Assembly (NCBI GenBank): GCA_003963005.1 | Contig: RXJW01000055.1 | Span: 1 to 64,000, forward strand | Origin: Burkholderiales bacterium | GTDB taxonomy: Bacteria; Pseudomonadota; Gammaproteobacteria; Burkholderiales; Burkholderiaceae_C | Direction: 5' to 3' | DNA: 64,000 nucleotides | Shown here: positions 1 to 64,000 of the stretch, in pieces | Layout: the number at the start of each line of letters is the position of its first letter | Numbering within the stretch: position 1 is the stretch's first letter | Position numbers and translations under genes: made by a program | The notes under the pieces: model-generated | Told to the model about the DNA's origin: nothing | Database searches by the model: none | The model's input: only the letters and a program-made list of their open reading frames with translations

Positions 1-1
1 G

Positions 2-424
2 TTCTCCTTCGTGCTGACCAACGAGAACCTGCCGCACCAGCTGGCCGACTGGCTGCTGTCGATGAACCTGGGCCAGAACGGCTTCCTGTTCGTCGTGAAC
101 CTGGTGCTGCTGGGCGCCGGCAACTTCATGGACCCGTCGTCGATCATCCTGATCATGGCGCCGATCTTCTTCCCGGCGGCCATGCAGCTCGGCGTGAACC
201 CGGTGCACTTCGGCATCCTGATCGACGTGAACATGGAAGTGGGCCTGTGCCACCCGCCGGTGGGCCTGAACCTCTACGTCGCCTCAGGCATCTCCAAGCT
301 CGGCATCACCGAACTGACCAAAGCGGTCATGCCCTGGCTGCTGACGATGATCGTCTTCCTCGTCATCGTGACCTACTGGCCATGGCTGACACTGGTGGTG
401 CCGCAGGCCATGGGCATGCTCTGA
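2..424 (+). CDS. dctM: TRAP transporter large permease, C-terminal part (DctM family)
   Basis: This is the last 140 residues of a gene that begins before the window. The sequence is very hydrophobic, with at least three membrane segments and the motif GNFMDPSSIILIMAPIFFP, typical of the large (DctM) subunit of tripartite ATP-independent periplasmic transporters. These proteins import C4-dicarboxylates or other organic acids in symport with sodium or protons, together with a periplasmic DctP and a small DctQ subunit, which would lie outside the window. The substrate cannot be inferred from the C-terminus. The next gene follows after 13 bases on the same strand. Confidence 0.85.
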   Translation, partial: FSFVLTNENLPHQLADWLLSMNLGQNGFLFVVNLVLLGAGNFMDPSSIILIMAPIFFPAAMQLGVNPVHFGILIDVNMEVGLCHPPVGLNLYVASGISKLGITELTKAVMPWLLTMIVFLVIVTYWPWLTLVVPQAMGML

Positions 425-437
425 CCGGCGGCCGACG

Positions 438-1421
438 ATGTCGATGAGCCCGCTCGTCTTCGCGCTGGGCTTCGCCATCGTGGCGCTGCTGGTCTACATG
501 GGCCGCTACAGCGGCCGGGTGCGGGCCGAGGCCAGCCGCTTCATCGCCGCGCCGCCGGAGGCCGTCTATGCCGGTGTCGCCGACCTGCAGCGCTGGCAGG
601 CCTGGAACCCCTGGCTCGAACACGCCCGGGATGCCCGGCCCGACATCGACGGCGTCACGCTCGCCTGGAACGTGCCCGACGTGGGCCGCGGCAGCGTGCG
701 CCAGGTGACACAGCGGCCCGGCAGCGCGCTGCGCCAGCAGTTCGACTTCGCCCTGCCCTTCGCCTGCAAGGGCCGCTCGGACTGGCAGTTCGCCCCCGCG
801 CCGGGCGGCACCCGCGTGACCTGGCGGTTCCAGGGCCGCGTCGCCTTCACGCTGCGCGCGTTCGCGGCCACGGTGCAGGGCGCGACGGGGCTGGACCTGC
901 GCTTCGGCCTGGACCGCCTCGCTGCCTCGCTGGAAGGCCGATCACCGGACTACACGCTGGCCTACGCCGGCGTGCAGGACCAGCCTGCGGCCTGCTTCGC
1001 CCAGTTGATGCACCGCGGCCCGCTGGACCGTCTCGCGGCGGACCTGCCTGACCGCATCGACGACGCCCGCCGGCTGATGACCAGCGCCGGGCAGTTGGCT
1101 GACGGCGACGCGGTCGTGCACTACCTGAAGACCCAGCTCAAGCTGCGCGTCGTCGACTGCCGGGTTGGCCTGGCCATCGACGCAGACGCCCCGGTCCCCG
1201 ACGGCCTGACGCGCCACCAGCAGCCGGCCCACGCCGCCTACGTGCTGCACTTCGACGGGACGCCGGAGGCGCTGGAGCTGGCCTGGTACCAGGCGATGCA
1301 GCGCCTGCGCGTGGAGCAGCGCCAGCCGCATCCGCAGCTGCCGCCCTCCGCGCGCTACGCGGGCCCGTCGGCGCCGGGCACCCGCGGGCGGGTGACGCTG
1401 CTCCTGCCGCTGAAAAGCTGA
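438..1421 (+). CDS. SRPBCC-fold protein with GyrI-like C-terminal half
   Basis: A 327-residue protein. It starts with one membrane anchor (about residues 5-21), followed by an SRPBCC/polyketide-cyclase-like ligand-binding domain (about 30-165; the segment ASRFIAAPPEAVYAGVADLQ is the usual first strand and helix). The second half (about 170-325) resembles a GyrI/AraC effector-binding fold, ending LLLPLKS. This two-domain layout is known in proteobacterial proteins of unknown function, and no catalytic residues are evident. It follows the TRAP gene closely but probably is not functionally tied to it. A second in-frame ATG lies two codons downstream of the chosen start. Confidence 0.6.
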   Translation: MSMSPLVFALGFAIVALLVYMGRYSGRVRAEASRFIAAPPEAVYAGVADLQRWQAWNPWLEHARDARPDIDGVTLAWNVPDVGRGSVRQVTQRPGSALRQQFDFALPFACKGRSDWQFAPAPGGTRVTWRFQGRVAFTLRAFAATVQGATGLDLRFGLDRLAASLEGRSPDYTLAYAGVQDQPAACFAQLMHRGPLDRLAADLPDRIDDARRLMTSAGQLADGDAVVHYLKTQLKLRVVDCRVGLAIDADAPVPDGLTRHQQPAHAAYVLHFDGTPEALELAWYQAMQRLRVEQRQPHPQLPPSARYAGPSAPGTRGRVTLLLPLKS

Positions 1422-1446
1422 ACCCCCGCACCGCCGCGGCATGAGC

Positions 1447-1461
1447 CGGCACGGGAGTTGC
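1447..1461 (+). promoter_or_regulatory. sigma-54 type promoter for the NasT-like gene
   Basis: CGGCACGGGAGTTGC matches the sigma-54 consensus TGGCACGNNNNTTGC at all but the first base, with GG and GC separated by exactly 10 bases. Transcription would start near 1473, only about 4 bases before the ATG at 1477. The message would be almost leaderless, and the upstream in-frame ATG at 1441 could not be used from this promoter. This is one of three such elements in the nitrate locus. Confidence 0.55.
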
Positions 1462-1476
1462 GTAACCCGGCCTGAC

Positions 1477-2094
1477 ATGCCCACGACCCTCTTTCCTCTG
1501 CCCGGCCTGCGGGTGCTGCTGGCGGACGCTGGCCAGCGCCGCAGCCCAGTCATCCGCCTGGAGTTGATCCGGCTGCGCTGCCAGCTGGTGGACGTCATCG
1601 ACCTGATGGCACAGCCTGAGGCGCTGCCGCCCGCCCTGGACCGGCTCGCGCCGGAGCTCCTGCTGATCGACTGCGATCAGCCGCCGCCGGTGCTGATCCC
1701 CCAGCTCGGCGAGGCCCTGCAGCGCCAGCCGCGCCCGGTGCTGCTGGTGGCCGAGCAAATGACGCCCGAGCAGATGCGCGATGCCCTGGGGGCCGGCGTG
1801 AGCACGCTGCAACTGGCGGGCCTTCCCCCTCAGCGACTGGGCGCACTGCTGCAACTCGCCCTGGCCCGCTTCGAACACGACCAGAGCCTGCAGCGCGACC
1901 TGCGCCAGACGCAGACGCAGCTGGCCGAGCGCAAGCTCGTCGAGCGTGCACGCGGCATCCTGATGCGCGAACAGAGCCTGGACGAGGAAGCGGCCTTTCA
2001 GCGCTTGCGCCAGATCGCCATGGACAGTGGCCAGACGCTGGCTGCGGTGGCCACGCGCCTGATCGACGCCGACCAGCTGCTGCGCCCACGCTGA
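1477..2094 (+). CDS. nasT: NasT-like ANTAR-domain transcription antiterminator
   Basis: A 205-residue protein. The first two thirds are a degenerate receiver domain: it keeps LLLIDCD around the phospho-acceptor position but has lost the usual acidic pair (VLLADAG). A helical linker leads into a C-terminal ANTAR domain (about residues 130-190, with ERKLVERARGILM and EEAAFQRLRQIAM). ANTAR proteins bind paired small RNA hairpins and prevent termination in leader RNAs. NasT-type members control nitrate assimilation and are normally held inactive by NasS. No NasS homologue is encoded in the window. The gene sits directly upstream of the nrtA leader, its likely target. The start at 1477 is preferred over 1441 because of the sigma-54 element. 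Confidence 0.8.
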   Translation: MPTTLFPLPGLRVLLADAGQRRSPVIRLELIRLRCQLVDVIDLMAQPEALPPALDRLAPELLLIDCDQPPPVLIPQLGEALQRQPRPVLLVAEQMTPEQMRDALGAGVSTLQLAGLPPQRLGALLQLALARFEHDQSLQRDLRQTQTQLAERKLVERARGILMREQSLDEEAAFQRLRQIAMDSGQTLAAVATRLIDADQLLRPR

Positions 2095-2233
2095 CGCGGC
2101 ACCGGGCCGAACTGGGGCGCCGCGCACCAAAGCGGACACAACGGGGCAAGGCACAGCGGTGCAAACCGCCCCGGGCCATGGCAGCGCTGCGCCAGTGGCG
2201 TGCAATCCGCACGATGCCCGCACGCTCCTGGGC

Positions 2234-2249
2234 TGGCACACAACCTGCA
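2234..2249 (+). promoter_or_regulatory. sigma-54 type promoter for nrtABD
   Basis: TGGCACACAACCTGCA carries GG and GC separated by 10 bases and matches the consensus apart from one T of the TTGC block. The predicted start is near 2260, giving a leader of about 169 bases before nrtA. About 110 bases upstream (2123-2139) CGCACCAAAGCGG is a weak partial match to an NtrC site, and GGTGCA at 2158-2163 is a half site. The spacing suits an NtrC-activated promoter, but the operator matches are poor. Confidence 0.65.
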
Positions 2250-2259
2250 TTGATATTCC

Positions 2260-2428
2260 CGAGGCCTGCAATGGCGCTGGCCTCTCGGGCCAGCCGTCCC
2301 TGTGGAGCGGCTGGCACTTCGGGACAACGGCGTCCATCCTCTCCCAGTGCGTCTTCGCTGCCGACGTGTGGCGCGGGCGGAGCGTGGCTGCGACGCCGTT
2401 GCGCCCTGCACGCCCCCAGGAGCCCGTG
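2260..2428 (+). promoter_or_regulatory. nrtA leader with alternative hairpins and an ANTAR-type hexaloop
   Basis: The 169-base untranslated leader holds three mutually exclusive arms. GCTGGCC (2276-2282) pairs perfectly with GGCCAGC (2288-2294, loop of 5). The same middle arm, as GCCAGCC (2289-2295), pairs perfectly with GGCTGGC (2309-2315). Just downstream a 4-bp hairpin (GGAC/GTCC, 2322-2335) closes a six-base loop AACGGC. It has A at loop position 1 and G at position 4, the bases conserved in RNA hairpins bound by ANTAR proteins. GGCGC/GCGCC arms further down could form another stem, but there is no U-run, so a classical intrinsic terminator is not visible. An AGGAG ribosome-binding site precedes nrtA. 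Confidence 0.5.
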
Positions 2429-3685
2429 ATGACCGCCCGCGAGAACTCGACCGACCAGCCCACTCAGCCCGATCTGTCCCGCCGCAGCCTGCTGGCTGCC
2501 GCCGCCAGCCTGCCCGCGCTCGGCCTGACGGGTGGCGCGTGGGCGCTGGGCTCGGACAAGCCCGAGAAGGAAGAGGTCCGCATCGGCTTCATTCCGCTGA
2601 CCGATTGCGCCAGCGTCGTCATGGCCTCGGTACTGGGCTTCGACAAGAAGTACGGCATCAAGATCATCCCCACCAAGGAAGCCTCCTGGGCGGGCGTTCG
2701 CGACAAGCTCGTCAACGGCGAGCTGGACATGGCCCATGTGCTCTACGGCCTTCTCTACGGCGTGCACCTTGGTGTGGCTGGCCCCAAGAAGGACATGGCC
2801 GCGCTGATGACGCTCAACCGCAACGGGCAGGCCATCACGCTGTCCAAGAAGCTGGCCGATGCCGGCGCGGTGGACGGTGCCTCCCTGGCCAAGGCAATGG
2901 CCAAGGACAAGCGCGATTACAGCTTCGCGCAGACCTTCCCGACCGGCACGCACGCCATGTGGCTCTACTACTGGCTGGCCGCACACGGGATCAACCCGTT
3001 CAAGGACGCCAAGGTCATCACCGTGCCACCGCCGCAGATGGTGGCCAACATGCGCGTGGGCAACATGGACGGCTTCTGCGTCGGCGAGCCCTGGGGCCAC
3101 CGCGCGATCATCGACGGCATCGGCATCACCGCCACCACCACGCAGGACATCTGGCCGGAGCACCCGGAGAAGGTGCTCGGCACGACCAGCGACTTCGTCA
3201 AGAAGTACCCCAACACCGCCCGCGCCGTGATCATGGCCGTGCTGGAAGCCAGCCGCTGGATCGACGCCGGCCTCATCAACAAGAACAAGATGGCCGAGAC
3301 GATTGCCGACAAGGCCTACGTCAACACCGGCGTGGACGCCATCAACCAGCGCATCCTCGGCCGCTACCAGAACGGCCTGGGCAAGACCTGGGACGACCCG
3401 CGCCACATGAAGTTCTTCGACGACGGCGCGGTCAACTTCCCCTACCTGTCCGACGGCATGTGGTTCCTGACCCAGCACAAGCGCTGGGGCCTGCTGAAGG
3501 ACCACCCCGACTACCTCGGCACCGCCAAGGCCATCAACCAGACCCAGCTCTACGCCGAAGCCGCCGGCGCGCTCAAGATCAGCGTGCCCAAGGACCCGAT
3601 GCGCAGCTCCAAGCTGCTCGACGGCGTCGTGTGGGACGGCAAGGACCCGGCGAAGTACGCCGACAGCTTCAAGCTCAAGGGGTGA
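2429..3685 (+). CDS. nrtA: nitrate ABC transporter, substrate-binding protein
   Basis: A 418-residue periplasmic binding protein of the NrtA/SsuA family. It starts with a twin-arginine signal (SRRSLLAAAAS, about residues 16-26) and continues with VRIGFIPLTDCASVVMA, the typical first strand of nitrate/nitrite-binding NrtA proteins. It captures nitrate and hands it to NrtB/NrtD. The ATG is placed 7-8 bases after CAGGAG; longer in-frame reading upstream belongs to the leader. The signal peptide argues against a role as the cytoplasmic sensor NasS, a close relative that lacks a signal. It is first in an operon with nrtB (5 bases later) and nrtD. Confidence 0.9.
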   Translation: MTARENSTDQPTQPDLSRRSLLAAAASLPALGLTGGAWALGSDKPEKEEVRIGFIPLTDCASVVMASVLGFDKKYGIKIIPTKEASWAGVRDKLVNGELDMAHVLYGLLYGVHLGVAGPKKDMAALMTLNRNGQAITLSKKLADAGAVDGASLAKAMAKDKRDYSFAQTFPTGTHAMWLYYWLAAHGINPFKDAKVITVPPPQMVANMRVGNMDGFCVGEPWGHRAIIDGIGITATTTQDIWPEHPEKVLGTTSDFVKKYPNTARAVIMAVLEASRWIDAGLINKNKMAETIADKAYVNTGVDAINQRILGRYQNGLGKTWDDPRHMKFFDDGAVNFPYLSDGMWFLTQHKRWGLLKDHPDYLGTAKAINQTQLYAEAAGALKISVPKDPMRSSKLLDGVVWDGKDPAKYADSFKLKG

Positions 3686-3690
3686 TCGCC

Positions 3691-4608
3691 ATGGTGTCCG
3701 CCGTTTTCCATTCGCCCCGTGAGGCCGCCGCCGCGCCCACGGCCTCTGCTGCCTCCGCGACTGTCGTCCGCCCCGCCATGCCTGCCACCGAGACCTCGCC
3801 AGTGCCCGCTGCCAAGCCGGCGCGCGACCCCATCGACTGGAAAGGGATCGCGCTGCGCGTGCTGCCGCCGATCATCAGCATCGCGCTGCTCATCGGCCTG
3901 TGGGGCCTGGCGACGCAGAAAGGAGGCTCGTTTCCAACCCCGGCGGCCACCTTCGACGCCGCCGTCAAGCTCTTCTCCGACCCGTTCTACCGCAACGGTC
4001 CGAACGACCAGGGCATCGGCTGGAACATCCTGAACTCGCTCGGCCGCGTGGGCATGGGCTTCGGTCTGGCGGCGCTGGTGGGCATCCCGCTGGGCTTCAT
4101 CATCGGCCGCTTCGAATTCGCCAACCGCATGGTGTCGCCGCTGATCGCGCTGCTCAAGCCGGTGTCGCCGCTGGCCTGGCTGCCCATCGGCCTGCTGGCC
4201 TTCAAGAGCGCCAACCCGGCGGCGATCTGGACGATCTTCATCTGCTCGATCTGGCCGATGGTGGTGAACACCGCGGTCGGCGTGCAGCGCGTGCCGCAGG
4301 ACTACCTGAACGTGGCCCGCGTGCTCAAGCTCAGCGAGTGGAAGGTCATCACCCGAATCCTGCTGCCCGCGGTGCTGCCTTACGTGCTGACCGGCGTGCG
4401 CCTGTCGGTGGGCACGGCCTGGCTCGTCATCGTCGCCGCCGAGATGCTGACGGGTGGCGTGGGCATCGGCTTCTGGGTGTGGGACGAGTGGAACAACCTC
4501 AACGTCGCCCACATCCTGATCGCCATCTTCGTGATCGGCACGGTGGGTCTGCTGCTCGAATGGCTGCTGATCTCGCTCGCCAAACAGGTCACCTTCGACG
4601 GAGATTGA
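3691..4608 (+). CDS. nrtB: nitrate ABC transporter, permease
   Basis: A 305-residue inner-membrane permease of the BPD_transp_1 family. An Ala/Pro-rich cytoplasmic tail of about 50 residues precedes a first membrane helix (about 53-70). A periplasmic loop and five or six further helices follow. The EAA-loop region around LNVARVLKLSEWKVITRILLP docks the ATPase. The family usually forms homodimers in nitrate, cyanate or taurine importers, and the flanking nrtA and nrtD decide for nitrate here. It starts 5 bases after nrtA and ends 4 bases before the ATPase gene, so the three are one transcript. Confidence 0.9.
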   Translation: MVSAVFHSPREAAAAPTASAASATVVRPAMPATETSPVPAAKPARDPIDWKGIALRVLPPIISIALLIGLWGLATQKGGSFPTPAATFDAAVKLFSDPFYRNGPNDQGIGWNILNSLGRVGMGFGLAALVGIPLGFIIGRFEFANRMVSPLIALLKPVSPLAWLPIGLLAFKSANPAAIWTIFICSIWPMVVNTAVGVQRVPQDYLNVARVLKLSEWKVITRILLPAVLPYVLTGVRLSVGTAWLVIVAAEMLTGGVGIGFWVWDEWNNLNVAHILIAIFVIGTVGLLLEWLLISLAKQVTFDGD

Positions 4609-4612
4609 ACCC

Positions 4613-5410
4613 ATGAAGCCCTTCATCCAGGTCCAGGACGCCGAGATGGTGTTCACCACCCGCAAGGGTCGCTTCCATGCACTGCAGAACGTCAGCCTCG
4701 ACGTGCAGCGCGGGGAGTTCATCACGCTGATCGGTCATTCAGGGTGCGGCAAGTCGACGCTGCTGAACCTGATTGCCGGCCTGCTGCAGCCGACGTCAGG
4801 CGCTCTCATCTGCGACGGCCGCGAAATTGCCGCGCCGGGGCCTGAGCGCGCGGTCGTGTTCCAGAACCATTCGCTGCTGCCCTGGCTGAGCTGCATGGAC
4901 AACGTGCTGCTCGCCGTCGAGTCGGTGTTCGGCGGCAAGGAAGCCTCGGCCAAGCTGAAGGTGCGCGCCCGCGCGGCGCTCGAACTCGTCGGCATGAGCC
5001 ATGCGCTGCACAAGCGCCCGCACGAGATCTCCGGCGGCATGAAGCAGCGCGTGGGCATTGCGCGGGCGCTGGCCATGGAGCCCAAGGTGCTGTTGATGGA
5101 CGAGCCCTTCGGTGCGCTGGACGCGCTGACGCGGGCCAAGCTTCAGGACGAGTTGCTGAAGATCGTCGCGCGCACGCAGAGCACGGTGATCATGGTCACG
5201 CACGACGTGGACGAGGCGGTGCTGCTGTCGGATCGCATCGTCATGATGACCAACGGACCGGCGGCGACGATCGGCGAGATCCTCGACGTCGACATTCCGC
5301 GGCCGCGGGTGCGGGTGGAGTTGGCCGAGGATGCGCGGTATGTGACGGCGCGCAAGGAAGTGATCGACTTCCTGTACACGCGGCATGCGCATGTGGAGCA
5401 GGCGGCTTGA
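4613..5410 (+). CDS. nrtD: nitrate ABC transporter, ATP-binding protein
   Basis: A 265-residue ABC ATPase of the NrtD/SsuB type. Walker A is GHSGCGKST (about residues 43-51), the Q-loop lies in VVFQNHSLLPW, the signature is SGGMKQRVGIARAL, Walker B is VLLMDEPFGALD and the switch is VTHDVDEAV. It powers nitrate import through NrtB. There is no C-terminal NrtA-like regulatory extension as in cyanobacterial NrtC, so a single small ATPase homodimer is expected. It is the last gene of the nrt operon; the next gene is on the opposite strand. Confidence 0.88.
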   Translation: MKPFIQVQDAEMVFTTRKGRFHALQNVSLDVQRGEFITLIGHSGCGKSTLLNLIAGLLQPTSGALICDGREIAAPGPERAVVFQNHSLLPWLSCMDNVLLAVESVFGGKEASAKLKVRARAALELVGMSHALHKRPHEISGGMKQRVGIARALAMEPKVLLMDEPFGALDALTRAKLQDELLKIVARTQSTVIMVTHDVDEAVLLSDRIVMMTNGPAATIGEILDVDIPRPRVRVELAEDARYVTARKEVIDFLYTRHAHVEQAA

Positions 5411-5435
5411 TGCGCTGATTGCGGGTTTCGGGGTT

Positions 5436-5502
5436 GGTTGCTCTTGCTGAGAACCTTTCGACTCGGTGCACCGAGGCGCTAAGGCTCCACGCAAAAGCAA
5501 CC
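5436..5502. terminator. long imperfect hairpin between convergent genes
   Basis: GGTTGCTCTTGC (5436-5447) pairs with GCAAAAGCAACC (5491-5502) at 11 of 12 positions. Inside lies a perfect 14-base palindrome CTCGGTGCACCGAG (5462-5475). The structure sits between the end of nrtD and the end of a sensor kinase gene on the other strand, the position of a bidirectional terminator, but neither side has a clear T-run. It could instead block 3' exonucleases or be a repeat element. Confidence 0.35.
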
Positions 5503-5518
5503 CACAGCCCAGCACCAA

Positions 5519-6655
5519 TCAAAACACCACCTCCACCCTCAACCCGCCCTCCGGCCGATTGCCGAGCACCAACACCGCCCCCTGCCGCCGCACCAACTGG
5601 TGCGCGATGTACAGCCCCAGCCCCGTCCCACCGGTCTCGCGGTTGCGCGACCCCTCCACCCGCCGGAACGGCTGCCGCACCCGCTCCAGTTCCGCCTCGG
5701 GAATGCCCGGCCCATCGTCCTCCACGACCAGCCGCGTCACGCCTGCCGCCAGGTCCACCGTCACGCGTGCCTGCCCGGCATACCGCAGCGCGTTGCCGAC
5801 GAGGTTGTCCACCACGCGCCGCATCGCCACCGGGTCGGCCTGCACCACCGCGGTCGGGCCCTCGAAGCGCACGTCGGCGCCGGTCTCCGCCAGGTCGTCC
5901 ACCGCCGACTGCGCCAGTGCGGAGAGGTCGACCCGCTGCAGCGCCGCCGCCTCGGCGGGCCGGAACACCTCGATGACGCTCTCCACGAGCTGGTTCATCT
6001 CGCGCAGGTCGTCGATGCAGCGCTCGCGCACCTTGGGCTCGACCTCGCCGGTTTCCAGCCGCAGGCGCATCCGCGTGAGGGGCGTGCGCAGGTCGTGCGA
6101 GATGGCCGCCATCATCAAGCCCCGCTCCTCGAACTGGCCGCTCAGTTCAGCCGCCATGCGGTTGAAGACGGCTGCGGCTTCGCGCACCTCGCGGGTCCCG
6201 TCGTGCTCGTCCAGCCGGGGCGCCGGCTGTCCGCGTGACAGCGCCGGCGTCAGCTGCTGCGCTGCGCTGACGAGCCGCCGCACCGGGCGCGCGAGCCACC
6301 GCGACCCCCACCATGCGGCCAGCGCGATGACGATCAGGCGCACGCCATAGTCCACGACGCTGCTGCGCCAGGGCAGCTCCGGCGGCAGTGACGGGAACGT
6401 GGGCAGCGCCGGGGGTGATGCCGGTTTCATCCCGTCGGGCGACGGGCCGCGCCGGGGCGGCCCGTCCATCCCGGGACCCTGAGGGCCATGGGCATGCAGG
6501 CCTGGCAGCCCGCCGCGGGCGTCCGGGCCACCGGGCGACATCAAGGTCCGCGTCACCAGGCCCCATGCCACCAGGTGGCTCAGCGCCAGGGCCGCCCACA
6601 TCAACAGGAAAAGTCGCAGGCCGAGCCGGTCCCAGGTCCGCAAGAACTTCAGCAT
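5519..6655 (-). CDS. EnvZ-type sensor histidine kinase
   Basis: A 378-residue membrane kinase. TM1 is about residues 12-33 and a short periplasmic loop rich in Gly/Pro (about 38-90) follows. TM2 is near 105-120, then HAMP, a HisKA domain with the H-box MAAISHDLRTPLTRMRLRLE, and an HATPase domain with DNLVGNALRYA, DDGPGIPE and GTGLGLYIA motifs. It would phosphorylate the response regulator whose gene overlaps its start by 7 bases. The short sensor loop resembles EnvZ/RstB-like kinases, and the signal is unknown. It is transcribed toward nrtD from a dioxygenase-regulator-kinase operon. Confidence 0.88.
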   Translation of the reverse strand: MLKFLRTWDRLGLRLFLLMWAALALSHLVAWGLVTRTLMSPGGPDARGGLPGLHAHGPQGPGMDGPPRRGPSPDGMKPASPPALPTFPSLPPELPWRSSVVDYGVRLIVIALAAWWGSRWLARPVRRLVSAAQQLTPALSRGQPAPRLDEHDGTREVREAAAVFNRMAAELSGQFEERGLMMAAISHDLRTPLTRMRLRLETGEVEPKVRERCIDDLREMNQLVESVIEVFRPAEAAALQRVDLSALAQSAVDDLAETGADVRFEGPTAVVQADPVAMRRVVDNLVGNALRYAGQARVTVDLAAGVTRLVVEDDGPGIPEAELERVRQPFRRVEGSRNRETGGTGLGLYIAHQLVRRQGAVLVLGNRPEGGLRVEVVF

Positions 6656-7365
6656 GGGCTCACCTCGGCATCGAACAGATAGCCCTCGCCGCGGACCGTG
6701 CGGATCAGGCTGGGCTCCCGCGCGGTGTCGCCCAGCTTGGCCCGCAGTCTGGACACGGCGAGGTCGATGCTGCGGTCGTTCACCTCGACGCCGGGCGCGC
6801 GGGTCAGGTCGATGAGCTGGTCACGACTCAGCACGCGGCCCGGGCGCTGAACGAAGGCGCCGAGCAGCCGGAACTCCGCCGCCGACAACGCGATGCCGAC
6901 GTCTTCCGCGTTGATCAGCTGGCGCGTCATGCGGTCGAAGCGCCAGCGTCCGAAGCGCAGCAGCCGCGCGTCGTCGTCCACACCGCTGAACTGACCCTTG
7001 GTGGCGCGGCGCACGAGCGCCTGCAGGCGGGCCACCAGTTCGCGCGGCTCGAAGGGCTTGGCAAGGTAGTCGTCCGCACCGAGTTCAAGGCCGACGACAC
7101 GGCTCATGGTGTCGCCACGGGCGGTCAGCATCAGCACGGGCGGGGCGTCGGGCAGGGTCTGCAGCCAGCGCAGCAGCGCCAGGCCGTCCTCACCCGGCAG
7201 CATCAGGTCCAGCACGATCGCATCGAACGTCGCCAGCGGCAGCATCTGGCGCATCGCCTGGCCATCGCCCGCCGCGCTGACCTGCCAGCCGAAACCGGCC
7301 AGGTAGGCCGCCAGGCTCGTGCGGATCTCCGCATCGTCGTCGACGACCAGCGCGCGCAGCGTCAT
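6649..7365 (-). CDS. OmpR-family response regulator
   Basis: A 238-residue two-domain regulator. The receiver domain (1-120) has the acidic pair VVDDDAE, the phospho-acceptor Asp in VLDLMLPGEDG and the conserved Lys in LAKPFEP. A winged-helix DNA-binding domain (about 140-235) ends with IRTVRGEGYLFD. The partner kinase lies immediately downstream. The start ATG overlaps the stop codon of the upstream dioxygenase gene (ATGA), so translation is probably coupled. The target is unknown; the operon context suggests it may control the dioxygenase itself. Confidence 0.9.
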   Translation of the reverse strand: MTLRALVVDDDAEIRTSLAAYLAGFGWQVSAAGDGQAMRQMLPLATFDAIVLDLMLPGEDGLALLRWLQTLPDAPPVLMLTARGDTMSRVVGLELGADDYLAKPFEPRELVARLQALVRRATKGQFSGVDDDARLLRFGRWRFDRMTRQLINAEDVGIALSAAEFRLLGAFVQRPGRVLSRDQLIDLTRAPGVEVNDRSIDLAVSRLRAKLGDTAREPSLIRTVRGEGYLFDAEVSPC

Positions 7366-8243
7366 GCCGCGATGCCGACCCGCAGGGTGGCGACGTAGCC
7401 GGCACTGGCCGAGCCGGTGATGCCGACGAGTTGGGTGCTGTAACCGTCGCTGAAGATGCCGTCGGTCGACAGGCTGCTGGCGGCGTTGTTGGCCGCGCTG
7501 CTGCCGTAGCCGCTGGTGGCGTAGACGGCCGTGCTGGCCTCCGCCGGGAAACACATCTGCGAGGTGCGCAGCTTGTTGTTCCAGTTGGTGGCGGTGGCGG
7601 TGCTGCGGTAGACCTCGAAGTGGATGTGCGGCACCCGTCCGGCGTAGCAGCCCGGGTAGATCGTCTGGAACGTGACCCGGCCGTCGCTGCCGGTGGACTG
7701 CACGCCGCGCAGATAGTTCTCGCCGGTCACGCCGCTGGAGTACATCGAATAGCGGCCCTGGGCATCGCAGTGCCACAGGTAGATCGCATAGCCGCTCAGG
7801 TCGGCGCAGGACGCGTTGGTGTTCACGAGTTCGATGATGACCTGCAGCGGCACCCCGGTGGCCACGCCGCTGGCGCCAGCGATGCTGGCGCGGATGTCGC
7901 TGCGCACGATGCCGCTCAGCGCCAGGGCGTTCGCAATGCTACCGTTGGCCGTGTTCGAACCGTCGCCCGGGTAGGGGCCGGCTGTCTCCTCGGGAATGAC
8001 CGAGCAGGTGCTGGATGTCGAGCCGCTGCTGCCGGAACTGCCCGAGCTGCTGGAGCCGGAGGTCGAACTCGTGCTGGCGACGGCGTCGCCCCCACCGCCG
8101 CAACCCACGAGACCGAGGCCGGCCAGCCCCCCGGCACCGCCCACCAGCCAGCGCAGTGCGCCGCGGCGGCTGCCGGCCTGGCGCATCAGGCGTTCGAGGT
8201 CATGGGCGAGGCCGAGATCGTGATCGTGCGGGTGAGTGGCCAT
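7362..8243 (-). CDS. lipoprotein-anchored intradiol ring-cleavage dioxygenase-like protein
   Basis: A 293-residue protein. After about 30 residues it has a signal-like stretch ending GLVGCGGGG (lipobox Cys), then a Ser/Gly-rich linker, then a domain of the intradiol dioxygenase family. The likely non-haem iron ligands are all visible: a Tyr in AQGRYSMY, a Tyr in YPGCYAGR and two His in RVPHIHFEV. Classical members open catechols or protocatechuate; secreted lipoprotein versions are common in bacteria, mostly with unknown substrates. The ATG at 8243 follows AGGAG by 7 bases and is preferred over one 30 bases upstream. It is the first gene of an operon with the OmpR/EnvZ pair. Confidence 0.78.
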   Translation of the reverse strand: MATHPHDHDLGLAHDLERLMRQAGSRRGALRWLVGGAGGLAGLGLVGCGGGGDAVASTSSTSGSSSSGSSGSSGSTSSTCSVIPEETAGPYPGDGSNTANGSIANALALSGIVRSDIRASIAGASGVATGVPLQVIIELVNTNASCADLSGYAIYLWHCDAQGRYSMYSSGVTGENYLRGVQSTGSDGRVTFQTIYPGCYAGRVPHIHFEVYRSTATATNWNNKLRTSQMCFPAEASTAVYATSGYGSSAANNAASSLSTDGIFSDGYSTQLVGITGSASAGYVATLRVGIAA

Positions 8244-8326
8244 GGCAGGCTCCTGGGTTGGGATGGCTGCCATTGCATCGCCGTCATGTATCGGGGCCTT
8301 GCCCAGTTTGTGTCAGGCCTGACACG

Positions 8327-9580
8327 TCAGCCCAGGATGAGCTGCAGCGAGCCCTGCAGCGCGCGGATCAGGTCCTCCAGCGCCTGCAGCAGCCGCTCGC
8401 TGCCCTGGTGCATGCGCTGCACCGCCTCGCCCGGCTCCACGCGCAAGCCGCGCAGCAGAACGAGCCAGGCCTCGTCCACGGCGGCAAACGCCGGCTGCAG
8501 CGCCGGGCTGGCCAGCGGTGTCGCGCGCACGGCGTCATAGGCCTGGATGAATTCGTCCAGCCCGGCAGCCAGGCCGGTTGCGTCGTGGCCGGGCACGACC
8601 TGGGCGAGCAGCCCCTCCTTGGCCAGACGCTGGCTCAACAGCCGCAGCCGCGTCACCTGGGCCAGCAGCCCCACGGGGCGCTGGCCGGCACGCTCGCACA
8701 GCCGGGCGACCAGCAGCTCGCTGCTCTCCAGCAGCCGCTGGGCCGCCTCGTCGCTGCGCTGGAGATCCGGCTGGCGGCTGGCCAGGGCAGGCTGAAGCTG
8801 CCGCCACGCGCTGGCCACCGCGGCCTGCTCGGCGGACAGGTCCTCCCGGAGCAGCTCGGCCAGGCGTTCGAGGTTGGCAGCCACACGCGCCATCGACGCG
8901 TCAAGCAGCGACTGCGCCTCGCGCCGCTCCGGCAGCGTGAGCCGCGGCCACTGCCGCAGGGTCTGCAGCTTGACCATGCGCTGGCTCAGCATCCGCTGCG
9001 CCCCGGCGCGCTCGAGCGCCTCGGCCAGTTCGGCCGTGCGCACCACACCACGGGCCACGTCGGGCAGCTTGGACTGCGTCTGCATGGCCGTGCTGCGCAG
9101 CAGCGCGAATGCCGCCGCTTCGTCGATGCCGCGGGCCTGCATCAGCAGGCCCTTGGCCCGCTCGGTCCACTTGCGCTCGTCGAGCTGCGCACGCACGAGC
9201 TGCTCCTGCGCCGTGAACCGGACCGCCAGGCCGCCCGTCCACGCCAACACCGCCGCCTTCAGGGGCAGCGCCGTGTCGGCCGGCAGCCACTGCACGATGC
9301 CACGGCCGATCAGCGCCTCGCGCACGCCGGCCGACGGTGGCGGCGAGAGCAGCAGCACCGGGCAGGCGAACGGTCGATCCGACCCGGCCAGGGCGGCGAG
9401 CGAGGCAGCGTCCGGACAGCTCAGCAGCCCGATCGCCGAGGGGTCGACCGGCGTGGTCAGGTCCGGCACGGCCTGCAGGCGCCAGCCCTCCCGCTGGAGA
9501 TCGTCGGCATCCAGGGGCAGGTCGGGGCTGCACAGCAGCAGGCGGTCCGTCGCGGTGCGCGTGATGGCGGAGTCAGGCAT
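8327..9580 (-). CDS. ANTAR regulator fused to a PilJ/NarX-type sensor domain
   Basis: A 417-residue soluble protein with three parts. A degenerate receiver-like domain (about 10-125) comes first. An ANTAR RNA-binding domain (about 131-186, with ERKWTERAKGLLMQARG and EAAAFALLRSTAM) follows. A long helical region (about 190-417) carries two copies of the motif of PilJ N-terminal/NarX sensor domains: QRMLSQRMVKL (195-205) and RLLSQRLAKEG (313-323). In NarX the matching arginine region binds nitrate. There is no signal peptide or membrane helix, so it should sense a cytoplasmic ligand. It is divergent from nirB across a shared control region. The N-terminus of an alternative reading begins 45 codons earlier; the chosen ATG fits the domain boundary. 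Confidence 0.75.
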   Translation of the reverse strand: MPDSAITRTATDRLLLCSPDLPLDADDLQREGWRLQAVPDLTTPVDPSAIGLLSCPDAASLAALAGSDRPFACPVLLLSPPPSAGVREALIGRGIVQWLPADTALPLKAAVLAWTGGLAVRFTAQEQLVRAQLDERKWTERAKGLLMQARGIDEAAAFALLRSTAMQTQSKLPDVARGVVRTAELAEALERAGAQRMLSQRMVKLQTLRQWPRLTLPERREAQSLLDASMARVAANLERLAELLREDLSAEQAAVASAWRQLQPALASRQPDLQRSDEAAQRLLESSELLVARLCERAGQRPVGLLAQVTRLRLLSQRLAKEGLLAQVVPGHDATGLAAGLDEFIQAYDAVRATPLASPALQPAFAAVDEAWLVLLRGLRVEPGEAVQRMHQGSERLLQALEDLIRALQGSLQLILG

Positions 9581-9620
9581 GGGCGCCAAGTATCCGGGCA
9601 AGCCGGGCCGCCCGACAGCA

Positions 9621-9637
9621 TGCGCCGAGCTGGTGCG
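9621..9637 (+). promoter_or_regulatory. NtrC-like binding site upstream of nirB
   Basis: TGCGCCGAGCTGGTGCG fits the NtrC consensus TGCACC-N5-GGTGCA with 5 of 6 bases in each half. It lies about 105 bases upstream of the -24 box of the nirB sigma-54 promoter, a normal distance for an enhancer site. A further half site, TGCACC, follows at 9651-9656. The region is shared with the divergent ANTAR-PilJ gene. Confidence 0.5.
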
Positions 9638-9740
9638 GTTTTGGGGCGAATGCACCCGCACCGGGCTCGACAACGCTTCGGCGTGGGGCGTCGCATGCGG
9701 TTTTTCACGCTGCAACCGGGCTGGAGGCCAGCGTCATCGC

Positions 9741-9755
9741 TGGCACATCGCTTGC
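9741..9755 (+). promoter_or_regulatory. sigma-54 type promoter for nirB
   Basis: TGGCACATCGCTTGC matches TGGCAC-N5-TTGC without a mismatch, with GG and GC 10 bases apart. The predicted start near 9767 leaves a leader of only about 17 bases before the nirB ATG, with an AGGAG site. No attenuator can therefore fit here, unlike at nrtA. Confidence 0.7.
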
Positions 9756-9783
9756 GATGCAAACAACGGACCAGGAGCCGCGC

Positions 9784-12234
9784 ATGAAGAAGCTCAAACT
9801 CGTGATGGTGGGAAACGGCATGGCCGGCGTGCGCACGCTGGAGGAACTGCTGAAGATCGCGCCCGACCTGTACGAGATCACGGTGTTCGGCGCCGAGCCC
9901 CATCCCAACTACAACCGCATCCTGCTGTCGCCCGTGCTCGCGGGGGAGCAGACGCTGGACGAGATCGTCCTGAACCCGCTCGCCTGGTACGAGGAACACG
10001 GCATCACCCTGCACCTGGGCAAGCCGGTGACCGAGATCGACCGCGTGCGCCGCCGTGTCGTCGCGGCCGACGGCAGCACGGCCGACTACGACCGCCTGCT
10101 GATCGCCACCGGCTCCAACCCCTTCGTGCTGCCGGTGCCCGGCAAGGACCTCGACGGCGTCATCGCCTACCGCGACATGGCTGACACGCAAGCCATGATC
10201 GACGCCGCCGCCCGGTACCGGCACGCCGTCGTCATCGGCGGCGGCCTGCTCGGCCTGGAGGCGGCCAACGGTCTGATGCGCCGCGGCATGCAGGTGACCG
10301 TCGTGCACCTGACGGGCACGCTGATGGAACGCCAGCTGGACACCGTGGCGGGCGAACTGCTGCGCCAGTCGCTCGCCGAACGCGGCCTGAGCTTCAGGCT
10401 CGGCGCCCAGACCCAGGCCCTGCTCGGCAACGAGGCGGGCCGCGTGCGCGCCGTCCAGCTCAAGGAGGCGGGCGGCGAGGTCGTGGAGGTGCCGGCGGAT
10501 CTCGTCGTCATGGCGGCCGGCATCCGTCCGAACACGGCGCTGGCGGAGCGCGCGGGCCTGCTGTGCCAACGCGGCATCGTCGTGACCGACACCCTGCAGA
10601 CGGTGACGGACCCGCGCATCTACTCGGTCGGAGAATGCGCCGCCCACCGCGGCATCGCCTACGGTCTGGTGGCGCCGCTGTTCGAGCAGGGCAAGGTCTG
10701 CGCCACGCACCTGGCGCAGTTCGGCATCGGCCGCTACCAGGGCTCGGCCGTCAGCACCAAGCTCAAGGTGACGGGCATCGACCTCTTCAGCGCCGGCAAC
10801 TTCAGCGGCGGCCCGGGCACGGAGGAGATCGTCATGAGCGACCCCTTCGCCGGTGTCTACAAGAAGCTCGTCATCCAGGATGACCGGCTCGTCGGCGCCT
10901 GCCTGTACGGCGACACGGTGGACGGCAGCTGGTACTTCAAGCTGCTGCGCGAGGGCCGCAAGATCGCCGACATCCGCGACAAGCTGATGTTCGGCGAAGC
11001 CGGCGCCAACATCGGTGACGTCGGCCACCAGGGCATCAACCGGGCCGCCGCGATGGCGGACACCGACGAGGTCTGCGGCTGCAATGGCGTGGCCAAGGGC
11101 ACCATCTGCAAGGCCATCCGCGACAAGGGCCTGTTCACGCTCGACGAGGTGCGCAAGCACACCAAGGCCAGCGCCTCCTGCGGCAGCTGCACCGGGTTGG
11201 TCGAGCAGCTGCTGATGGCGACGGCCGGCGGCGACTACTCAGCCGCGCCGCAGAAAAAGGCCCTGTGCGCCTGCACCGACGCGAGTCACCAGGAGGCCCG
11301 CGACGCCATCCGCGCCGGCCACCTGCTGACGCTGCCCGAGGTGTTCAAGGCGCTGGCATGGCGCACGCCCGACGGCTGCGCCACCTGCCGACCGGCGATC
11401 AACTACTACCTGATCAGCACCTGGCCCAAGGAGGCCGTGGACGACCCGCAGAGCCGCTTCATCAACGAGCGCAGCCATGCCAACATCCAGAAGGACGGCC
11501 GCTACTCGGTCATTCCGCGCATGTGGGGCGGCGAGACGACCGCGGACGAGCTCCGCCGCATCGCCGACGCGGTGGACAAGTACCAGATCCCGACCGTCAA
11601 GGTCACCGGCGGCCAGCGCATCGACCTGCTGGGCGTGAAGAAGGAAGACCTGCCCGCCGTCTGGCGCGACATTGGCATGCCCTCCGGCCACGCCTACGCC
11701 AAGGCGCTGCGCACCGTGAAGACCTGCGTGGGCAGCGAATGGTGCCGCTTCGGCACGCAGGACAGCACCCAGATGGGCAAGGACCTGGAGCGGGCGCTGT
11801 GGCGCATGTATGCGCCGCACAAGGTCAAGATCGCCGTGTCCGGTTGCCCGCGCAACTGTGCCGAGGCGGGCATCAAGGACGTGGGTGTCATCGGCGTGGA
11901 CTCCGGCTGGGAGATCTACGTCGCCGGCAACGGCGGCATCAAGACCGAGGTGGCGCAGTTCCTGTGCAAGCTCAAGACCCCCGAGGAGGTGCTGGAGATG
12001 AGCGGGGCGTTCCTGCAGCTCTACCGGCTGGAAGGCTGGTACCTGGAACGAACCGTGCATTACGTGAGCCGAGTCGGACTCGATCACGTGAAGCGCAAGC
12101 TGCTCGACGACGTGGAAGGACGCAAGGCGCTGTGGGCGCAATTGCAGTTCAGCCTCGACGGGGAGCCGGATCCGTGGTTCGACTTCGAGCCGGCGCAGGT
12201 GGATCTGCGCCAGTTCGGCAAGCTCAACGTCTGA
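9784..12234 (+). CDS. nirB: assimilatory nitrite reductase, large subunit
   Basis: An 816-residue cytoplasmic NAD(P)H-nitrite reductase. Domains in order are: an FAD/NAD(P)-binding pyridine nucleotide-disulphide reductase part (1-400); two BFD-like [2Fe-2S] segments (VCGCNGVAKGTIC with CGSCTG, then CACTDA with CATCRPA); a nitrite/sulphite reductase ferredoxin half-domain; and the sirohaem/4Fe-4S domain with TCVGSEWCRFG and SGCPRNCAEAG supplying the four cluster cysteines. It reduces nitrite to ammonium with six electrons, together with NirD. The start is set by CAGGAG 7-8 bases upstream. The next gene follows after 23 bases. Confidence 0.95.
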   Translation: MKKLKLVMVGNGMAGVRTLEELLKIAPDLYEITVFGAEPHPNYNRILLSPVLAGEQTLDEIVLNPLAWYEEHGITLHLGKPVTEIDRVRRRVVAADGSTADYDRLLIATGSNPFVLPVPGKDLDGVIAYRDMADTQAMIDAAARYRHAVVIGGGLLGLEAANGLMRRGMQVTVVHLTGTLMERQLDTVAGELLRQSLAERGLSFRLGAQTQALLGNEAGRVRAVQLKEAGGEVVEVPADLVVMAAGIRPNTALAERAGLLCQRGIVVTDTLQTVTDPRIYSVGECAAHRGIAYGLVAPLFEQGKVCATHLAQFGIGRYQGSAVSTKLKVTGIDLFSAGNFSGGPGTEEIVMSDPFAGVYKKLVIQDDRLVGACLYGDTVDGSWYFKLLREGRKIADIRDKLMFGEAGANIGDVGHQGINRAAAMADTDEVCGCNGVAKGTICKAIRDKGLFTLDEVRKHTKASASCGSCTGLVEQLLMATAGGDYSAAPQKKALCACTDASHQEARDAIRAGHLLTLPEVFKALAWRTPDGCATCRPAINYYLISTWPKEAVDDPQSRFINERSHANIQKDGRYSVIPRMWGGETTADELRRIADAVDKYQIPTVKVTGGQRIDLLGVKKEDLPAVWRDIGMPSGHAYAKALRTVKTCVGSEWCRFGTQDSTQMGKDLERALWRMYAPHKVKIAVSGCPRNCAEAGIKDVGVIGVDSGWEIYVAGNGGIKTEVAQFLCKLKTPEEVLEMSGAFLQLYRLEGWYLERTVHYVSRVGLDHVKRKLLDDVEGRKALWAQLQFSLDGEPDPWFDFEPAQVDLRQFGKLNV

Positions 12235-12257
12235 AACCACTTGTCCGGAGCGCCCGT

Positions 12258-12986
12258 ATGCAGTCCTCGCGTCGCCAGTTGCTGATGTCCGCCACCCTCG
12301 CCGGCATGTCGGCTCTGCCCCTCGTCGGGCAGTGCCAGGCGCCGGCCTCGTGCGCGACGCCCAGCCTTGGTGCACTGACGCAGCGCATGGGCAAGGCCTG
12401 GCTGTGCACGGCCGACCCTCAGCTGGCCCCGGTTGCACAGCAGGTGCTCAAGGACAGCCAGCTGGTGTTCCAGCGGCAACTCGTGCAGCTTCATGCCGGC
12501 ACCACCAGCCCGGAACAGGCCGGCAGCCTGCGCGCGCTGGCCCGCCGCTATGAGGACTACCAGGCCCTGTTTGCGGTCGCGCCGGCGGCTGACACCCACC
12601 GTGCGCTGCTCACCACCGCCAACGAGATGCTGACCCTCGCTCAGCTCGCCAGCGGTGACCGCACCGCACTGCCCTGGCAGGCCCGCCTGGCGGCACGCCA
12701 GCGGCTGCTGTCACAGCGCATCGCCCTGCTCGGCCTCGCGCAGGTGGACACCGTGACGACCCGTCGCGAGCGCCAGAGCGCCATCTACGAATTCGAGGCC
12801 GGCCTGCAGACGCTGCGCGAGGCCGGCAATGCCACCCTGCGCCCCCACCTGGCCGCAGCCGACGCCGCCTGGACCCCGCTGCGCGATGCGGCAGGTGCCG
12901 GCCAGCCGGCCCCGGTCTTCACGACCAGCGAGCGGCTGCTCGTCGTGATGGACGCGGTCACCGAACACTGTTCCCGCATCACCTGA
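12258..12986 (+). CDS. exported PilJ/NarX-type sensor-domain protein in the nir-nas operon
   Basis: A 242-residue protein with an N-terminal export signal containing a twin arginine (SSRRQLLMSATLAGM, cleavage around residue 25-30). One helical domain follows, with two copies of the PilJ/NarX sensor motif: LTQRMGKAW (40-48) and RQRLLSQRIALLG (147-159). No kinase, methyl-accepting or DNA-binding part is present. Its position between nirB and nirD implies a role in nitrate or nitrite handling, perhaps as a periplasmic nitrate/nitrite binder. The same domain type is fused to ANTAR in the divergent gene. The function is inferred from context only. Confidence 0.65.
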   Translation: MQSSRRQLLMSATLAGMSALPLVGQCQAPASCATPSLGALTQRMGKAWLCTADPQLAPVAQQVLKDSQLVFQRQLVQLHAGTTSPEQAGSLRALARRYEDYQALFAVAPAADTHRALLTTANEMLTLAQLASGDRTALPWQARLAARQRLLSQRIALLGLAQVDTVTTRRERQSAIYEFEAGLQTLREAGNATLRPHLAAADAAWTPLRDAAGAGQPAPVFTTSERLLVVMDAVTEHCSRIT

Positions 12987-12996
12987 AGGTTGCTCG

Positions 12997-13377
12997 ATGG
13001 ACTGGACCCGCATCTGCGCCCTGCAAGACATTCCCGTGCTCGGCTCGCGCCGGGTCCAGCGCCCTCAGGGCCTCGATGTGGCCGTGTTCCGCAATGCCGC
13101 CGACGAGGTCTTCGCCCTGCTCGACCGCTGCCCGCACAAGGGCGGGCCCCTGAGCCAGGGCATCGTCTTCGGCACCAGCGTCGCCTGCCCGCTGCACAAC
13201 TGGACGATCCGCCTCACCGACGGCTGCGCCCGCGCGCCCGATGAAGGCTGCACGCCGGCCTTCCAGGTGAAGGTCGAGGCCGGCGACGTGTTCCTGTGCC
13301 GGACCGAACTCGACACCCTCGCTCTCGACCTGCCCGCGCCGGTGGCCGGCCCCCGCCTGAGCATGGCCAACGCCTGA
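12997..13377 (+). CDS. nirD: assimilatory nitrite reductase, small subunit
   Basis: A 126-residue Rieske-fold protein. It begins WTRICALQDIPVLGSRRV and keeps both ligand pairs of a Rieske [2Fe-2S] cluster, CPHKGGP and CPLHNW, 17 residues apart. Many NirD proteins have lost these residues, so this one may carry a cluster. It pairs with NirB to form the cytoplasmic nitrite reductase. It starts 10 bases after the PilJ-type gene and is followed by nasA after 26 bases, in one operon. Confidence 0.92.
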   Translation: MDWTRICALQDIPVLGSRRVQRPQGLDVAVFRNAADEVFALLDRCPHKGGPLSQGIVFGTSVACPLHNWTIRLTDGCARAPDEGCTPAFQVKVEAGDVFLCRTELDTLALDLPAPVAGPRLSMANA

Positions 13378-13403
13378 AGGCTTGCACGCCCGGGAACCCG
13401 ACC

Positions 13404-16145
13404 ATGCGCGAAACCAGGTCCACCTGCCCCTACTGTGGCGTCGGCTGCGGGGTCGTCATCGAGCACGATGGCGCCCAGATCACGGGCGTGCGCGGCGACC
13501 CCGACCACCCCGCCAACTTCGGCCGCCTGTGCACCAAGGGCACGATCCTGCACCTCACGGCCACGCCGGTCGTGCTGCAACGCCAGCGGCTGCGCGAGCC
13601 GATGCGGCGCGCCACGCGGGGGGCAGCGCCCGAGGTGATCGACTGGGCCACGGCCAACGGCGAGATCGCCGAACGGCTGCTCGCCCTGCGCGCGGCGCAC
13701 GGCCCGGGCTCGATCGGCGTCTACATCTCCGGACAGCTGCTGACCGAGGACTACCACGCGTTCAACAAGCTGGCCCGCGCGGTGCTCGGCACGCCCCACA
13801 TCGACTCCAACTCCCGGCTGTGCATGAGCTCCGCCGTGGTGGGCTACAAGCAGGCCCTCGGGGCGGACGCGCCGCCCTGCAGCTACGAGGACATCGAACT
13901 CGCCGACTGCGTGCTGGTGAGCGGCGCCAACCCGGCCTGGGCCCACCCCATCCTGTTCCGCCGGCTGGAAGCCGCGCGGGCCGCGCGCCCGGGGCACAAG
14001 CTAATCGTCATCGACCCGCGCCGCACCGAGACCGCCGAACTGGCCGACCTGCACCTGCAGCTCCGGGCCGGCACCGACGTGGCGCTCAGCCATGCGTTGC
14101 TGCACGCCATCATCTGGCAGGGCTGGACGGTGCCGGACTTCATCGCCGCGCACACCGACGGCTTCGACGCGCTCAAGACCCTGGTGCGCGACTGGACGCC
14201 GGCCCGCGCCGCACAGGTCTGCGGCGTGCCCGAGGCGGCGATCTGGCAGGCGGCCGAGTGGTTCGCCACCGCCCCCGCCAGCCTGAGCCTGTACTGCCAG
14301 GGCCTCAACCAGAGCAGCAGCGGCACGGCCAAGAACACCGCACTGATCAACCTGCACCTGGCCACCGGCCAGATCGGCCGACCCGGCGCCGGCCCGTTCT
14401 CGCTGACGGGGCAACCCAACGCCATGGGCGGGCGCGAAAGCGGCGGCATGGCCACGCTGCTGCCCGGCCACCGCGACCCGTCCCGAGCCGAGGACTGGGC
14501 GGACATCGCCCGGCTGTGGGGCGTGCCGGACCTGCCGGGGCAGCGCGGCCACACCGCGGTCGAGATGTTCGAGGCCGCGGCCCGCGGCGAGATCAAGGCG
14601 CTGTGGATCGCCTGCACCAACCCCGCACAGTCCCTGCCCGACCAGGCACTGGTGCGCCAGGCACTGGAACGCTGCGAGCTCGTCATCCTGCAGGAGGCCT
14701 TCGCCCACACCGCCACCGCCCGCTACGCCGACTACCTGCTGCCCGCAGCCACCTGGGGCGAGAAGGAAGGCACGGTCACCAACAGCGAACGTCGCATCAG
14801 CCGCGTGCGCGCGGCCGTGCCGCCGGCCGGCCAGGCGCGCCCCGACTGGCGCATCGTGCGCGACATCGCCACGCTGATCGACGCGGGCCTCGGCCGCCCG
14901 GCCCGCCTCGTCGCCGCGGGACCGGAAGACCTCTGGTGCGAACACCGCGAGGCCACCCGCGGCCGCGACCTGGACATCACCGGCCTGTCCTGGGCGCTGC
15001 TCGACGCGCAGGGCCCGCAGCAGTGGCCCTACGTCCAGGGTCCGACGCCACGCCTGTACACCGACCGGCGCTTCGCCACGCCCGACGGTCGCGCCCGCTT
15101 CATCGCGCGGCCCTTCCGCCCGCCGGCCGAAGCGCCGAGCCCGCTGCGCCCCTTTGCACTGACCACCAGCCGCCTGCGCGACCAGTGGCACGGCATGAGC
15201 CGCAGCGGCACCGTGCCAGGGCTGTTCGCGCACGAGGGCCGGCCGGCCGTGCGCGTTCATCCGGCCGATGCAGCCCGACGGCGGCTGGCCGACGGTGAAC
15301 TGGTGCGGGTGCGCTCGGCCCGTGGCGAGGTCGTGCTGCCGCTGCGCCTGGACGACACGCTGCCGCCCGCCGGTGCCGATCTGCCGATGCACTGGGGCGA
15401 CGAGTTCATCGGCGCTCAACTCGGCATCAATGCGATCACGCCGGGGGCGTTCTGCCCCGACGCCAAGCAGCCCGAACTGAAGTTCAGCGCCGTGGCCATC
15501 GAGCCCGCCGACCTGCCCTGGCGCCTGAGCGCCTGCGCCTGGGTGCCCGCCGACCAGGGCCCCGCGCTGCGCGAGCGGCTGCGCGCGCTGATGCCGCACT
15601 TCGGCTACGCGCACTGCCTGCCCGAGCCCACGCGCGGCGAGTGGTCAGGCTGGACCTTCGAGGCAGCCTGCCAGCACGCGCCCGCCGCGACCCTGGTCGA
15701 CGCCCTGGCCGACGCCGTCGGGCTGCGCGGCCCCGACGTGCTGCGCTACGCCGACGCGCAGCGCGACCGCCTGCGCCTGCTGCGCCTGGCGGACGCCGAC
15801 CTCCAGGCCGCGCCGCTGCAAGCCCTGCTGCGGGTGGGCCTGCATGACGAAGGTGCCTGGCTGACCGACCTCTGGCGCGCCCGCACGGCGGCCTCGACCG
15901 TCGGCCGCTGGCTGCTCTCGCCCGGCGCCCCGCCGACCAACACGCCGGCCGTGAGCCCGCAGGTCTGCAACTGCTTCGATGTCCGCGAAGACGTGATCCG
16001 CCTGACGCTCGCCCGCTGCAGCGGCAGCCCGGGCGAGCGGCTGGCCCAGCTGCAGGCCGAGCAGCGCTGCGGCACGCAGTGCGGCTCCTGCCTGCCGGCC
16101 CTGCGCCGCCTGGTGGCCACCACACCCGAGGAGGTGCCCGCATGA
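13404..16145 (+). CDS. nasA: assimilatory nitrate reductase, molybdopterin catalytic subunit
   Basis: A 913-residue cytoplasmic enzyme that reduces nitrate to nitrite. The N-terminus holds the [4Fe-4S] motif CPYCGVGC (residues 8-15). A molybdopterin oxidoreductase domain and a molydopterin-dinucleotide-binding domain follow to about residue 700. The C-terminal region (about 850-910) is a BFD-like [2Fe-2S] domain with VCNCFDVRED and CGTQCGSC, an electron-entry module found in NasA of enterics and many proteobacteria. No FAD subunit (NasC/NasB type) is encoded next to it, so the electron donor is unknown. Its stop codon overlaps the cobA start (ATGA). Confidence 0.95.
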   Translation: MRETRSTCPYCGVGCGVVIEHDGAQITGVRGDPDHPANFGRLCTKGTILHLTATPVVLQRQRLREPMRRATRGAAPEVIDWATANGEIAERLLALRAAHGPGSIGVYISGQLLTEDYHAFNKLARAVLGTPHIDSNSRLCMSSAVVGYKQALGADAPPCSYEDIELADCVLVSGANPAWAHPILFRRLEAARAARPGHKLIVIDPRRTETAELADLHLQLRAGTDVALSHALLHAIIWQGWTVPDFIAAHTDGFDALKTLVRDWTPARAAQVCGVPEAAIWQAAEWFATAPASLSLYCQGLNQSSSGTAKNTALINLHLATGQIGRPGAGPFSLTGQPNAMGGRESGGMATLLPGHRDPSRAEDWADIARLWGVPDLPGQRGHTAVEMFEAAARGEIKALWIACTNPAQSLPDQALVRQALERCELVILQEAFAHTATARYADYLLPAATWGEKEGTVTNSERRISRVRAAVPPAGQARPDWRIVRDIATLIDAGLGRPARLVAAGPEDLWCEHREATRGRDLDITGLSWALLDAQGPQQWPYVQGPTPRLYTDRRFATPDGRARFIARPFRPPAEAPSPLRPFALTTSRLRDQWHGMSRSGTVPGLFAHEGRPAVRVHPADAARRRLADGELVRVRSARGEVVLPLRLDDTLPPAGADLPMHWGDEFIGAQLGINAITPGAFCPDAKQPELKFSAVAIEPADLPWRLSACAWVPADQGPALRERLRALMPHFGYAHCLPEPTRGEWSGWTFEAACQHAPAATLVDALADAVGLRGPDVLRYADAQRDRLRLLRLADADLQAAPLQALLRVGLHDEGAWLTDLWRARTAASTVGRWLLSPGAPPTNTPAVSPQVCNCFDVREDVIRLTLARCSGSPGERLAQLQAEQRCGTQCGSCLPALRRLVATTPEEVPA

Positions 16146-16888
16146 CCCATCCCGTGGCCCTGGTTGGCGCCGGCCCCGGCGACCCCGAGCTGCTGACGGT
16201 GCGCGCGCTGCGCCGCATCGAGGCGGCCGACGTCGTGCTGGCCGACGACCTGATCGACCCGCGGGTCCTCGCGCTCGTGCGCGGCCGGTTGCTGCGCGTG
16301 GGCAAGCGGGGTGGATGCATCTCCACGGACCAGCATTTCATCCACGCGCTGATGATCCGCGAGGCCCGGGCCGGGCATCGCGTCGTGCGGCTCAAGGGCG
16401 GCGACCCCTTCGTGTTCGGACGCGGCGGCGAGGAGGCCGATGCGCTGCGCGAGGCGGGGCTCACGGTCGAGGTGGTGAGCGGCCTCACGAGCGGCATCGC
16501 CGGCCCGGCTGCCGTGGGCATCCCGGTGACGGACCGGCGCGCCTCCCCGGGCGTCATCCTCGTCACCGGCCACCCCGGCGAAGGGCGCGAGGAGCCGGAC
16601 TGGGCGGCGCTGGCCCGCACCGGGCTGACACTCGTCATCTACATGGGCGTGGCCCGCGCGGCGGCCATCACGGCCCGGCTGATGGCCGCCGGCCTGCGGC
16701 CCGACCTGCCGGCGGCCGTGGTGAGTGCCGCCCACACGGCCGCGCAACGCCACGCACTGACGACCCTGGCCGATTTGCCCGACTGCATCGCCCGCGAGGG
16801 GCTGCGCAGCCCGGCTCTGCTGGTCATCGGCGAGGTCGCGGCGCAGGCGGCAGCCAGCGGGCACTGGCCCGCCCGGATGACCGGCTGA
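16142..16888 (+). CDS. cobA: uroporphyrinogen-III C-methyltransferase
   Basis: A 248-residue SAM-dependent methyltransferase of the SUMT family. It has the glycine-rich VGAGPGDPELLTVRA at the N-terminus, VVRLKGGDPFVFGRGGEEA in the middle and a typical VSGLTSGIAGPA segment. It makes precorrin-2, the precursor of sirohaem, which NirB needs. It is therefore translationally coupled to nasA by an ATGA overlap. The oxidase/ferrochelatase domain of CysG is absent and must be supplied elsewhere. Confidence 0.93.
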   Translation: MTHPVALVGAGPGDPELLTVRALRRIEAADVVLADDLIDPRVLALVRGRLLRVGKRGGCISTDQHFIHALMIREARAGHRVVRLKGGDPFVFGRGGEEADALREAGLTVEVVSGLTSGIAGPAAVGIPVTDRRASPGVILVTGHPGEGREEPDWAALARTGLTLVIYMGVARAAAITARLMAAGLRPDLPAAVVSAAHTAAQRHALTTLADLPDCIAREGLRSPALLVIGEVAAQAAASGHWPARMTG

Positions 16889-16911
16889 ATACGGCCCCGC
16901 GGCGCGGACCG

Positions 16912-18459
16912 TCAGAGCTTGAAGCTGCTCACCAGGCCCGCGAGGCGCACCGCCTGCTCCTTGAGCGACTGCGCCGCTGCGGCCGACTGCTCCACCAGCG
17001 CGGCATTCTGCTGCGTCATCTGATCGAGTTCGGTCACGGTGCCATTGACCTGCGCGATGCCCTGGCTCTGCTCCAGGGCCGCGGCGCTGATCTCGCCGAT
17101 GATGTCCGTCACGCGCTGGACCGACCCGACGATGTCGGTCATCGTCGAGCCGGCATCGTTCACGAGGTGCGTGCCGGCCTCGACGCGCTCGACGCTCGCC
17201 CCGATCAGTGCCTTGATCTCGCGCGCGGCCTCGGCCGAGCGCTGGGCGAGCGAACGCACCTCGCCGGCCACCACGGCGAAGCCGCGCCCCTGCTCGCCCG
17301 CACGGGCGGCTTCCACCGCGGCATTGAGCGCGAGGATGTTGGTCTGGAAGGCGATGCCGTCGATGGTGCCGATGATGTCGGCGATCTTGCGGCTGGCGTT
17401 GTTGATCTCGCCCATCGTGCTCACCACGCGCGACACCACCTCGCCGCCGCGACCGGCCGTCTCGGCCGCCGCACCGGCCAGCTGCTTGGCCGTCATGGCC
17501 GAATCGGCGCTTTGCGTGACGGTGCCCGTGAGCTGCGTCATCGAGCTGGACGCCTGCTGCAGGTTCGACGCCGTCTGCTCGGTGCGCTGCGACAGGTCCA
17601 TGTTGCCGGTGGCGACTTCGGTGGATGCCACCTGGATGCTCTCGGCCGACTCGCGCACCTGGCCGACGATCTCGGCCAGCGACTGCTGCATGCTGGCCAG
17701 GGCCTGCATCATCTCGGCGGACTCGTCGCTGCCCTGCACGGTCAGCGAGCGTGACAGGTCGCCACCGGCCATCGACTCGGCGAAATTCTTGGCCCGCGTC
17801 AGCGGCTCGATGATCGAGCGCGAGATCTGGAAGGCCAGCGTGCCGCCGAGGACCACGCAGACGACGAAGGTGCCGATCAGCCCGGCGAACAGCTGTTTCT
17901 CCAGGCTGTTCACCTTGGCGAACACCTCGTCCCCGCGCTTCTTCAGGTCGGCCTCGATGCCGCCGAGCATCGTCAGGGCCGGGTCGAAGCTGGCGTCGGC
18001 CGCCTTCATGTCCTCCTGCGCGGTCTGGGCGTCGGGGTAGCCGTCGGCGGCCAGTTTGTCGGCCACAGGCCGCACGGCCTTGCGGTAGTCCGTCATCAGG
18101 CCGCGGAACTTGGCGAGGTTTTCCTTGCTCTTCTCTTCGGTCGCGAAGGCGCCGAAGTCGTCCATCGCCTTGTCCAGCCCCGCTTGGGCCGCATCCCATT
18201 CCTTGCGCGCACGCGCGGTGGCTTCCTTGTTGAACAGCGACGCCACCAGCGTGGACGTGGCCGTCTTGCTCTGCAGCAGCTGCGTGCGCGCCGCCACGGT
18301 GATGTTGGACGACGGGATGAGCTTCTGCGTGATGCCCTCCAGCGCCTTCTGGGACACGTGCAGGCCGAAGGCCCCCACCGCCACCAGCAGCGCCGTCATC
18401 AGCAGGATGACCCCGAAGGCCAGGCGCAGGCGGGCTTGGATACGCAGACGTCGCAGCAT
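16912..18459 (-). CDS. methyl-accepting chemotaxis protein
   Basis: A 515-residue chemoreceptor. TM1 is about residues 11-32 and a helical-bundle type periplasmic domain spans about 33-190. TM2 is 191-213, then HAMP (about 214-265) and a cytoplasmic signalling domain with the hairpin-tip region [20 protein letters not shown]. There is no C-terminal NWETF-like tether. The ligand domain is not of the PilJ/NarX type seen in the neighbouring nitrate genes, so a nitrate role is not supported. The ATG at 18459 follows AGGAG and is preferred over upstream in-frame starts. Confidence 0.9.
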
Positions 18460-18592
18460 GGGAGTTCTCCTCTGGCAGGCAAGAGTCACGTGAAGCTGAT
18501 CGATTGAAGCAGAAACCCGCACGTCCCAGGCCAGACGGGCTGGTAGGCTCGCGCCATCCTTCACGCCTTTGTGCCCTGCCTCAGCGTCCACC

Positions 18593-19351
18593 ATGAGCTT
18601 CCTGGCCATCGACATCGGCAATACCCGGCTCAAGTGGGCCCTCTACCCGGCAGGCGCCGAGCCGGGTCACACGCCCTTGCAGCATGGCGCCGTCTTCCTT
18701 GAAAACATCGACCGGCTGGCCGACGAGGACTGGCAAGCCCTGCCCCCGGTCACCAGCATCCTGGGCAGCAACGTGGCCGGGGACGCGGTGCGCCGACGCG
18801 TCGAAGAGCAGATGGAGCACTGGGACCTCGCCCCGCGCTGGGTGGTGCCCGCGGCGGCGTGCGCCGGTGTGCGCAACGGCTACGACCACCCGACCCGGCT
18901 CGGTGCCGACCGCTGGGTGGCCGTCATCGGTGCCCATGCCCATGCACGACGCCGCGGCTTCACGGGTCCCGTGTTGACCGTGATGGTCGGCACGGCGGTC
19001 ACCGTGGAGGCCTTGTCCAGTGACGGCCAGTTCCTGGGCGGCCTCATCCTGCCCGGGCACGGCATCATGCTCCGCGCACTCGAAGGCGGCACGGCCGGCC
19101 TGCGGGTGCCCACCGGCGAGGTGCGAGACTTCCCCACCAACACCAGTGATGCCCTGACCACGGGTGGCACCTTCGCGATCACCGGCGCCATCGAACGCAT
19201 GCACCGGCTGCTGACACGCCGCGAAGGCCGCGAACCCCTGCTGCTGATGACGGGGGGCGCTGGCTGGAAGGTGTCCCCCGCGCTCGACGTGCCCCACGAG
19301 CTGATCGAAGGCCTGATCTTCGACGGGCTGCTCGCGATCCGCACCGGCTGA
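18593..19351 (+). CDS. coaX: type III pantothenate kinase
   Basis: A 252-residue ASKHA-fold kinase that phosphorylates pantothenate in the first step of coenzyme A synthesis. Motifs seen are [13 protein letters not shown] (phosphate-binding loop), RLGADRW (the family GxDR motif), [10 protein letters not shown] and GGLILPG. In the third motif most relatives have Asp where this protein has Glu (TVEAL for TVDAL). The gene is divergent from the chemoreceptor, with about 130 bases between starts. Confidence 0.85.
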
Positions 19352-19562
19352 CCTCACGGCCGCCCCCGGCTGGCTACGGGCAACGGGCTGCGGGAGCCGT
19401 GCCCCGCCGCAGCGCCGCATCGGGCGAATCCACAGGGTTGGGGATGGCAAGGCCGCCGCGTCCCGGCATGGTCGTGTCCTGCCGCGGGGGGATCGCACCC
19501 CTGGTGCGGGCCCCGGGGGTCGGGGCTTGACGCCAACGATCGGCGACTCTCAGGGGGGCTTC

Positions 19563-22500
19563 ATGAAGAACACGCATCCGCGTCATCGCATCGCCATGGC
19601 CATTGCGGCCAGCCTGCTGGCGGCGAACGCACCACCGGCCGGGTCGGCGGTGGTCGTCGTCGGCCCCTACTTCGGTGATCCCGGGGGCGCGGTGCTGGCC
19701 AATGGCGCCAACGTGTTCCTGCCTGGCACACAGATCTGGCTCGCGACTGGCGCCAATGCCTCGCTGACCGCCACGGCCGGCAGCCAGGTCGATCTGGGCA
19801 GCCTCTACCTGGGCCGCGGTGGTACGGGTGTGGCGGTGTTCGATGGCGCCGGCACCACCCTGCGCTTGAACGGTGACGGCCGCAGTGCCCGGCTGACGTT
19901 GGGCATGACGACCGATGGCAGCCTCACCGTGAGCGGCGGCGCCCTGCTCGACGGCAGCTACCAGCCGGCGAACTGCCTGGTCGCCAACCCCTTCTGCGGC
20001 ACCATCATCGGTGACGCCGCGGGCTCCAGCGGCGGGCTGACGGTCTCCGGTGCCGGCAGCGAAGCCCGCCTCATCGGGCCGGTGGTGATGGCCCTGGGCA
20101 GCATCAACGGCCCCGGCTACGGCACCGCGGGCGCGACGACCCGCGCCAGCGTCCGCGTCGAAGCGGGCGGCCTGCTGCGCACCGAACCGGTCAGCGCCGG
20201 CAGTGACTTCATTCCGCCCGCGGGCAACGGCCAGGAGAGCAAGCTCGTGACCGTCCTGGTGGACGGCGCGGGCTCCCGCTGGCTCATCGGCGGCGGCTCG
20301 CTGGTGGGCAATGACGCCGGCATCGATTTCGCCCACGGTGCGCGTGTGTCCGCCACGCTCGACATCACCCACGGCGGCCGCCTGGAAGTGCAGGGCGACC
20401 CAGGCCGCAACTTCGGGTTGCGCCTGGGCACGGGCGGCAGCTTCAGCGGCACCGTGAGCGGCACGAACTCGGTGCTGTGGGCCAATGGCGATCCGACCCA
20501 GGGCTACATCCACCTCGCCGAGGGCGGCGGCACGGCACGCCTGGACGTGACGCAGGGCGGTCTCGTCGGCGGCGGGCGCTACGTGCAGGTAGGCCTGAAC
20601 GGTGGCACGGCCACGCTGAACCTGGACGGCGGCGCCGCCGATTTCTCGGGCGCGGATGTCGCCGTGGGCAACGCCGGCACCGGCACGCTCACCCTCACCC
20701 ACGGCGGCCGCATGGACGCCCGCCAGCTCAACGTGGCGTCCGGCCAGCAAAGCAGCCAGGGCACGATCGCCCTGGACGGCAGCAGCACCGTGCTGGCACT
20801 TCGTGCGGTCGACGCGCACCGCCTGTCCGTCGGTGCTGCCGGCACGGGCGCGTTGATGCTGAGCGGTGGTGCGCTGCTGGACGCCGGTGGCGATGTTGCC
20901 GCCTGCGCCGGCCGCTGGTGTGGCAGCTTCATCGGCCAGTTCGCAGGGTCCACGGCCCGCTTCACGGTCACCGGTATCGGCAGCGAGGCCCGCTTCATCG
21001 GTGACCTGAGCATCGGCGACAACAACGTGTCGAGACCGGGCATCGAGGGCTTTACCGCGGGTGAGATCAATGGCGCCACGCGGGCCCGGGTCGAGGTGCT
21101 CGCCGGCGGCCTGCTGCGCACCGAGAGCGTGAACGTGGGCGGCTGGTCCTACGGTGGATCGCAGGGTGGCGGCGAGCGCAGCTTTGCCGACCTCGTCGTC
21201 AACGGCAGCGGCTCGACCTGGCTGATCGCACCGGACCCCCTGTCCAACCGGGATGCGGTCCTGAACCTCGCACGCTCGCGCGGCGCGGTCTCGACGTTGG
21301 AGATCGCCGACGGCGGTCTGCTGCGCCTACAGGCCCCGACGGGCCGCAATGCATCGGCCGACCTCACCGCGGGCCGCTACGCCCCCGGCGACCCGACAGC
21401 CGGCGGCGGCAGCAGCGTGACCACCGTCCGTGGCACCGGCTCGCGCTTCGAGATCAATGGCGAGACCTCGCGCCTGGTCGTCGGCAACAGCGCAGGCGGC
21501 AACGCGCTGCTGCAGGTCAAGGACGGCGGTGCGGTCACGCAAGGCGGCCGCACCTGGAGCTACCTGAACATCGGCGAGACGAGCGCCACCGGCCGCGTCG
21601 AGATCCTGACCGGCGGGCAGGTCAGCGGCGCACGGGTCGTCAACGTCGGCAGCGGCGGTGACGGCAGCCTGCTGATCAGCGGCGCGGGCAGCCTGCTGAC
21701 CACCGACCGCAGCGGCACGGCCGTCGGCCAGCTCAACGTCGGCCAGCAGGGCCAGGGCCGGGTCGACGTGCAGAACGGCGGCGCCGCATCGGTCTTCTCG
21801 CTCCAGGTGGGCCAAGGCGCGTCCTGGGGCGATGTGGTCATCGACGGTGCCGGCAGCCAGGTCGCGATGGACGCGCTGGACCGGCACCGCATGTCCATCA
21901 ACAACGGCAGCGTGCTGGTCTCGGGCGGCGCGCTGCTGGATGCCACCGTCAATGCGGCCGCCTGTGCCAACCGCTGGTGCGGCACCTTCATCGCCAACAA
22001 CGCGGGTGATACCGGCGTGTTCACCGTCACCGGCAAGGGCAGCCTGGCGCGCTTCATCAGCAACTTCAACGTCGGCCAGAGCGACGTCACCGCGCCTCCC
22101 GCCACGCCCTGGACGCTGGGCGAACCCGGCGGCACCACGCTGGCGCAGGTCAACGTGATGGCCGGCGGGCGACTGGAAACGGAACAGGTGTTCGTCGCAC
22201 AGGGGCCCTCGGGTCCGGCCAGCACCGGCAGCGAGTCGGTCATCGCACAGGTGCGGGTGAAGGGGGCAGGCAGCGTCTGGTCCATCAGCGGCGCCAACGG
22301 CCGGGCCGGCGGCTACACCACCGGCATCGGTGCCGCCGCCAACACGCTGACCGACCTGCAGATCACCGACGGCGGTCAGCTGCAACTCTCGGCTGACGCC
22401 ACCACGGCCACGTACGTCCAGCTCGGTGCCAACGGCGGCGTGCACCGCATGAGCGTGACGGGCCGCGGTTCCAAGGTCGTCTACGGCACCACCAACAACG

Positions 22501-24215
22501 CCGGGCTGTGGGTCGGCCGCAACGGCGCGACGGCCAGCCTGAGCGTGGCCAACGGCGGCGCGATCGAGGGCATCAACCGGCTGCAGGTCGGCAACACGGG
22601 CGCGAGCGGCTCGCTCACCGTGGCCGGTGGCGGCAGCCGCATCGACTACGGTCCGAGCTTTGCAGACCTCTTCATCGGCCGGCAGGGCGGCAACGGCGCC
22701 GCAGCCATCACGCAAGGTGGCGTGGTGTCGATGACCGCCGCGCTGCCGCGTCTGTTCATCGGCTCGGGCGAAGGCGTCGCCGGCACGACGGGCGCCCTGC
22801 GCCTGGATGGTGCGGGCAGCCTGCTGAATCTCACCAGCCCCGCGAGTGCCGCCGGCGCCTTCGACCTGCCGCAGGCCAATATCGGCTGGGGTGGCACCGG
22901 CACGGTCGACGTCACGGGAGGCGCCCAATTGAGCTTGCTCGGGCAAGGCACTTCCACCGTCGGGCAACCAGCCAACACCCGCCTGACCGTCGGCCAGAGC
23001 ATCAGCAACCTGCCGGGCACCGGCACGCTGAACATCAGCGGGACCGACTCGCGCGTCCGCGTGACGGGCACCGATGCCGCCGTGTTCATCGGCCGCAGCG
23101 CCGGCGGCAGCGGCACCCTGAACCTCGCTGCCGGCGCGGCCGTGGACACCACGCTGCTGGACGTCGGATTGGGGGGCGGCGTGGGCACGCTGCAGGCGAA
23201 CGCCTCGACGATCACCCTGACCGGCCAGTGGGCCGGCAGCAGCATCGGCTCGACGCTGGGCATCGGCCTGGCCGCGGGCTCGGTGGGCAGCGTGCGCCTG
23301 GCCAACGGCTCGCTGCTGTCGATCAGCAACCCGGGCAGCCAGGGCGCCTCGCTGCTGATCGGCGGCGCCAACAGCGCACCGGGCGGCAACGGCAGCCTCG
23401 TGGTGAGGGCGTCCACCGTGCAGATCGCCGGCCCGTCCGGCGCCACGGGTGCCGTCGTGGGCTACAACGGCAGCGGCCTGGCGAGCTTCGAGAACGCCAG
23501 CACACTGGACGTGGGCAGCACGGGCAGCGTCATCGTGGGCTGGAAGCCGGGCTCGACCGGTGCCCTGAATGTCAGCGGCGGCTCGACCGTGCTCGCGAAC
23601 TACGTGGGCATCGGTGCTTCAGCCGAGGGCGACGGCGGCGTGGCCAGCCTGATCGTCAACGACACCAGCAGCCTGACCGCCACGACGATCGAGGTGGGCA
23701 GCAAGGGCTACGTCGGTGGCACCGGCACCCTGATCGGCAACATCATCAACCGCGGCGTGTTCAACCCGGGCAACTCGCCCGGCACCTTGCATCTGCAGGG
23801 CAGCTTTGCCAACCAGACGGGCGGCCGGCTCGTGCTGGAGGTCGGATCGGACGGCGCCGGCGGCTTCATCACCGATCAGCTCGTCTTCGATGCCGGCACG
23901 AGCGTGAGCCTGGGCTCGGTGCAGATCGAGTTCCGTTTCCTGGGTGCTGCCGACCCGAATGCCTTCCTGGCCAGCGGCGCGTTCCAGATCGACAGCTTCC
24001 TGCGCCAGGGCGGCAGCGGGCTGAATCACGCCCTGCTCGGCAACGCCAGCTTCTCGGCCACCAGCACGGCCTACCAGTTCACGTCCTTCACGTTCACGCC
24101 GGACGGCGGCGCGGTGTTCCAGGCGCAGGCGGTGCCGGAGCCGGCGACGTGGGCGCTGTGGGGTCTGGGGTTGGCCTGCGGCAGTTGGCTTCATCGGCGC
24201 CGACAGCGCGCCTGA
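19563..24215 (+). CDS. giant repetitive beta-helix PEP-CTERM protein
   Basis: A 1550-residue exported protein. A signal peptide (about 1-30, MKNTHPRHRIAMAIAASLLAA without its last residue) is followed by about 1450 residues of Gly/Ala/Ser/Thr-rich sequence with recurring short units such as GGxLxV and GAGS, as in autotransporter-type beta-helices. The C-terminus is a PEP-CTERM sorting signal: VPEPATWALWGLGLA, a membrane helix and RRRQRA. PEP-CTERM proteins are processed by an exosortase (XrtA/B, EpsH), usually alongside exopolysaccharide production, and end up in the biofilm matrix. No autotransporter barrel is present. Three long internal repeats are listed separately. The upstream 210 bases show GC-rich hairpins but no convincing promoter. 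Confidence 0.85.
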   Translation: MKNTHPRHRIAMAIAASLLAANAPPAGSAVVVVGPYFGDPGGAVLANGANVFLPGTQIWLATGANASLTATAGSQVDLGSLYLGRGGTGVAVFDGAGTTLRLNGDGRSARLTLGMTTDGSLTVSGGALLDGSYQPANCLVANPFCGTIIGDAAGSSGGLTVSGAGSEARLIGPVVMALGSINGPGYGTAGATTRASVRVEAGGLLRTEPVSAGSDFIPPAGNGQESKLVTVLVDGAGSRWLIGGGSLVGNDAGIDFAHGARVSATLDITHGGRLEVQGDPGRNFGLRLGTGGSFSGTVSGTNSVLWANGDPTQGYIHLAEGGGTARLDVTQGGLVGGGRYVQVGLNGGTATLNLDGGAADFSGADVAVGNAGTGTLTLTHGGRMDARQLNVASGQQSSQGTIALDGSSTVLALRAVDAHRLSVGAAGTGALMLSGGALLDAGGDVAACAGRWCGSFIGQFAGSTARFTVTGIGSEARFIGDLSIGDNNVSRPGIEGFTAGEINGATRARVEVLAGGLLRTESVNVGGWSYGGSQGGGERSFADLVVNGSGSTWLIAPDPLSNRDAVLNLARSRGAVSTLEIADGGLLRLQAPTGRNASADLTAGRYAPGDPTAGGGSSVTTVRGTGSRFEINGETSRLVVGNSAGGNALLQVKDGGAVTQGGRTWSYLNIGETSATGRVEILTGGQVSGARVVNVGSGGDGSLLISGAGSLLTTDRSGTAVGQLNVGQQGQGRVDVQNGGAASVFSLQVGQGASWGDVVIDGAGSQVAMDALDRHRMSINNGSVLVSGGALLDATVNAAACANRWCGTFIANNAGDTGVFTVTGKGSLARFISNFNVGQSDVTAPPATPWTLGEPGGTTLAQVNVMAGGRLETEQVFVAQGPSGPASTGSESVIAQVRVKGAGSVWSISGANGRAGGYTTGIGAAANTLTDLQITDGGQLQLSADATTATYVQLGANGGVHRMSVTGRGSKVVYGTTNNAGLWVGRNGATASLSVANGGAIEGINRLQVGNTGASGSLTVAGGGSRIDYGPSFADLFIGRQGGNGAAAITQGGVVSMTAALPRLFIGSGEGVAGTTGALRLDGAGSLLNLTSPASAAGAFDLPQANIGWGGTGTVDVTGGAQLSLLGQGTSTVGQPANTRLTVGQSISNLPGTGTLNISGTDSRVRVTGTDAAVFIGRSAGGSGTLNLAAGAAVDTTLLDVGLGGGVGTLQANASTITLTGQWAGSSIGSTLGIGLAAGSVGSVRLANGSLLSISNPGSQGASLLIGGANSAPGGNGSLVVRASTVQIAGPSGATGAVVGYNGSGLASFENASTLDVGSTGSVIVGWKPGSTGALNVSGGSTVLANYVGIGASAEGDGGVASLIVNDTSSLTATTIEVGSKGYVGGTGTLIGNIINRGVFNPGNSPGTLHLQGSFANQTGGRLVLEVGSDGAGGFITDQLVFDAGTSVSLGSVQIEFRFLGAADPNAFLASGAFQIDSFLRQGGSGLNHALLGNASFSATSTAYQFTSFTFTPDGGAVFQAQAVPEPATWALWGLGLACGSWLHRRRQRA
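19920..22185 (+). repeat. three long internal repeats in the PEP-CTERM gene
   Basis: Three modules of roughly 270-280 bases lie at about 19920-20190, 20850-21128 and 21908-22185. Each encodes SGGALLD, then a pair of cysteines 6-8 residues apart with a Trp or Phe (for example CAGRWCG, CANRWCG), GTFI or GSFI, then GSEARFI-like and AGGLLRTE-like segments. The rest of the protein has almost no cysteine, so each module may carry one disulphide. Confidence 0.7.
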
Positions 24216-24256
24216 CGGCAGCAGCACCTGGGGAAGTCCCCCTCACGCCGTCGTTT
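24214..24256 (+). terminator. hairpin after the PEP-CTERM gene
   Basis: GACGGC (24214-24219, overlapping the stop codon) pairs with GCCGTC (24247-24252). Inside is a second hairpin GGGG-AAGT-CCCC (24230-24241). GTTTC follows. It resembles an intrinsic terminator with a short T-run and separates the PEP-CTERM gene from the peroxidase gene. Confidence 0.45.
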
Positions 24257-24295
24257 CGGGCTCCATTCACATCGCGGCTCTATCTGAGGAAAACC

Positions 24296-25963
24296 ATGGT
24301 CCAGTCAACCTTGTTTCACGGCGCGCTTCGCGGCGCTGACGTGCCGAAGCGCTCATCTCAGTTCGAAGGCCGATTTGGCCGCATGTTCCGCAGCCTGCCG
24401 CCAGCAGAGTTCAGCGCGAAGGATCTGCAGGCGCTTGCGGCGTCTGACGTCATGCTGTCCCAGCCCGAACTCTCGGAGGACAAGCAACGGCCCTCAGCCA
24501 CGCCGGAGAACGAACTCGACATCGAGGAAAACTTCGACATCCCGGCCGGGTACACCTATGTCGGGCAGTTCATCGACCACGACATCACCTTCGACCCGGT
24601 CAGCCAGCTCGACCGGCTCAATGACCCGGACGCACTGACCGACTTCCGGACGCCACGGCTTGATCTGGACAGTCTCTACGGCCGCGGGCCCTTAGACCAG
24701 CCCTATCTGTACGACATGGGCAACCCGCGGCGGGCTGCCAAGTTCGCGCTGGGACGGCCCTTGACCTACGGCCACCATCCCAGCCCGGCGCACGATCTGC
24801 CACGGCTCAACGGACACGCCGTCATCGGCGACAAGCGCAACGACGAGAACGTCATCATCAGCCAGTTCCACGGCGCGATGCTGAAGTTCCACAACGCGAT
24901 GGTGGACGCTCTGCCCGCAGGAACGCCCTTCGACAAGGTGGCCCAACAGGTGCGCTGGCACTATCAGTACGCTGTCATCAACGACTTCGTGCGGCGTATC
25001 TGTGGTGACGCCGTGCTGGAGGACGTGTTGCCGCATTTCCGCAGGGGCAGGAGCATCTTCGATGCACCGCCGCGGCTGCACTTCTACAGTTGGCGCAACG
25101 ACGCCTTCATGCCGATCGAGTTCAGTGCGGCAGCGTATCGATTCGGGCACTCGATGGTGCGCCCGATCTACCGGTTGAACAAGGTGTTGGATCTGGGCGG
25201 GCCGGCTGTCGGCGAGGAGCCCGCCCTGCAAGGCCGGCACCTGATCTTTGCCGGCGTATCTGCCCGCGCGCTGAATGGCTTCCGGGAGTTCCCGGCGGAG
25301 TGGGGCATCGACTGGTCACTTTTCTTCGGCGTGCCGGATCGACGCGCCTCGCATCAAGGCAAGTCGCGGGTTCAGCCCAGCTACAAGATCGATGCCTCGC
25401 TCGTGAACCCGCTCGGCTTCCTGCCGGAGTTCAGCGAGCAGCCCAGCGCGGAAGACCGGGTGACGCTGGAGAATTTCCAGGCAAAACCCGTGGCCGGCCA
25501 GCGCCCCAACCTGGCTTTGCGCAATCTGATGCGCGGCATGGCGATGGGCCTGCCCAGCGGGCAGGACGTGGCGCGGGCGATGGGCTTGCCGGCCTGGGAC
25601 GGCCAGCGCCTGCTGATCGGCAAGGCAGCGTACGAGGACGGCAAATTGCAGGCGAAGCGGCTCGACGAGGTGGCGCCGAACCTGTCCCGCTGCACCCCGC
25701 TGTGGGCCTATGTGCTGGCCGAGGCCACAACCCAATGGCACGACGAGGTGACGGCTGCCAAGCTGAAGCCGGAGGCGGCCAACCAGGTCGGCACGCGGCT
25801 CGGGCCGGTCGGTGCGCGCCTCGTCGCCGAAACGCTCGTCGGCCTGATCCTCGCCGACAGCCACAGCTTTCTCGCCCAGGACCCCAACTGGGTACCGACC
25901 GCCGGCAGCGCACGGGAAAACTTCGGCTTCGATTCGATACTGCAAGTGGCCGGGCTGCTGTGA
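24296..25963 (+). CDS. animal-type haem peroxidase
   Basis: A 555-residue protein of the myeloperoxidase/cyclooxygenase superfamily. The distal haem region is VGQFIDHDITFDP (distal His with the adjacent Asp that can bind haem covalently), followed by RTPRLDLDSLYGRGP. The proximal helix is YRFGHSMVRPIYRLN, containing the proximal His. Such bacterial enzymes oxidise halides, thiocyanate or aromatic substrates with hydrogen peroxide. No signal peptide is evident (MVQSTLFHGALRG), so it is either cytoplasmic or leaves by a non-Sec route. It starts 80 bases after the PEP-CTERM gene, across a terminator-like hairpin, and the two need not be co-expressed. Confidence 0.88.
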   Translation: MVQSTLFHGALRGADVPKRSSQFEGRFGRMFRSLPPAEFSAKDLQALAASDVMLSQPELSEDKQRPSATPENELDIEENFDIPAGYTYVGQFIDHDITFDPVSQLDRLNDPDALTDFRTPRLDLDSLYGRGPLDQPYLYDMGNPRRAAKFALGRPLTYGHHPSPAHDLPRLNGHAVIGDKRNDENVIISQFHGAMLKFHNAMVDALPAGTPFDKVAQQVRWHYQYAVINDFVRRICGDAVLEDVLPHFRRGRSIFDAPPRLHFYSWRNDAFMPIEFSAAAYRFGHSMVRPIYRLNKVLDLGGPAVGEEPALQGRHLIFAGVSARALNGFREFPAEWGIDWSLFFGVPDRRASHQGKSRVQPSYKIDASLVNPLGFLPEFSEQPSAEDRVTLENFQAKPVAGQRPNLALRNLMRGMAMGLPSGQDVARAMGLPAWDGQRLLIGKAAYEDGKLQAKRLDEVAPNLSRCTPLWAYVLAEATTQWHDEVTAAKLKPEAANQVGTRLGPVGARLVAETLVGLILADSHSFLAQDPNWVPTAGSARENFGFDSILQVAGLL

Positions 25964-25981
25964 ACCCGGCCGGTAGCCCCG

Positions 25982-26365
25982 TCAGACCAGACCAGCCTTG
26001 CGCAGCCCATCGACCGTGAAGGGTGCCAGGGGGTCGGCGGCGAAAGCAACGATGCTCTTGGTCCAAATATTGTTGGTGTCACCCGTCAATCCGATGGATT
26101 CGACACCGGCTTGGACCACGCCCGGGGTGTCGGAGTACACGATCGCACTCTCGACATAGTTCTCGACCCAGGACAGCAGACATTGCACCCCATTGCCTTG
26201 GGTCTGAGTGGTATCAATGATGCCCGGCACCCGCAGGCAACGCTGATTCGGCCGGGTTGTGTCCACCTCCTTGTAAATTTCCGCTTTGGTTGGCGGGACC
26301 AGTGCTTTATGGCCGCTGGGAAACTTCAAGACGAGTGCCACGGTGACTTCTTTTCCATCTTCCAC
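25982..26365 (-). CDS. unknown small protein
   Basis: I do not recognise this protein. The likely product is 127 residues from a GTG start (26365) that follows AAGGAG by 8 bases; the open frame continues upstream to 26578 but would then overlap the divergent gene. It contains VALVLKFPSGHKALVP, four scattered prolines, two cysteines and LSWVENYVESAIVY, and ends VDGLRKAGLV. It has no signal or membrane segment. Its base composition is visibly lower in GC than the neighbours, hinting at a different origin or relaxed selection. It is convergent with the peroxidase gene, 18 bases apart. Confidence 0.45.
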   Translation of the reverse strand: MEDGKEVTVALVLKFPSGHKALVPPTKAEIYKEVDTTRPNQRCLRVPGIIDTTQTQGNGVQCLLSWVENYVESAIVYSDTPGVVQAGVESIGLTGDTNNIWTKSIVAFAADPLAPFTVDGLRKAGLV

Positions 26366-26438
26366 GATCACTGCTCCTTGCAGGTTATTGAGTTGAGCCC
26401 TCCCTGATCGGCGGGCCCATCGAGGGTAGCTGACCTGG

Positions 26439-27434
26439 ATGCCAAGAGCTATGAACCAAGTGTCTAGAACCTTTGGCCTGGGCCTGATGGGCTTGTTGCT
26501 GGCCGTCGCGCTGCAGGCAGACAGCACGGCGCCGCGGCAGCGCCACCGGGTCGTGTTCCTGGGGCGGATCAGCAGCACGGTCGACCCCGGCTACCAAGGC
26601 CTGTTGCAGGCCCTGTCCCACCTGCCCGGCGGCTGGCGTGATCGCGTCGAACTTCGCTTCGTGACCGCCTTGCTGCCCGATGGCAAGAACCGCATCGGGT
26701 CGGCGATCGATGAAGCCCTGGCCTGGCAGCCACAGGCGCTGGTGGGCAGCGCGTTCGTCGCCAGCAAGCTCAGGCAGCGCGGCGTGCAGACCCCGGTGCT
26801 GTTCACAAGCTTCGTCCACCCGGTGCGCACGGGCCTGGTCAGCGCCACCGGCACGCGGCCGGAGCCGGTCGCTGGCGTGTGGATCGCCGACGAAACGGAC
26901 GCCAAGCGCCTGGAGCTGCTGCATGACGCCTACCCCGCTGCCCGCACGGTGGCCGTGCTGATGGACCGCAGCTGGGGCGAGGCCACCGAAGCTGTGACGG
27001 TGCTGCCACCGCTGGCCCGCCAGCTGGGTGTCGAACTGACCCTGCTCTACGCCGACGACCTCCAGGAGGCCCAGACGATCTTGGCGCGACCCGACAGCCT
27101 GCGGTTCGATGCCTGGATGCTGCCGCCCACAGGGCTGAGCTACCTGTCAGCGGTGCCGCTGCTGAAGATACTCGGCAGTTGGGGCAAGCCGGTCATCACG
27201 GGCGACACGGCCGACGTGCGACGCGGTGCGCCGCTGGCGCTGATGGTGGAGGACGATTTCCGCTGGGACGCCCAGGCCGAGGTCCTGGCCCGGGTGCTGC
27301 AAGGCGAACATCCGGGAGCCATCCCCATCCAGCGCTCCTACAAGGCCGTGCTGTCGGCCCGCCCACAGCCCCTCGGCGGCTTCCCGCCGCCCTCGGCGAC
27401 CGTGCTGCGCCGAGCGGATCTCATCGTCCCATGA
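26439..27434 (+). CDS. periplasmic binding protein of the ABC_sub_bind type
   Basis: A 331-residue protein with a signal sequence (FGLGLMGLLLAVALQA, about residues 12-27). The fold resembles the ABC-type substrate-binding family PF04392, with two Rossmann-like lobes (RVVFLGRISSTVDPGY, then VAVLMDRSWGEA and VITGDTADVRRGAPLALMV). No permease or ATPase gene is nearby. Instead the stop codon overlaps the start of a hybrid sensor kinase (ATGA), so it probably presents a ligand to that kinase. An alternative ATG lies 12 bases downstream. Confidence 0.65.
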   Translation: MPRAMNQVSRTFGLGLMGLLLAVALQADSTAPRQRHRVVFLGRISSTVDPGYQGLLQALSHLPGGWRDRVELRFVTALLPDGKNRIGSAIDEALAWQPQALVGSAFVASKLRQRGVQTPVLFTSFVHPVRTGLVSATGTRPEPVAGVWIADETDAKRLELLHDAYPAARTVAVLMDRSWGEATEAVTVLPPLARQLGVELTLLYADDLQEAQTILARPDSLRFDAWMLPPTGLSYLSAVPLLKILGSWGKPVITGDTADVRRGAPLALMVEDDFRWDAQAEVLARVLQGEHPGAIPIQRSYKAVLSARPQPLGGFPPPSATVLRRADLIVP

Positions 27435-29728
27435 GCCTCACATCCGCCGCCGAGCCACGCGTGCGTCGCTATCGCCCGATCACGCGGCGCTTCGCGCAGT
27501 GGGTGATCGGCCTGACGCTGGGCCTTCTGCTGGCACATGGCGCGGTGGAGAGCGTCTTCGCCTACCGTGAGTCCCTGCAGCACATCGAGCGGCTTCAAGG
27601 CGTGCAGGCGGAGGCCGCTGCCTTGGAGATTGCCAGCTATGTGAAGCAGCTGCACGCCGGCCTCGCCCGCGTGGCCATGCAACCTTGGGGGCTGGCGGGT
27701 TTCGGCCCGTCCCAGCAGCGCGAGGAGTTCCATCAGCTGATGCGGGCCCAGCCGGCCATCACGGCGCTGCAAGCCGTGGATGCCAATGACCGCGAACGCA
27801 TGTTCGCATCGCGCTGGCTGCCCGATCGGCAGGACAGCGGCCGGACGGTTTCACTGCCCCCTGCCGCGACGGGTGTGCAGCATGGCAGGACACAGTTTCT
27901 GGACGGTGAACTGCCGACCTTGCAGATGGCTGCCACAACGGGTGATGGGGCGATCCTTGCGACCGTGGACCTGCGTCACCTCAGCGAGATCGTGTCCCGC
28001 CCGCAGGCGGGCGCAGGCGGCGTGGCCTACGTGGTCGACGGCCAAGGTCTGCTGATCGCGCATCCGCGCGCACTCCGGGCGATGGGGCGGCAGGACTTGT
28101 CAGGCACCGAGGGCGTTCAGCTGGCCCGCGCCCGCAGGCAAGCCGGCGCCATCGCATTGCATGACATCGACATGCGCAACCTGGCGGGGCAGCGAGTGGT
28201 GGTGACGGCAGCCCAGGTGCCTGGCACCGACTGGATCGTCTTCATGGAGCAGTTGCGCAGCGAAGCCTTCGGACCCGTGCGGGATGCGATAACGCGCACC
28301 GCCGTGCTGATGATCCTCGGCGGCACGCTGGCACTGGTGCTGGGCAGCTATTTCGCACGCCGGCTCGCAGCCCCAATCGTCGCCCTGCGCAATGCCACTG
28401 CACGCATGGCCGCAGGCGATCTGCAGGCCCGTATCGCGGCACGGCACCATGACGAGGTCGAGGACCTCGCACTGGATTTCAACCGCATCGTCGAGCAGCT
28501 GCGCGAGTCCTACGCGACGCTGGAAGCCAAGGTCGCCGACCGCACCGCCGAACTCTCCGATGCCCGCGACGTCCTCGCCGCCCGCGCCGACCAGCTCACC
28601 CAGCTCAAGGACGAAGCCGAGCGTGCCAACGCCGCCAAGACGCGCTTCCTCGCCGCTGCCAGCCACGACCTGCGCCAGCCCATGCATTCGATCAGCCTGC
28701 TGGTCGGCGTGCTGCGCGCCCGGCTCTCAAACCCAACCCAGATCGACCTGGCGGACAAGGTGCAGGCCTCGGTGTCGACCATGGAGAACCTGTTCGGCAA
28801 TCTGCTGGACATTTCCAAGCTGGATGCCGGCGCGGTGCATGCGCACATCGAGGACGTGGACCTCGGCTGGCTGCTCGAGCGGGCAGCCCACACCTGGATG
28901 CCGCAGGCCCAGGAGAAGGGCTTGAGCCTGCGGGTGCGCCCGGGCCGCTGGATCGTCCGCGGCGATGCGACGCTGCTGGAGCGCATCGTGGGCAACCTGC
29001 TGGCCAATGCCATCCGGTACACGCGCCAAGGCGGCGTGCTCGTGGGTTGCCGGCGCCGCGGAGACCACTGCGAATTGCAGATCTGGGACACGGGCCCAGG
29101 CATCGCCGCGGAGCATCGCGAGGCCATCTTCGAGGAGTTCTTCCGCATCGGCGCCCCCGGCACCGGCCAGGAGAAGGGCCTGGGTCTGGGGCTGTCCATC
29201 GTTCGCCGCTGCGCCGGACTGCTGGGTTACGACATCTCGGTCGAGAGCCGTGAAGGGCGCGGCTCGGTCTTCAAGGTGCGCCTGCCCCTGGCGGCCGTCA
29301 ACCGGCTGCCCCAGGCGTCGGACAGCCAGCCAGGCGCGCTGCCGCAGTCTCTCGACGGCAGCTTCATCGTTGTGGTGGATGACGAAGCCACCAATCGCGA
29401 GGCCGTGCGGGATGCCCTGCTCGCAGCCGGCTGTCACGTGGTGACCGCGTCTGGCGCCGACGAAGCGCTCGCGCAGTTGCAGGCCCACCTGCGTACACCC
29501 GACCTCATCCTCACCGACTACCAGCTCGGCGCGGATGGTGACGGGCTTGACGTCATTCGGCGGCTGCGCGCCCACTACGACGAGGAGGTGCCCGCGATGA
29601 TGGTGACCGCCAACACGGATACCGGTCTCGGCGTCCAGGCCGCCTCGCTCGGTGCCAGACTGCTGCACAAGCCGGTCGGCCTGCAGCGCCTGCTCTGGGC
29701 GATCAAGGAGACGCTGGAGGGCGCCTGA
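27431..29728 (+). CDS. hybrid sensor histidine kinase with C-terminal receiver
   Basis: A 765-residue inner-membrane protein. TM1 is about residues 24-42 and a large periplasmic sensor domain of the Cache type runs to about 280. TM2 (about 285-305) is followed by HAMP and a short coiled coil. HisKA carries AAASHDLRQPMHSISLLVG, HATPase carries GNLLANAIRYT and GLGLGLSIV, and the receiver domain (about 635-755) has Asp in ILTDYQLG. It is translationally coupled to the upstream binding protein. The last 26 bases overlap the 3' end of the convergent response regulator gene, its likely partner. Confidence 0.9.
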   Translation: MSLTSAAEPRVRRYRPITRRFAQWVIGLTLGLLLAHGAVESVFAYRESLQHIERLQGVQAEAAALEIASYVKQLHAGLARVAMQPWGLAGFGPSQQREEFHQLMRAQPAITALQAVDANDRERMFASRWLPDRQDSGRTVSLPPAATGVQHGRTQFLDGELPTLQMAATTGDGAILATVDLRHLSEIVSRPQAGAGGVAYVVDGQGLLIAHPRALRAMGRQDLSGTEGVQLARARRQAGAIALHDIDMRNLAGQRVVVTAAQVPGTDWIVFMEQLRSEAFGPVRDAITRTAVLMILGGTLALVLGSYFARRLAAPIVALRNATARMAAGDLQARIAARHHDEVEDLALDFNRIVEQLRESYATLEAKVADRTAELSDARDVLAARADQLTQLKDEAERANAAKTRFLAAASHDLRQPMHSISLLVGVLRARLSNPTQIDLADKVQASVSTMENLFGNLLDISKLDAGAVHAHIEDVDLGWLLERAAHTWMPQAQEKGLSLRVRPGRWIVRGDATLLERIVGNLLANAIRYTRQGGVLVGCRRRGDHCELQIWDTGPGIAAEHREAIFEEFFRIGAPGTGQEKGLGLGLSIVRRCAGLLGYDISVESREGRGSVFKVRLPLAAVNRLPQASDSQPGALPQSLDGSFIVVVDDEATNREAVRDALLAAGCHVVTASGADEALAQLQAHLRTPDLILTDYQLGADGDGLDVIRRLRAHYDEEVPAMMVTANTDTGLGVQAASLGARLLHKPVGLQRLLWAIKETLEGA

Positions 29729-30455
29729 GCGGTGGGTCTGCCGACGCGTCGAAGCGCAGGCCGAGCCGGCCTGCTGCCACGACTGCCTGGGTTCGCGTCG
29801 TGACGTTGAGCGCACGCAGCACGGCCGACGTGTGGGCCTTGACCGTGCTGAGCGACAGATCCAGTTCCCGCCCGATCAGCTTGGCCGGCTTGCCCTGCAG
29901 CAGCAGGTGCAGGACCTCAGCCTGGCGTTGCGTGAGACCGAGATCAACCGGCCGGACGGTGGTGGCCCCGATCGCAGACGCTTGCGCCGCCGGAAAAGCC
30001 GGCGGCGCAGGCGCCGCGGCAGCGGTGGCGGGTGCGGATGCCGGCCCCGGGCTGCGCGCAGCCAGGAAAACGCTCGGCGGCAGATAGATGCCCTTGGCCA
30101 GGATCAGCTTGAGCGCCCCGATCATCACGGCTGACGTGGAGCTCTTCGGAATGAAGCCCATCGCACCCGCGTCGAGCGCGGCAAGTACGGTGTCCTTGTC
30201 GTCTGCCGAGGACATGACCACGACGGGCATCTCCGGATGCGACTCGCGCAGCCGCTTGACGCCTTCCAGGCCCGACGCACCGGGCAATCCCAGATCGATG
30301 AGCACGAGGTCCGCCGCGCCGCGCTGATCGATGACGTCAACGGCCTCCTCGCAGCTGCCTGCCTCCCAGGTCTCCAAGGGCTGGACGAGAGGCCGCAACA
30401 GCAGGGCGATGCCCTCGCGGAACAAGGTGTGGTCGTCGACGAGCAGAACTCTCAT
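29703..30455 (-). CDS. NarL/FixJ-family response regulator
   Basis: A 250-residue regulator. The receiver domain has MRVLLVDDHTLFREG at the start, the phospho-acceptor Asp in VLIDLGLPG and Lys in GFIPKSS. An Ala/Pro-rich linker (about residues 137-165) precedes a LuxR-type helix-turn-helix (LTQRQAEVLHLLLQGKPAKLIGREL and STVKAHTSAVLRAL). The gene runs toward the hybrid kinase and overlaps it by 26 bases tail to tail. In-frame ATGs at 30464 and 30491 are alternatives; 30455 gives the standard receiver N-terminus. Confidence 0.88.
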   Translation of the reverse strand: MRVLLVDDHTLFREGIALLLRPLVQPLETWEAGSCEEAVDVIDQRGAADLVLIDLGLPGASGLEGVKRLRESHPEMPVVVMSSADDKDTVLAALDAGAMGFIPKSSTSAVMIGALKLILAKGIYLPPSVFLAARSPGPASAPATAAAAPAPPAFPAAQASAIGATTVRPVDLGLTQRQAEVLHLLLQGKPAKLIGRELDLSLSTVKAHTSAVLRALNVTTRTQAVVAAGRLGLRFDASADPPLRRPPASP

Positions 30456-30724
30456 GCAGGGCATTCCGTAGCGACCCATGTTAGCGAGCAAAACTCTTCC
30501 TGACGGGCTTGCCGCCCAGGCCTTTTGGCTCGGCCAGACGGCCTATACCGCACGCCGACGGTTCGCCCGGCAGGAAGACCGACGGACGTGTGGCCCGCGC
30601 CACCCGGCGGCGCACCACATGGCCATGCGGGTGGGCCATGCAGGCGATGCGCCGTCGCGGGGCGCCCCTCAAACTTGACGACAACCAACCACCGCTGTCA
30701 TCACCATTGATCAGGGAGATCCGC

Positions 30725-31369
30725 ATGCAGACTGCGCTTCACAACCATGCCTTCAATGTGCGACGCCGGCCCGCACCGGCCATGCCCTCGAACGCGAGCC
30801 AGGTGCTGGCGGCGCTGCCACAGCCCATGCTCGTCGTGCGGCCGGACCGCCGCCTGCTGTTCTGCAACCGCAGCGCCGAGACCCTGCTGCAGGATCACCG
30901 TGTGGACGTGACCGCCGGCCACCTGATGCGGATCGGCCAGATGGACGCCGCTCAGCTGGCGTCACCGCTGCGGCTGGCACTCGCCGGCTCCACGAGCTGT
31001 GTCGGCCTGTGGTTCACACCCCGCATCAGCACAGGCTGGCTGCACAGCACGCCGCTGTCAGAAGATCTCGCTGCCTGCACGGGCTGGCCGGACGACGCGG
31101 TGCTGCTGGTCATCCACCTCGACCAGCCGGCCCTGACACAGGCGGCCCGCATCGACGCGCTGGCACGCCACAGCCGGCTCAGTGCCGCGGAACGCCATGT
31201 GCTGATGCTGCTCGGTGACGGCATGACGGTGGAGAGCGCCGCCACGCACCTGGGCCTGTGCCTGTCCACCTTGCGCAGCCATGTGCGCAACCTGCTCGGC
31301 AAGACGCAGGCCCCGTCGTTGATGCAGTTGCTGCGCTGGGTGGGGAGTGGCCAGCCGCTGCCGCACTGA
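30725..31369 (+). CDS. PAS-like LuxR-type transcriptional regulator
   Basis: A 214-residue protein. The N-terminal half (about 25-140) is PAS-like, with VLAALPQPMLVVRPDRRLLF, and the C-terminal LuxR helix-turn-helix has RLSAAERHVLMLLGDG and LSTLRSHVRNLLGKTQ. It lacks a receiver domain. GGGAG precedes the ATG by about 6 bases. The 270 bases between it and the divergent response regulator gene hold the promoters for both; no clear -10/-35 pair stood out. It may be the final output of the kinase cassette, but that is inference from position. Confidence 0.72.
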   Translation: MQTALHNHAFNVRRRPAPAMPSNASQVLAALPQPMLVVRPDRRLLFCNRSAETLLQDHRVDVTAGHLMRIGQMDAAQLASPLRLALAGSTSCVGLWFTPRISTGWLHSTPLSEDLAACTGWPDDAVLLVIHLDQPALTQAARIDALARHSRLSAAERHVLMLLGDGMTVESAATHLGLCLSTLRSHVRNLLGKTQAPSLMQLLRWVGSGQPLPH

Positions 31370-31375
31370 GCCCGG

Positions 31376-32161
31376 TCAGCCGGGCGGCGGCGGCACACCG
31401 TTGCGCAGCGCGGTGACCTCCGCGCGCAAGGCGCCCACCTCAGCGTGCACCTGGCGCAGGATGTCGTGCTCCATGCGCCGCTCCGAGGTCTCGACCCACA
31501 TCGCCGCGATGGCGGCCGTGACGAGCGAGAGCACGGCATAACCCAGCAACACGACGAACACGGCAAAGATCTTGGCGGCAGGTGTGCTGGGCACGATGTC
31601 GCCGTAGCCCACCGTGGCCGCGGTCGTGAAGGCCAGCCACAGGCCGTCACCCAGCGTTTGCACGCGCGGCTCCAGGGCCCAGAAGCCGACACCGCAGAAG
31701 CACAGCACCGCAAACGCCACCAGGAGCAGGTAACCGAGCCCGCCGCGGGTGATCCAGGGCCTCAGCGTCCAGACCATGCGCACGAGGCTCAGCAGCGCGA
31801 CGGCCAGGCGCACGGCCAGGCTCGCGGGTGAGTCGATGCTGGCCGGCAGCAGGGCGGCCGCGACGAGACCGGCGATCAGGGCCAGGTCCAGCACGTTGCG
31901 GCGCAGGTGCTGGCGGGGGTGGTCCAGGTGGCTGGCGACACGCCACACCGCCAGGGCCAGCATGCCCGCGGCCGACAGGTAGAGGGCCGTGGCCAGCGGC
32001 GTGGGCAGTTGCTCCAGCAGCTCGATGTAGAACGCCGGGATCGTGGACACCAGCGACGCGAGCACCGGCCAGCGCCACCGCGCCCGCTCGCGCACGGCGA
32101 CGCTGCTGGTGCCCGGCGGGTGCGCCAGGCCCCAGGTGCGCGAGGGCGGGTGCGGGGACAT
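31376..32161 (-). CDS. potassium channel of the voltage-gated type fold
   Basis: A 261-residue membrane protein with about six hydrophobic segments (about 31-48, 54-75, 89-106, 113-132, 142-162, 197-220). A pore loop carries the K+ selectivity filter TVGYGD at residues 183-188. The fourth segment (RLAVALLSLVRMVW) has only two arginines, a weak voltage sensor. The C-terminus is a short coiled coil. It lies 6 bases from the end of the convergent LuxR gene and 63 bases downstream of hslU. Confidence 0.85.
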   Translation of the reverse strand: MSPHPPSRTWGLAHPPGTSSVAVRERARWRWPVLASLVSTIPAFYIELLEQLPTPLATALYLSAAGMLALAVWRVASHLDHPRQHLRRNVLDLALIAGLVAAALLPASIDSPASLAVRLAVALLSLVRMVWTLRPWITRGGLGYLLLVAFAVLCFCGVGFWALEPRVQTLGDGLWLAFTTAATVGYGDIVPSTPAAKIFAVFVVLLGYAVLSLVTAAIAAMWVETSERRMEHDILRQVHAEVGALRAEVTALRNGVPPPPG

Positions 32162-32224
32162 GCCGCGAGCCTAAGGCGGGCGCGTCGCCGGCAGCTTGCG
32201 CTAGCGCAAGCCCCGCAGCCAAAC

Positions 32225-33538
32225 TCACAGGATGAAGCGCGACAGGTCTTCGTTGGCCGCCAGCGCACCGAGCTTGGCGTCCACGGCGGCGGCATCGAGC
32301 GTGACCGTCTGGCCCGACTTGTGCGGCGCATCGAAGCTGATCTCGTCGAGCAACCGCTCCATGACCGTGGCCAGGCGTCGTGCACCGATGTTCTCGGTGC
32401 GCTCGTTCACCTCGAAGGCGATCTGCGCGAGGCGCCGGATAGCCTCGGGCTGCAGGTCGAGCGTCACGCCCTCCGTGGCGAGCAAGGCCTGGTACTGCTT
32501 CACCAGGCTCGCGTGCGTGCTGGTGAGGATGGCCTCGAAATCCGCCACCGACAGCGAATCCAGCTCGACGCGGATCGGCAGCCGCCCCTGCAGTTCCGGA
32601 ATGAGGTCACTCGGCTTGCTGAGGTGGAAGGCGCCGCTGGCGATGAAGAGGATGTGGTCGGTCTTCACGAGGCCGTACTTGGTGGATACCGTCGTGCCCT
32701 CCACCAGCGGCAGCAGGTCGCGCTGCACGCCCTGGCGCGACACCTCGGCGCCGCCATGCTCGTTGCGCGAGGTGACCTTGTCGATCTCGTCGATGAAGAC
32801 GATGCCCATCTCCTGCGCATTGGACAGGGCCGTCGTGCGGATCTCTTCCTCGTTGACGAGCTTGGCGGCCTCTTCGTCGACCAGCAGCTTCATCGCCTCG
32901 GCGATCTTGAGCTTGCGGGTCTTCTTCTGCCCGGCACCGAACTGGCTGAACATGCCCTTGAGCTGCTCGGCGACGTCTTCCATGCCGGGTTGATTGCCGA
33001 AGGGGCCGAGCACTTCCATCGTGGGCTTGGGTGCGAGCAGGTCGAGCTCGATGTCCTTGTCGTCCAGCTGGCCCTCGCGCAGGCGCTTGCGCATCGTCTG
33101 GCGGGTGGCGCTGTCGGCCTCCACGCCAGGCAGCAGCACGCCGAGGATGCGCTCCTCCGCGGCATCTTCGGCACGCGTCTGGCAACGGCGCACGGCGACC
33201 TCGCGCTCCTGCTTGACGGCCACTTCCACCAGGTCGCGGATGATCGAGTCGACATCCTTGCCGACATAGCCCACCTCGGTGAACTTGGTGGCCTCGACCT
33301 TGATGAAGGGCGCCCCGGCCAGCCGCGCCAGGCGGCGGGCGATCTCGGTCTTGCCCACGCCCGTCGGGCCGATCATCAGAATGTTCTTGGGCGTGATCTC
33401 GGCGCGCAGCTTGTCGTCCACGCGCTGGCGGCGCCAGCGGTTGCGCATCGCGATCGCCACGGCGCGCTTGGCGGCCTGCTGGCCGACGATGTGGCGGTCG
33501 AGTTCGGAGACGATCTCCTGGGGGGTCATCGAGCTCAT
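32225..33538 (-). CDS. hslU: ATP-dependent protease ATPase subunit HslU
   Basis: A 437-residue AAA+ unfoldase, close to the 443 residues usual for the family. Walker A is GPTGVGKTE (57-65) and Walker B is VFIDEIDK. The intermediate I-domain lies between, with the pore motif GYVGKD near residue 90. The C-terminal segment needed to activate HslV ends LSRFIL. It forms a hexamer that feeds proteins to HslV. It is the second gene of the hslVU operon, separated from hslV by about 80 bases carrying a palindromic repeat. Confidence 0.95.
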
Positions 33539-33571
33539 TGGAGTCCCTCGTTCGACGAATGCATCGACCGA

Positions 33572-33611
33572 TCCCCCGAGGGGAGGGTCGCTTGCTGGGG
33601 ACGGCCCGGCG
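33572..33611. repeat. palindromic intergenic element between hslV and hslU
   Basis: TCCCCCGAGGGGAGGG can fold on itself, and is followed by TCGCTTGCTGGGG and ACGGCCCGGCG. Elements of this look recur between genes in Burkholderiales genomes. Inside the operon it could tune the ratio of the two messages. Confidence 0.45.
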
Positions 33612-33620
33612 CTCCGCAGC

Positions 33621-34187
33621 TCATTCCAGCACCTCCAGCGTGTGGTTCTGGTTGGTGTAGATGCAGATCTCGCCCGCGATCTCCAGCGACTTCTTGACGA
33701 TGTCCGCCGCGCTCAGCTCGGTGTTGGCCAGCAGCGCCTTGGCCGCGGCCTGCGCAAACGCGCCGCCCGAGCCGATGGCGACGATGCCCTGCTCCGGCTC
33801 CAGCACGTCGCCGTTGCCGGTGATGATCAGCGAGGCGCTGCGGTCGGCCACGGCGAGCATGGCCTCCAGGCGACGCAGCACGCGGTCCGTGCGCCAGTCA
33901 CGCGTCAGCTCGACCGCGGCGCGCACGAGATGGCCCTGGTGCTTTTCCAGCTTGGCCTCGAAGCGCTCGAACAGCGTGAACGCATCGGCCGTGGCGCCTG
34001 CGAAGCCGGCAAGCACCTGGTCCCGGTAGAGCTTGCGCACCTTGCGCGCGCTGGCCTTGACGACCGTGTTGCCCAGCGTGACCTGGCCATCGCCGCCAAT
34101 CGCGACCTGCCAGCCGGCGGGCGTCTGCCGCCGCACCGAAACAATCGTGGTGCCGTGATACACGGCCGAAAAAGAATCAGAAGACAT
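33621..34187 (-). CDS. hslV: ATP-dependent protease peptidase subunit HslV
   Basis: A 188-residue proteasome-like peptidase. The catalytic threonine follows YHG in [10 protein letters not shown] (residue 13), so a 12-residue propeptide must be removed; most relatives have 1-6 residues there. [15 protein letters not shown] and GEICIYTNQ are family motifs. A GTG at codon 9 would give the more usual VYHG-TT form and a more normal leader length, so the start is uncertain. No Shine-Dalgarno sequence precedes either candidate. Confidence 0.93.
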
Positions 34188-34196
34188 AGGTCGCCC

Positions 34197-34224
34197 AAAT
34201 GAGGTCGACCCCCAGTTTCGCAAG
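34197..34224 (-). promoter_or_regulatory. sigma-32 type heat-shock promoter for hslVU
   Basis: On the minus strand CTTGCGA (34218-34224), a 13-base spacer and CCTCATTT (34197-34204) fit the RpoH consensus CTTGAAA-N13-CCCCATNT. Transcription would begin near 34190, about three bases before the ATG of hslV. This makes the message nearly leaderless, or favours the GTG start at 34163. Confidence 0.6.
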
Positions 34225-34299
34225 ATTCCGCTCTCATCCGGAGCGGCCGCATCGTGCCCCCCGGAGCGGCCCGCCGCGACCCCTCCAGCGACTGCCACG

Positions 34300-34366
34300 G
34301 ATCCGGCTCCGCCGGGCCGTCGGCAGTGCCCCCTTGAGGGGGCGCGCGTCAGCGCGTAGGGGTGGG
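34300..34366. repeat. Burkholderiales-type palindromic element
   Basis: GCCCCCTTGAGGGGGC (34328-34343) is a perfect 6-bp stem with a TTGA loop. It is flanked by CCGGCTCCGCCGG on one side and GCGCGTCAGCGCG with TAGGGGTGGGCT on the other. The same arrangement recurs in many Burkholderiales genomes at gene ends. Here it abuts the stop codon of the STAS gene and may act as its terminator. Confidence 0.6.
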
Positions 34367-36124
34367 CTAATTGACCCGGACTTTGACCTTGGCGTGCTCG
34401 TTGATGCCCATCGCACCAAAGAACAAGGCCACCAGCCGGTGGGCATCGGTGAACACCACCGCGCGGTTCTCGCTGCGGCGCTGCAGCACCCAGTTGAGCA
34501 GGTCGCCCGCCGCCATGAAGTCCAGGCGGATCAGCTTGGTGCAGGAGATGTTGATGACCGTGGCATCACCCGTGTCGCTGGACAGGCCGCGCAGCAAGTC
34601 GGAGATGTCGCCGTTGAGTTGGCCCATCAGCTCGACCTGGGCCACCTGCAGCTCGGCGACGCTCGTGTCCATGAACGTGGACTGCGCTTCGGACTGCATC
34701 GTGCTCGTCGCCGGGCTCGTCGTCGACGTGCCTTCGCCGCCCATGCGCACACGGCACTTGGCGCGTTCCCAGGACGGCGGCGAGACCTCGTAGGTCACGC
34801 AGTAGTCGATCGCGGCTTCGTCGAACTGGTCAGGGCGGTTGACCAGGCGCAAAGCCTCCAGGCGCAGCATCCACAGCGCCGGGTCGGTGTCGCGCTCGCC
34901 GACGGGTGCCAGCTCCTTGAGCTGGTTCAGGAAGCGGTCACCACCGAGCCAGCGCTGGTCGATGGCCTGGTTGGCCCAGTGCCGAAGCAGGTCGCGCAGC
35001 TTGATGGCGGCGTCGATCTCGATGTCGTCCAGCGAGCCCCAGTCGAAGACCCAGGGCAGCGGCAGCGTCTCGCTGCGCCGTTGCAGCACGGCGACGTCGT
35101 CCGCGGTCAGGTTGGCCGGCGCGGTCCAGCTCACCTGGGCCGACTTGCCCATCGGCGAGCGGCTCGCCTGGCGGGTGGACTCGGCCACCAGCTTCGGCAT
35201 GGAGAACCACTGCGGCGCGGACAGGCCGAACTGCTGCGCGTACTCCACGGCCAGGGCCTCGAACTTGCCCTGCGCCCCCGTGGCGCGGTAATGATCGAAC
35301 AGCACCAGCCAGGTCTCGCCGTGCAGGTTGCGGCTGCCGCCCGGGTGGACGAGGTCGGTCAGGGACCGCTCGCTGGTGTCGTAATCGGCGTTGGCGAAGG
35401 CGATGACGGCTTCGTCGAGTTCGGGGTCGTGCACGACCTCCTGCACCTCGACATCCGGCGTCGACTCGGCCAGCGTGAACGACAGCGGCATCTCCAGCGG
35501 CGGCAGGTCAGGCAGCCGGCTGGGCGGCGAGTCGGACAGCGGCGGGATGGCCGCGCCCATCGTGACCGATGCCGGCGGCGTGGGGGCCTGCAGGCGCTGC
35601 ACCTCGCGTGGCGTGGAGAACTCGCTCACTCGCCCGCCCGGCGCCTCGCCGCCCGGCGGCGTGGCGATCGTGGAAGCAAACGCGGCCGGACGCGTCGGTG
35701 TCTCGAAGAAGCCGGGCTGCTGCTTGGGCACGGCCTGCGTCGTCGCGAAGCTCTCGCCCACCATCTGCTGCTCGATCTCGTCGATCTTGGCCTTCACGCC
35801 GAGATCGATCTTGGAATTCGGCTCGCTGATGCGGTCCTCGTCGCCCAGGCGAGACGGCGAGGACGCCAGCGCGGCGAGCTGCTCGGGCGTCAGGCCTTCG
35901 CGGCGTATGCGGCGCAGCATGTCGAGCTCGCGCTTGCGCACGAAGTCGTTGCGGCGCTTGCGCTCCACCATCGCGCGCAGTTCGGCCTTGGCGAGATCGC
36001 CCTCGGGGTCATCCTGGCGCGAGTTGATTTCAGACCAGTCCGTCGTGGGGTTGGCCACGAAGCGCGCGACCTTTCGGAAAAAGCTGTCGCCTTCCTTCGG
36101 GTCTGCGGGCTTGGAATCGGTCAT
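34367..36124 (-). CDS. STAS-domain protein with long N-terminal region
   Basis: A 585-residue cytoplasmic protein. The first 130 residues are charged and helical ([21 protein letters not shown]). A low-complexity Pro/Ser/Thr stretch follows (about 130-190), then a helical, TPR-like middle part. The C-terminal STAS-like domain (about 480-585) has [22 protein letters not shown] and ends [18 protein letters not shown]. No Ser at the usual phospho-site of anti-sigma antagonists is evident. It lies between dksA (9 bases away) and hslVU in the same direction; the order is familiar from Burkholderiales. The function is unknown. Confidence 0.6.
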
Positions 36125-36133
36125 GGTCAGAGC

Positions 36134-36778
36134 TTAATCGCCAAACATCTTCTGCTTGAGTTCACGACGTTGCTGAGCTTCCAGCGACAACGTGGCCGTC
36201 GGGCGCGCAATCAGGCGGCCCAGCCCGATAGGTTCGCCGGTTTCGTCGCAGTAGCCGTAGTCACCGCTGTCCAGTCGTGCGATGGATTGCACGATTTTCT
36301 TGAGCAGCTTGCGCTCCCGGTCGCGGGTGCGCAACTCCAGGGCGTGCTCTTCCTCGATCGTGGCGCGGTCGGCCGGGTCGGGAACGATGGTGGTGTCTTC
36401 ACGCAGGTGCTCGGTCGTTTCACCGGCATTGGACAGCACGCCGTCCTTCAGTTCGAGCAGCTTCGCGCGGAAGAACTCGATCTGCTTGGCGTTCATGTAC
36501 TCCGAGTCCGGCATGGCCAGCACTTCGGCGTCGGTCAGCTCGTGGCCCGGCTTGGTCTTCCAGGCGTTCGCGAGCTTCGGGTCGCCCTTGGCGGCCACGC
36601 GGGGCGTGTCGTCGACCTGGCTCGCGCCACGCGCAGGCGGCTTCGGCGGAGCGAAACGGTCAGCAAACCGGTTGGCCGGCGCGGGGACGTCGATCGTCGC
36701 GACGTCGGCGCCGGCATCAGTCTTCTTCGCGCCCTTGGGCGCAGCGGCGGCGGTTTTGGGGGCCGGGGTCTTGCTCAC
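36134..36778 (-). CDS. dksA: DksA-type RNA polymerase regulator with one zinc-site cysteine
   Basis: About 214 residues, longer than the 151 of E. coli DksA because of an Ala/Pro/Lys-rich extension of about 80 residues. The coiled-coil part has MPDSEYMNAKQIEFFRAKL and LELRTRDRERKLL. The C-terminal zinc-finger region reads GDYGYCDETGEPIGLGRLIARP and then LSLEAQQRR, with only one of the four cysteines of the C4 finger. It therefore probably folds without zinc. A GTG start at 36778 sits 6 bases after GAGGAG, while the ATG at 36784 touches that site, so GTG is preferred. DksA binds the secondary channel of RNA polymerase and works with ppGpp. Confidence 0.88.
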   Translation of the reverse strand: MSKTPAPKTAAAAPKGAKKTDAGADVATIDVPAPANRFADRFAPPKPPARGASQVDDTPRVAAKGDPKLANAWKTKPGHELTDAEVLAMPDSEYMNAKQIEFFRAKLLELKDGVLSNAGETTEHLREDTTIVPDPADRATIEEEHALELRTRDRERKLLKKIVQSIARLDSGDYGYCDETGEPIGLGRLIARPTATLSLEAQQRRELKQKMFGD

Positions 36779-36869
36779 AGTCATCTCCTCGCTCGGGGCA
36801 TGCAACGGCGCGTTGTCGGACCTGGATCCCACTGCTGTTCAGCCGGCAGCCCATTTTTGAGCGCGGCGG

Positions 36870-36875
36870 ATTGTA
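36870..36875 (-). promoter_or_regulatory. -10 box for dksA
   Basis: TACAAT on the minus strand matches the -10 consensus TATAAT at five of six positions. The -35 region 17 bases upstream (GTCGAA) is weak. The message would start near 36863 with a leader of about 85 bases. Confidence 0.35.
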
Positions 36876-36935
36876 GCCACGAGGAATCCCGGTTCGACAC
36901 GCCCCCGAGACGGGTGCCCCGGGGACCGAAAAACA

Positions 36936-38000
36936 TCACGCCAGACAGCCTTCCAGACCTTGCATCAACACCTCTTTGGGCAGGTCGATCCCAATGAACA
37001 CCATCTTGCTCTGCTTTTTCTCTCCCGGCATCCATTTCGGCCCGAGATCGGACCCCATCATCTGGTGAACACCCTGGAAGATCACCTTCTTGTCGGTGCC
37101 TTTCATGTGCAGAACGCCCTTGTACCGGAGCATCTTCGGGCCGTAGACCTGCACGATGGCCCCGAGGAAGTCCTCGAGCTTGGCCGGATTGAAGGGTTTG
37201 TCGGCACGGAAGACGAAGCTCTTCACGTCATCGTCGTGGTGATGATGGTGCGGGTGGTCGCAGTGCTCGCCGTGTTCATGGTCGTGGTGATCATGGTCAT
37301 GGTGGTGATGGTGCCCATGGTCGTGATCGTCGGCCTTCAGGAAATCGGGGTCGATCTCCAGCTTGGCGTTCAGGTTGAAGCCGCGCAGGTCGAACACCTT
37401 GGACAGCGACACCTCGCCGAAGTGCGCGGTCTGGATCGGCGCGCGGGGGTTCATGTGCTTGATGCGGTGGATGAGCGCGTCCACCGCCGCCGGCTCCACC
37501 AGGTCGCTCTTGCTGATGAAGATCTGGTCGGCGAAGCCCACCTGCATGCGGGCTTCCTGGCGGGTGTTGAGTTGCTCGTCCGCGTGCTTGGCGTCGACCA
37601 GGGTGAGCACCGAGTCCAGCAGGTAGGCTTCGGCGATCTCGTCATCCATGAAGAAAGTCTGGGCGACCGGGCCCGGGTCGGCCAGGCCGGTGGTCTCGAT
37701 GACGACACGCTCGAAGTCCAGCTCGCCCTTGCGGCGCTTGGCCGCCAGGTCGGACAGCGTCGTGCGCAGGTCTTCCCGGATCGTGCAGCAGACGCAGCCG
37801 TTGCTCATCTGGATGATCTGCTCATTGGTGTCGGAGACGAGGATGTCGGTGTCGATGTTCTCTTCACCGAACTCGTTCTCGATGACGGCGATCTTCTGGC
37901 CGTGGGCCTCGGTGAGCACGCGCTTGAGCAAGGTCGTCTTGCCAGCGCCGAGGAAGCCGGTGAGGATGGTGGCGGGGATCAGGCCTTGGGCAGTGGACAT
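36936..38000 (-). CDS. G3E-family (CobW/ZNG1-like) metallochaperone GTPase with His-rich loop
   Basis: A 354-residue GTPase. Walker A is TGFLGAGKTT (14-23), the metal-binding CxCC motif is GCVCC (68-72), and VIETTGLADPGPV is the Walker B/SIMIBI region. A histidine/aspartate-rich stretch of about 33 residues (about 222-255) precedes a CobW C-terminal domain (about 256-354). Members deliver zinc or cobalt to client enzymes. The His loop suggests zinc storage or sensing. No Zur-like operator was seen upstream. It is divergent from corC, with 113 bases between. Confidence 0.85.
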   Translation of the reverse strand: MSTAQGLIPATILTGFLGAGKTTLLKRVLTEAHGQKIAVIENEFGEENIDTDILVSDTNEQIIQMSNGCVCCTIREDLRTTLSDLAAKRRKGELDFERVVIETTGLADPGPVAQTFFMDDEIAEAYLLDSVLTLVDAKHADEQLNTRQEARMQVGFADQIFISKSDLVEPAAVDALIHRIKHMNPRAPIQTAHFGEVSLSKVFDLRGFNLNAKLEIDPDFLKADDHDHGHHHHHDHDHHDHEHGEHCDHPHHHHHDDDVKSFVFRADKPFNPAKLEDFLGAIVQVYGPKMLRYKGVLHMKGTDKKVIFQGVHQMMGSDLGPKWMPGEKKQSKMVFIGIDLPKEVLMQGLEGCLA

Positions 38001-38113
38001 GGCGGGGACCGTTTCGAAAGAAGGCAGCCAACATGGGGCCTCGGTGGCCCAATGCAAGCTTTGTCAAACCAATCGGCTATTCTGTCCCTTCCGCAATACC
38101 TTGACAGCGCCCC

Positions 38114-38995
38114 TTGAGCGAACCGCATTCAGGCAGGCCCCCGAGTCGTGGGGCCGCCAAACACCCGCCCGAGGCCCGCGGCCTCTTGGAGCGCATGCTG
38201 GAGTTCCTGCACCCCGGCCCCGACTCCAAGACCGAACTGATCGAAACCCTGGCCGAAGCCGAGCAGCGCGAGCTGATCGAGCCGGAGTCCCGCCAGATGC
38301 TGGAGGGCGTGCTGCGCATGGCCGAGCTGTCGGCCGGCGACGCCATGGTGGCCGCGCCGCGCATGGACCTGCTGGACATCGACGCGCCCTACGACGAGCT
38401 GCTGGCGGTCGTCATCGACACCGGTCACTCGCGCTTTCCCGTCTACGAAGGCTCGCGGGACAACATCATCGGCATCCTGCTGGCCAAAGACCTGCTCAAG
38501 ATGCAACGGGCGCCGGAGCTGAACCTGCGCGCCCTGCTGCGCCCCACCGTGTTCGTGCCCGAAAGCAAGGGCCTGAACGAGCTGCTGCGCGACTTCCGAT
38601 CCAACCGCAACCACCTGGCCATCGTCATCGACGAGTTCGGCAACACGGCCGGCCTGATCACCATCGAGGACGTGCTGGAAGAGATCGTCGGCGAGATCGA
38701 GGACGAGTTCGACGAGCAGAACTCCGAGACCGGCATCTACACGCTGGCCGACGGCAGCCAGCGCGTGGCCGGTGACGCCACCATCGCCGCCGTCAACGGC
38801 GCCTTCAGCCTGGCGCTGCCCGATGACGACTTCGACACCATCGGGGGCCTGGTGGCCCACGAGCATGGCCGCGTGCCCCGGCGAGGCGAGACGGTCACCG
38901 TGGCGGGCCTGAACTTCGCCGTCATGCTGACCCGCGGCGGCGCGGTGCGCTGGTTCAAGGTGACCCGCGCGCCGTCCGACGAGTCCGAAGCGTGA
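38114..38995 (+). CDS. corC: CorC/HlyC-type CBS-domain protein
   Basis: A 293-residue protein. It has a short N-terminal tail and two CBS domains (about 65-190; [40 protein letters not shown]) that bind adenosine nucleotides. A C-terminal CorC_HlyC domain (about 205-290) follows. It lacks the membrane domain of CorB, so it is a soluble partner in magnesium/cobalt efflux. The start is a TTG codon; the N-terminus MSEPHSGRP agrees with what I recall of other CorC proteins, but no good ribosome-binding site is visible. Its stop overlaps the lnt start (GTGA). Confidence 0.87.
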
Positions 38996-40449
38996 CCCGC
39001 GCACGGGCAGCAGCCCTCGCGCTGGGCGCGGGCGTGCTGCACACCGCCGCCTTCGCACCCACCGGCGCCTGGTTCCTGCAGATCCTGGCCCTGGTGCTGC
39101 TGTTCGGCCTCGTGCAGCAGGCATCGCCACGCCACGCGGCGCTGGCGGGCGGCCTCTTCGGCTTCGGCTGGCTGGCCTCGGGCCTGTGGTGGCTGCACAT
39201 CAGCATGCACCAGTTCGGCGGTATCCCGTGGGTGCTGGCAGCCCTCGCGGTAGCGCTGCTGGCGGCGTTTCTGAGCGGCTACTACGCGCTGGCCCTGGGC
39301 CTCACCGCCCGCTGGGTCGCCCCGGGCCGCGGCCGGCTGCTGGCCCTCGTGCCGGCCTGGCTGCTGGCCGAACTGGCGCGCGCGACGTGGTTCAGCGGCT
39401 TTCCGTGGATCGCCTCCGGCTATGCCCACACCGTCGGGCCGCTCGCGGGCTGGGCGCCGTGGGTCGGCGTCTACGGCATTGGCGCGCTCGGGGCCCTGGC
39501 GGCTGCCGGCCTGCTGCTGGCCCGGCAACGCGCCTGGGCCACGGCTGCACCCGCGCTGCTGCTGCCGCTGGCCGGATGGCTGCTGCCCCAGGGCTTCACC
39601 GAGTCGACCGGGCGGCTGGCCCTGTCGCTCGTGCAGCCGAGCATCCCGCAGGATCAGAAGTTCGACCCTGCCCGCTTCGCCACCAATCTCGGCACGCTCG
39701 CCGCGCTCGTCGACGCGTCGCGCGGCCAGGTGGTCATCACGCCCGAATCGGTCGTGCCGCTGCCGCTGTCGCAACTGGACCGCGACACCCTCGCGCACCT
39801 CGCCCGCCCCGAGCGGCCGGTGCTGCTGGGCAGCTTCCTGGGCAACGGCGAAGAAGGCTACGTCAACTCGGTCGTCGCGCTCGGCGCCGACTACCACTAC
39901 GGCAAGCGCCACCTGCTGCCCTTCGGCGAGTTCATCCCGCCGGGCTTCGGCTGGTTCGTGCGCGCGATGAACATCCCGCTGGACGACCAGGCTCGCGGCC
40001 AGCATCAGCGCCCCTGGGCCGTGGCCGGCCAACGGCTGCGGCCACTGATCTGCTACGAAGACCTGTTCGGCGAAGACGTCGTGGCCAGCGCCGCCGGCCC
40101 GGAGGCGGCGACCGTCTTCGTCAACGTCAGCAACCTGGCCTGGTTCGGCACGCTGATGATCCAGGACCAGCACCTGCAGTTCTCGCAGATGCGCGCGCTG
40201 GAGTTCCAGCGGCCGGTCGTGCGCTCCACAAACACAGGCGCGACCGCGGTGGTCGACCACGCCGGCCAGGTCACCGCGAGGCTGGCACCGCTCGAACGCG
40301 GCGTTCTGGAGGCGACCGTGGAAGGCCGCCAGGGCGCCACCCCCTACGCCCGCTGGCTGGCCGCCCTCGGCCTGTGGCCGCTGTGGGCCGCCGGGCTGCT
40401 CGCGCTGGCCGGCTGCGCCGTGGCCGGCCGCCGCAGGGCCGCCCCATAG
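38992..40449 (+). CDS. lnt: apolipoprotein N-acyltransferase
   Basis: A 485-residue inner-membrane enzyme that adds the third acyl chain to lipoproteins. Five or six N-terminal membrane helices (about 5-195) lead into a nitrilase-like periplasmic domain. Its catalytic residues are visible: Glu in [11 protein letters not shown], Lys-region [14 protein letters not shown] and Cys in [12 protein letters not shown]. It starts with GTG overlapping the corC stop, so the pair is coupled; corC-lnt pairing is common in proteobacteria. Confidence 0.93.
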
Positions 40450-40478
40450 AATCGGCCACCCCCTCTCGATCGAGTCTC

Positions 40479-41405
40479 ATGCTGACCTTCCAGCAAATCA
40501 TCCTGACCCTGCAGGACTACTGGTCCAAGCAGGGCTGCGCACTCCTCCAGCCCTACGACATGGAAGTCGGCGCGGGCACGAGCCACACCGCCACCTTCCT
40601 GCGCGCCCTCGGCCCCGAGCCCTGGAAGGCCGCCTACGTGCAACCCAGCCGCCGCCCCAAGGACGGCCGCTACGGCGACAACCCCAACCGCCTGCAGCAC
40701 TACTACCAATACCAGGTCGTGCTCAAGCCCGCGCCGGCCAACATCCTGGAGCTCTACCTCGGCTCGCTGGAAGCCCTCGGCTTCGACCTGAAGAAGAACG
40801 ACGTGCGCTTCGTCGAGGACGACTGGGAGAACCCCACGCTCGGCTGCTGGGGCCTGGGCTGGGAGGTCTGGCTCAACGGCATGGAAGTGACGCAGTTCAC
40901 CTACTTCCAGCAGGTCGGCGGCATCGACTGCAAGCCGATCACCGGCGAGATCACCTACGGGCTGGAGCGCCTGGCGATGTACCTGCAGGGCAAGGAGTCG
41001 GTGTATGACCTCGTCTTCACCGAAGGGCTCACCTATGGCGACGTGTTCCACCAGAACGAGGTCGAGCAGAGCACCTACAACTTCGAGCACAGCGACGTCG
41101 ACTTCCTGCTGTCGGCCTTCGCGGCGCACGAGAAGCAGTCCAAGCACCTGATGGAGCAGCAGCTGGCCCTCCCCGCCTACGAGCAGCTGCTCAAGGCCGG
41201 CCACACCTTCAACCTGCTGGACGCCCGCGGCGCCATCTCGGTGACCGAGCGTGCCGCCTACATCGGCCGCATCCGCAACCTGGCGCGGGCCGTGGCACAG
41301 AGCTACGTCGACAGCCGTGCGCGGCTGGGCTTCCCGATGGCGCCCAAGGCCTGGGCGGATGAAGTCATCGCCCAGATCGAACTGAAGAACAAGAAGGCGG
41401 CCTGA
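40479..41405 (+). CDS. glyQ: glycyl-tRNA synthetase alpha subunit
   Basis: A 308-residue class II synthetase subunit starting [19 protein letters not shown]. It has motif 2 and 3 regions such as [19 protein letters not shown] and [14 protein letters not shown], the standard size and sequence for bacterial GlyQ. It binds ATP and glycine and pairs with GlyS, whose gene follows after 3 bases. Transcription probably continues from lnt, 29 bases upstream. Confidence 0.97.
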
Positions 41406-41408
41406 TCG

Positions 41409-43562
41409 ATGAGCGCGAACCTCCTCGTTGAACTGTTTGTCGAAGAGCTGCCGCCCAAGGCGCTCAAGAAGCTGGGCGAGTCCTTCGCGAGCGTGCTGGC
41501 CGACAGCCTCAAGGCCCAGGGCCTGGCCGCGGCGGACGCCGCCGTCACGTCCTTTGCCTCGCCGCGGCGGCTCGGCGTGCATGTGGCCGGTGTGGCTGCC
41601 AAGTCCGCCGACAAGGCCGTGGAGCAAAAGCTCATGCCGGTGGCGGTTGCGCTCACGCCTGACGGTGCACCCACGCCCGCGCTACAGAACAAGCTGGCCG
41701 CTTTTGGTGTCAGCTTCGAAGACATACGAGAGTCCACTAGGCGAGCAGTCGACGGCAAAGCGGAGTTCCTCTTCTGGAAGAGCATCCAGCCGGGCGCCAC
41801 GCTCGCGCAAGGCCTGCAGAAGGCGCTGGACGACACCCTGGCCAAGCTGCCCATTCCCAAGGTCATGAGCTACCAGCTCGCCGACGGCTGGACCGACGTC
41901 AAGTTCGTGCGCCCGGCGCATGGCCTGGTCGCGCTGCATGGCAGCGAGATCGTGCCCATCCAGGCCCTGGGCCTGAGTTCCGGCCGCACCACGACCGGCC
42001 ACCGCTTCGAGGCGGCGCAGGCCGTCGTCGGCATCGACTCGGCCGACAGCTATGCCACCCAGCTGCGCGAGCAAGGCGCGGTCATCGCCAGCTTCGCCGA
42101 GCGCCGTGCCGAGATCGCACGCCAGCTCAAGGGCGCGGCCGACGCACTCTCGCTGACCCCGATCGACGACGACGCGCTGCTGGACGAGGTCACCGCCCTG
42201 GTCGAGCGCCCGAACGTGCTGACCTGCGCCTTCGAACCCGAGTTCCTGGCCGTGCCGCAGGAGTGCCTCATCCTGACGATGAAGGCCAACCAGAAGTACT
42301 TCCCGCTGCTGGACGCCGCCGGCAAGCTGACGCGCCACTTCCTGGTGGTCAGCAACATCGCGCCCGCCGACGCCTCGGCCGTGACCGGCGGCAACGAGCG
42401 CGTCGTGCGCCCGCGTCTGGCCGACGCCAAGTTCTTCTACGACCAGGACCGCAAGAAGAAGCTCGCCGACCGCATCCCCGGCCTGGCCAAGGTCGTCTAC
42501 CACGGCAAGCTGGGTTCGCAAGGCGAACGCGCCGAGCGCGTGCGCGGCATCGGCCACGCCATCGTGCAGCAGCTCAGCATGGCCACGCTGCCCTACACCG
42601 TCGAGGCCGATGACGAGTTCAAGGTGCTCGACAGCAAGGTCAAGGAGGCTGCGCTGCTCGCCAAGTGCGACCTGCTGACCGACATGGTCGGCGAGTTTCC
42701 CGAGCTGCAGGGCATCATGGGCGGCTACTACGCCCGCCACGAGGGCCTGCGTGACGGCGTGGCCATCGCCATCGAGGACCACTACAAGCCCCGATTCGCC
42801 GGCGACGCGCTGCCGCGCAACCACACCGGCACGGTGCTGGCGCTGGCCGACAAGCTCGAAACGCTCGTCGGCCTGTTCGGCATCGGCCAGTTGCCCACCG
42901 GCGACAAGGACCCCTTCGCGCTGCGCCGCCACGCGCTGGGCATCATCCGCATCCTGGTCGAGAAGAACCTGCCGCTGTCGCTGCCCGACATGGTCGACGC
43001 CGCGTTCGGCACCTTCCCGGAAGGCATGCTGGCCGACGTGCCCAAGGCCCGCGAGGCGCTGCTGCACTTCGTCTACGAGCGCCTGGTGGGCTACCTGCGC
43101 GAGCTGGGCTACAGCGCCCAGGAAGTGGAGGCCGCCACGGCCGTTCGCACCGGCGGCTGGGGCTCCATGCCCAAGCGCCTGGCGGCCGTGCGCGCGTTCA
43201 ACGCGCTGCCGGAAGCCGCCTCGCTGGCGGCGGCCAACAAGCGGGTGGGCAACATCCTGAAGAAGGTCGAGGGCGAGCTCCCGACCGAGGTCAAGGACGC
43301 GCTGCTGCAGGAAGCCGCCGAGCGCGCGCTGGCCACGGCCATCGCCGAGGTGCAGCCGGCCGCTGACACCCTGTTCGAGCAGCATGACTACACCGGCTCG
43401 CTGCAACGTCTGGCCGTGCTCAAGGGCCCGGTCGATGCTTTCTTCGACGACGTCATGGTCAATGCCGAAGACCCGGCGCTGCGGGCCAACCGCCTGGCGC
43501 TGCTGGGCCGCCTGCACGCCGCGATGAACCGCGTCGCCGATCTCTCCAAACTCGCCACCTGA
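41409..43562 (+). CDS. glyS: glycyl-tRNA synthetase beta subunit
   Basis: A 717-residue protein beginning SANLLVELFVEELPPKALK, the conserved start of GlyS. It contains LTMKANQKYFPLLD, GQLPTGDKDPFALRRHALG and a C-terminal anticodon-binding DALR region with VMVNAEDPALRANRLALL. It recognises tRNA-Gly and completes the alpha2-beta2 enzyme with GlyQ. It is followed by a gmhB homologue after one base. Confidence 0.97.
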   Translation: MSANLLVELFVEELPPKALKKLGESFASVLADSLKAQGLAAADAAVTSFASPRRLGVHVAGVAAKSADKAVEQKLMPVAVALTPDGAPTPALQNKLAAFGVSFEDIRESTRRAVDGKAEFLFWKSIQPGATLAQGLQKALDDTLAKLPIPKVMSYQLADGWTDVKFVRPAHGLVALHGSEIVPIQALGLSSGRTTTGHRFEAAQAVVGIDSADSYATQLREQGAVIASFAERRAEIARQLKGAADALSLTPIDDDALLDEVTALVERPNVLTCAFEPEFLAVPQECLILTMKANQKYFPLLDAAGKLTRHFLVVSNIAPADASAVTGGNERVVRPRLADAKFFYDQDRKKKLADRIPGLAKVVYHGKLGSQGERAERVRGIGHAIVQQLSMATLPYTVEADDEFKVLDSKVKEAALLAKCDLLTDMVGEFPELQGIMGGYYARHEGLRDGVAIAIEDHYKPRFAGDALPRNHTGTVLALADKLETLVGLFGIGQLPTGDKDPFALRRHALGIIRILVEKNLPLSLPDMVDAAFGTFPEGMLADVPKAREALLHFVYERLVGYLRELGYSAQEVEAATAVRTGGWGSMPKRLAAVRAFNALPEAASLAAANKRVGNILKKVEGELPTEVKDALLQEAAERALATAIAEVQPAADTLFEQHDYTGSLQRLAVLKGPVDAFFDDVMVNAEDPALRANRLALLGRLHAAMNRVADLSKLAT

Positions 43563-43563
43563 C

Positions 43564-44214
43564 ATGCCACGCAACGCCGACCACGCCCACGGCATGAAGC
43601 TCGTCATCCTCGGGCGGGACGGCACGCTCAACCGCTACCGCGACGATCACGTCAAGGCGCCGGAGGAGCTGGACCCGCTGCCCGGTGCGATGGAAGCCGT
43701 CGCGCGCCTGAACCACGCCGGCTGGCACACCGTGCTGGCCACCAACCAGGCCGGCATCGGGCGCGGTCTGCTGGACATGGCCTCGCTGAATGCGGTGCAC
43801 ATCCGCCTGAACCAGCTGCTGGCCGAGAAGGGCGGCCGGCTGGATGCCGCGTTCTTCTGCCCGCACACGCCGGAGGAAGGCTGCGACTGCCGCAAGCCGC
43901 TGCCCGGCCTGGTCCAGCAGATCGGCGAGCGCTTCGATGTCGAGCTGGGAGCAGTCCACATGGTCGGCGCGTCGCTGACCGACCTGCTGACCGCCCAGAA
44001 CGCCGGCTGCATCCCGCACCTCGTGCTGACCGGCCCGATCGGCAGCCTCGGTGCGGAGGAGCTGGCCAACCTGCTGGTGCAGGTGCCGCGCGCCCGCGTG
44101 CACGACGACCTGGCGAGCTTCGCCGAGACCCTCATCCAGGAAGAACGCCGCCGCGTGGCCGAAGCCCGCGGCCAGGCCCTGGCGCCCGACACCCAGGCCG
44201 GAGAATTGAACTGA
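43564..44214 (+). CDS. GmhB-family HAD protein lacking catalytic aspartates
   Basis: A 216-residue homologue of D-glycero-D-manno-heptose-1,7-bisphosphate 7-phosphatase, an enzyme of LPS inner-core synthesis. Preserved are motif II TNQ (60-62), the GIGRGL loop, the structural zinc site Cys99, His101, Cys107, Cys109 (CPHTPEEGCDC) and Lys111. Two key acids are lost. Motif I reads LGRDGT, with Gly17 (GGG) in place of the nucleophile Asp, and motif IV reads VGASLTD, with Ala136 (GCG) in place of the Mg-binding Asp. Hydrolysis by the normal mechanism should be impossible. The frame is intact and sits between glyS and plsC as in relatives. A start 10 codons later is possible. Confidence 0.85.
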   Translation: MPRNADHAHGMKLVILGRDGTLNRYRDDHVKAPEELDPLPGAMEAVARLNHAGWHTVLATNQAGIGRGLLDMASLNAVHIRLNQLLAEKGGRLDAAFFCPHTPEEGCDCRKPLPGLVQQIGERFDVELGAVHMVGASLTDLLTAQNAGCIPHLVLTGPIGSLGAEELANLLVQVPRARVHDDLASFAETLIQEERRRVAEARGQALAPDTQAGELN

Positions 44215-45014
44215 TGTCCACCCTGCTGAGCGCCGTTCGCTCGCTGATCTTCGTGCTCGTGCTGGTCGTCACGGTGATCCCGTGGGCGCTGGGTGTGTTG
44301 CTGCTGTCGGTCTTCCGTCGCGGGGACCCGGTGTACTGGGCCTGCGCCGGCTGGCTCAAGGTCGCCATCTGGAGCGCGCGCTGGATCTGCGGCGTGCGCT
44401 GGCGCATCCAGGGCATGGAGAACCTGCCGACCGCGTCCGACCGCCGCGCGGGTGTGGTGCTGCTGTCCAAGCACCAGAGCACCTGGGAGACGTTTGCGTA
44501 CCCGGCGCTCCTCAGCCACCCGCTGGCCTACGTGTTCAAGCGTGAACTGCTCTACGTGCCGTTCTTCGGCTGGGCGATGGCGCGCATGGACATGATCCAC
44601 ATCGACCGCGGCCGGCGCACCGAGGCCTGGAACAAGGTGCTGACCCAAGGCAAACGCCTGGGCGGCATGGGCAATTGGGTGATCATGTTCCCCGAGGGCA
44701 CGCGCATCCCGCGGGGCCAGGTGGGCGAGTACAAGACCGGCGGCACGCGCCTGGCGGTCGAGGCTGGCCTGCCGGTAGTGCCGATCGCGGTGACCGCCGC
44801 GCGCTGCTGGCCGCGCAAGAGCTTCCTGCTGCGCCCGGGGACGGTCGACATCTCCATCGGCCGGCAGATCCGACCCGAGGGCCGCGAGCCGGGTGAACTG
44901 ATGACCGAGGTCAAGACCTGGATCGAGTCCGAAATGCGCCGCCTCGACCCGGAGGCCTACCAGGACCCTTCGCCCGCCGGCGTCGCCGGCCAACCCGCCC
45001 CCACCCGCCACTGA
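44214..45014 (+). CDS. plsC: 1-acyl-sn-glycerol-3-phosphate acyltransferase
   Basis: A 266-residue membrane-bound acyltransferase. It has one or two N-terminal membrane segments (about 8-33), the active-site block KHQSTWET, and the acceptor-binding block FPEGTR. The active-site block is the HX4E form; HX4D is commoner, but the E form is what I recall for many beta-proteobacterial members. It makes phosphatidic acid. The ATG overlaps the preceding stop codon (TGATG). The position next to a gmhB homologue could also suit a late lipid A acyltransferase, but the FPEGTR motif favours PlsC. Confidence 0.88.
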   Translation: MSTLLSAVRSLIFVLVLVVTVIPWALGVLLLSVFRRGDPVYWACAGWLKVAIWSARWICGVRWRIQGMENLPTASDRRAGVVLLSKHQSTWETFAYPALLSHPLAYVFKRELLYVPFFGWAMARMDMIHIDRGRRTEAWNKVLTQGKRLGGMGNWVIMFPEGTRIPRGQVGEYKTGGTRLAVEAGLPVVPIAVTAARCWPRKSFLLRPGTVDISIGRQIRPEGREPGELMTEVKTWIESEMRRLDPEAYQDPSPAGVAGQPAPTRH

Positions 45015-45019
45015 GCACC

Positions 45020-45829
45020 ATGCCCGCCAAGCGCCCGGCCCCACTCCTGCAGGACAGCCAGCTGTCGCTGTTCGACGTGGCCCCGGAGATCACGCCCACC
45101 GAGCCCGGCGCGGCGCGCGCGCGGCGCGAGCTGCTGCTGGGCCAGCACCGCATCGGCTACGAGCTCAAGCGGGCACGGCGGCGCAGCATCGGTTTCGTCG
45201 TCGGCCCACAGGGACTGCGCGTCAGCGCGCCACGCTGGGTGCCGGTGACCGAGATCGAGCGGGCGCTGCAGCACAAGGGCGAATGGATCCTGCGCAAGCT
45301 CGTCGAGCAGCGTGAAAGGCAGCAGCGCATCCAGGCCTCGCGCATCGAGTGGCTGGATGGCGGCACGCTGCCCTACCTGGGCGCCACGATCACGCTCGTG
45401 CTGGCACCGACCGAACGCGAAGTGGTGTGGGACGAAGCCCAGCGCCAGTTGCGTCTGCCGCTGGCGCTCGGTGCCTCGGCCGAGCAGATCCGCGACCTCA
45501 CCCAGGCCTGGCTGCAGGCCCGCGCGCGGGAGGACTTCCTGCCGCGCTGCCGGCACTTCGCCGAGCGGCTGGGCGTCACGATGAAGACGCTGCGCCTGTC
45601 TTCCGCCCAGACGCGCTGGGGCAGCGCGAGCGCGGACGGCAGCATCCGACTGAACTGGCGGCTCATCCACTTTGCGCCGGCCATCATCGACTACGTCGTG
45701 GCCCACGAACTGGCTCATCTGCGTGAGATGAACCACAGCCCTGCCTTCTGGGACACGGTGCGCTCCGTGCTGCCGGACTTCGAGCGCTCGCGCGACGCGC
45801 TGCGCGAGGAGTCCATCGTCGTGCAATAA
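45020..45829 (+). CDS. YgjP/WLM-type zinc metallopeptidase (DUF45)
   Basis: A 269-residue protein of the YgjP-like family. The C-terminal half carries the zinc motif VVAHELAHLREMNHSPAFW, an HExxH-like helix with a third His downstream, as in SprT/WLM peptidases. QTRWGSASADGSIRLNWRL precedes it, a family hallmark. The first 40 residues are variable. Substrates are unknown. It follows plsC after 5 bases and ends the lnt-glyQS cluster. Confidence 0.85.
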   Translation: MPAKRPAPLLQDSQLSLFDVAPEITPTEPGAARARRELLLGQHRIGYELKRARRRSIGFVVGPQGLRVSAPRWVPVTEIERALQHKGEWILRKLVEQRERQQRIQASRIEWLDGGTLPYLGATITLVLAPTEREVVWDEAQRQLRLPLALGASAEQIRDLTQAWLQARAREDFLPRCRHFAERLGVTMKTLRLSSAQTRWGSASADGSIRLNWRLIHFAPAIIDYVVAHELAHLREMNHSPAFWDTVRSVLPDFERSRDALREESIVVQ

Positions 45830-45931
45830 CGGCGTCAGCAAACGGAATTTCGCGGCTATTCCCGACTTGTGAATATTCCCACCCCGGGCACTTCACCTTC
45901 AGCAACACTCCGCCCCGACGCTGTCACCACA

Positions 45932-46025
45932 GGTACCCGTGACCGGCAACGGCCGGAGGGAGCGAAGGTACCAAGGCTAAAAACGAGTCGCCGTCCTCGA
46001 TCTTTCATCGGGGGCGGCGTTTCTC
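45932..46025 (+). ncRNA. candidate structured RNA ending in a terminator
   Basis: Two GGTACC hexamers (45932-45937 and 45967-45972) can pair and enclose a hairpin CCGGC-AACG-GCCGG (45943-45956). A strong terminator (listed separately) follows. The unit lies between two convergent genes, so it is not the leader of a downstream gene. Either it is the 3' end of the YgjP-type transcript or it is a separate small RNA. No convincing promoter is visible; TTTCGC and GAATAT near 45851-45874 form only a poor pair. Confidence 0.3.
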
Positions 46026-46028
46026 TTT
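45989..46028. terminator. bidirectional intrinsic terminator
   Basis: CGCCGTCCTCGAT (45989-46001) pairs with ATCGGGGGCGGCG (46007-46019) over 13 bp with two G-U pairs and a CTTTC loop. TTTCTCTTT follows on the plus strand. On the minus strand the stem is followed by ACTCGTTTTTAG. It can end transcripts of both convergent neighbours. Confidence 0.8.
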
Positions 46029-46050
46029 AGGGCGCCGCTGAATCGGCGCG

Positions 46051-47118
46051 TCAGGCCGGCCGGAAGCGGTAGACGCCGTCCGCCCCGTGCTCGCGCACCA
46101 GGTCGCCCTGCAGCCACAGCGCATTCAGGTGAGCGATCGATTCCCCCATCGCGAACGTGGTCTGGTGCAGGTCGAGCTTGCGCTTGAACAGCACGGACAG
46201 CAGCCCGGCCGCATGCGTGGGCTCGGCCGCGCAGGCCGCCATCACCTCGGACAGCCGCTCGTCGTGGTGCTCGCGCAGCTGGTCGATGCGCTGGTGCAGG
46301 CCCATGAAGGGCTTGCCGTGCGATGGCAGCACCAGCGTGTCGGCTGGCAATGCAAGGTAGCGCGCCAGTGAGTTGAGATACAGCGTCAGCGGGTCGGCCT
46401 CGGGCTCGACATCCACGACCGACACGTTGGTCGAGATGCGCGGCAGGACCATGTCGCCGCTGATCAGCAGCGGAGCGCCCTCGGCCTCGGGGCAGAACAG
46501 GCTGATGTGCTCCGGGGCGTGACCGTAGCCGGCGATGCAATGCCAGGTGCGCCCACCGATCTCGACCTCGCTGCCGTCCATCAGGCGCCGGTAGCTCGCC
46601 GGCACCCTCGGCACCATCTTCGGGTAGTAGTCGGCGCGAGCGCGGATCTTCTCCAGCGAATCCGGGTCGGTCAGCCCGTGGCTGCCGAAGAACGCGGCCG
46701 CCGCTGCGCCCCCCATGCCGACGGTGGAACTGCTGGCCAGGCGCGCCAGGTTGAAATCCGTTGCGCTCATCCACAGGCGGCAGCCCCACTTCTCGGTCAG
46801 CCAGTGCGCCAGGCCGAGATGGTCGGGGTGGAAGTGCGTCGCGATCACGCGCAGCACCGGCAGGCCGTCCAGCCGCTCGGCGAACACGCGCTCCCAGTTG
46901 GCGCGCGTGTCATCGCTGGCAATGCCGCAGTCCACGATCGTCCAGCCTTCGTGGCCGTCCAGGCGGTCCCGCAGCAGCCACAGGTTGATGTGGTCCAGCG
47001 CGAACGGCAGGCCCATGCGCACCCAGCGCACGCCGGGCGCCAGGTCCAGGGCTTCGCCCGGGCCGGGCAGGGTGTCGCCCAGCGGGTAGGTGAGTTCGGA
47101 TTCGCGTGGGTTGGCCAT
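46051..47118 (-). CDS. metallo-beta-lactamase fold hydrolase
   Basis: A 355-residue protein. The N-terminal MBL domain has the metal motif THFHPDHLG (HxHxDH), later HAPEHISLF and GDMVLPR, with a final His in LPSHGKPF. The C-terminal part (about 265-355) looks like the winged-helix tail of LACTB2-like hydrolases. It probably hydrolyses a thioester, lactone or ester. The gene diverges from a LiuR-like MerR regulator with a palindrome between them, suggesting a link to branched-chain acyl-CoA metabolism; this is inference. Confidence 0.82.
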   Translation of the reverse strand: MANPRESELTYPLGDTLPGPGEALDLAPGVRWVRMGLPFALDHINLWLLRDRLDGHEGWTIVDCGIASDDTRANWERVFAERLDGLPVLRVIATHFHPDHLGLAHWLTEKWGCRLWMSATDFNLARLASSSTVGMGGAAAAAFFGSHGLTDPDSLEKIRARADYYPKMVPRVPASYRRLMDGSEVEIGGRTWHCIAGYGHAPEHISLFCPEAEGAPLLISGDMVLPRISTNVSVVDVEPEADPLTLYLNSLARYLALPADTLVLPSHGKPFMGLHQRIDQLREHHDERLSEVMAACAAEPTHAAGLLSVLFKRKLDLHQTTFAMGESIAHLNALWLQGDLVREHGADGVYRFRPA

Positions 47119-47144
47119 GGCGGTAGGCTCGACTGGTTTTAGAC

Positions 47145-47158
47145 TGACGTTTACGTCA
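47145..47158. promoter_or_regulatory. operator-like palindrome between MBL and MerR genes
   Basis: TGACGTTTACGTCA is a perfect 6-base inverted repeat with a two-base spacer. It resembles the ACGT-N2-ACGT core I recall for LiuR-type MerR regulators. It is 13 bases upstream of the regulator start and 27 bases from the MBL start, so it could control both. Confidence 0.55.
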
Positions 47159-47171
47159 ATCGAGTGTAGCC

Positions 47172-47582
47172 ATGCCCCCTCGCAAGTCTGTCCCGCCCGC
47201 GACCGAAGCCTCGCAGCCGACGTACACCATCACCGAGCTCGCCGCCGAGTTCGACATCACGCCGCGCGCCATCCGCTTCTACGAGGACATGGGCCTGCTC
47301 GAGCCTGGCCGCAAGGGGCGCAACCGCGTCTACACGCCGCGCGACCGCACGCGCCTGAAGCTCACCCTGCGCGGCAAGCGGCTCGGCCTGGCGCTGCAGG
47401 AGATCAAGCAGCTCGTCGACATGTACGACAGCCAGGCCAGCGCTGCGCCCCAGCTTCGGGCCTTCCTCACCATCCTGGGGCAGCACCGGCAGCAACTGGA
47501 ACAGCAGCGCCACGACATCGAGGTCACGCTGGCAGAGATCCAACAGCACGAGAAACGCTGCCGCGCGCTGCTGGCGGGCTGA
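47172..47582 (+). CDS. MerR-family regulator, LiuR-like
   Basis: A 136-residue regulator. The N-terminal MerR helix-turn-helix is YTITELAAEFDITPRAIRFYEDMGLL, of which ITELAAEFDITPRAIRFYED is the core. It continues with VYTPRDRTRLKLTLRGKRLGL, and a C-terminal coiled coil (about 85-130) has no metal-binding cysteines until the last residues. This pattern fits LiuR regulators of leucine/isovalerate catabolism rather than metal sensors. Target genes of that pathway are not in the window; the divergent MBL hydrolase is the only neighbour it could control. Confidence 0.75.
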   Translation: MPPRKSVPPATEASQPTYTITELAAEFDITPRAIRFYEDMGLLEPGRKGRNRVYTPRDRTRLKLTLRGKRLGLALQEIKQLVDMYDSQASAAPQLRAFLTILGQHRQQLEQQRHDIEVTLAEIQQHEKRCRALLAG

Positions 47583-47749
47583 AAGCGGCCAACGGAAGGC
47601 CCTTTTGAGCGTGACGGTTTGCCGTCTCGCCCCTGATTTCTGTCTCAAACGGGACAAATCCGGCTGACGCAATCCCCAAGGCTGACTAGAGTCCGGGCCT
47701 CGATCCTCGTGCCCTCCTGTTCTGGTCGAATCGTCGTTGTGGAGTCGTC

Positions 47750-48520
47750 ATGACACTCGGACCGCGCCCTCGTTTGGGGCTCGCCCTGCCCGCCATCGCG
47801 GGTGCCCTGCTGCTGTTGGCCCAATCGGCCACCGCCCAAACCGACCCGCCCAAGGCCGAAGGCCTGGAGCGTGCGCAGAAGGCTGCTGACGCCGTGTTCC
47901 ACTGGATCAAGCTCAACGGCGAAAAGGGCGCCAATCGCCCGACAAACACCCCGGCTCCGGCTCCAGCCCCTGCGCCTGCACCGGCACCCGCTGCCGTCGC
48001 GAAGAAGCCGGCCGCAGCACCGGCACCGGTCGCCGCGGCGCCCAAGCCGGCGGCTGCGCCCGCCGGCACGCCCGCACCGGCGCCAACCGCCACGGCGGCC
48101 GTGACGCCTGCGCCGGCCGTGACGACCGCTGCGCCATCCGAACCGGAGCGGCCGCCCGTGGTGGTCGCCGCGGCGGCACCGACGCCTGAGCCGGCTGCCC
48201 CGCTGGCAGCGGCTGCCAAGGCGGTCGAGCCCCCGCCGCCACCGCAGGAAGAAGAAGAAGAACCGCTGCGCCTGCTGAACAAGGTCAGCCCGAGCGTGCC
48301 GCGCCAGTTGGCGCAGCAGAGCTCCTTCCGGACCGGCTTCGCCCAGGTGCAGTTCACCGTCGGCGTGGATGGCAGCGTCCAGCAGACCTCGGTCATCAAG
48401 GCCAGCCATGCCCGCCTTGGCACGGCCGCGATGGATGCCATCAAGCAGTGGAAATTCGCGCCGATTCGCAAGGCCCGTGAAGCGGCCGTCGAGATTGCCT
48501 TCAGCAACGATGCGGAATGA
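47750..48520 (+). CDS. TonB-like protein with Ala/Pro-rich linker
   Basis: A 256-residue exported protein. It has a signal sequence (about 8-30, cleavage near ATAQ-T) and a short helical part. A low-complexity Ala/Pro/Val linker (about 65-160) and an acidic run (QEEEEE) precede a TonB C-terminal domain (about 175-256, ending in FSNDAE) with FAQVQFTVGVDGSVQQ and AAMDAIKQWKFAPI. It lacks the usual uncleaved N-terminal anchor with the SHLS motif, and exbBD genes are not adjacent. It may therefore be a periplasmic TonB-domain protein rather than a true energy transducer. GGAG precedes the ATG by 6-7 bases. Confidence 0.75.
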   Translation: MTLGPRPRLGLALPAIAGALLLLAQSATAQTDPPKAEGLERAQKAADAVFHWIKLNGEKGANRPTNTPAPAPAPAPAPAPAAVAKKPAAAPAPVAAAPKPAAAPAGTPAPAPTATAAVTPAPAVTTAAPSEPERPPVVVAAAAPTPEPAAPLAAAAKAVEPPPPPQEEEEEPLRLLNKVSPSVPRQLAQQSSFRTGFAQVQFTVGVDGSVQQTSVIKASHARLGTAAMDAIKQWKFAPIRKAREAAVEIAFSNDAE

Positions 48521-48640
48521 CCCCCTTCAGGTGAGGGGGCTGATTCCGGTCTCGTAGCCCTCCCCATTGACGCCGTCCCCGCGCACCGGGGATGCTCGCG
48601 CGCGCCGCCCGAAGTCTGGCGGCGTCATCAGGGAGCTTCC

Positions 48641-49660
48641 ATGTCCATCCGCTCGATCACCCGCGCGCTCGCGGGTCTCGGTCTTTGTGCCGCTGCACTG
48701 ACCGCCACCGCCGGCCCGTACTCGAACCTGGTCGTCTTCGGTGACAGCCTGTCCGACAGCGGGAACAACGCGCTGCTGCTCAGCAACTTCGGCACGCAGC
48801 CGCTGCCGCCGGTCGTCATCGCCAGCGACGCGTCCTACAGCCGCATTCCGTCGGCTGCCATGACCTACTCCAACGGCAAGGTCTGGACGCAATACCTCGC
48901 GCAGTCGCTCGGCCTGACGCTGACGCCGTCGCTCGCCGGCGGCACCAACTTCTCGTTCGGCGGCGCACAGACGGGCATCGACGGCAACGACGTGCCGCAG
49001 ATCCCCGGCTTCCCGTTCAGCATGCGCACGCAGCTCAACACCTACCTGGGCGCGACCGGCGGCATCGCCGATCCGAACGCGCTCTACATCGTGGCCGGCG
49101 GTGGCAACAACATCCGGGCCGCGTTGGAAGCCATCGCCGCAGGTGCCGATCCCAACGCGACGGCAGCCGCCACCGTGGCCGGCTACGCGACCGACATGGC
49201 AGGCCTCGTGGCCAACCTGAAGATCGCCGGCGCGCACCATGTGCTGGTGCTGAACACGCCCAACTTCGGCCTGACGCCATTGGCCAACGCCCTCGGCGTG
49301 AGCACGCTGGCCACCAACCTGAGCTACGCCATGGATGCACAACTCGCGACCGCCCTCCAGGGCAGCGGCGTGCAGACCTTCGACCTGTTCAGCTTCCTGA
49401 GCGGCGTGGTCGCAGCTGGCCCGGCCTCGGGCTTCAGCAATCTGACCCACGCCTGCGCTGCGGTCGTCAATGCCTGTGACGTCAACACCTCGCTGTTCTG
49501 GGACGGCATCCACCCCACCACGCTGGCCCACCAGCAGCTCGCCGCGGCCGTGCTCGCCGTGGCTGTGCCGGAGCCCGAAGTCGCCGGCATGCTGGCGCTC
49601 GGCCTGGCCATCGTGGCCCTGTCAGTCCGGCGCCGCCGGGCAGGTGGCCAGCAGGGCTGA
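48641..49660 (+). CDS. GDSL/SGNH esterase with PEP-CTERM signal
   Basis: A 339-residue secreted hydrolase. It has a signal peptide (about 1-25) and block I VVFGDSLSDSGNN with the catalytic Ser. The Gly/Asn blocks are GGTNFSFGGA and VAGGGNN, and DGIHPTTLAH carries the catalytic Asp and His. The C-terminus is a PEP-CTERM signal: VPEPEVAGMLALGLA, a helix and RRRR. It is therefore sorted by an exosortase, like the 1550-residue protein upstream. The 3' end overlaps a convergent LysR gene by 39 bases. Confidence 0.88.
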   Translation: MSIRSITRALAGLGLCAAALTATAGPYSNLVVFGDSLSDSGNNALLLSNFGTQPLPPVVIASDASYSRIPSAAMTYSNGKVWTQYLAQSLGLTLTPSLAGGTNFSFGGAQTGIDGNDVPQIPGFPFSMRTQLNTYLGATGGIADPNALYIVAGGGNNIRAALEAIAAGADPNATAAATVAGYATDMAGLVANLKIAGAHHVLVLNTPNFGLTPLANALGVSTLATNLSYAMDAQLATALQGSGVQTFDLFSFLSGVVAAGPASGFSNLTHACAAVVNACDVNTSLFWDGIHPTTLAHQQLAAAVLAVAVPEPEVAGMLALGLAIVALSVRRRRAGGQQG

Positions 49661-50536
49661 CATCGCCTCCAGAAACACCCGGGTGCGCAGCGGCATCAGC
49701 CGCCGCTCCGGGAACACGGCCCAGCAGGTCGACCCCGGCAGCTCCCAGCCGGGCAAGACGCGCTGGAGCCGTCCCGCGCGCAGCGCATCGGTCACCATCA
49801 GGCGGTCGATGCCCGCGATGCCCACACCGGCCATCGCGAGCTCGGCCAGCAGGCTCGGGGCATTCGCCACCGTGCGCTGCACCGGCACCACCTCCACCGG
49901 TTCGCTGTCGTCCCGGCGCAATCGCCAGGGCAGCACGTCGCCGGTGCGCGTCAGCAGCATGAGGCCGTGCATCGCGGCCAGCGCCTGGGGCAGCAAGGGC
50001 TCGCCCATCCGGGCGAGGTAGGCCGGCGAGGCATACAGACCCCAGTGCGTGGTCGCGAGGCGGCGTGCGGCGAGCTGGCTCTCGTCCGACAGCGCGCCCA
50101 TGCGGATGGCCATATCGAAGCCCTCGCCGATCAGGTCCACGCGCCGCGGCGTCAGGTCCAGTTCCAGCTGCACCTCCGGGTAGGTCAGCGCGAACTCCGC
50201 CAGCATCCCCCGGGCCACGTTCTGCGCGAAATCCGCCGGCATGCTCACACGCAGCCGGCCGCTGGGCTTGCTCTGCCGGTGCAGGGCCAGCGCGAGCGCC
50301 CCGTCCACCTCGGCCGCCACCGCCCGTGCATGCTCCAGCACGCCGGCGCCGAAGTCCGTCAGCGACAGCTTGCGCGTGCTGCGCAACAGCAGCTTCTCGC
50401 CCAGCCGCGCCTCCAGCGTGGCAATCCGCCGCGATACCGTGCTCTTCGGCCAATGCACCCGCTCGGCGGCCCGGCTGAAACTGCCGGCCTCCATCACGCG
50501 GGCGAACAGCAGCAGGTCATCGGCATCAGGTTCCAT
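49622..50536 (-). CDS. LysR-family transcriptional regulator
   Basis: A 304-residue regulator. The N-terminal winged helix-turn-helix has LLLFARVMEAGSFSRAAERV and STVSRRIATLEARLG, and a substrate-binding domain of the CrgA/AaeR-like subgroup follows (RLRVSMPADFAQ). It is divergent from an azoreductase gene, its likely target. The 116 bases between contain ATTG-N14-CAAT, a possible LysR site. The start at 50536 fits the family N-terminus. Confidence 0.85.
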   Translation of the reverse strand: MEPDADDLLLFARVMEAGSFSRAAERVHWPKSTVSRRIATLEARLGEKLLLRSTRKLSLTDFGAGVLEHARAVAAEVDGALALALHRQSKPSGRLRVSMPADFAQNVARGMLAEFALTYPEVQLELDLTPRRVDLIGEGFDMAIRMGALSDESQLAARRLATTHWGLYASPAYLARMGEPLLPQALAAMHGLMLLTRTGDVLPWRLRRDDSEPVEVVPVQRTVANAPSLLAELAMAGVGIAGIDRLMVTDALRAGRLQRVLPGWELPGSTCWAVFPERRLMPLRTRVFLEAMSALLATCPAAPD

Positions 50537-50652
50537 CACATCTCCTTGATTGATCCATTGGCGGAACAATCTTGTGCAGATCATCGGCTTCCGATGCTGC
50601 AGGCGCAATCCTAGAGTTCATCCCATCGCAACCCGCCTCCCCGGAGTCCCAG

Positions 50653-51258
50653 ATGAACATCCTGCAGATCAACGCCAGCGCCCGCCGTGCCACCGACGAC
50701 CAAGGGTCCGTCTCGACCCGCCTGGCCCAGGAACTCACCGCTCGCCTGCGCGCGGCCCACCCCGGCGCCACGCTGACCGTGCGCGACCTGGCCGTCACAC
50801 CCCAGCCCGTGCTCGACGAAGCGGCGCTCGGCGCCCTCTTCACGCCGGCCGACCAGCGCACGCCCGAACAGGCCGCCCGCGTGGCCCAGGACGACGCCCT
50901 GATCGCCGAACTGCTGGCCGCTGACACGGTCGTCATCGGTGTGCCGATGTACAACTTCAACGTCACCGCCCAGTTCAAGAACTGGATCGACGCCGTGGCC
51001 CGCGCCGGCGTGACCTTCAAGTACGGCGAGAAGGGCCCCGTCGGCCTGGTGCAGGGCAAGAAGGTCTATGTCGTGACCAGCCGCGGCGGCATCCACCGCG
51101 ACCAGCCGAGCGACCAGATGACGCCCTACCTGCGCACCGTGCTCGCCTTCCTGGGCATGACGGACGTGAGCTTCGTCTACGCCGAGGGCATGGCCTTCGC
51201 CGCCGAGCAGGGCCTGAGCCAGGCCCGCGCCCAGATCGACGCACTGCTGACCGCCTGA
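50653..51258 (+). CDS. azoR: FMN-dependent NADH-azoreductase
   Basis: A 201-residue flavodoxin-fold quinone/azo reductase beginning [12 protein letters not shown]. It has [22 protein letters not shown] split by FMN-contacting residues (the core is [14 protein letters not shown]) and VVTSRGG. It reduces quinones or azo compounds with NADH and bound FMN. It is followed after 33 bases by a pirin gene, and both are likely controlled by the divergent LysR regulator, a common arrangement. Confidence 0.88.
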
Positions 51259-51291
51259 TCCGGCGTCAGACCGACACCGAAAGGAACTGCC

Positions 51292-52161
51292 ATGGACACC
51301 GTCGCGACATCGCTGCTGGAACGCCCCCGCGAGGTCGAGCGCCTCGTCGCCGGCCAGCCCACCCGCGACGGCGCCGGCGTGAAGCTCGAACGCGTGCTGA
51401 CGCAGCCGCTGCAACGTCGCCTCGATCCGTTCCTGATGCTGGATCACTTCAGCTCGGACAACCCCGACGACTACGGCGCCGGCTTTCCGGAGCACCCGCA
51501 TCGCGGCTTCGAGACCGTCACCTACATGCTGCTGGGGCGCATCCGCCACCGCGACTCGGCCGGCCATGAGGGCCTGGTGTCCGACGGCGGCGTGCAGTGG
51601 ATGACTGCCGGCCGCGGCGTCATCCACAGTGAGATGCCCGAGCAGCGCGACGGGCGCATGGCGGGCTTCCAGCTCTGGCTGAACCTGCCGGCCCGCGACA
51701 AGATGCGCGCGCCGGGCTACCTGGACGTGCAAGGCCCGCAGGTGCCGCAGTTCGAGCGCGACGGGGTCACGGTGCGCGTCATTGCCGGCGAAAGCCACGG
51801 CGTGGCCGGCGCCGTGCAGCGCGCCGTGACCGAGCCGCTGTACCTCGACCTGCACCTGCCGCCAGGCGCACGCTTCGAGCAGCCGCTGGCCGCCACCCAT
51901 AACGCCTTCGTCTACGTGTACGAGGGTGCCCTGCGCTTCGACACGGGCTGCCAGGTGCTCACCGGGCGCCTGGCGATCCTGGCCAACACGCCGGGCAGCG
52001 ACGGCGTGCGGCTGACCGCGGGTGACGTGCCGACCCGCGCGCTGCTGATCGCCGGCCAGCCGCTGAACGAGCCCATTGCGCAATACGGTCCCTTCGTCAT
52101 GAACACCGAGGCCGAACTGGTGCAGGCGGTGCGCGACTTCCAGGCCGGCCGGCTGGCCTGA
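51292..52161 (+). CDS. pirin family protein
   Basis: A 289-residue bicupin. The N-terminal cupin has FPEHPHRGFETVTYMLLG with the His ligands, followed by GGVQWMTAGRGVIHSEMPE, the typical pirin signature, and a C-terminal pirin_C domain (about 175-285). Bacterial pirins bind iron and some act as quercetin dioxygenases. A GAAAGGA site precedes the ATG by 7 bases. It probably shares a transcript with azoR. Confidence 0.9.
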   Translation: MDTVATSLLERPREVERLVAGQPTRDGAGVKLERVLTQPLQRRLDPFLMLDHFSSDNPDDYGAGFPEHPHRGFETVTYMLLGRIRHRDSAGHEGLVSDGGVQWMTAGRGVIHSEMPEQRDGRMAGFQLWLNLPARDKMRAPGYLDVQGPQVPQFERDGVTVRVIAGESHGVAGAVQRAVTEPLYLDLHLPPGARFEQPLAATHNAFVYVYEGALRFDTGCQVLTGRLAILANTPGSDGVRLTAGDVPTRALLIAGQPLNEPIAQYGPFVMNTEAELVQAVRDFQAGRLA

Positions 52162-52257
52162 CGTCGGCAGGGCGACAGCCGGCACCAAGAGGCGCGCTTA
52201 TGCTGGGCGCCCTGCCCGGCCGCCGTGCGGCGGGCCACCGCTCCTGATCGCGTCTCC

Positions 52258-52998
52258 ATGGTCTATGCACTGCTCGTGCTGGCCGGCCTCTGGGCCGGTC
52301 TGCAAAACGCCCTTGCCGGGGGCGGCTCCTTCGTCACGTTGCCGGCACTCATCCTGTCGGGCATGTCGCCGCTGGCAGCCAACATCACGTCGACCGTGGC
52401 GCTGTTCCCGGGTCAGCTCACCTCGGGCTGGGCCGGCCGCAAGCTGGTGACCGGCACACCGACCGTCTCCGTGCGCGCCTTGATCGGCCTGAGCCTCGCG
52501 GGCGGCGCGGTCGGCGCGTGGCTGCTGCTGAACACGCCGTCCTCCGTGTTCGCGCGGCTCGTGCCCTGGCTCGTGCTGTTCGCCACCAGCGTGTTCGCCT
52601 GGGGCAGCTTCCTGCGCAAGCCGGCAGCCGAGGGCGGCCATCTGGGCGCCCTGCCCACGGGTCTGATGCAGTTCCTGATCGCCATCTACGGCGGCTATTT
52701 CGGCGGTGGCATCGGCTTCCTGATGCTCGCCGCCCTCACCGTCGCGGGCATGCCGACACGCCATGCCGGCGCCACCAAGAACGTGCTGGCCGGCATCATG
52801 AATGCGTCCGCCGTGGCGCTGTTCGTGACCTCGCCGGAAGTGCACTGGCTGCAGGCCGGCGTGCTCGGCACCAGCGCCCTGATCGGGGGCCTGGCGGGCG
52901 CATGGGCGCTGCACCATGTCAACGAAAAGGCCCTGCGCGTGGCCATCGTCGGGCTGGGCATTGCGCTGACGGTGGGGCTCTTTCTGCGGCCGATCTGA
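52258..52998 (+). CDS. TauE/SafE-family membrane permease
   Basis: A 246-residue protein with about seven or eight membrane helices. It has the family hallmarks LAGGGSFVTLPALIL, NITSTVALFPGQ, GGYFGGGIGFLML and ATKNVLAGIMNAS. Members export sulphite, sulphoacetate or other organosulphur anions. The substrate here is unknown. It stands about 100 bases after pirin and 2 bases before a methyltransferase gene. Confidence 0.87.
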   Translation: MVYALLVLAGLWAGLQNALAGGGSFVTLPALILSGMSPLAANITSTVALFPGQLTSGWAGRKLVTGTPTVSVRALIGLSLAGGAVGAWLLLNTPSSVFARLVPWLVLFATSVFAWGSFLRKPAAEGGHLGALPTGLMQFLIAIYGGYFGGGIGFLMLAALTVAGMPTRHAGATKNVLAGIMNASAVALFVTSPEVHWLQAGVLGTSALIGGLAGAWALHHVNEKALRVAIVGLGIALTVGLFLRPI

Positions 52999-53000
52999 CC

Positions 53001-53615
53001 ATGAGCGCCACCGAGCCCCGTCCGTTCAGCCCAGCCGCCGAGCGCAACGCCGAGCCCATCCTGGCCCAGCTCCGCCGCCTGATGCCGGCTCATGGCTGGA
53101 TGCTGGAGATTGCCAGCGGCACAGGCCAACATGCGGCCTGCTTCGCCGCAGCGCTGCCGGGCTGGACATGGCAACCCACCGACTTCGACGCCGAAGCGCT
53201 GCCCGGCATCGCCACTTGGTGCGCCGGGCTGCCGAACGTGTGCCCACCACGGCAGCTGGACGTGCTTGCCGAAGCCTGGGCCGGCGTGCCCGAGACGGTC
53301 GACGCGGTCTACTGCGCCAACATGATCCACATCGCGCCGTGGGCCTGCACGGCCGGGCTGATGCGCGGCGCCGGCCGTCACCTGGCACCGGACGGCGTGC
53401 TGATCACCTACGGCCCCTATGTCGAAGATGAGGTCGTCACCGCGCCGAGCAATCTCGCCTTCGACGAGGACCTCCGGCGCCGCAACCCGGCGTGGGGCAT
53501 CCGCCACCTGGCCGACGTGGCCACGGTGGCTCGCGAACACGGTCTCGCGCTGCGCGAGCGCATCACCATGCCCGCCAACAACCTGCTGCTCGTGTGGCAG
53601 CGGGCTCAGTGCTGA
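53001..53615 (+). CDS. DUF938 SAM-dependent methyltransferase
   Basis: A 204-residue class I methyltransferase-like protein. The SAM-binding motif is LEIASGTGQHAACFA, followed by QPTDFD (acidic loop), YCANMIHIAPW and LLVWQRA at the end, all typical of DUF938 proteins of unknown function. It is 2 bases after the permease gene, hence co-transcribed. Its last 10 bases overlap the end of livF on the other strand. Confidence 0.85.
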   Translation: MSATEPRPFSPAAERNAEPILAQLRRLMPAHGWMLEIASGTGQHAACFAAALPGWTWQPTDFDAEALPGIATWCAGLPNVCPPRQLDVLAEAWAGVPETVDAVYCANMIHIAPWACTAGLMRGAGRHLAPDGVLITYGPYVEDEVVTAPSNLAFDEDLRRRNPAWGIRHLADVATVAREHGLALRERITMPANNLLLVWQRAQC

Positions 53616-54337
53616 CCGCCGGCGCCCAGGTAGGTCTCGATCACCCGCGGGTCGGCAGCGAGCTGGTCGGCTGGGCCGCTGAGCCCGAACTCACCGGTCT
53701 CCAGCACATGGCCATGGTCGGCCACCCGCAGCGCGGCGCGGGCGTTCTGCTCGACGAGCAGGATGCTCACGCCGGTCGCGCGCAGGTCTTCGACGATGGT
53801 GAAGATCTCGCGCACGATCAGCGGCGCGAGGCCCAGGCTCGGCTCGTCCAGCATCAGCAGCTTCGGCTGGCCCATCAACGCACGGCCCAGGGCCAGCATC
53901 TGGCGCTCGCCGCCTGACAGCGTGCCGGCCGCCTGCAGGCGCCGCTCCTTCAGCCGAGGGAAGCGCGCGTAGACGCTCTCCAGCCCGTCGCGCCAGCGGC
54001 GCTCGCCCAGCGCCTTCGGGCGCCAGCCGCCGAGCAGCAGGTTGTCTTCCACGGTCATCGTGCCGAAGAGCTCGCGCTTTTCCGGCACCAGGGCCAGGCC
54101 CGCCATGACGCGCTCTTCGAGCGTCAGCCGGGCGATGTCTTCGCCGGCGAAGCGCAGCGCGCCGCTGCACGACGGGATCAGACCCATCAGCGCCCCCAGC
54201 AGCGTGCTCTTGCCCGCGCCGTTCGGGCCGATGACGGTGACGACGCTGCGCGCCTCGGCCGAAAAGCTCAGGCCATGCAGCACCTCCGCGCGGCCGTAGC
54301 CGGCGTGCAGGTCGCGGACTTCCAGCAAGGCACTCAT
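53606..54337 (-). CDS. livF: branched-chain amino-acid type ABC transporter ATPase (LivF)
   Basis: A 243-residue ATPase. Walker A is GPNGAGKST, the signature is LSGGERQMLALGRAL, Walker B is LLMLDEPSLGL, and the switch region VEQNARAAL has the Asn-for-His feature usual in LivF. Its ATG overlaps the stop of the fused livMG gene, so production is coupled. Substrates of such systems include branched-chain amino acids, amides or urea. No binding-protein gene is present in the window. Confidence 0.9.
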   Translation of the reverse strand: MSALLEVRDLHAGYGRAEVLHGLSFSAEARSVVTVIGPNGAGKSTLLGALMGLIPSCSGALRFAGEDIARLTLEERVMAGLALVPEKRELFGTMTVEDNLLLGGWRPKALGERRWRDGLESVYARFPRLKERRLQAAGTLSGGERQMLALGRALMGQPKLLMLDEPSLGLAPLIVREIFTIVEDLRATGVSILLVEQNARAALRVADHGHVLETGEFGLSGPADQLAADPRVIETYLGAGGQH

Positions 54338-56109
54338 TCGTCCGCTCCCAGGTAGGCCGCGCGCACCGCCGGGCTGGCCTGCACGTCGGCCGGCGTGCCT
54401 TCCATCAGGTGGCGACCGAACTCCATGACGACGATGCGGTCCGTGAGCTTCATGACGAAGTCCATGTCGTGTTCCACCAGCAGCAGGGACAGCCCCTCGG
54501 CCTTGAGTTGCCGCAGCACCTCGGCCAGCGCCGCCTTTTCCTTGTGGCGCAGGCCGGCGGCGGGCTCGTCGAGCAGCAGCAGTGACGGGTCGCAGGCGAG
54601 CGCCCGGGCGATTTCCACCAGCCGCTGCGGGCCGAGCGCCAGATTGCCGGCCAGCTCATGTGCCTGCGCCTCCAGCCCGATGCGGCGCAGTTGGCGCATG
54701 GCCTCGGCGCGCGCCTGGGCCTCCTCGGCGCCGTTCAGGCCAAGCATGGCCTGCAGCGTGCCCGTGCGGGTGCGCAGGTAGGTGCCGAGCGCCACGTTGT
54801 CGAGCACGGTCATGTCGGGCACGAGCTTCACGTGCTGGAAGGTGCGTGACAGGCCGGCCCGGGCAATCTCGCGGCTGCCGCGGCCGTCCACGCGCTGGCC
54901 GAGCAGCTCGACCTCACCCGCCGTCAGCGGCAGCACGCCGGACACGAGGTTGAAGGTGGTGCTCTTGCCGGCGCCGTTCGGCCCGATCAGGCCGACGATG
55001 TCGCCCGCGCGGATCGTGAAGCTGATGTCGTTGACCGCCGTGAGGCCGCCGAACTGCTTGCGGATCTGGCGCACATCCAGCAGCGCCGCGCCGCGCGGCG
55101 GGTGGCTGCGCGCGCTCAGGCGCGGTGCGTTCTCGTCCACCCGCTTGCGGCCCGGCGCCGGCAACCAGCGCGACAGCAGCGGCCACAGGCCGTCGGGCGC
55201 GAAGCGCAGCACCAGCACGAGCACCACGCCGAACACGATGATTTCGTAGTTGCCCGAGCCGCCGAACACCAGCGGCAGCCAGACCTTGAGCTGGTCCTCG
55301 GCGAGCTTGACGAGGGCCGCGCCGGTGAAGGCGCCGCCCACCGTGCCGATGCCGCCCAGCACCGCCATGAACAGGTACTCGATGCCGAACTTGATGCCGA
55401 AGGGCGACGGGTTCACGCTGCGCTGCATGTGGGCATACAGCCAGCCCGACAGCGACGCCAGCAGCGCCGCGACGACGAACATCGTCAGCTTGTAGCGGAA
55501 GGTGCTGGCGCCCATCGCCTCGGGCATGGTCGCGCCGCCGCCGCGGTTGGTGTTGAGCGCCCGCATGATGCGGCCGGGGCGCGAGTCCAGCAGCCGCGTC
55601 ACACCGGCGGCTGCCAGCCCCGCCGCCAGCCAGATCAGCAGGTAGATGCGCCGCTCGCTCTGGAAGCTGAAGTCGCCGATCTGCAGCGCCGGCAGTCCGA
55701 GCAGCCCGTCGTACTTGCCAAGCGCGTCCAGGTTGCCGACGAGGTAGTTCAACGCCAGGCACCAGCAGATGGTCGCCAGCGGCAGGTAGTGCCCGGACAT
55801 GCGGAGCGTGAGCGCCCCGATGACGAGTGCCAGCACCAGCGTGATCGCAATGCCCGCCACCAGGCCGAGCCAGGGCGACTGGCCCATCACCGTCGTGAGA
55901 TAGGCCGTCGCATAGGCCCCAACGCCGGCAAACGCCGCCTGCCCGAAGGACGTGAGCCCGCCCACGCCGGTCAGCAGCACGAGGCCGAGCACGACGAGGG
56001 AGAACAGGCCGATGTAGTTGAGCTGCGTGATCCAGAAGTCCGGCACGGGGGCGAACGGGAGCACGAGCAGCACGAGAGCGGCGGAAGCCGCGAGGTGGGA
56101 GCGCTTCAT
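54334..56109 (-). CDS. livMG: fused LivM permease and LivG ATPase
   Basis: A 591-residue fusion. Residues about 1-320 form a LivM-type permease with eight to ten helices, with TGVGGLTSFGQAAFAGVGAY and the EAA-like region TMFVVAALLASLSGWLYA. After a short linker (about 320-345) a LivG-type ATPase follows. It has GPNGAGKST, FQHVKLVPDMTVLDN, LALGPQRLVEIARAL, LLLLDEPAAGL and EHDMDFVM. No frameshift is needed; the reading frame is continuous. Such fusions are known in some proteobacteria. Confidence 0.9.
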   Translation of the reverse strand: MKRSHLAASAALVLLVLPFAPVPDFWITQLNYIGLFSLVVLGLVLLTGVGGLTSFGQAAFAGVGAYATAYLTTVMGQSPWLGLVAGIAITLVLALVIGALTLRMSGHYLPLATICWCLALNYLVGNLDALGKYDGLLGLPALQIGDFSFQSERRIYLLIWLAAGLAAAGVTRLLDSRPGRIMRALNTNRGGGATMPEAMGASTFRYKLTMFVVAALLASLSGWLYAHMQRSVNPSPFGIKFGIEYLFMAVLGGIGTVGGAFTGAALVKLAEDQLKVWLPLVFGGSGNYEIIVFGVVLVLVLRFAPDGLWPLLSRWLPAPGRKRVDENAPRLSARSHPPRGAALLDVRQIRKQFGGLTAVNDISFTIRAGDIVGLIGPNGAGKSTTFNLVSGVLPLTAGEVELLGQRVDGRGSREIARAGLSRTFQHVKLVPDMTVLDNVALGTYLRTRTGTLQAMLGLNGAEEAQARAEAMRQLRRIGLEAQAHELAGNLALGPQRLVEIARALACDPSLLLLDEPAAGLRHKEKAALAEVLRQLKAEGLSLLLVEHDMDFVMKLTDRIVVMEFGRHLMEGTPADVQASPAVRAAYLGADE

Positions 56110-56110
56110 G

Positions 56111-57148
56111 TCAGTGCTCCTCGTGATGGGGGTCCACGAAGGACCGCCACAGCAGCACCGGCAGGATCACCGTGAAAACGATGACCTCCTTGAAGGCGCT
56201 GGCCCAGAAGGAGCCGAAGCTCTCGATCAGGCCCACGCCGATCGCGCCGCCGAGCGCCATCGGGAAGCTGGCCAGGCCGCCGAACACCGCGGCAACGAAG
56301 CCCTTCAGGCCGATCAGGAAGCCGGTGTCGTAATAGATGGTGGTGGACGGCGCGATCAGCAGGCCCGACAGCGCGCCGATGAAGGCGGCCATCGTGAAGG
56401 TCTGGCTGCCCGCGGTGTCCCCCGAGATGCCCATGAGCCGCGCGCCGGTGCGGTTGACCGAGGTCGCCCGCAGCGCCTTGCCCGCCAGCGTGCGCTCGAA
56501 GAAGACGTACATCGCCACCAGCAGCACGACCGAGGCGCCGAAGATGATCAGTGTCTGGCCAGTGAGGCTCAGCGGGCCGAGCTCGAAGCGGGCTTCCCAG
56601 AAGGCCGGCGTGCGGTAGCCCTCGGCGCCGAAGAAGACGAGGCCGATGCCGGTCAGCGCGAAATGCACGCCCACCGACACGATCAGCAGTGTCAGCACGC
56701 TGGCGCCGGACAGCGCGCGGTAGGCGAGGCGATAGAGCAGCGGGCCCATCGCGGTGACGATGGCCAGCGTGAGCAGCACCTGCACCCACAGCGGCGGCTG
56801 ATGCGGCAGCAGCACCGGCACACCCACCGCCAGCGCGACCGGAGCGGCGAGCGCGACGGCCAGGCCGCGTGCCACACGCGGCATCGGGCGGTGCTCACGC
56901 AACCCCTGAACCAGATCGAGCACGGCCACCGCCACCGCCATCATCAGCAGCAGCCACACCGTGCCCGGCACCTTGCCCATCTGCAGCGACGCCAGCGTGA
57001 GCGCCCCGAAGGCGACGAACTCGCCCTGCGGGATGAAGATGATGCGGGTGACGGAGAACACCAGCACCAGGGCCAGGGCGACCAGGGCGTAGATGGCCCC
57101 GTTGGTGAGCCCGTCGAGCCCGAGGATGGCGGCAATCGTGAGGTCCAT
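56111..57148 (-). CDS. livH: branched-chain amino-acid type ABC permease (LivH)
   Basis: A 345-residue permease, about 50 residues longer than typical LivH. The N-terminus has [20 protein letters not shown] and [12 protein letters not shown]. An extra hydrophobic segment lies around residues 85-115. The EAA region is [11 protein letters not shown], and [15 protein letters not shown] is the usual C-terminal signature. It is the first gene of the livH-livMG-livF operon, ending just before livMG. The 160 bases upstream show no recognisable operator. Confidence 0.9.
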
Positions 57149-57310
57149 GGCGGCGCGTCGTGAAGGCGGTGCCGATCCTATGCGTGATTGCTCGACCGAA
57201 CGGTCGGGAATTCACCCAGGGCCCGGCGCACCGACGGCCGGCGCCAGGGGGAGCTGCCAAGAGAGGCCTTCGCCAACGCGCAAGAGCAGATTCGCCACCG
57301 ACACAAGCGG

Positions 57311-57781
57311 TCAGCGACCGCGATGCGGCTGCGCCTGCAAGGCGTCCAGGAACTCCGCCAGCGTCGCCGCGCAGGGTGACTCGGCACACAGGAACAGCCC
57401 TTCCGCCTCGGCCGGCACGTCGGTCGCAAACCCCAGTGCCCACAGGCAATCCAGCGCCTGCCCGCACAGGGCGACCGTGCGGCCACAGCGCCAGGCCATC
57501 TTGAGCAGGGCCTGCAGATGCGCACAGCCGGTGGGCGCCGCCCAGGCATCGGAGTTCAGCACGATGAGGCCGTCCGCCCAGTCGGCGGCCACCGGCGGCT
57601 CGCCGAAGTCGTCATCCAGCCGCCAGTCGACCCGCTGCACGCGGCCATCCGCTGCCAGCGGTGCGAGGTCCGCGGCACGCCGCCGCAGCACATCGGCCGT
57701 GCCGATCACGCAGACCAGTACCCGGTCGCGCTCGGCCGTCAGCGGGCAGGCGCACTCGGGCGACGCGTCGGGGCTGTGCAT
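57311..57781 (-). CDS. unknown protein, possibly DJ-1/PfpI-like fold
   Basis: A 156-residue protein that I do not recognise with certainty. It has alternating strand-like segments (RVLVCVIGTADVLR, GLIVLNSDAW, TVALCGQALDCLWALGF). The last contains a Cys between a strand and a helix, as at the nucleophile elbow of class I glutamine-amidotransferase-like proteins. Eight cysteines in 156 residues is high. The ATG at 57781 follows GGAGT by 7 bases and is preferred over one 21 bases upstream. Confidence 0.5.
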   Translation of the reverse strand: MHSPDASPECACPLTAERDRVLVCVIGTADVLRRRAADLAPLAADGRVQRVDWRLDDDFGEPPVAADWADGLIVLNSDAWAAPTGCAHLQALLKMAWRCGRTVALCGQALDCLWALGFATDVPAEAEGLFLCAESPCAATLAEFLDALQAQPHRGR

Positions 57782-57917
57782 GGCGTGACTCCGCAGGAAC
57801 ACATGCCAGCAGTCTGGCGCCGGGCCGTCACGCCCGCCGTGAGCCAGCCGCGCAATGCCGCGTAGGACGAGACCCTGCTGCCACGCCCAGGCCCGCGCTC
57901 ACGCACACTCTGCGCCC

Positions 57918-59177
57918 ATGTCTGCCACGCCGCCCCTCGCGCCGCCTGCCGCGCCCCCCGCCTTCACGCCCTACCAGCGCTTCGTCACCGGGCTGCTGAC
58001 GTTGATGCAGTTCGCGGTCATCCTGGACTTCATGATCATGTCGCCGCTGGGCGCGATGATCATGCCGGCCATGTCGATGACGGCGCAGCAGTTCGGCCTC
58101 GTCGTGTCGGCCTATGCCTTCAGCGCAGGCATCGCCGGCGTGCTGACCGCAGGCTTCGCCGACCGCTTCGACCGCAAGCGCCTGCTGCTGTTCTTCTACG
58201 GCGGCTTCCTGCTCGGCACGCTCTGGTGCGGCCTGGCCACGAGCTTCGAGTCGCTGCTGTGCGCACGCATCGTGACGGGCCTGTTCGGCGGCGTCATCGG
58301 ATCCGTCGTGATGGCCATCGCGGCGGACTTGTTCGAACCCGCGCTGCGCGGCCGCGTGATGGGCCTGCTGCAGGGCGGCTTCGCGGCCAGCCAGGTGCTC
58401 GGCCTGCCCTTCGGCCTGTTCCTGGCGACGCACTGGGACTGGCATGCGCCCTTCCTCGTGCTGGTGGCCTTCGGCGCGGTGGGCGGCGCGCTGATCATGT
58501 GGCGCATGCAACCGGTGGATGCCCACCTGAAGTTGCAGACCGACCGCAGCGCCTTTGCCCACCTGCTGCGCACCGTCGCCCATCGCCGGCACCTGCATGC
58601 CTTCCTGATCACGGCACTGCTGACGACGGGCGGCTTCATGATCATGCCGTTCGCCAGTGCGTTCTCGGTGCACAACGTCGGCATCGACCTGGCACACCTG
58701 CCCATCGTCTACCTCGTCACCGGCATCAGCACGATGTTCGTCGCGCCCTTCGTGGGCCGGCTGACCGACCGCTTCGGCCCGCTGCCGATCTTTTACACGG
58801 GCAGTGCGATCACCATCCTGATGGTGTCGATCTACACCCGGCTCGGGGCCTCGCCGCTGCTGGCCCTGGTGGTGATCAACGTGGTCCTGTTCGCGGGCAT
58901 CTTCTCGCGCATGGTGCCCTGGCAGGTCGTCGTCACCAGCATCCCGGCGCCGGAGCAGCGCGGCGCCTTCACGGCGATCAACGCCGCGCTGCAGCAACTG
59001 GCCGGTGGTGTGGCGGCGCTGGTGTCAGGCCACATCGTCGTCATCGGCGCGGACGGCCGGCTGGAGCACTTCCCGTGGGTGGGCAATGTGCTGGTCGGCA
59101 CCACGCTCGCGGTGTGCGTGCTGATCGGCCCGCTGGCCCGGCACCAGGTGGCACAGCGGGTGGCGACAAAGCAGTGA
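57918..59177 (+). CDS. MFS transporter
   Basis: A 419-residue major facilitator with 12 predicted helices. The motif between helices 2 and 3 is GFADRFDRKRLLL, and helix 4-5 carries RIVTGLFGGVIG. The central loop is near residues 195-215, and GRLTDRFG is the repeat of the first motif in the second half. It looks like a drug/sugar efflux type (AraJ-like). The substrate is unknown. The start at 57918 is chosen because upstream codons give an unlikely Arg/His/Cys-rich N-terminus. Confidence 0.85.
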   Translation: MSATPPLAPPAAPPAFTPYQRFVTGLLTLMQFAVILDFMIMSPLGAMIMPAMSMTAQQFGLVVSAYAFSAGIAGVLTAGFADRFDRKRLLLFFYGGFLLGTLWCGLATSFESLLCARIVTGLFGGVIGSVVMAIAADLFEPALRGRVMGLLQGGFAASQVLGLPFGLFLATHWDWHAPFLVLVAFGAVGGALIMWRMQPVDAHLKLQTDRSAFAHLLRTVAHRRHLHAFLITALLTTGGFMIMPFASAFSVHNVGIDLAHLPIVYLVTGISTMFVAPFVGRLTDRFGPLPIFYTGSAITILMVSIYTRLGASPLLALVVINVVLFAGIFSRMVPWQVVVTSIPAPEQRGAFTAINAALQQLAGGVAALVSGHIVVIGADGRLEHFPWVGNVLVGTTLAVCVLIGPLARHQVAQRVATKQ

Positions 59178-59187
59178 GGGCCCCGCG

Positions 59188-59241
59188 CGCCGGCGGGCGC
59201 CCCCACTGAAACGCCAGCGAGCCACACCCGGCCCGCCGGCG
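59188..59241. terminator. long GC stem between convergent genes
   Basis: CGCCGGCGGGC (59188-59198) pairs perfectly with GCCCGCCGGCG (59231-59241) across a 32-base loop. It lies between the ends of the MFS and receptor genes. No T-run is present, so termination by this hairpin alone is doubtful; it may protect 3' ends. Confidence 0.4.
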
Positions 59242-59251
59242 GACACACCCG

Positions 59252-62200
59252 TCAGAAGCTCGCGCGCAGGCCCACCTGGTAGGTGCGCCCCGGCGCGTAG
59301 ATCGCGTAGGGCGCGTTCGCGAACTGGAAGTTGGTGCGCTGCGAGGACCGCGTCAGGTTGAAGACGTCGAAGGTGGCCTGCAGGTCCTTCTTCCAACCGA
59401 TCGTCGCGCCCAGGATCTCGCCGAGGTTCAGGCGCGACGTGAAGTCCACCTGCGCGTAGTCGAGGCCATAGAAGGCTGCGGCCGTGATGCCGTTCTGGCC
59501 GGTGCCGCTGCTCTGCGAGCCCTTGGTGAAGTTCTTCGTCACGCGGAAGCCCCCGAACCGGCCTTCGTAGTAGGCCGCCAGGTTGTAGGTGTGCGGCGGC
59601 ACGCCGATGGCCACGTTGGCGCCCGACTGCTTCACCTTCGTGTAGTTCGCACTGACCCCGAAGCCGTTCAGGTAGGACGTCAGCACACCGAGCGGCTGCT
59701 GCACGGTGAACTCCAGCCCCTGGATGTAGAGCTTGTCGGTCGTGTTCTGCGTCTGCGACAGGGTGATGGGCAGGTTGTTGATGTCCACGAGGGCCTGGCC
59801 CGTGGGCAGGGCATCCAGGTCGGCCGGCGGGTTGGCGTAGCCGGCGCGGATGTAGAGCGCGCGGCGCTGGTCGCGGCTCAGGCCATTGGTCCAGTTGATG
59901 CCGTACTGGTTGAGAGCGCTGAACGGCACGTTGAAGCTGCGGCTGGCCGTGAAGCCCTGGATGCCCTTCTTGAACCAGGCCAGTGCGACATAGCCTTCGC
60001 GCCCGGTGTACCACTCCAGGCCCAGGTCGGTGTTCGTGGACTGGTAGGGCTTGAGGTCGGGGTTGGTGAGCGTGCCGTTCTGGGCGGACGGGTCGCTGAA
60101 GCTCGCGGTGAGCGCACGCAGCGAGGTCGGGTCGGCCCGCGTGATGGTCTTGGACATCGACGCCCGCGCCAGCAGGTCGGGCCGCAGGTTGTAGGCCAGG
60201 CTCCCGGAGGGCAGGAAGTTGCTGTACGTGGTGGTGGTGAGCGTCTGCACCAGCGGCGTCGGGTAGCGGCCGCCGTCGGCGAGCGTGGCGTTGCGCGGGT
60301 CGGCCGGCGTGCTGAGCGAGGCGAAGGTCTGCTCCGTCGTCGCGTAGCGCATGCCGCCGTTGTAGCGCAGGCGGTTGCCCAGCACCTGGGCTTCGCCGTT
60401 GACCTCGGCAAAGATCGACGTGACCTTCTCCTGGAAGAAGCCCGGGTTCACGCCCGTGTTGGTGCTGCCCGCGCCGGGCACGGCGGTCTCGTGCGCGGCG
60501 GCGTAGTTGGCATCCTTGGCGAAGCGCGCCCAGTCGAGCGCCACGAAGCCGCGCGAGTTGGCGGACAGGTAGCCAGGAATCGTCGCGTTCGGGATGGCCG
60601 AGCCGAGGTACTGCAGCGGCGTCGTCGCGCCCGCGGTGTAGCCGGTGCCGTAGCCCGGGTAGTCGGCGGCAGCCGAGCCGGCCGCGCCGGTGCCGTTGCA
60701 GGGGTTCTTGTTCGTCGTGTTCGGCGCCGGCAGGAACACGTTGAGGTTGCGGCCGCAGACGATGTTGGCCCAGTAGGCGTCGTTGTTCAGCGACTGGATC
60801 AGCCTCGACACGTTGTCGTAGGCGCCGCCGACCTTGATGTCCAGCACATCGGCATCGATGTCGATGGCACCGCGCAGGCCCGAGGTGCGCACCTGGCGCT
60901 TCTCCTCCTGGACATTGACGCGCCCGCCGTTCCAGCCGAAGGACGCCGGGTTGTTCAGCGTGTCGGTCGCTCCGGTGAGCGTGTTCACCGCGCGGATGGC
61001 GGGTGTGCCGGTGGTGTTGTCGTACTCCGTCGTGAGGCCCGAGCCGAGCACCGTCTGGAACAGCGCCGTGGGCGATTCGCGATGGAAGTCGCTGCGGGTG
61101 GCATTGGCCTGCAGGTCCACGCTGATGGCGTCGGTGATCTTGAGGTTGAGGCCCGGGTTCACGCTGTGGAACTTCGTGTCCTCGGTGTAGGGCCGGTACT
61201 CCAGGAAGTACTGCGTGTTGGCGAACGTGCCCTTGGTGACCACGCAGCCATTCGCGCAGTCGCTGCGGTCCACCTGCAGGTTCAGCGGGATGGCCGAACC
61301 GTTGCGCACGATCCAGTTGATGTCGGTGCGCTCGAACTCGTTGCGCTTGTGGCCGTAGATCGTGTCGAGGAACAGGCGCACCGACGCATTCGGGCGGGCC
61401 TCCAGCGACAGGATCGCGTTCTGGCGGTCACGGCTGCCCTCGGCCACCATCGAGCGGCCCAGGCGCGGGATGATGGCGTTGTCGATCTGATCAATGGTCA
61501 GGCCCGGGTTCTTGGCGAGCAGGAAGGCTTCATTGATGACCGTGCCGGCCACCAGCCCGTTGCCGGCGTTGGCGGGCACGGTGCCGGGGATGGTCCAGTT
61601 GCCGCCGCCGGTGCTGTTGCGCGTGGCGCTGCTGCTTTGCGTGGCCAGCAGGTTGGCATTCGTCCAGCCGATGGTCTCGAAGCCGGTCGTCTTGACCTTG
61701 TTGGTGGCCCACGCCACCCCAGCCAGCACGCCGAACTCGTTGCCCCAGGTGTTGCTCACCAGTGCCGAGCCGCGGTTGCCCCAGCGGTCGGCCTGCTGGT
61801 TCTTGGTGCCGGTCAGCGTGAAGGCGGTGCGCAGGCCCTTGCGGTCGAAGGGCCGGGCGCTGCCCATGTCGACGATGCCTGCGGCGCCGCCTTCGAGCAT
61901 GGAGGCGGTCGGGCTCTTGATCACCGTCACACGGCTGAACAGTTCACCGGGAAGGAAGTCCATGTCGACTTCGCGGTTCGCGCTGCCCGAGTCCACCCGG
62001 CCGGTCGAGGCCGAGGCCACCGGCGCGCCGTTGAGCAGCACGCGGGTGAAATTGGTGCCCAGCCCGCGGATCTGGATCTGCAGGCCCTCGCCGGTGATCT
62101 CGCGCGTCAGCGTGACGCCGGGGATGCGCGAGATCGACTCGGCGACGTTGCTGTCGGGGAACTTGCCGATGTCTTCCGCGCTGATCGAATCGATGAAGCC

Positions 62201-62398
62201 GACGGCGTTGCGCTTGGCGTTGGCGGAGTTCTCCAGCGAGGCGCGGATGCCGGTCACGACCACCGCGTCCAGCTTCTGCTGCTCGGCGGGCGGCGTCGTC
62301 TGCGCATAGGCCTGGGCGATCAGGCCCGCGAGCAGGGACGTGCCCAGGGCAAGTCGGGGGTGGGCGCGACGCAGGCGCCGCGAGGAAAGCTGGCTCAT
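59252..62398 (-). CDS. TonB-dependent receptor, Xanthomonas/Caulobacter type
   Basis: A 1048-residue outer-membrane receptor. It has a signal peptide (about 1-32, ending AYAQ), a TonB box region (LDAVVVTGIRASLEN) and a plug domain with EDIGKFPDSNVAESISRIPGVTLTR split over two motifs: DIGKFPDSNVAES and RIPGVTLTREITGEG. The IRGLG and LLNGAPV elements follow, then a 22-strand barrel ending YQVGLRASF. This subfamily (TIGR01782 type) mostly imports oligosaccharides or other carbon compounds rather than siderophores. The divergent GntR regulator probably controls it in response to the substrate. The ATG at 62398 begins a signal peptide and is preferred over 62512. Confidence 0.9.
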   Translation of the reverse strand: MSQLSSRRLRRAHPRLALGTSLLAGLIAQAYAQTTPPAEQQKLDAVVVTGIRASLENSANAKRNAVGFIDSISAEDIGKFPDSNVAESISRIPGVTLTREITGEGLQIQIRGLGTNFTRVLLNGAPVASASTGRVDSGSANREVDMDFLPGELFSRVTVIKSPTASMLEGGAAGIVDMGSARPFDRKGLRTAFTLTGTKNQQADRWGNRGSALVSNTWGNEFGVLAGVAWATNKVKTTGFETIGWTNANLLATQSSSATRNSTGGGNWTIPGTVPANAGNGLVAGTVINEAFLLAKNPGLTIDQIDNAIIPRLGRSMVAEGSRDRQNAILSLEARPNASVRLFLDTIYGHKRNEFERTDINWIVRNGSAIPLNLQVDRSDCANGCVVTKGTFANTQYFLEYRPYTEDTKFHSVNPGLNLKITDAISVDLQANATRSDFHRESPTALFQTVLGSGLTTEYDNTTGTPAIRAVNTLTGATDTLNNPASFGWNGGRVNVQEEKRQVRTSGLRGAIDIDADVLDIKVGGAYDNVSRLIQSLNNDAYWANIVCGRNLNVFLPAPNTTNKNPCNGTGAAGSAAADYPGYGTGYTAGATTPLQYLGSAIPNATIPGYLSANSRGFVALDWARFAKDANYAAAHETAVPGAGSTNTGVNPGFFQEKVTSIFAEVNGEAQVLGNRLRYNGGMRYATTEQTFASLSTPADPRNATLADGGRYPTPLVQTLTTTTYSNFLPSGSLAYNLRPDLLARASMSKTITRADPTSLRALTASFSDPSAQNGTLTNPDLKPYQSTNTDLGLEWYTGREGYVALAWFKKGIQGFTASRSFNVPFSALNQYGINWTNGLSRDQRRALYIRAGYANPPADLDALPTGQALVDINNLPITLSQTQNTTDKLYIQGLEFTVQQPLGVLTSYLNGFGVSANYTKVKQSGANVAIGVPPHTYNLAAYYEGRFGGFRVTKNFTKGSQSSGTGQNGITAAAFYGLDYAQVDFTSRLNLGEILGATIGWKKDLQATFDVFNLTRSSQRTNFQFANAPYAIYAPGRTYQVGLRASF

Positions 62399-62483
62399 CG
62401 TTGTCTCCGTGTGGTTCTGGTGATCAGCGCGGCGACCCGATGACAGCGAAGCCTTCACAACAAATGGTAGCGCGCACATTCGC

Positions 62484-62512
62484 AATCTAGGACCGTGAAT
62501 ATCGAGCGTCAA
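62484..62512 (-). promoter_or_regulatory. sigma-70 type promoter for the TonB-dependent receptor
   Basis: On the minus strand TTGACG (62507-62512), a 17-base spacer and TAGATT (62484-62489) form a good vegetative promoter. It gives a message starting near 62477 with a leader of about 79 bases. The stretch 62399-62744 holds this promoter, the palindrome below and otherwise no gene that I can see. Confidence 0.55.
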
Positions 62513-62522
62513 CCAGGGTGTG

Positions 62523-62538
62523 TACTAATGTATTAGTA
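62523..62538. promoter_or_regulatory. perfect palindromic operator between receptor and GntR genes
   Basis: TACTAATGTATTAGTA is a perfect 7-base inverted repeat with a 2-base spacer, in a local AT-rich island of an otherwise GC-rich region. It lies 11 bases upstream of the -35 box of the receptor promoter. The size and symmetry suit a FadR/FCD-type GntR regulator, encoded 200 bases away. Confidence 0.6.
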
Positions 62539-62744
62539 GATCAGCACATGAAAATCCCCGACAAGGCAGCACCGCGGCGGTAACGCTCTCAGGGCCATCC
62601 CCGGGGGCGCCGCGGCTGCGCCGGGCGGTGCGCCCGGCCGCATCGTGCAAGGCGCGGTGCCCGTGCACACGTGCCGCTGCGGTCCCGATGACAATCGCCC
62701 GTGCCTGGCCGCTGGCGGCCGTCCCGGCACCCCACCCACCATCG

Positions 62745-63425
62745 ATGAACTTCACGCTCGACAACACCCGCCACGCCGCCCCCCAGGTCCTGGAAGCCCT
62801 GCGTGCGGCCATCGTGTCCCTGGAGCTGGCCCCCGGCAGCGCGCTGGACCGGGCGGAGCTGGCACAGCGCTTCGGCGTGAGCCAGACGCCCGTGCGGGAC
62901 GCCCTCATCCGCCTCGGCGAGGAAGGGCTCGTGGTGATCCGCGCGCAGTCGACCACGCAGGTCAGCCGCATCGACGTGCCCGCGGCCCGCGAGGCGCATT
63001 TCCTGCGCCGGGCCACCGAGATCGAGATCGCGCGGCAGCTCGCGCTGGCCCCGGATCCCGACGTCGTCGCCGCACTGGCCGCGCAATGGGCGCGCCAGGC
63101 GGAACTCGGCGAGCGCAAGGACTACCCGGCCTTCATCGCCGCCGACAAGGAGTTCCACCGCCTCATGTACCTGGCCGCGGGGCTGCCTCGGCTGTGGTCG
63201 GTCATCACGCGGATGTCCGGCCATGTCGACCGCCTGCGGCTGCTGCATGTCCCGACAGCGGGCAAGGCCGACGCCATCATGAGCGGGCACCAGGCCATCC
63301 TGGACGCGATCGCAGCCGGCCAGCCCGACGCCGCCCAGCAGGCGGTGCGCGACCACCTCACCGGCACGCTGGCCGCCGTCGACGAGATTGCCGAGCGCTA
63401 TCCCGAGTACCTGATCCTCAACTGA
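62745..63425 (+). CDS. GntR-family regulator with FCD domain
   Basis: A 226-residue regulator. The N-terminal winged helix has LDRAELAQRFGVSQTPVRDALIRL. The FCD-type C-terminal domain (about 85-220) has ADKEFHRLMYLAAG and GHQAILDAIAAGQPDAAQQ, with His and Asp residues that bind a metal and an organic acid ligand in the family. It is divergent from the TonB-dependent receptor and probably represses or activates it. The start at 62745 fits the family length; further upstream codons give an unlikely N-terminus. Confidence 0.85.
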   Translation: MNFTLDNTRHAAPQVLEALRAAIVSLELAPGSALDRAELAQRFGVSQTPVRDALIRLGEEGLVVIRAQSTTQVSRIDVPAAREAHFLRRATEIEIARQLALAPDPDVVAALAAQWARQAELGERKDYPAFIAADKEFHRLMYLAAGLPRLWSVITRMSGHVDRLRLLHVPTAGKADAIMSGHQAILDAIAAGQPDAAQQAVRDHLTGTLAAVDEIAERYPEYLILN

Positions 63426-63462
63426 ACGCGGCGCCGGCGAGGTGCCGCCTGGAGCAAGCCCC

Positions 63463-64000
63463 ATGGCCTGGTTCGGCGTCGTCTACGCGCTTCTCTGCTA
63501 CCTGCTGTTCGCCGCGAGCACGGTGTGGGCCATCGCCTTCCTGGTCAATGCCCCGGTCCTGCCCACCACGATCGACCGGGGCACCCTCGCCCCCGCCGCC
63601 CAGGCCGTGGCCGTCGACCTGGGACTGTTCGCGCTGTTCGGCCTGCAGCACAGCGTGATGGCCCGGGCCGGCTTCAAGCGGCGCTGGACCCGCCTCGTGC
63701 CGCCCCCGGTCGAGCGCGCGACCTATGTGCTGGCATCGAGTGCTGCGCTGGCCTTGCTGCTCAGGCAATGGCACCCGCTACCGGAACCCGTGCTGTGGAC
63801 GGCGGCCTCGCCCGCCGCACGGGCCGCACTGCATGCCGTGGGCGGCGCCGGCTGGGCGCTGCTGGGCGCCAGCAGCCTGATGCTCGATCACGTCGCGCTC
63901 TTCGGCCTGCGCCAGCCCTGGGAGCACCTGCGCGGGATCAACCGCCCGCCGCCACAGTTCCGCACGCCGATGCTGTACCAGCAGGTGCGCCATCCGATCT
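63463..64000 (+). CDS. mddA: methanethiol S-methyltransferase-like membrane protein (partial)
   Basis: The first 179 residues of a membrane protein cut by the window end. Hydrophobic helices lie at about 3-27, 52-67, 87-100 and 124-150. Motifs FGLQHSVMARAGFKRRWTR, LVPPPVERATYVLASS and YQQVRHP match the NnrU/isoprenylcysteine-methyltransferase-like family. Its MddA branch converts methanethiol to dimethyl sulphide with SAM. The C-terminal SAM-binding part is outside the window, so the assignment to MddA rather than NnrU rests on the His-rich HSVMAR segment. It is 37 bases after the GntR gene. Confidence 0.7.
   Translation, partial: MAWFGVVYALLCYLLFAASTVWAIAFLVNAPVLPTTIDRGTLAPAAQAVAVDLGLFALFGLQHSVMARAGFKRRWTRLVPPPVERATYVLASSAALALLLRQWHPLPEPVLWTAASPAARAALHAVGGAGWALLGASSLMLDHVALFGLRQPWEHLRGINRPPPQFRTPMLYQQVRHPI

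Follow-up and report, generated by a model that had tools for sequence, protein, structure and literature searches.

A predicted one-component nitrate antiterminator with a PilJ/NarX-type sensor in a nitrate assimilation locus of Burkholderiales

The nitrate assimilation locus described here lies in a window of 64,000 nucleotides (the whole stretch of DNA analysed) from a Burkholderiales genome, and raises the question of how an ANTAR protein could respond to nitrate through a sensor of the PilJ/NarX type instead of NasS or a NIT domain. The original prediction had proposed that a soluble fusion protein of this build senses cytoplasmic nitrate or nitrite directly, and that an exported PilJ-only protein is its periplasmic companion. 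The soluble ANTAR/tandem PilJ fusion, in a genome where NasS and NIT were not found, stood up to the analysis, but the companion role of the exported protein did not. We propose, with a probability of roughly 0.6, that the fusion acts in the cytoplasm as a soluble one-component antiterminator responding to nitrate (or nitrite), an analogue of NasR with another sensor and a reversed domain order.

Locus layout and domain make-up of the fusion protein

The window carries in succession the NasT-like ANTAR gene, nrtABC (2429-5410), opposite-strand genes that we take to encode a kinase with its regulator and a dioxygenase-like protein, the fusion gene on the minus strand and, divergent from it, nirB, the exported gene, nirD and the nitrate reductase gene in this order. 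The genes, with the promoter element of nirB, are listed below.

1441..2094, plus strand: second ANTAR gene, NasT-like (Pfam ANTAR E 2.8e-17; whole-genome ANTAR search)
2429..3685, plus strand: nrtA, nitrate ABC transporter binding protein; Tat-like signal by eye
3691..4608, plus strand: nrtB, permease (PF00528)
4613..5410, plus strand: nrtC, ATPase (PF00005)
8327..9580, minus strand: fusion gene, 417 aa; receiver-like region (phosphate-acceptor Asp not evident by eye), coiled coil, ANTAR and two PilJ/NarX-type repeats (Pfam ANTAR and PilJ over cut-off; 53 homologues aligned; profile matches to solved ANTAR regulators, McpN and PilJ)
9741..9755, plus strand: sigma54-like -24/-12 element of nirB, TGGCACATCGCTTGC; no hexaloop hairpin found
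9784..12234, plus strand: nirB, assimilatory nitrite reductase large subunit (NCBIfam TIGR02374, E 7.6e-271)
12258..12986, plus strand: exported tandem-PilJ protein, 242 aa, between nirB and nirD; first N-box lost (translation, family alignment, family profile against McpN 6gcv)
12997..13377, plus strand: nirD, small subunit (NCBIfam TIGR02378 over cut-off)
13404..16145, plus strand: presumed nasC/nasA-type assimilatory nitrate reductase, named by its sequence and place; open frame of 913 aa, kept behind nirD in relatives

The likeliest start of the fusion is the ATG at 9580 (417 aa), common to close relatives; a 462-aa frame opens at an upstream TTG. Pfam placed ANTAR at residues 175-225 (E 2.2e-16, 59.8 bits against a cut-off of 27.3) and PilJ (PF13675) over two stretches (E 1.3e-9, 38.5 bits against 26.6), and no membrane-helix-like stretch was found in the 417-aa protein (best 19-residue mean hydropathy 1.3), in agreement with the proposed soluble protein in which ANTAR precedes PilJ. 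A profile built from 13 fusions matched the ANTAR regulators 1s8n (which we take to be Rv1626; E 6e-18), EutV 6wsh (2e-17) and, over the ANTAR part only, NasR 4akk (6.5e-11), and it paired McpN 6gcv with repeat 1 (3.3e-7) and PilJ 7zjr with repeat 2 (4.7e-6). The C-terminus of the fusion is homologous from end to end to the module of the exported protein (hhalign 100%, E 4.4e-39, 228 columns). Homology of this tandem module to NIT was rejected for both proteins by profile comparison: NIT (PF08376) gave no Pfam match at E<10 in either of them and none genome-wide, and hhalign of the fusion sensor module with 16 NIT domains returned a probability of 0.2%. NasS was likewise not found in the genome (a 236-contig assembly), where the two NrtA-like proteins at E<=0.001 stand beside transporter genes and have signal-like N-termini by eye; given its Tat-like signal, also judged by eye, the nrtA product is not NasS.

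Matches to the fusion query at E<=1e-10 were obtained in 59 of the 250 family genomes, 47 of them read as spanning ANTAR and PilJ, and in 10 of 150 order genomes, with two spanning cases (our genome and G049). These presence lists were compiled by hand, a fusion being a match across both domains (G264, ended by the contig, was included) and a stand-alone exported protein a near full-length match at E <1e-20 outside any fusion. Absences may be overstated, since the best 6 and 10 candidates per genome were considered in the fusion and exported searches, respectively, with exported matches listed to E ~4e-8; for L061, L067, L071 and L073 the absence of a fusion refers to the stretches fetched. 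Leaving the window aside, 52 fusion loci were fetched, and 45 of these have a nirB match in the same stretch. In a quick tree with several long branches flagged, including that of the exported protein of the window, all 52 fusions (one of the 53 rows was dropped by the motif filter) fall on one side of a branch with an SH-aLRT of 100. The tree gave no support for an ANTAR gene having recently captured the exported module, since the fusion and exported modules of Burkholderiales group separately.

Leader elements and their candidate readers

The divergent neighbour of the fusion is a NarK-type transporter gene or nirB in 39 of 53 loci, the other 14 having no recognisable narK or nirB start. Of the 39 fusion-divergent regions, 31 have a sigma54-like site (a loosely defined pattern) with a hexaloop hairpin 18-26 nt after it, whereas 300 dinucleotide shuffles gave 1.9 +/- 1.2 and never more than 6. 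The hairpin was defined by a loop A/G-N-N-G-N-N and at least six pairs with one mismatch allowed. With five pairs the count was 33 against 3.7, and with seven pairs 26 against 0.9. The window, L051 and L053 are among the eight regions without the hairpin, and no hexaloop hairpin or ANTAR leader was found at nirB of the window. With the usual sigma54 spacing, transcription of this nirB would start less than 20 nt before its ATG.

The rows of alignments A3 and A4 had been picked for having hairpins, and pair counts on them were not used as proof; we relied on the shuffle control and on matches outside training. Fourteen fusion-divergent regions in which both hairpins occur, with 44-46 nt to the second loop, served to train model R2. 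Outside training it picked up nine fusion loci at E<0.1, each time in the divergent region, and it had no match at this threshold in 30 of the 53. With the 14 training loci included, R2-type leaders are present in 23 of the 53 fusion loci, against none upstream of nirB in 20 fusion-less loci, these being the best-scoring 20 of 54 such genomes (Fisher p 1.4e-4, or 0.02 minus the training loci); the best match in the latter (18.8 bits, E 0.091) is antisense inside nirB. Upstream of nirB, seven of the 20 instead match R1, a model of NasT-type leaders, at E<0.001 (an extra match in L188 falls inside nirB), eight have nirB at most 200 nt behind nrtC, and five show neither arrangement. Rfam at gathering score matched no family in seven fusion loci.

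The original prediction had passed over both the NasT-like ANTAR gene at 1441-2094 and an ANTAR-type leader between this gene and nrtA, whose elements are the following.

2234..2248, plus strand: sigma54-like element, TGGCACACAACCTGC
2261..2284, plus strand: hairpin P1, hexaloop AATGGC, stem with one mismatch (model R1 match 2261-2336)
2322..2335, plus strand: hairpin P2, hexaloop AACGGC
2392..2400, plus strand: anti-P2 segment, complementary to the P2 loop and 3' stem, which excludes P2 and vice versa; no T-run after it

The region resembles RF03032 (narK RNA) by a weak match at 2235-2300, but its score of 21.1 bits (E 3.6 for 20 kb) is below the gathering score of 43.2, a value reached in none of the 250 family genomes. 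At E<=1 there are matches in 207 of these, mostly uninformative, and the best 30 places were used. The NasT-like gene and nrtA stand in the same stretch in 28 of the 30, nearly always with the match between the two, and for 25 of the 30 no fusion is listed in the genome. A sigma54-like element and two AANGGC-type hexaloops are present in most of the 30, the second hexaloop often in GGACAANGGCGTCC. Model R1 was built from 28 leaders, 26 of nrtA type and two of fusion type (L113 and L122), and is blurred towards R2 by the latter. The window, not in training, matched it with 36.8 bits (E 1.4e-5), the best score in the 6.24-Mb genome (next E 0.08). Another R1 match in the window, at 22512-22560 (E 0.013), lies inside a long open frame and was taken as chance.

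In several relatives, nrtA-type leaders continue with an anti-P2 segment and a T-rich tail, a picture of paired hairpins, anti-P2 and T-rich tail that accords with ANTAR antitermination as described in the accessible parts of PMC3369931 and PMC8934654. The window keeps an intact anti-P2 that is favoured in folding (-41.8 kcal/mol free against -31.1 with P2 enforced), and folding of the whole leaders is not unusual (z -0.22 for nrtA, -0.52 for nirB). An intrinsic terminator was rejected for the nrtA leader of the window: since the T-run is missing, the anti-P2 hairpin is not a plain intrinsic terminator, and as the ribosome-site-like CAGGAGCC starts 17 nt after the anti-P2 segment, Rho or translation control is possible. 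The dual-hexaloop nrtA leader is, on sequence criteria, the only convincing candidate ANTAR target in this genome. ANTAR proteins bind paired hexaloop hairpins of the A1/G4 type, and hairpins of this kind stand ahead of nrtA in the window as well as next to the fusion gene in relatives. R2 had no match there under E 0.5, and the search for an R2-type leader elsewhere gave no convincing candidate. A search of the rest of the genome for an assimilatory narK gave just three distant matches (27-36% identity), all on contig C158.

Several of these points count against our main reading: the lack of an ANTAR leader at nirB of the window, the missing T-run, the 30 fusion loci with no R2 match at E<0.1, and the adjacent NasT-like gene, whose product may be the sole reader of the nrtA leader. 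It is possible, if on the unlikely side, that this protein alone reads nrtA leaders through AANGGC loops and that the fusion reads only narK/nirB-type leaders with RNCGNN loops, having lost its target in the window or acting there on an element invisible to the models. Such a division of labour would agree with the 28 of 30 best places where nrtA accompanies a NasT-like gene, 25 of the 30 being in genomes with no fusion listed, with R2-type leaders in fusion loci but not upstream of nirB in the 20 fusion-less ones, and with our own genome, which has no R2 match under E 0.5. However, the sensor module of the window fusion is 85-86% identical to those of L049-L053, a degree of conservation unlike that of a target-less protein. 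The separation of the leaders is also incomplete: the narK leaders of Roseateles show one clear hairpin (the second is unclear) with the loop AATGGT, close to the nrtA type, and L104, L108, L113 and L122 match both R1 and R2 to some degree.

A wider reading, which we offer tentatively and at somewhat less than even odds, is that Burkholderiales maintain two parallel and orthogonal ANTAR circuits, one of the NasT-like protein and AANGGC loops and the other of a PilJ-fused nitrate receptor and RNCGNN loops, in which the narK/nirB leader would switch code with the fusion, the loops would insulate the circuits, and the exported tandem-PilJ protein would bind nitrate or nitrite in the periplasm. 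Having two leader classes in one group of genomes allows ANTAR loop specificity to be tested there, and it points to a reader for the Rfam narK RNA.

Tandem PilJ modules of the fusion and of the exported protein

According to the accessible part of PMC6381276, McpN holds a single nitrate on the dimer axis by R61 from each chain, R61 belonging with the N-box [IVL][ND]xAGxQRML[ST]Q; the corresponding residue of NarQ is R50 (PMC7247690). By alignment, R241, R246, R358 and R363 of the fusion are the equivalents of McpN R61/NarQ R50 and of the next SQR arginine. The first three are kept in all 53 fusions and R363 in 98%, some rows of the alignment being near-duplicates. A one-chain tandem could provide both nitrate-contact arginines. 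Two points speak against nitrate binding. Not all tandem PilJ proteins bind it, the P. aeruginosa PilJ receptor being one that does not (PMC6381276), and the N-box itself is less well kept: repeat 1 of the window fusion misses one fixed place (E instead of N/D) and repeat 2 several, with AG lost (LAQVTRLRLLSQ), the arginines being kept in both. Strict N-boxes number two in none of the 53 fusions, one in 13 and none in 40, and, among 39 exported proteins from Burkholderiales loci, two in 26, one in 10 and none in three, namely those of the window, L051 and L053. Taken together, the arginines of the fusion and the leader elements beside it in relatives fit cytoplasmic nitrate/nitrite sensing, as judged from sequence.

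The exported protein has a signal-like N-terminus by eye (hydropathy 1.4 at residue 8 as a 19-residue mean, not decisive alone), and its relatives show similar N-termini. Its place between nirB and nirD, 23 nt behind the one and 10 nt ahead of the other, and its kinship to PilJ were as claimed, but its first motif reads ALTQRM and is not an intact N-box. Pfam returned nothing at E<10 for the window copy, to which the libraries used (Pfam and NCBIfam) gave no name; compared with PilJ it scored 22.1 bits, below the cut-off of 26.6. A profile of its family (28 sequences) matched the nitrate-binding PilJ domain of McpN 6gcv (E 2.9e-9) and NarQ (5.6e-4).

Among the matches listed, 69 of the 250 family genomes have the exported gene, namely 15 of the 47 with a fusion and 54 of the 203 without one (Fisher p 0.47). 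Its pairing with the fusion is thus at chance level, which speaks against a periplasmic companion and led us to reject the exported protein as a general partner of the fusion. The gene also keeps its place without the fusion: in 20 of 20 fusion-less loci (best 20 of 54) it lies behind nirB and ahead of the nitrate reductase gene, with nirD detected in 18. Outside Burkholderiales the neighbours of its relatives vary: haem-d1 and NirDL-type genes share the operon in L085, PilJ and NIT-like proteins stand alongside in a row in L077, a two-component pair precedes the gene in L072, and the surroundings differ again in L063, L069, L078 and L086. The simplest reading is that of a putative periplasmic nitrogen-oxyanion binder; the protein is a separate component of the nirB operon, in relatives probably a binder of periplasmic nitrate or nitrite and in the window lineage probably of changed or lost function. 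The window copy groups with L051 and L053, the other N-box-free members, on a long branch (1.06), and so is among the least likely McpN-like nitrate binders of its family. The exported tandem-PilJ protein is a conserved part of many nirB operons.

That long branch, the missing first N-box and the loss of AG in repeat 2 of the fusion could also mean that nitrate sensing was lost altogether in the window lineage, both proteins being degenerate relatives of PilJ that bind another ligand or serve structurally. We regard this as improbable, as the fusion retains all four contact-type arginines as well as the high identity of its sensor module to L049-L053. Least probable of all is a takeover of the role of NasS, in which the fusion would serve as nitrate sensor of the NasT-like protein in a mixed ANTAR dimer formed through the coiled coil: no NasS-like protein was found in the genome, the two proteins have a coiled-coil/ANTAR stretch in common (39% identity over 71 residues) and ANTAR proteins act as dimers (PMC3369931, in its accessible part), but for 25 of the 30 best places, where the NasT-like gene stands with its leader, the genome has no fusion listed, which marks the gene as independent of it.

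Proposed mode of action and comparison with known systems

For the one-component antiterminator we infer ligand, RNA binding, direction of control and target as follows. The two PilJ/NarX repeats would form a pseudo-symmetric nitrate site within one chain, with one arginine from each half, equivalent to the site that NarX, NarQ and McpN make from two chains. Binding of cytoplasmic nitrate (or nitrite) would free or dimerise the ANTAR domain, which would then hold the paired hexaloop hairpins of the nascent leader RNA and prevent an alternative, expression-blocking hairpin. In most relatives the fusion would act on the leader that follows the sigma54-like promoter of the divergent narK or nirB operon. 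In our genome, where the narK/nirB-type leader is absent and the nrtA leader is the sole visible target, the fusion would most likely control nitrate uptake, perhaps together with the NasT-like protein.

The closest comparison is with NasR of Klebsiella (NIT-ANTAR), also a single soluble protein with a two-fold, nitrate-type helical sensor and an ANTAR domain, in a nitrate assimilation locus, and with hexaloop leaders as targets (predicted for the fusion). The fusion would work like NasR, yet lacks two of its defining features: its sensor is of the PilJ/NarX type and not NIT, and it does not come first, since NasR has NIT first and ANTAR last whereas the fusion has a receiver-like region, ANTAR and then the sensor. 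The leaders associated with the fusion also differ in coming after sigma54-like sites. With NasS-NasT the locus shares ANTAR control of nitrate assimilation genes and a NasT-like gene, but NasS was not found and the second ANTAR protein carries its sensor in the same chain. NarX, NarQ and McpN have in common with the fusion the PilJ family and the contact arginines; the fusion differs in being cytoplasmic, in having two repeats per chain and a predicted RNA-binding output in place of a kinase or chemoreceptor, and in N-boxes that are not strict in the window.

If correct, this reading would add a further route to nitrate-controlled antitermination besides NIT-ANTAR and NasS-NasT, and would place a periplasmic NarX-type sensor family in the cytoplasm as a single-chain receptor. 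The fusion is apparently a one-protein nitrate switch of undescribed build: no description of an ANTAR-PilJ fusion was found in the open-licence literature, searched mostly as titles and abstract starts. PMC6381276 notes, in its accessible part, that N-box PilJ domains occur in transcriptional regulators, with ANTAR unmentioned there, so the architecture may already sit in databases. The relatives that carry a name belong to Roseateles and Pelomonas, at about 70% identity.

ANTAR-type leaders and the Rfam narK RNA model

The best matches of the Rfam narK RNA model (RF03032), at the 30 best places among 250 genomes of the family (L129-L158), mostly consist of a sigma54-like promoter element and a pair of ANTAR-type hexaloop hairpins, and most of them lie between a NasT-like gene and nrtA; the window has a weak match in this position, at 2235-2300. 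RF03032 may be a model of an ANTAR target.

Variant loci and other surroundings of the tandem-PilJ genes

The fusion and exported proteins of L051, a contig titled as a Methylotenera MAG, differ very little from their counterparts in Roseateles puraquae (L053), the tree paths between the two being about 0.015 for the fusion and about 0.025 for the exported protein. Judged from these two proteins, the L051 contig is therefore probably misbinned. In another relative (L190, 3944-5596), the exported tandem-PilJ gene is duplicated in tandem, with nirB and nirD on either side. L091 carries both the fusion and the exported gene; no nirB match was found within its 20-kb stretch, even though nasC comes after the exported gene. 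Tandem-PilJ genes also occur in other settings:

L077, 9232-12942, Campylobacterales MAG: row of sensor-like genes encoding a PilJ protein, a tandem-PilJ protein and a NIT-like protein (below cut-off)
L085, 5113-9518, Sulfurimicrobium MAG: operon of cytochrome-d1, NirDL-type and cytochrome c genes that also holds the exported tandem-PilJ gene

Other genes in the window and in its own genome

Since the source assembly (G000) is in 236 contigs with an estimated contamination of 5.76%, the absences of NasS and narK from it are provisional. The same genome encodes, on another contig (C158, 16274-23028), a PilJ-domain protein followed by NarK-like transporters, an arrangement resembling that of a narX-narK cluster for nitrate respiration. 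Within the window, nrtABC is separated from the fusion gene by:

5519-8273 (-): three genes whose sequences suggest a histidine kinase, a response regulator and an exported protein resembling an intradiol dioxygenase
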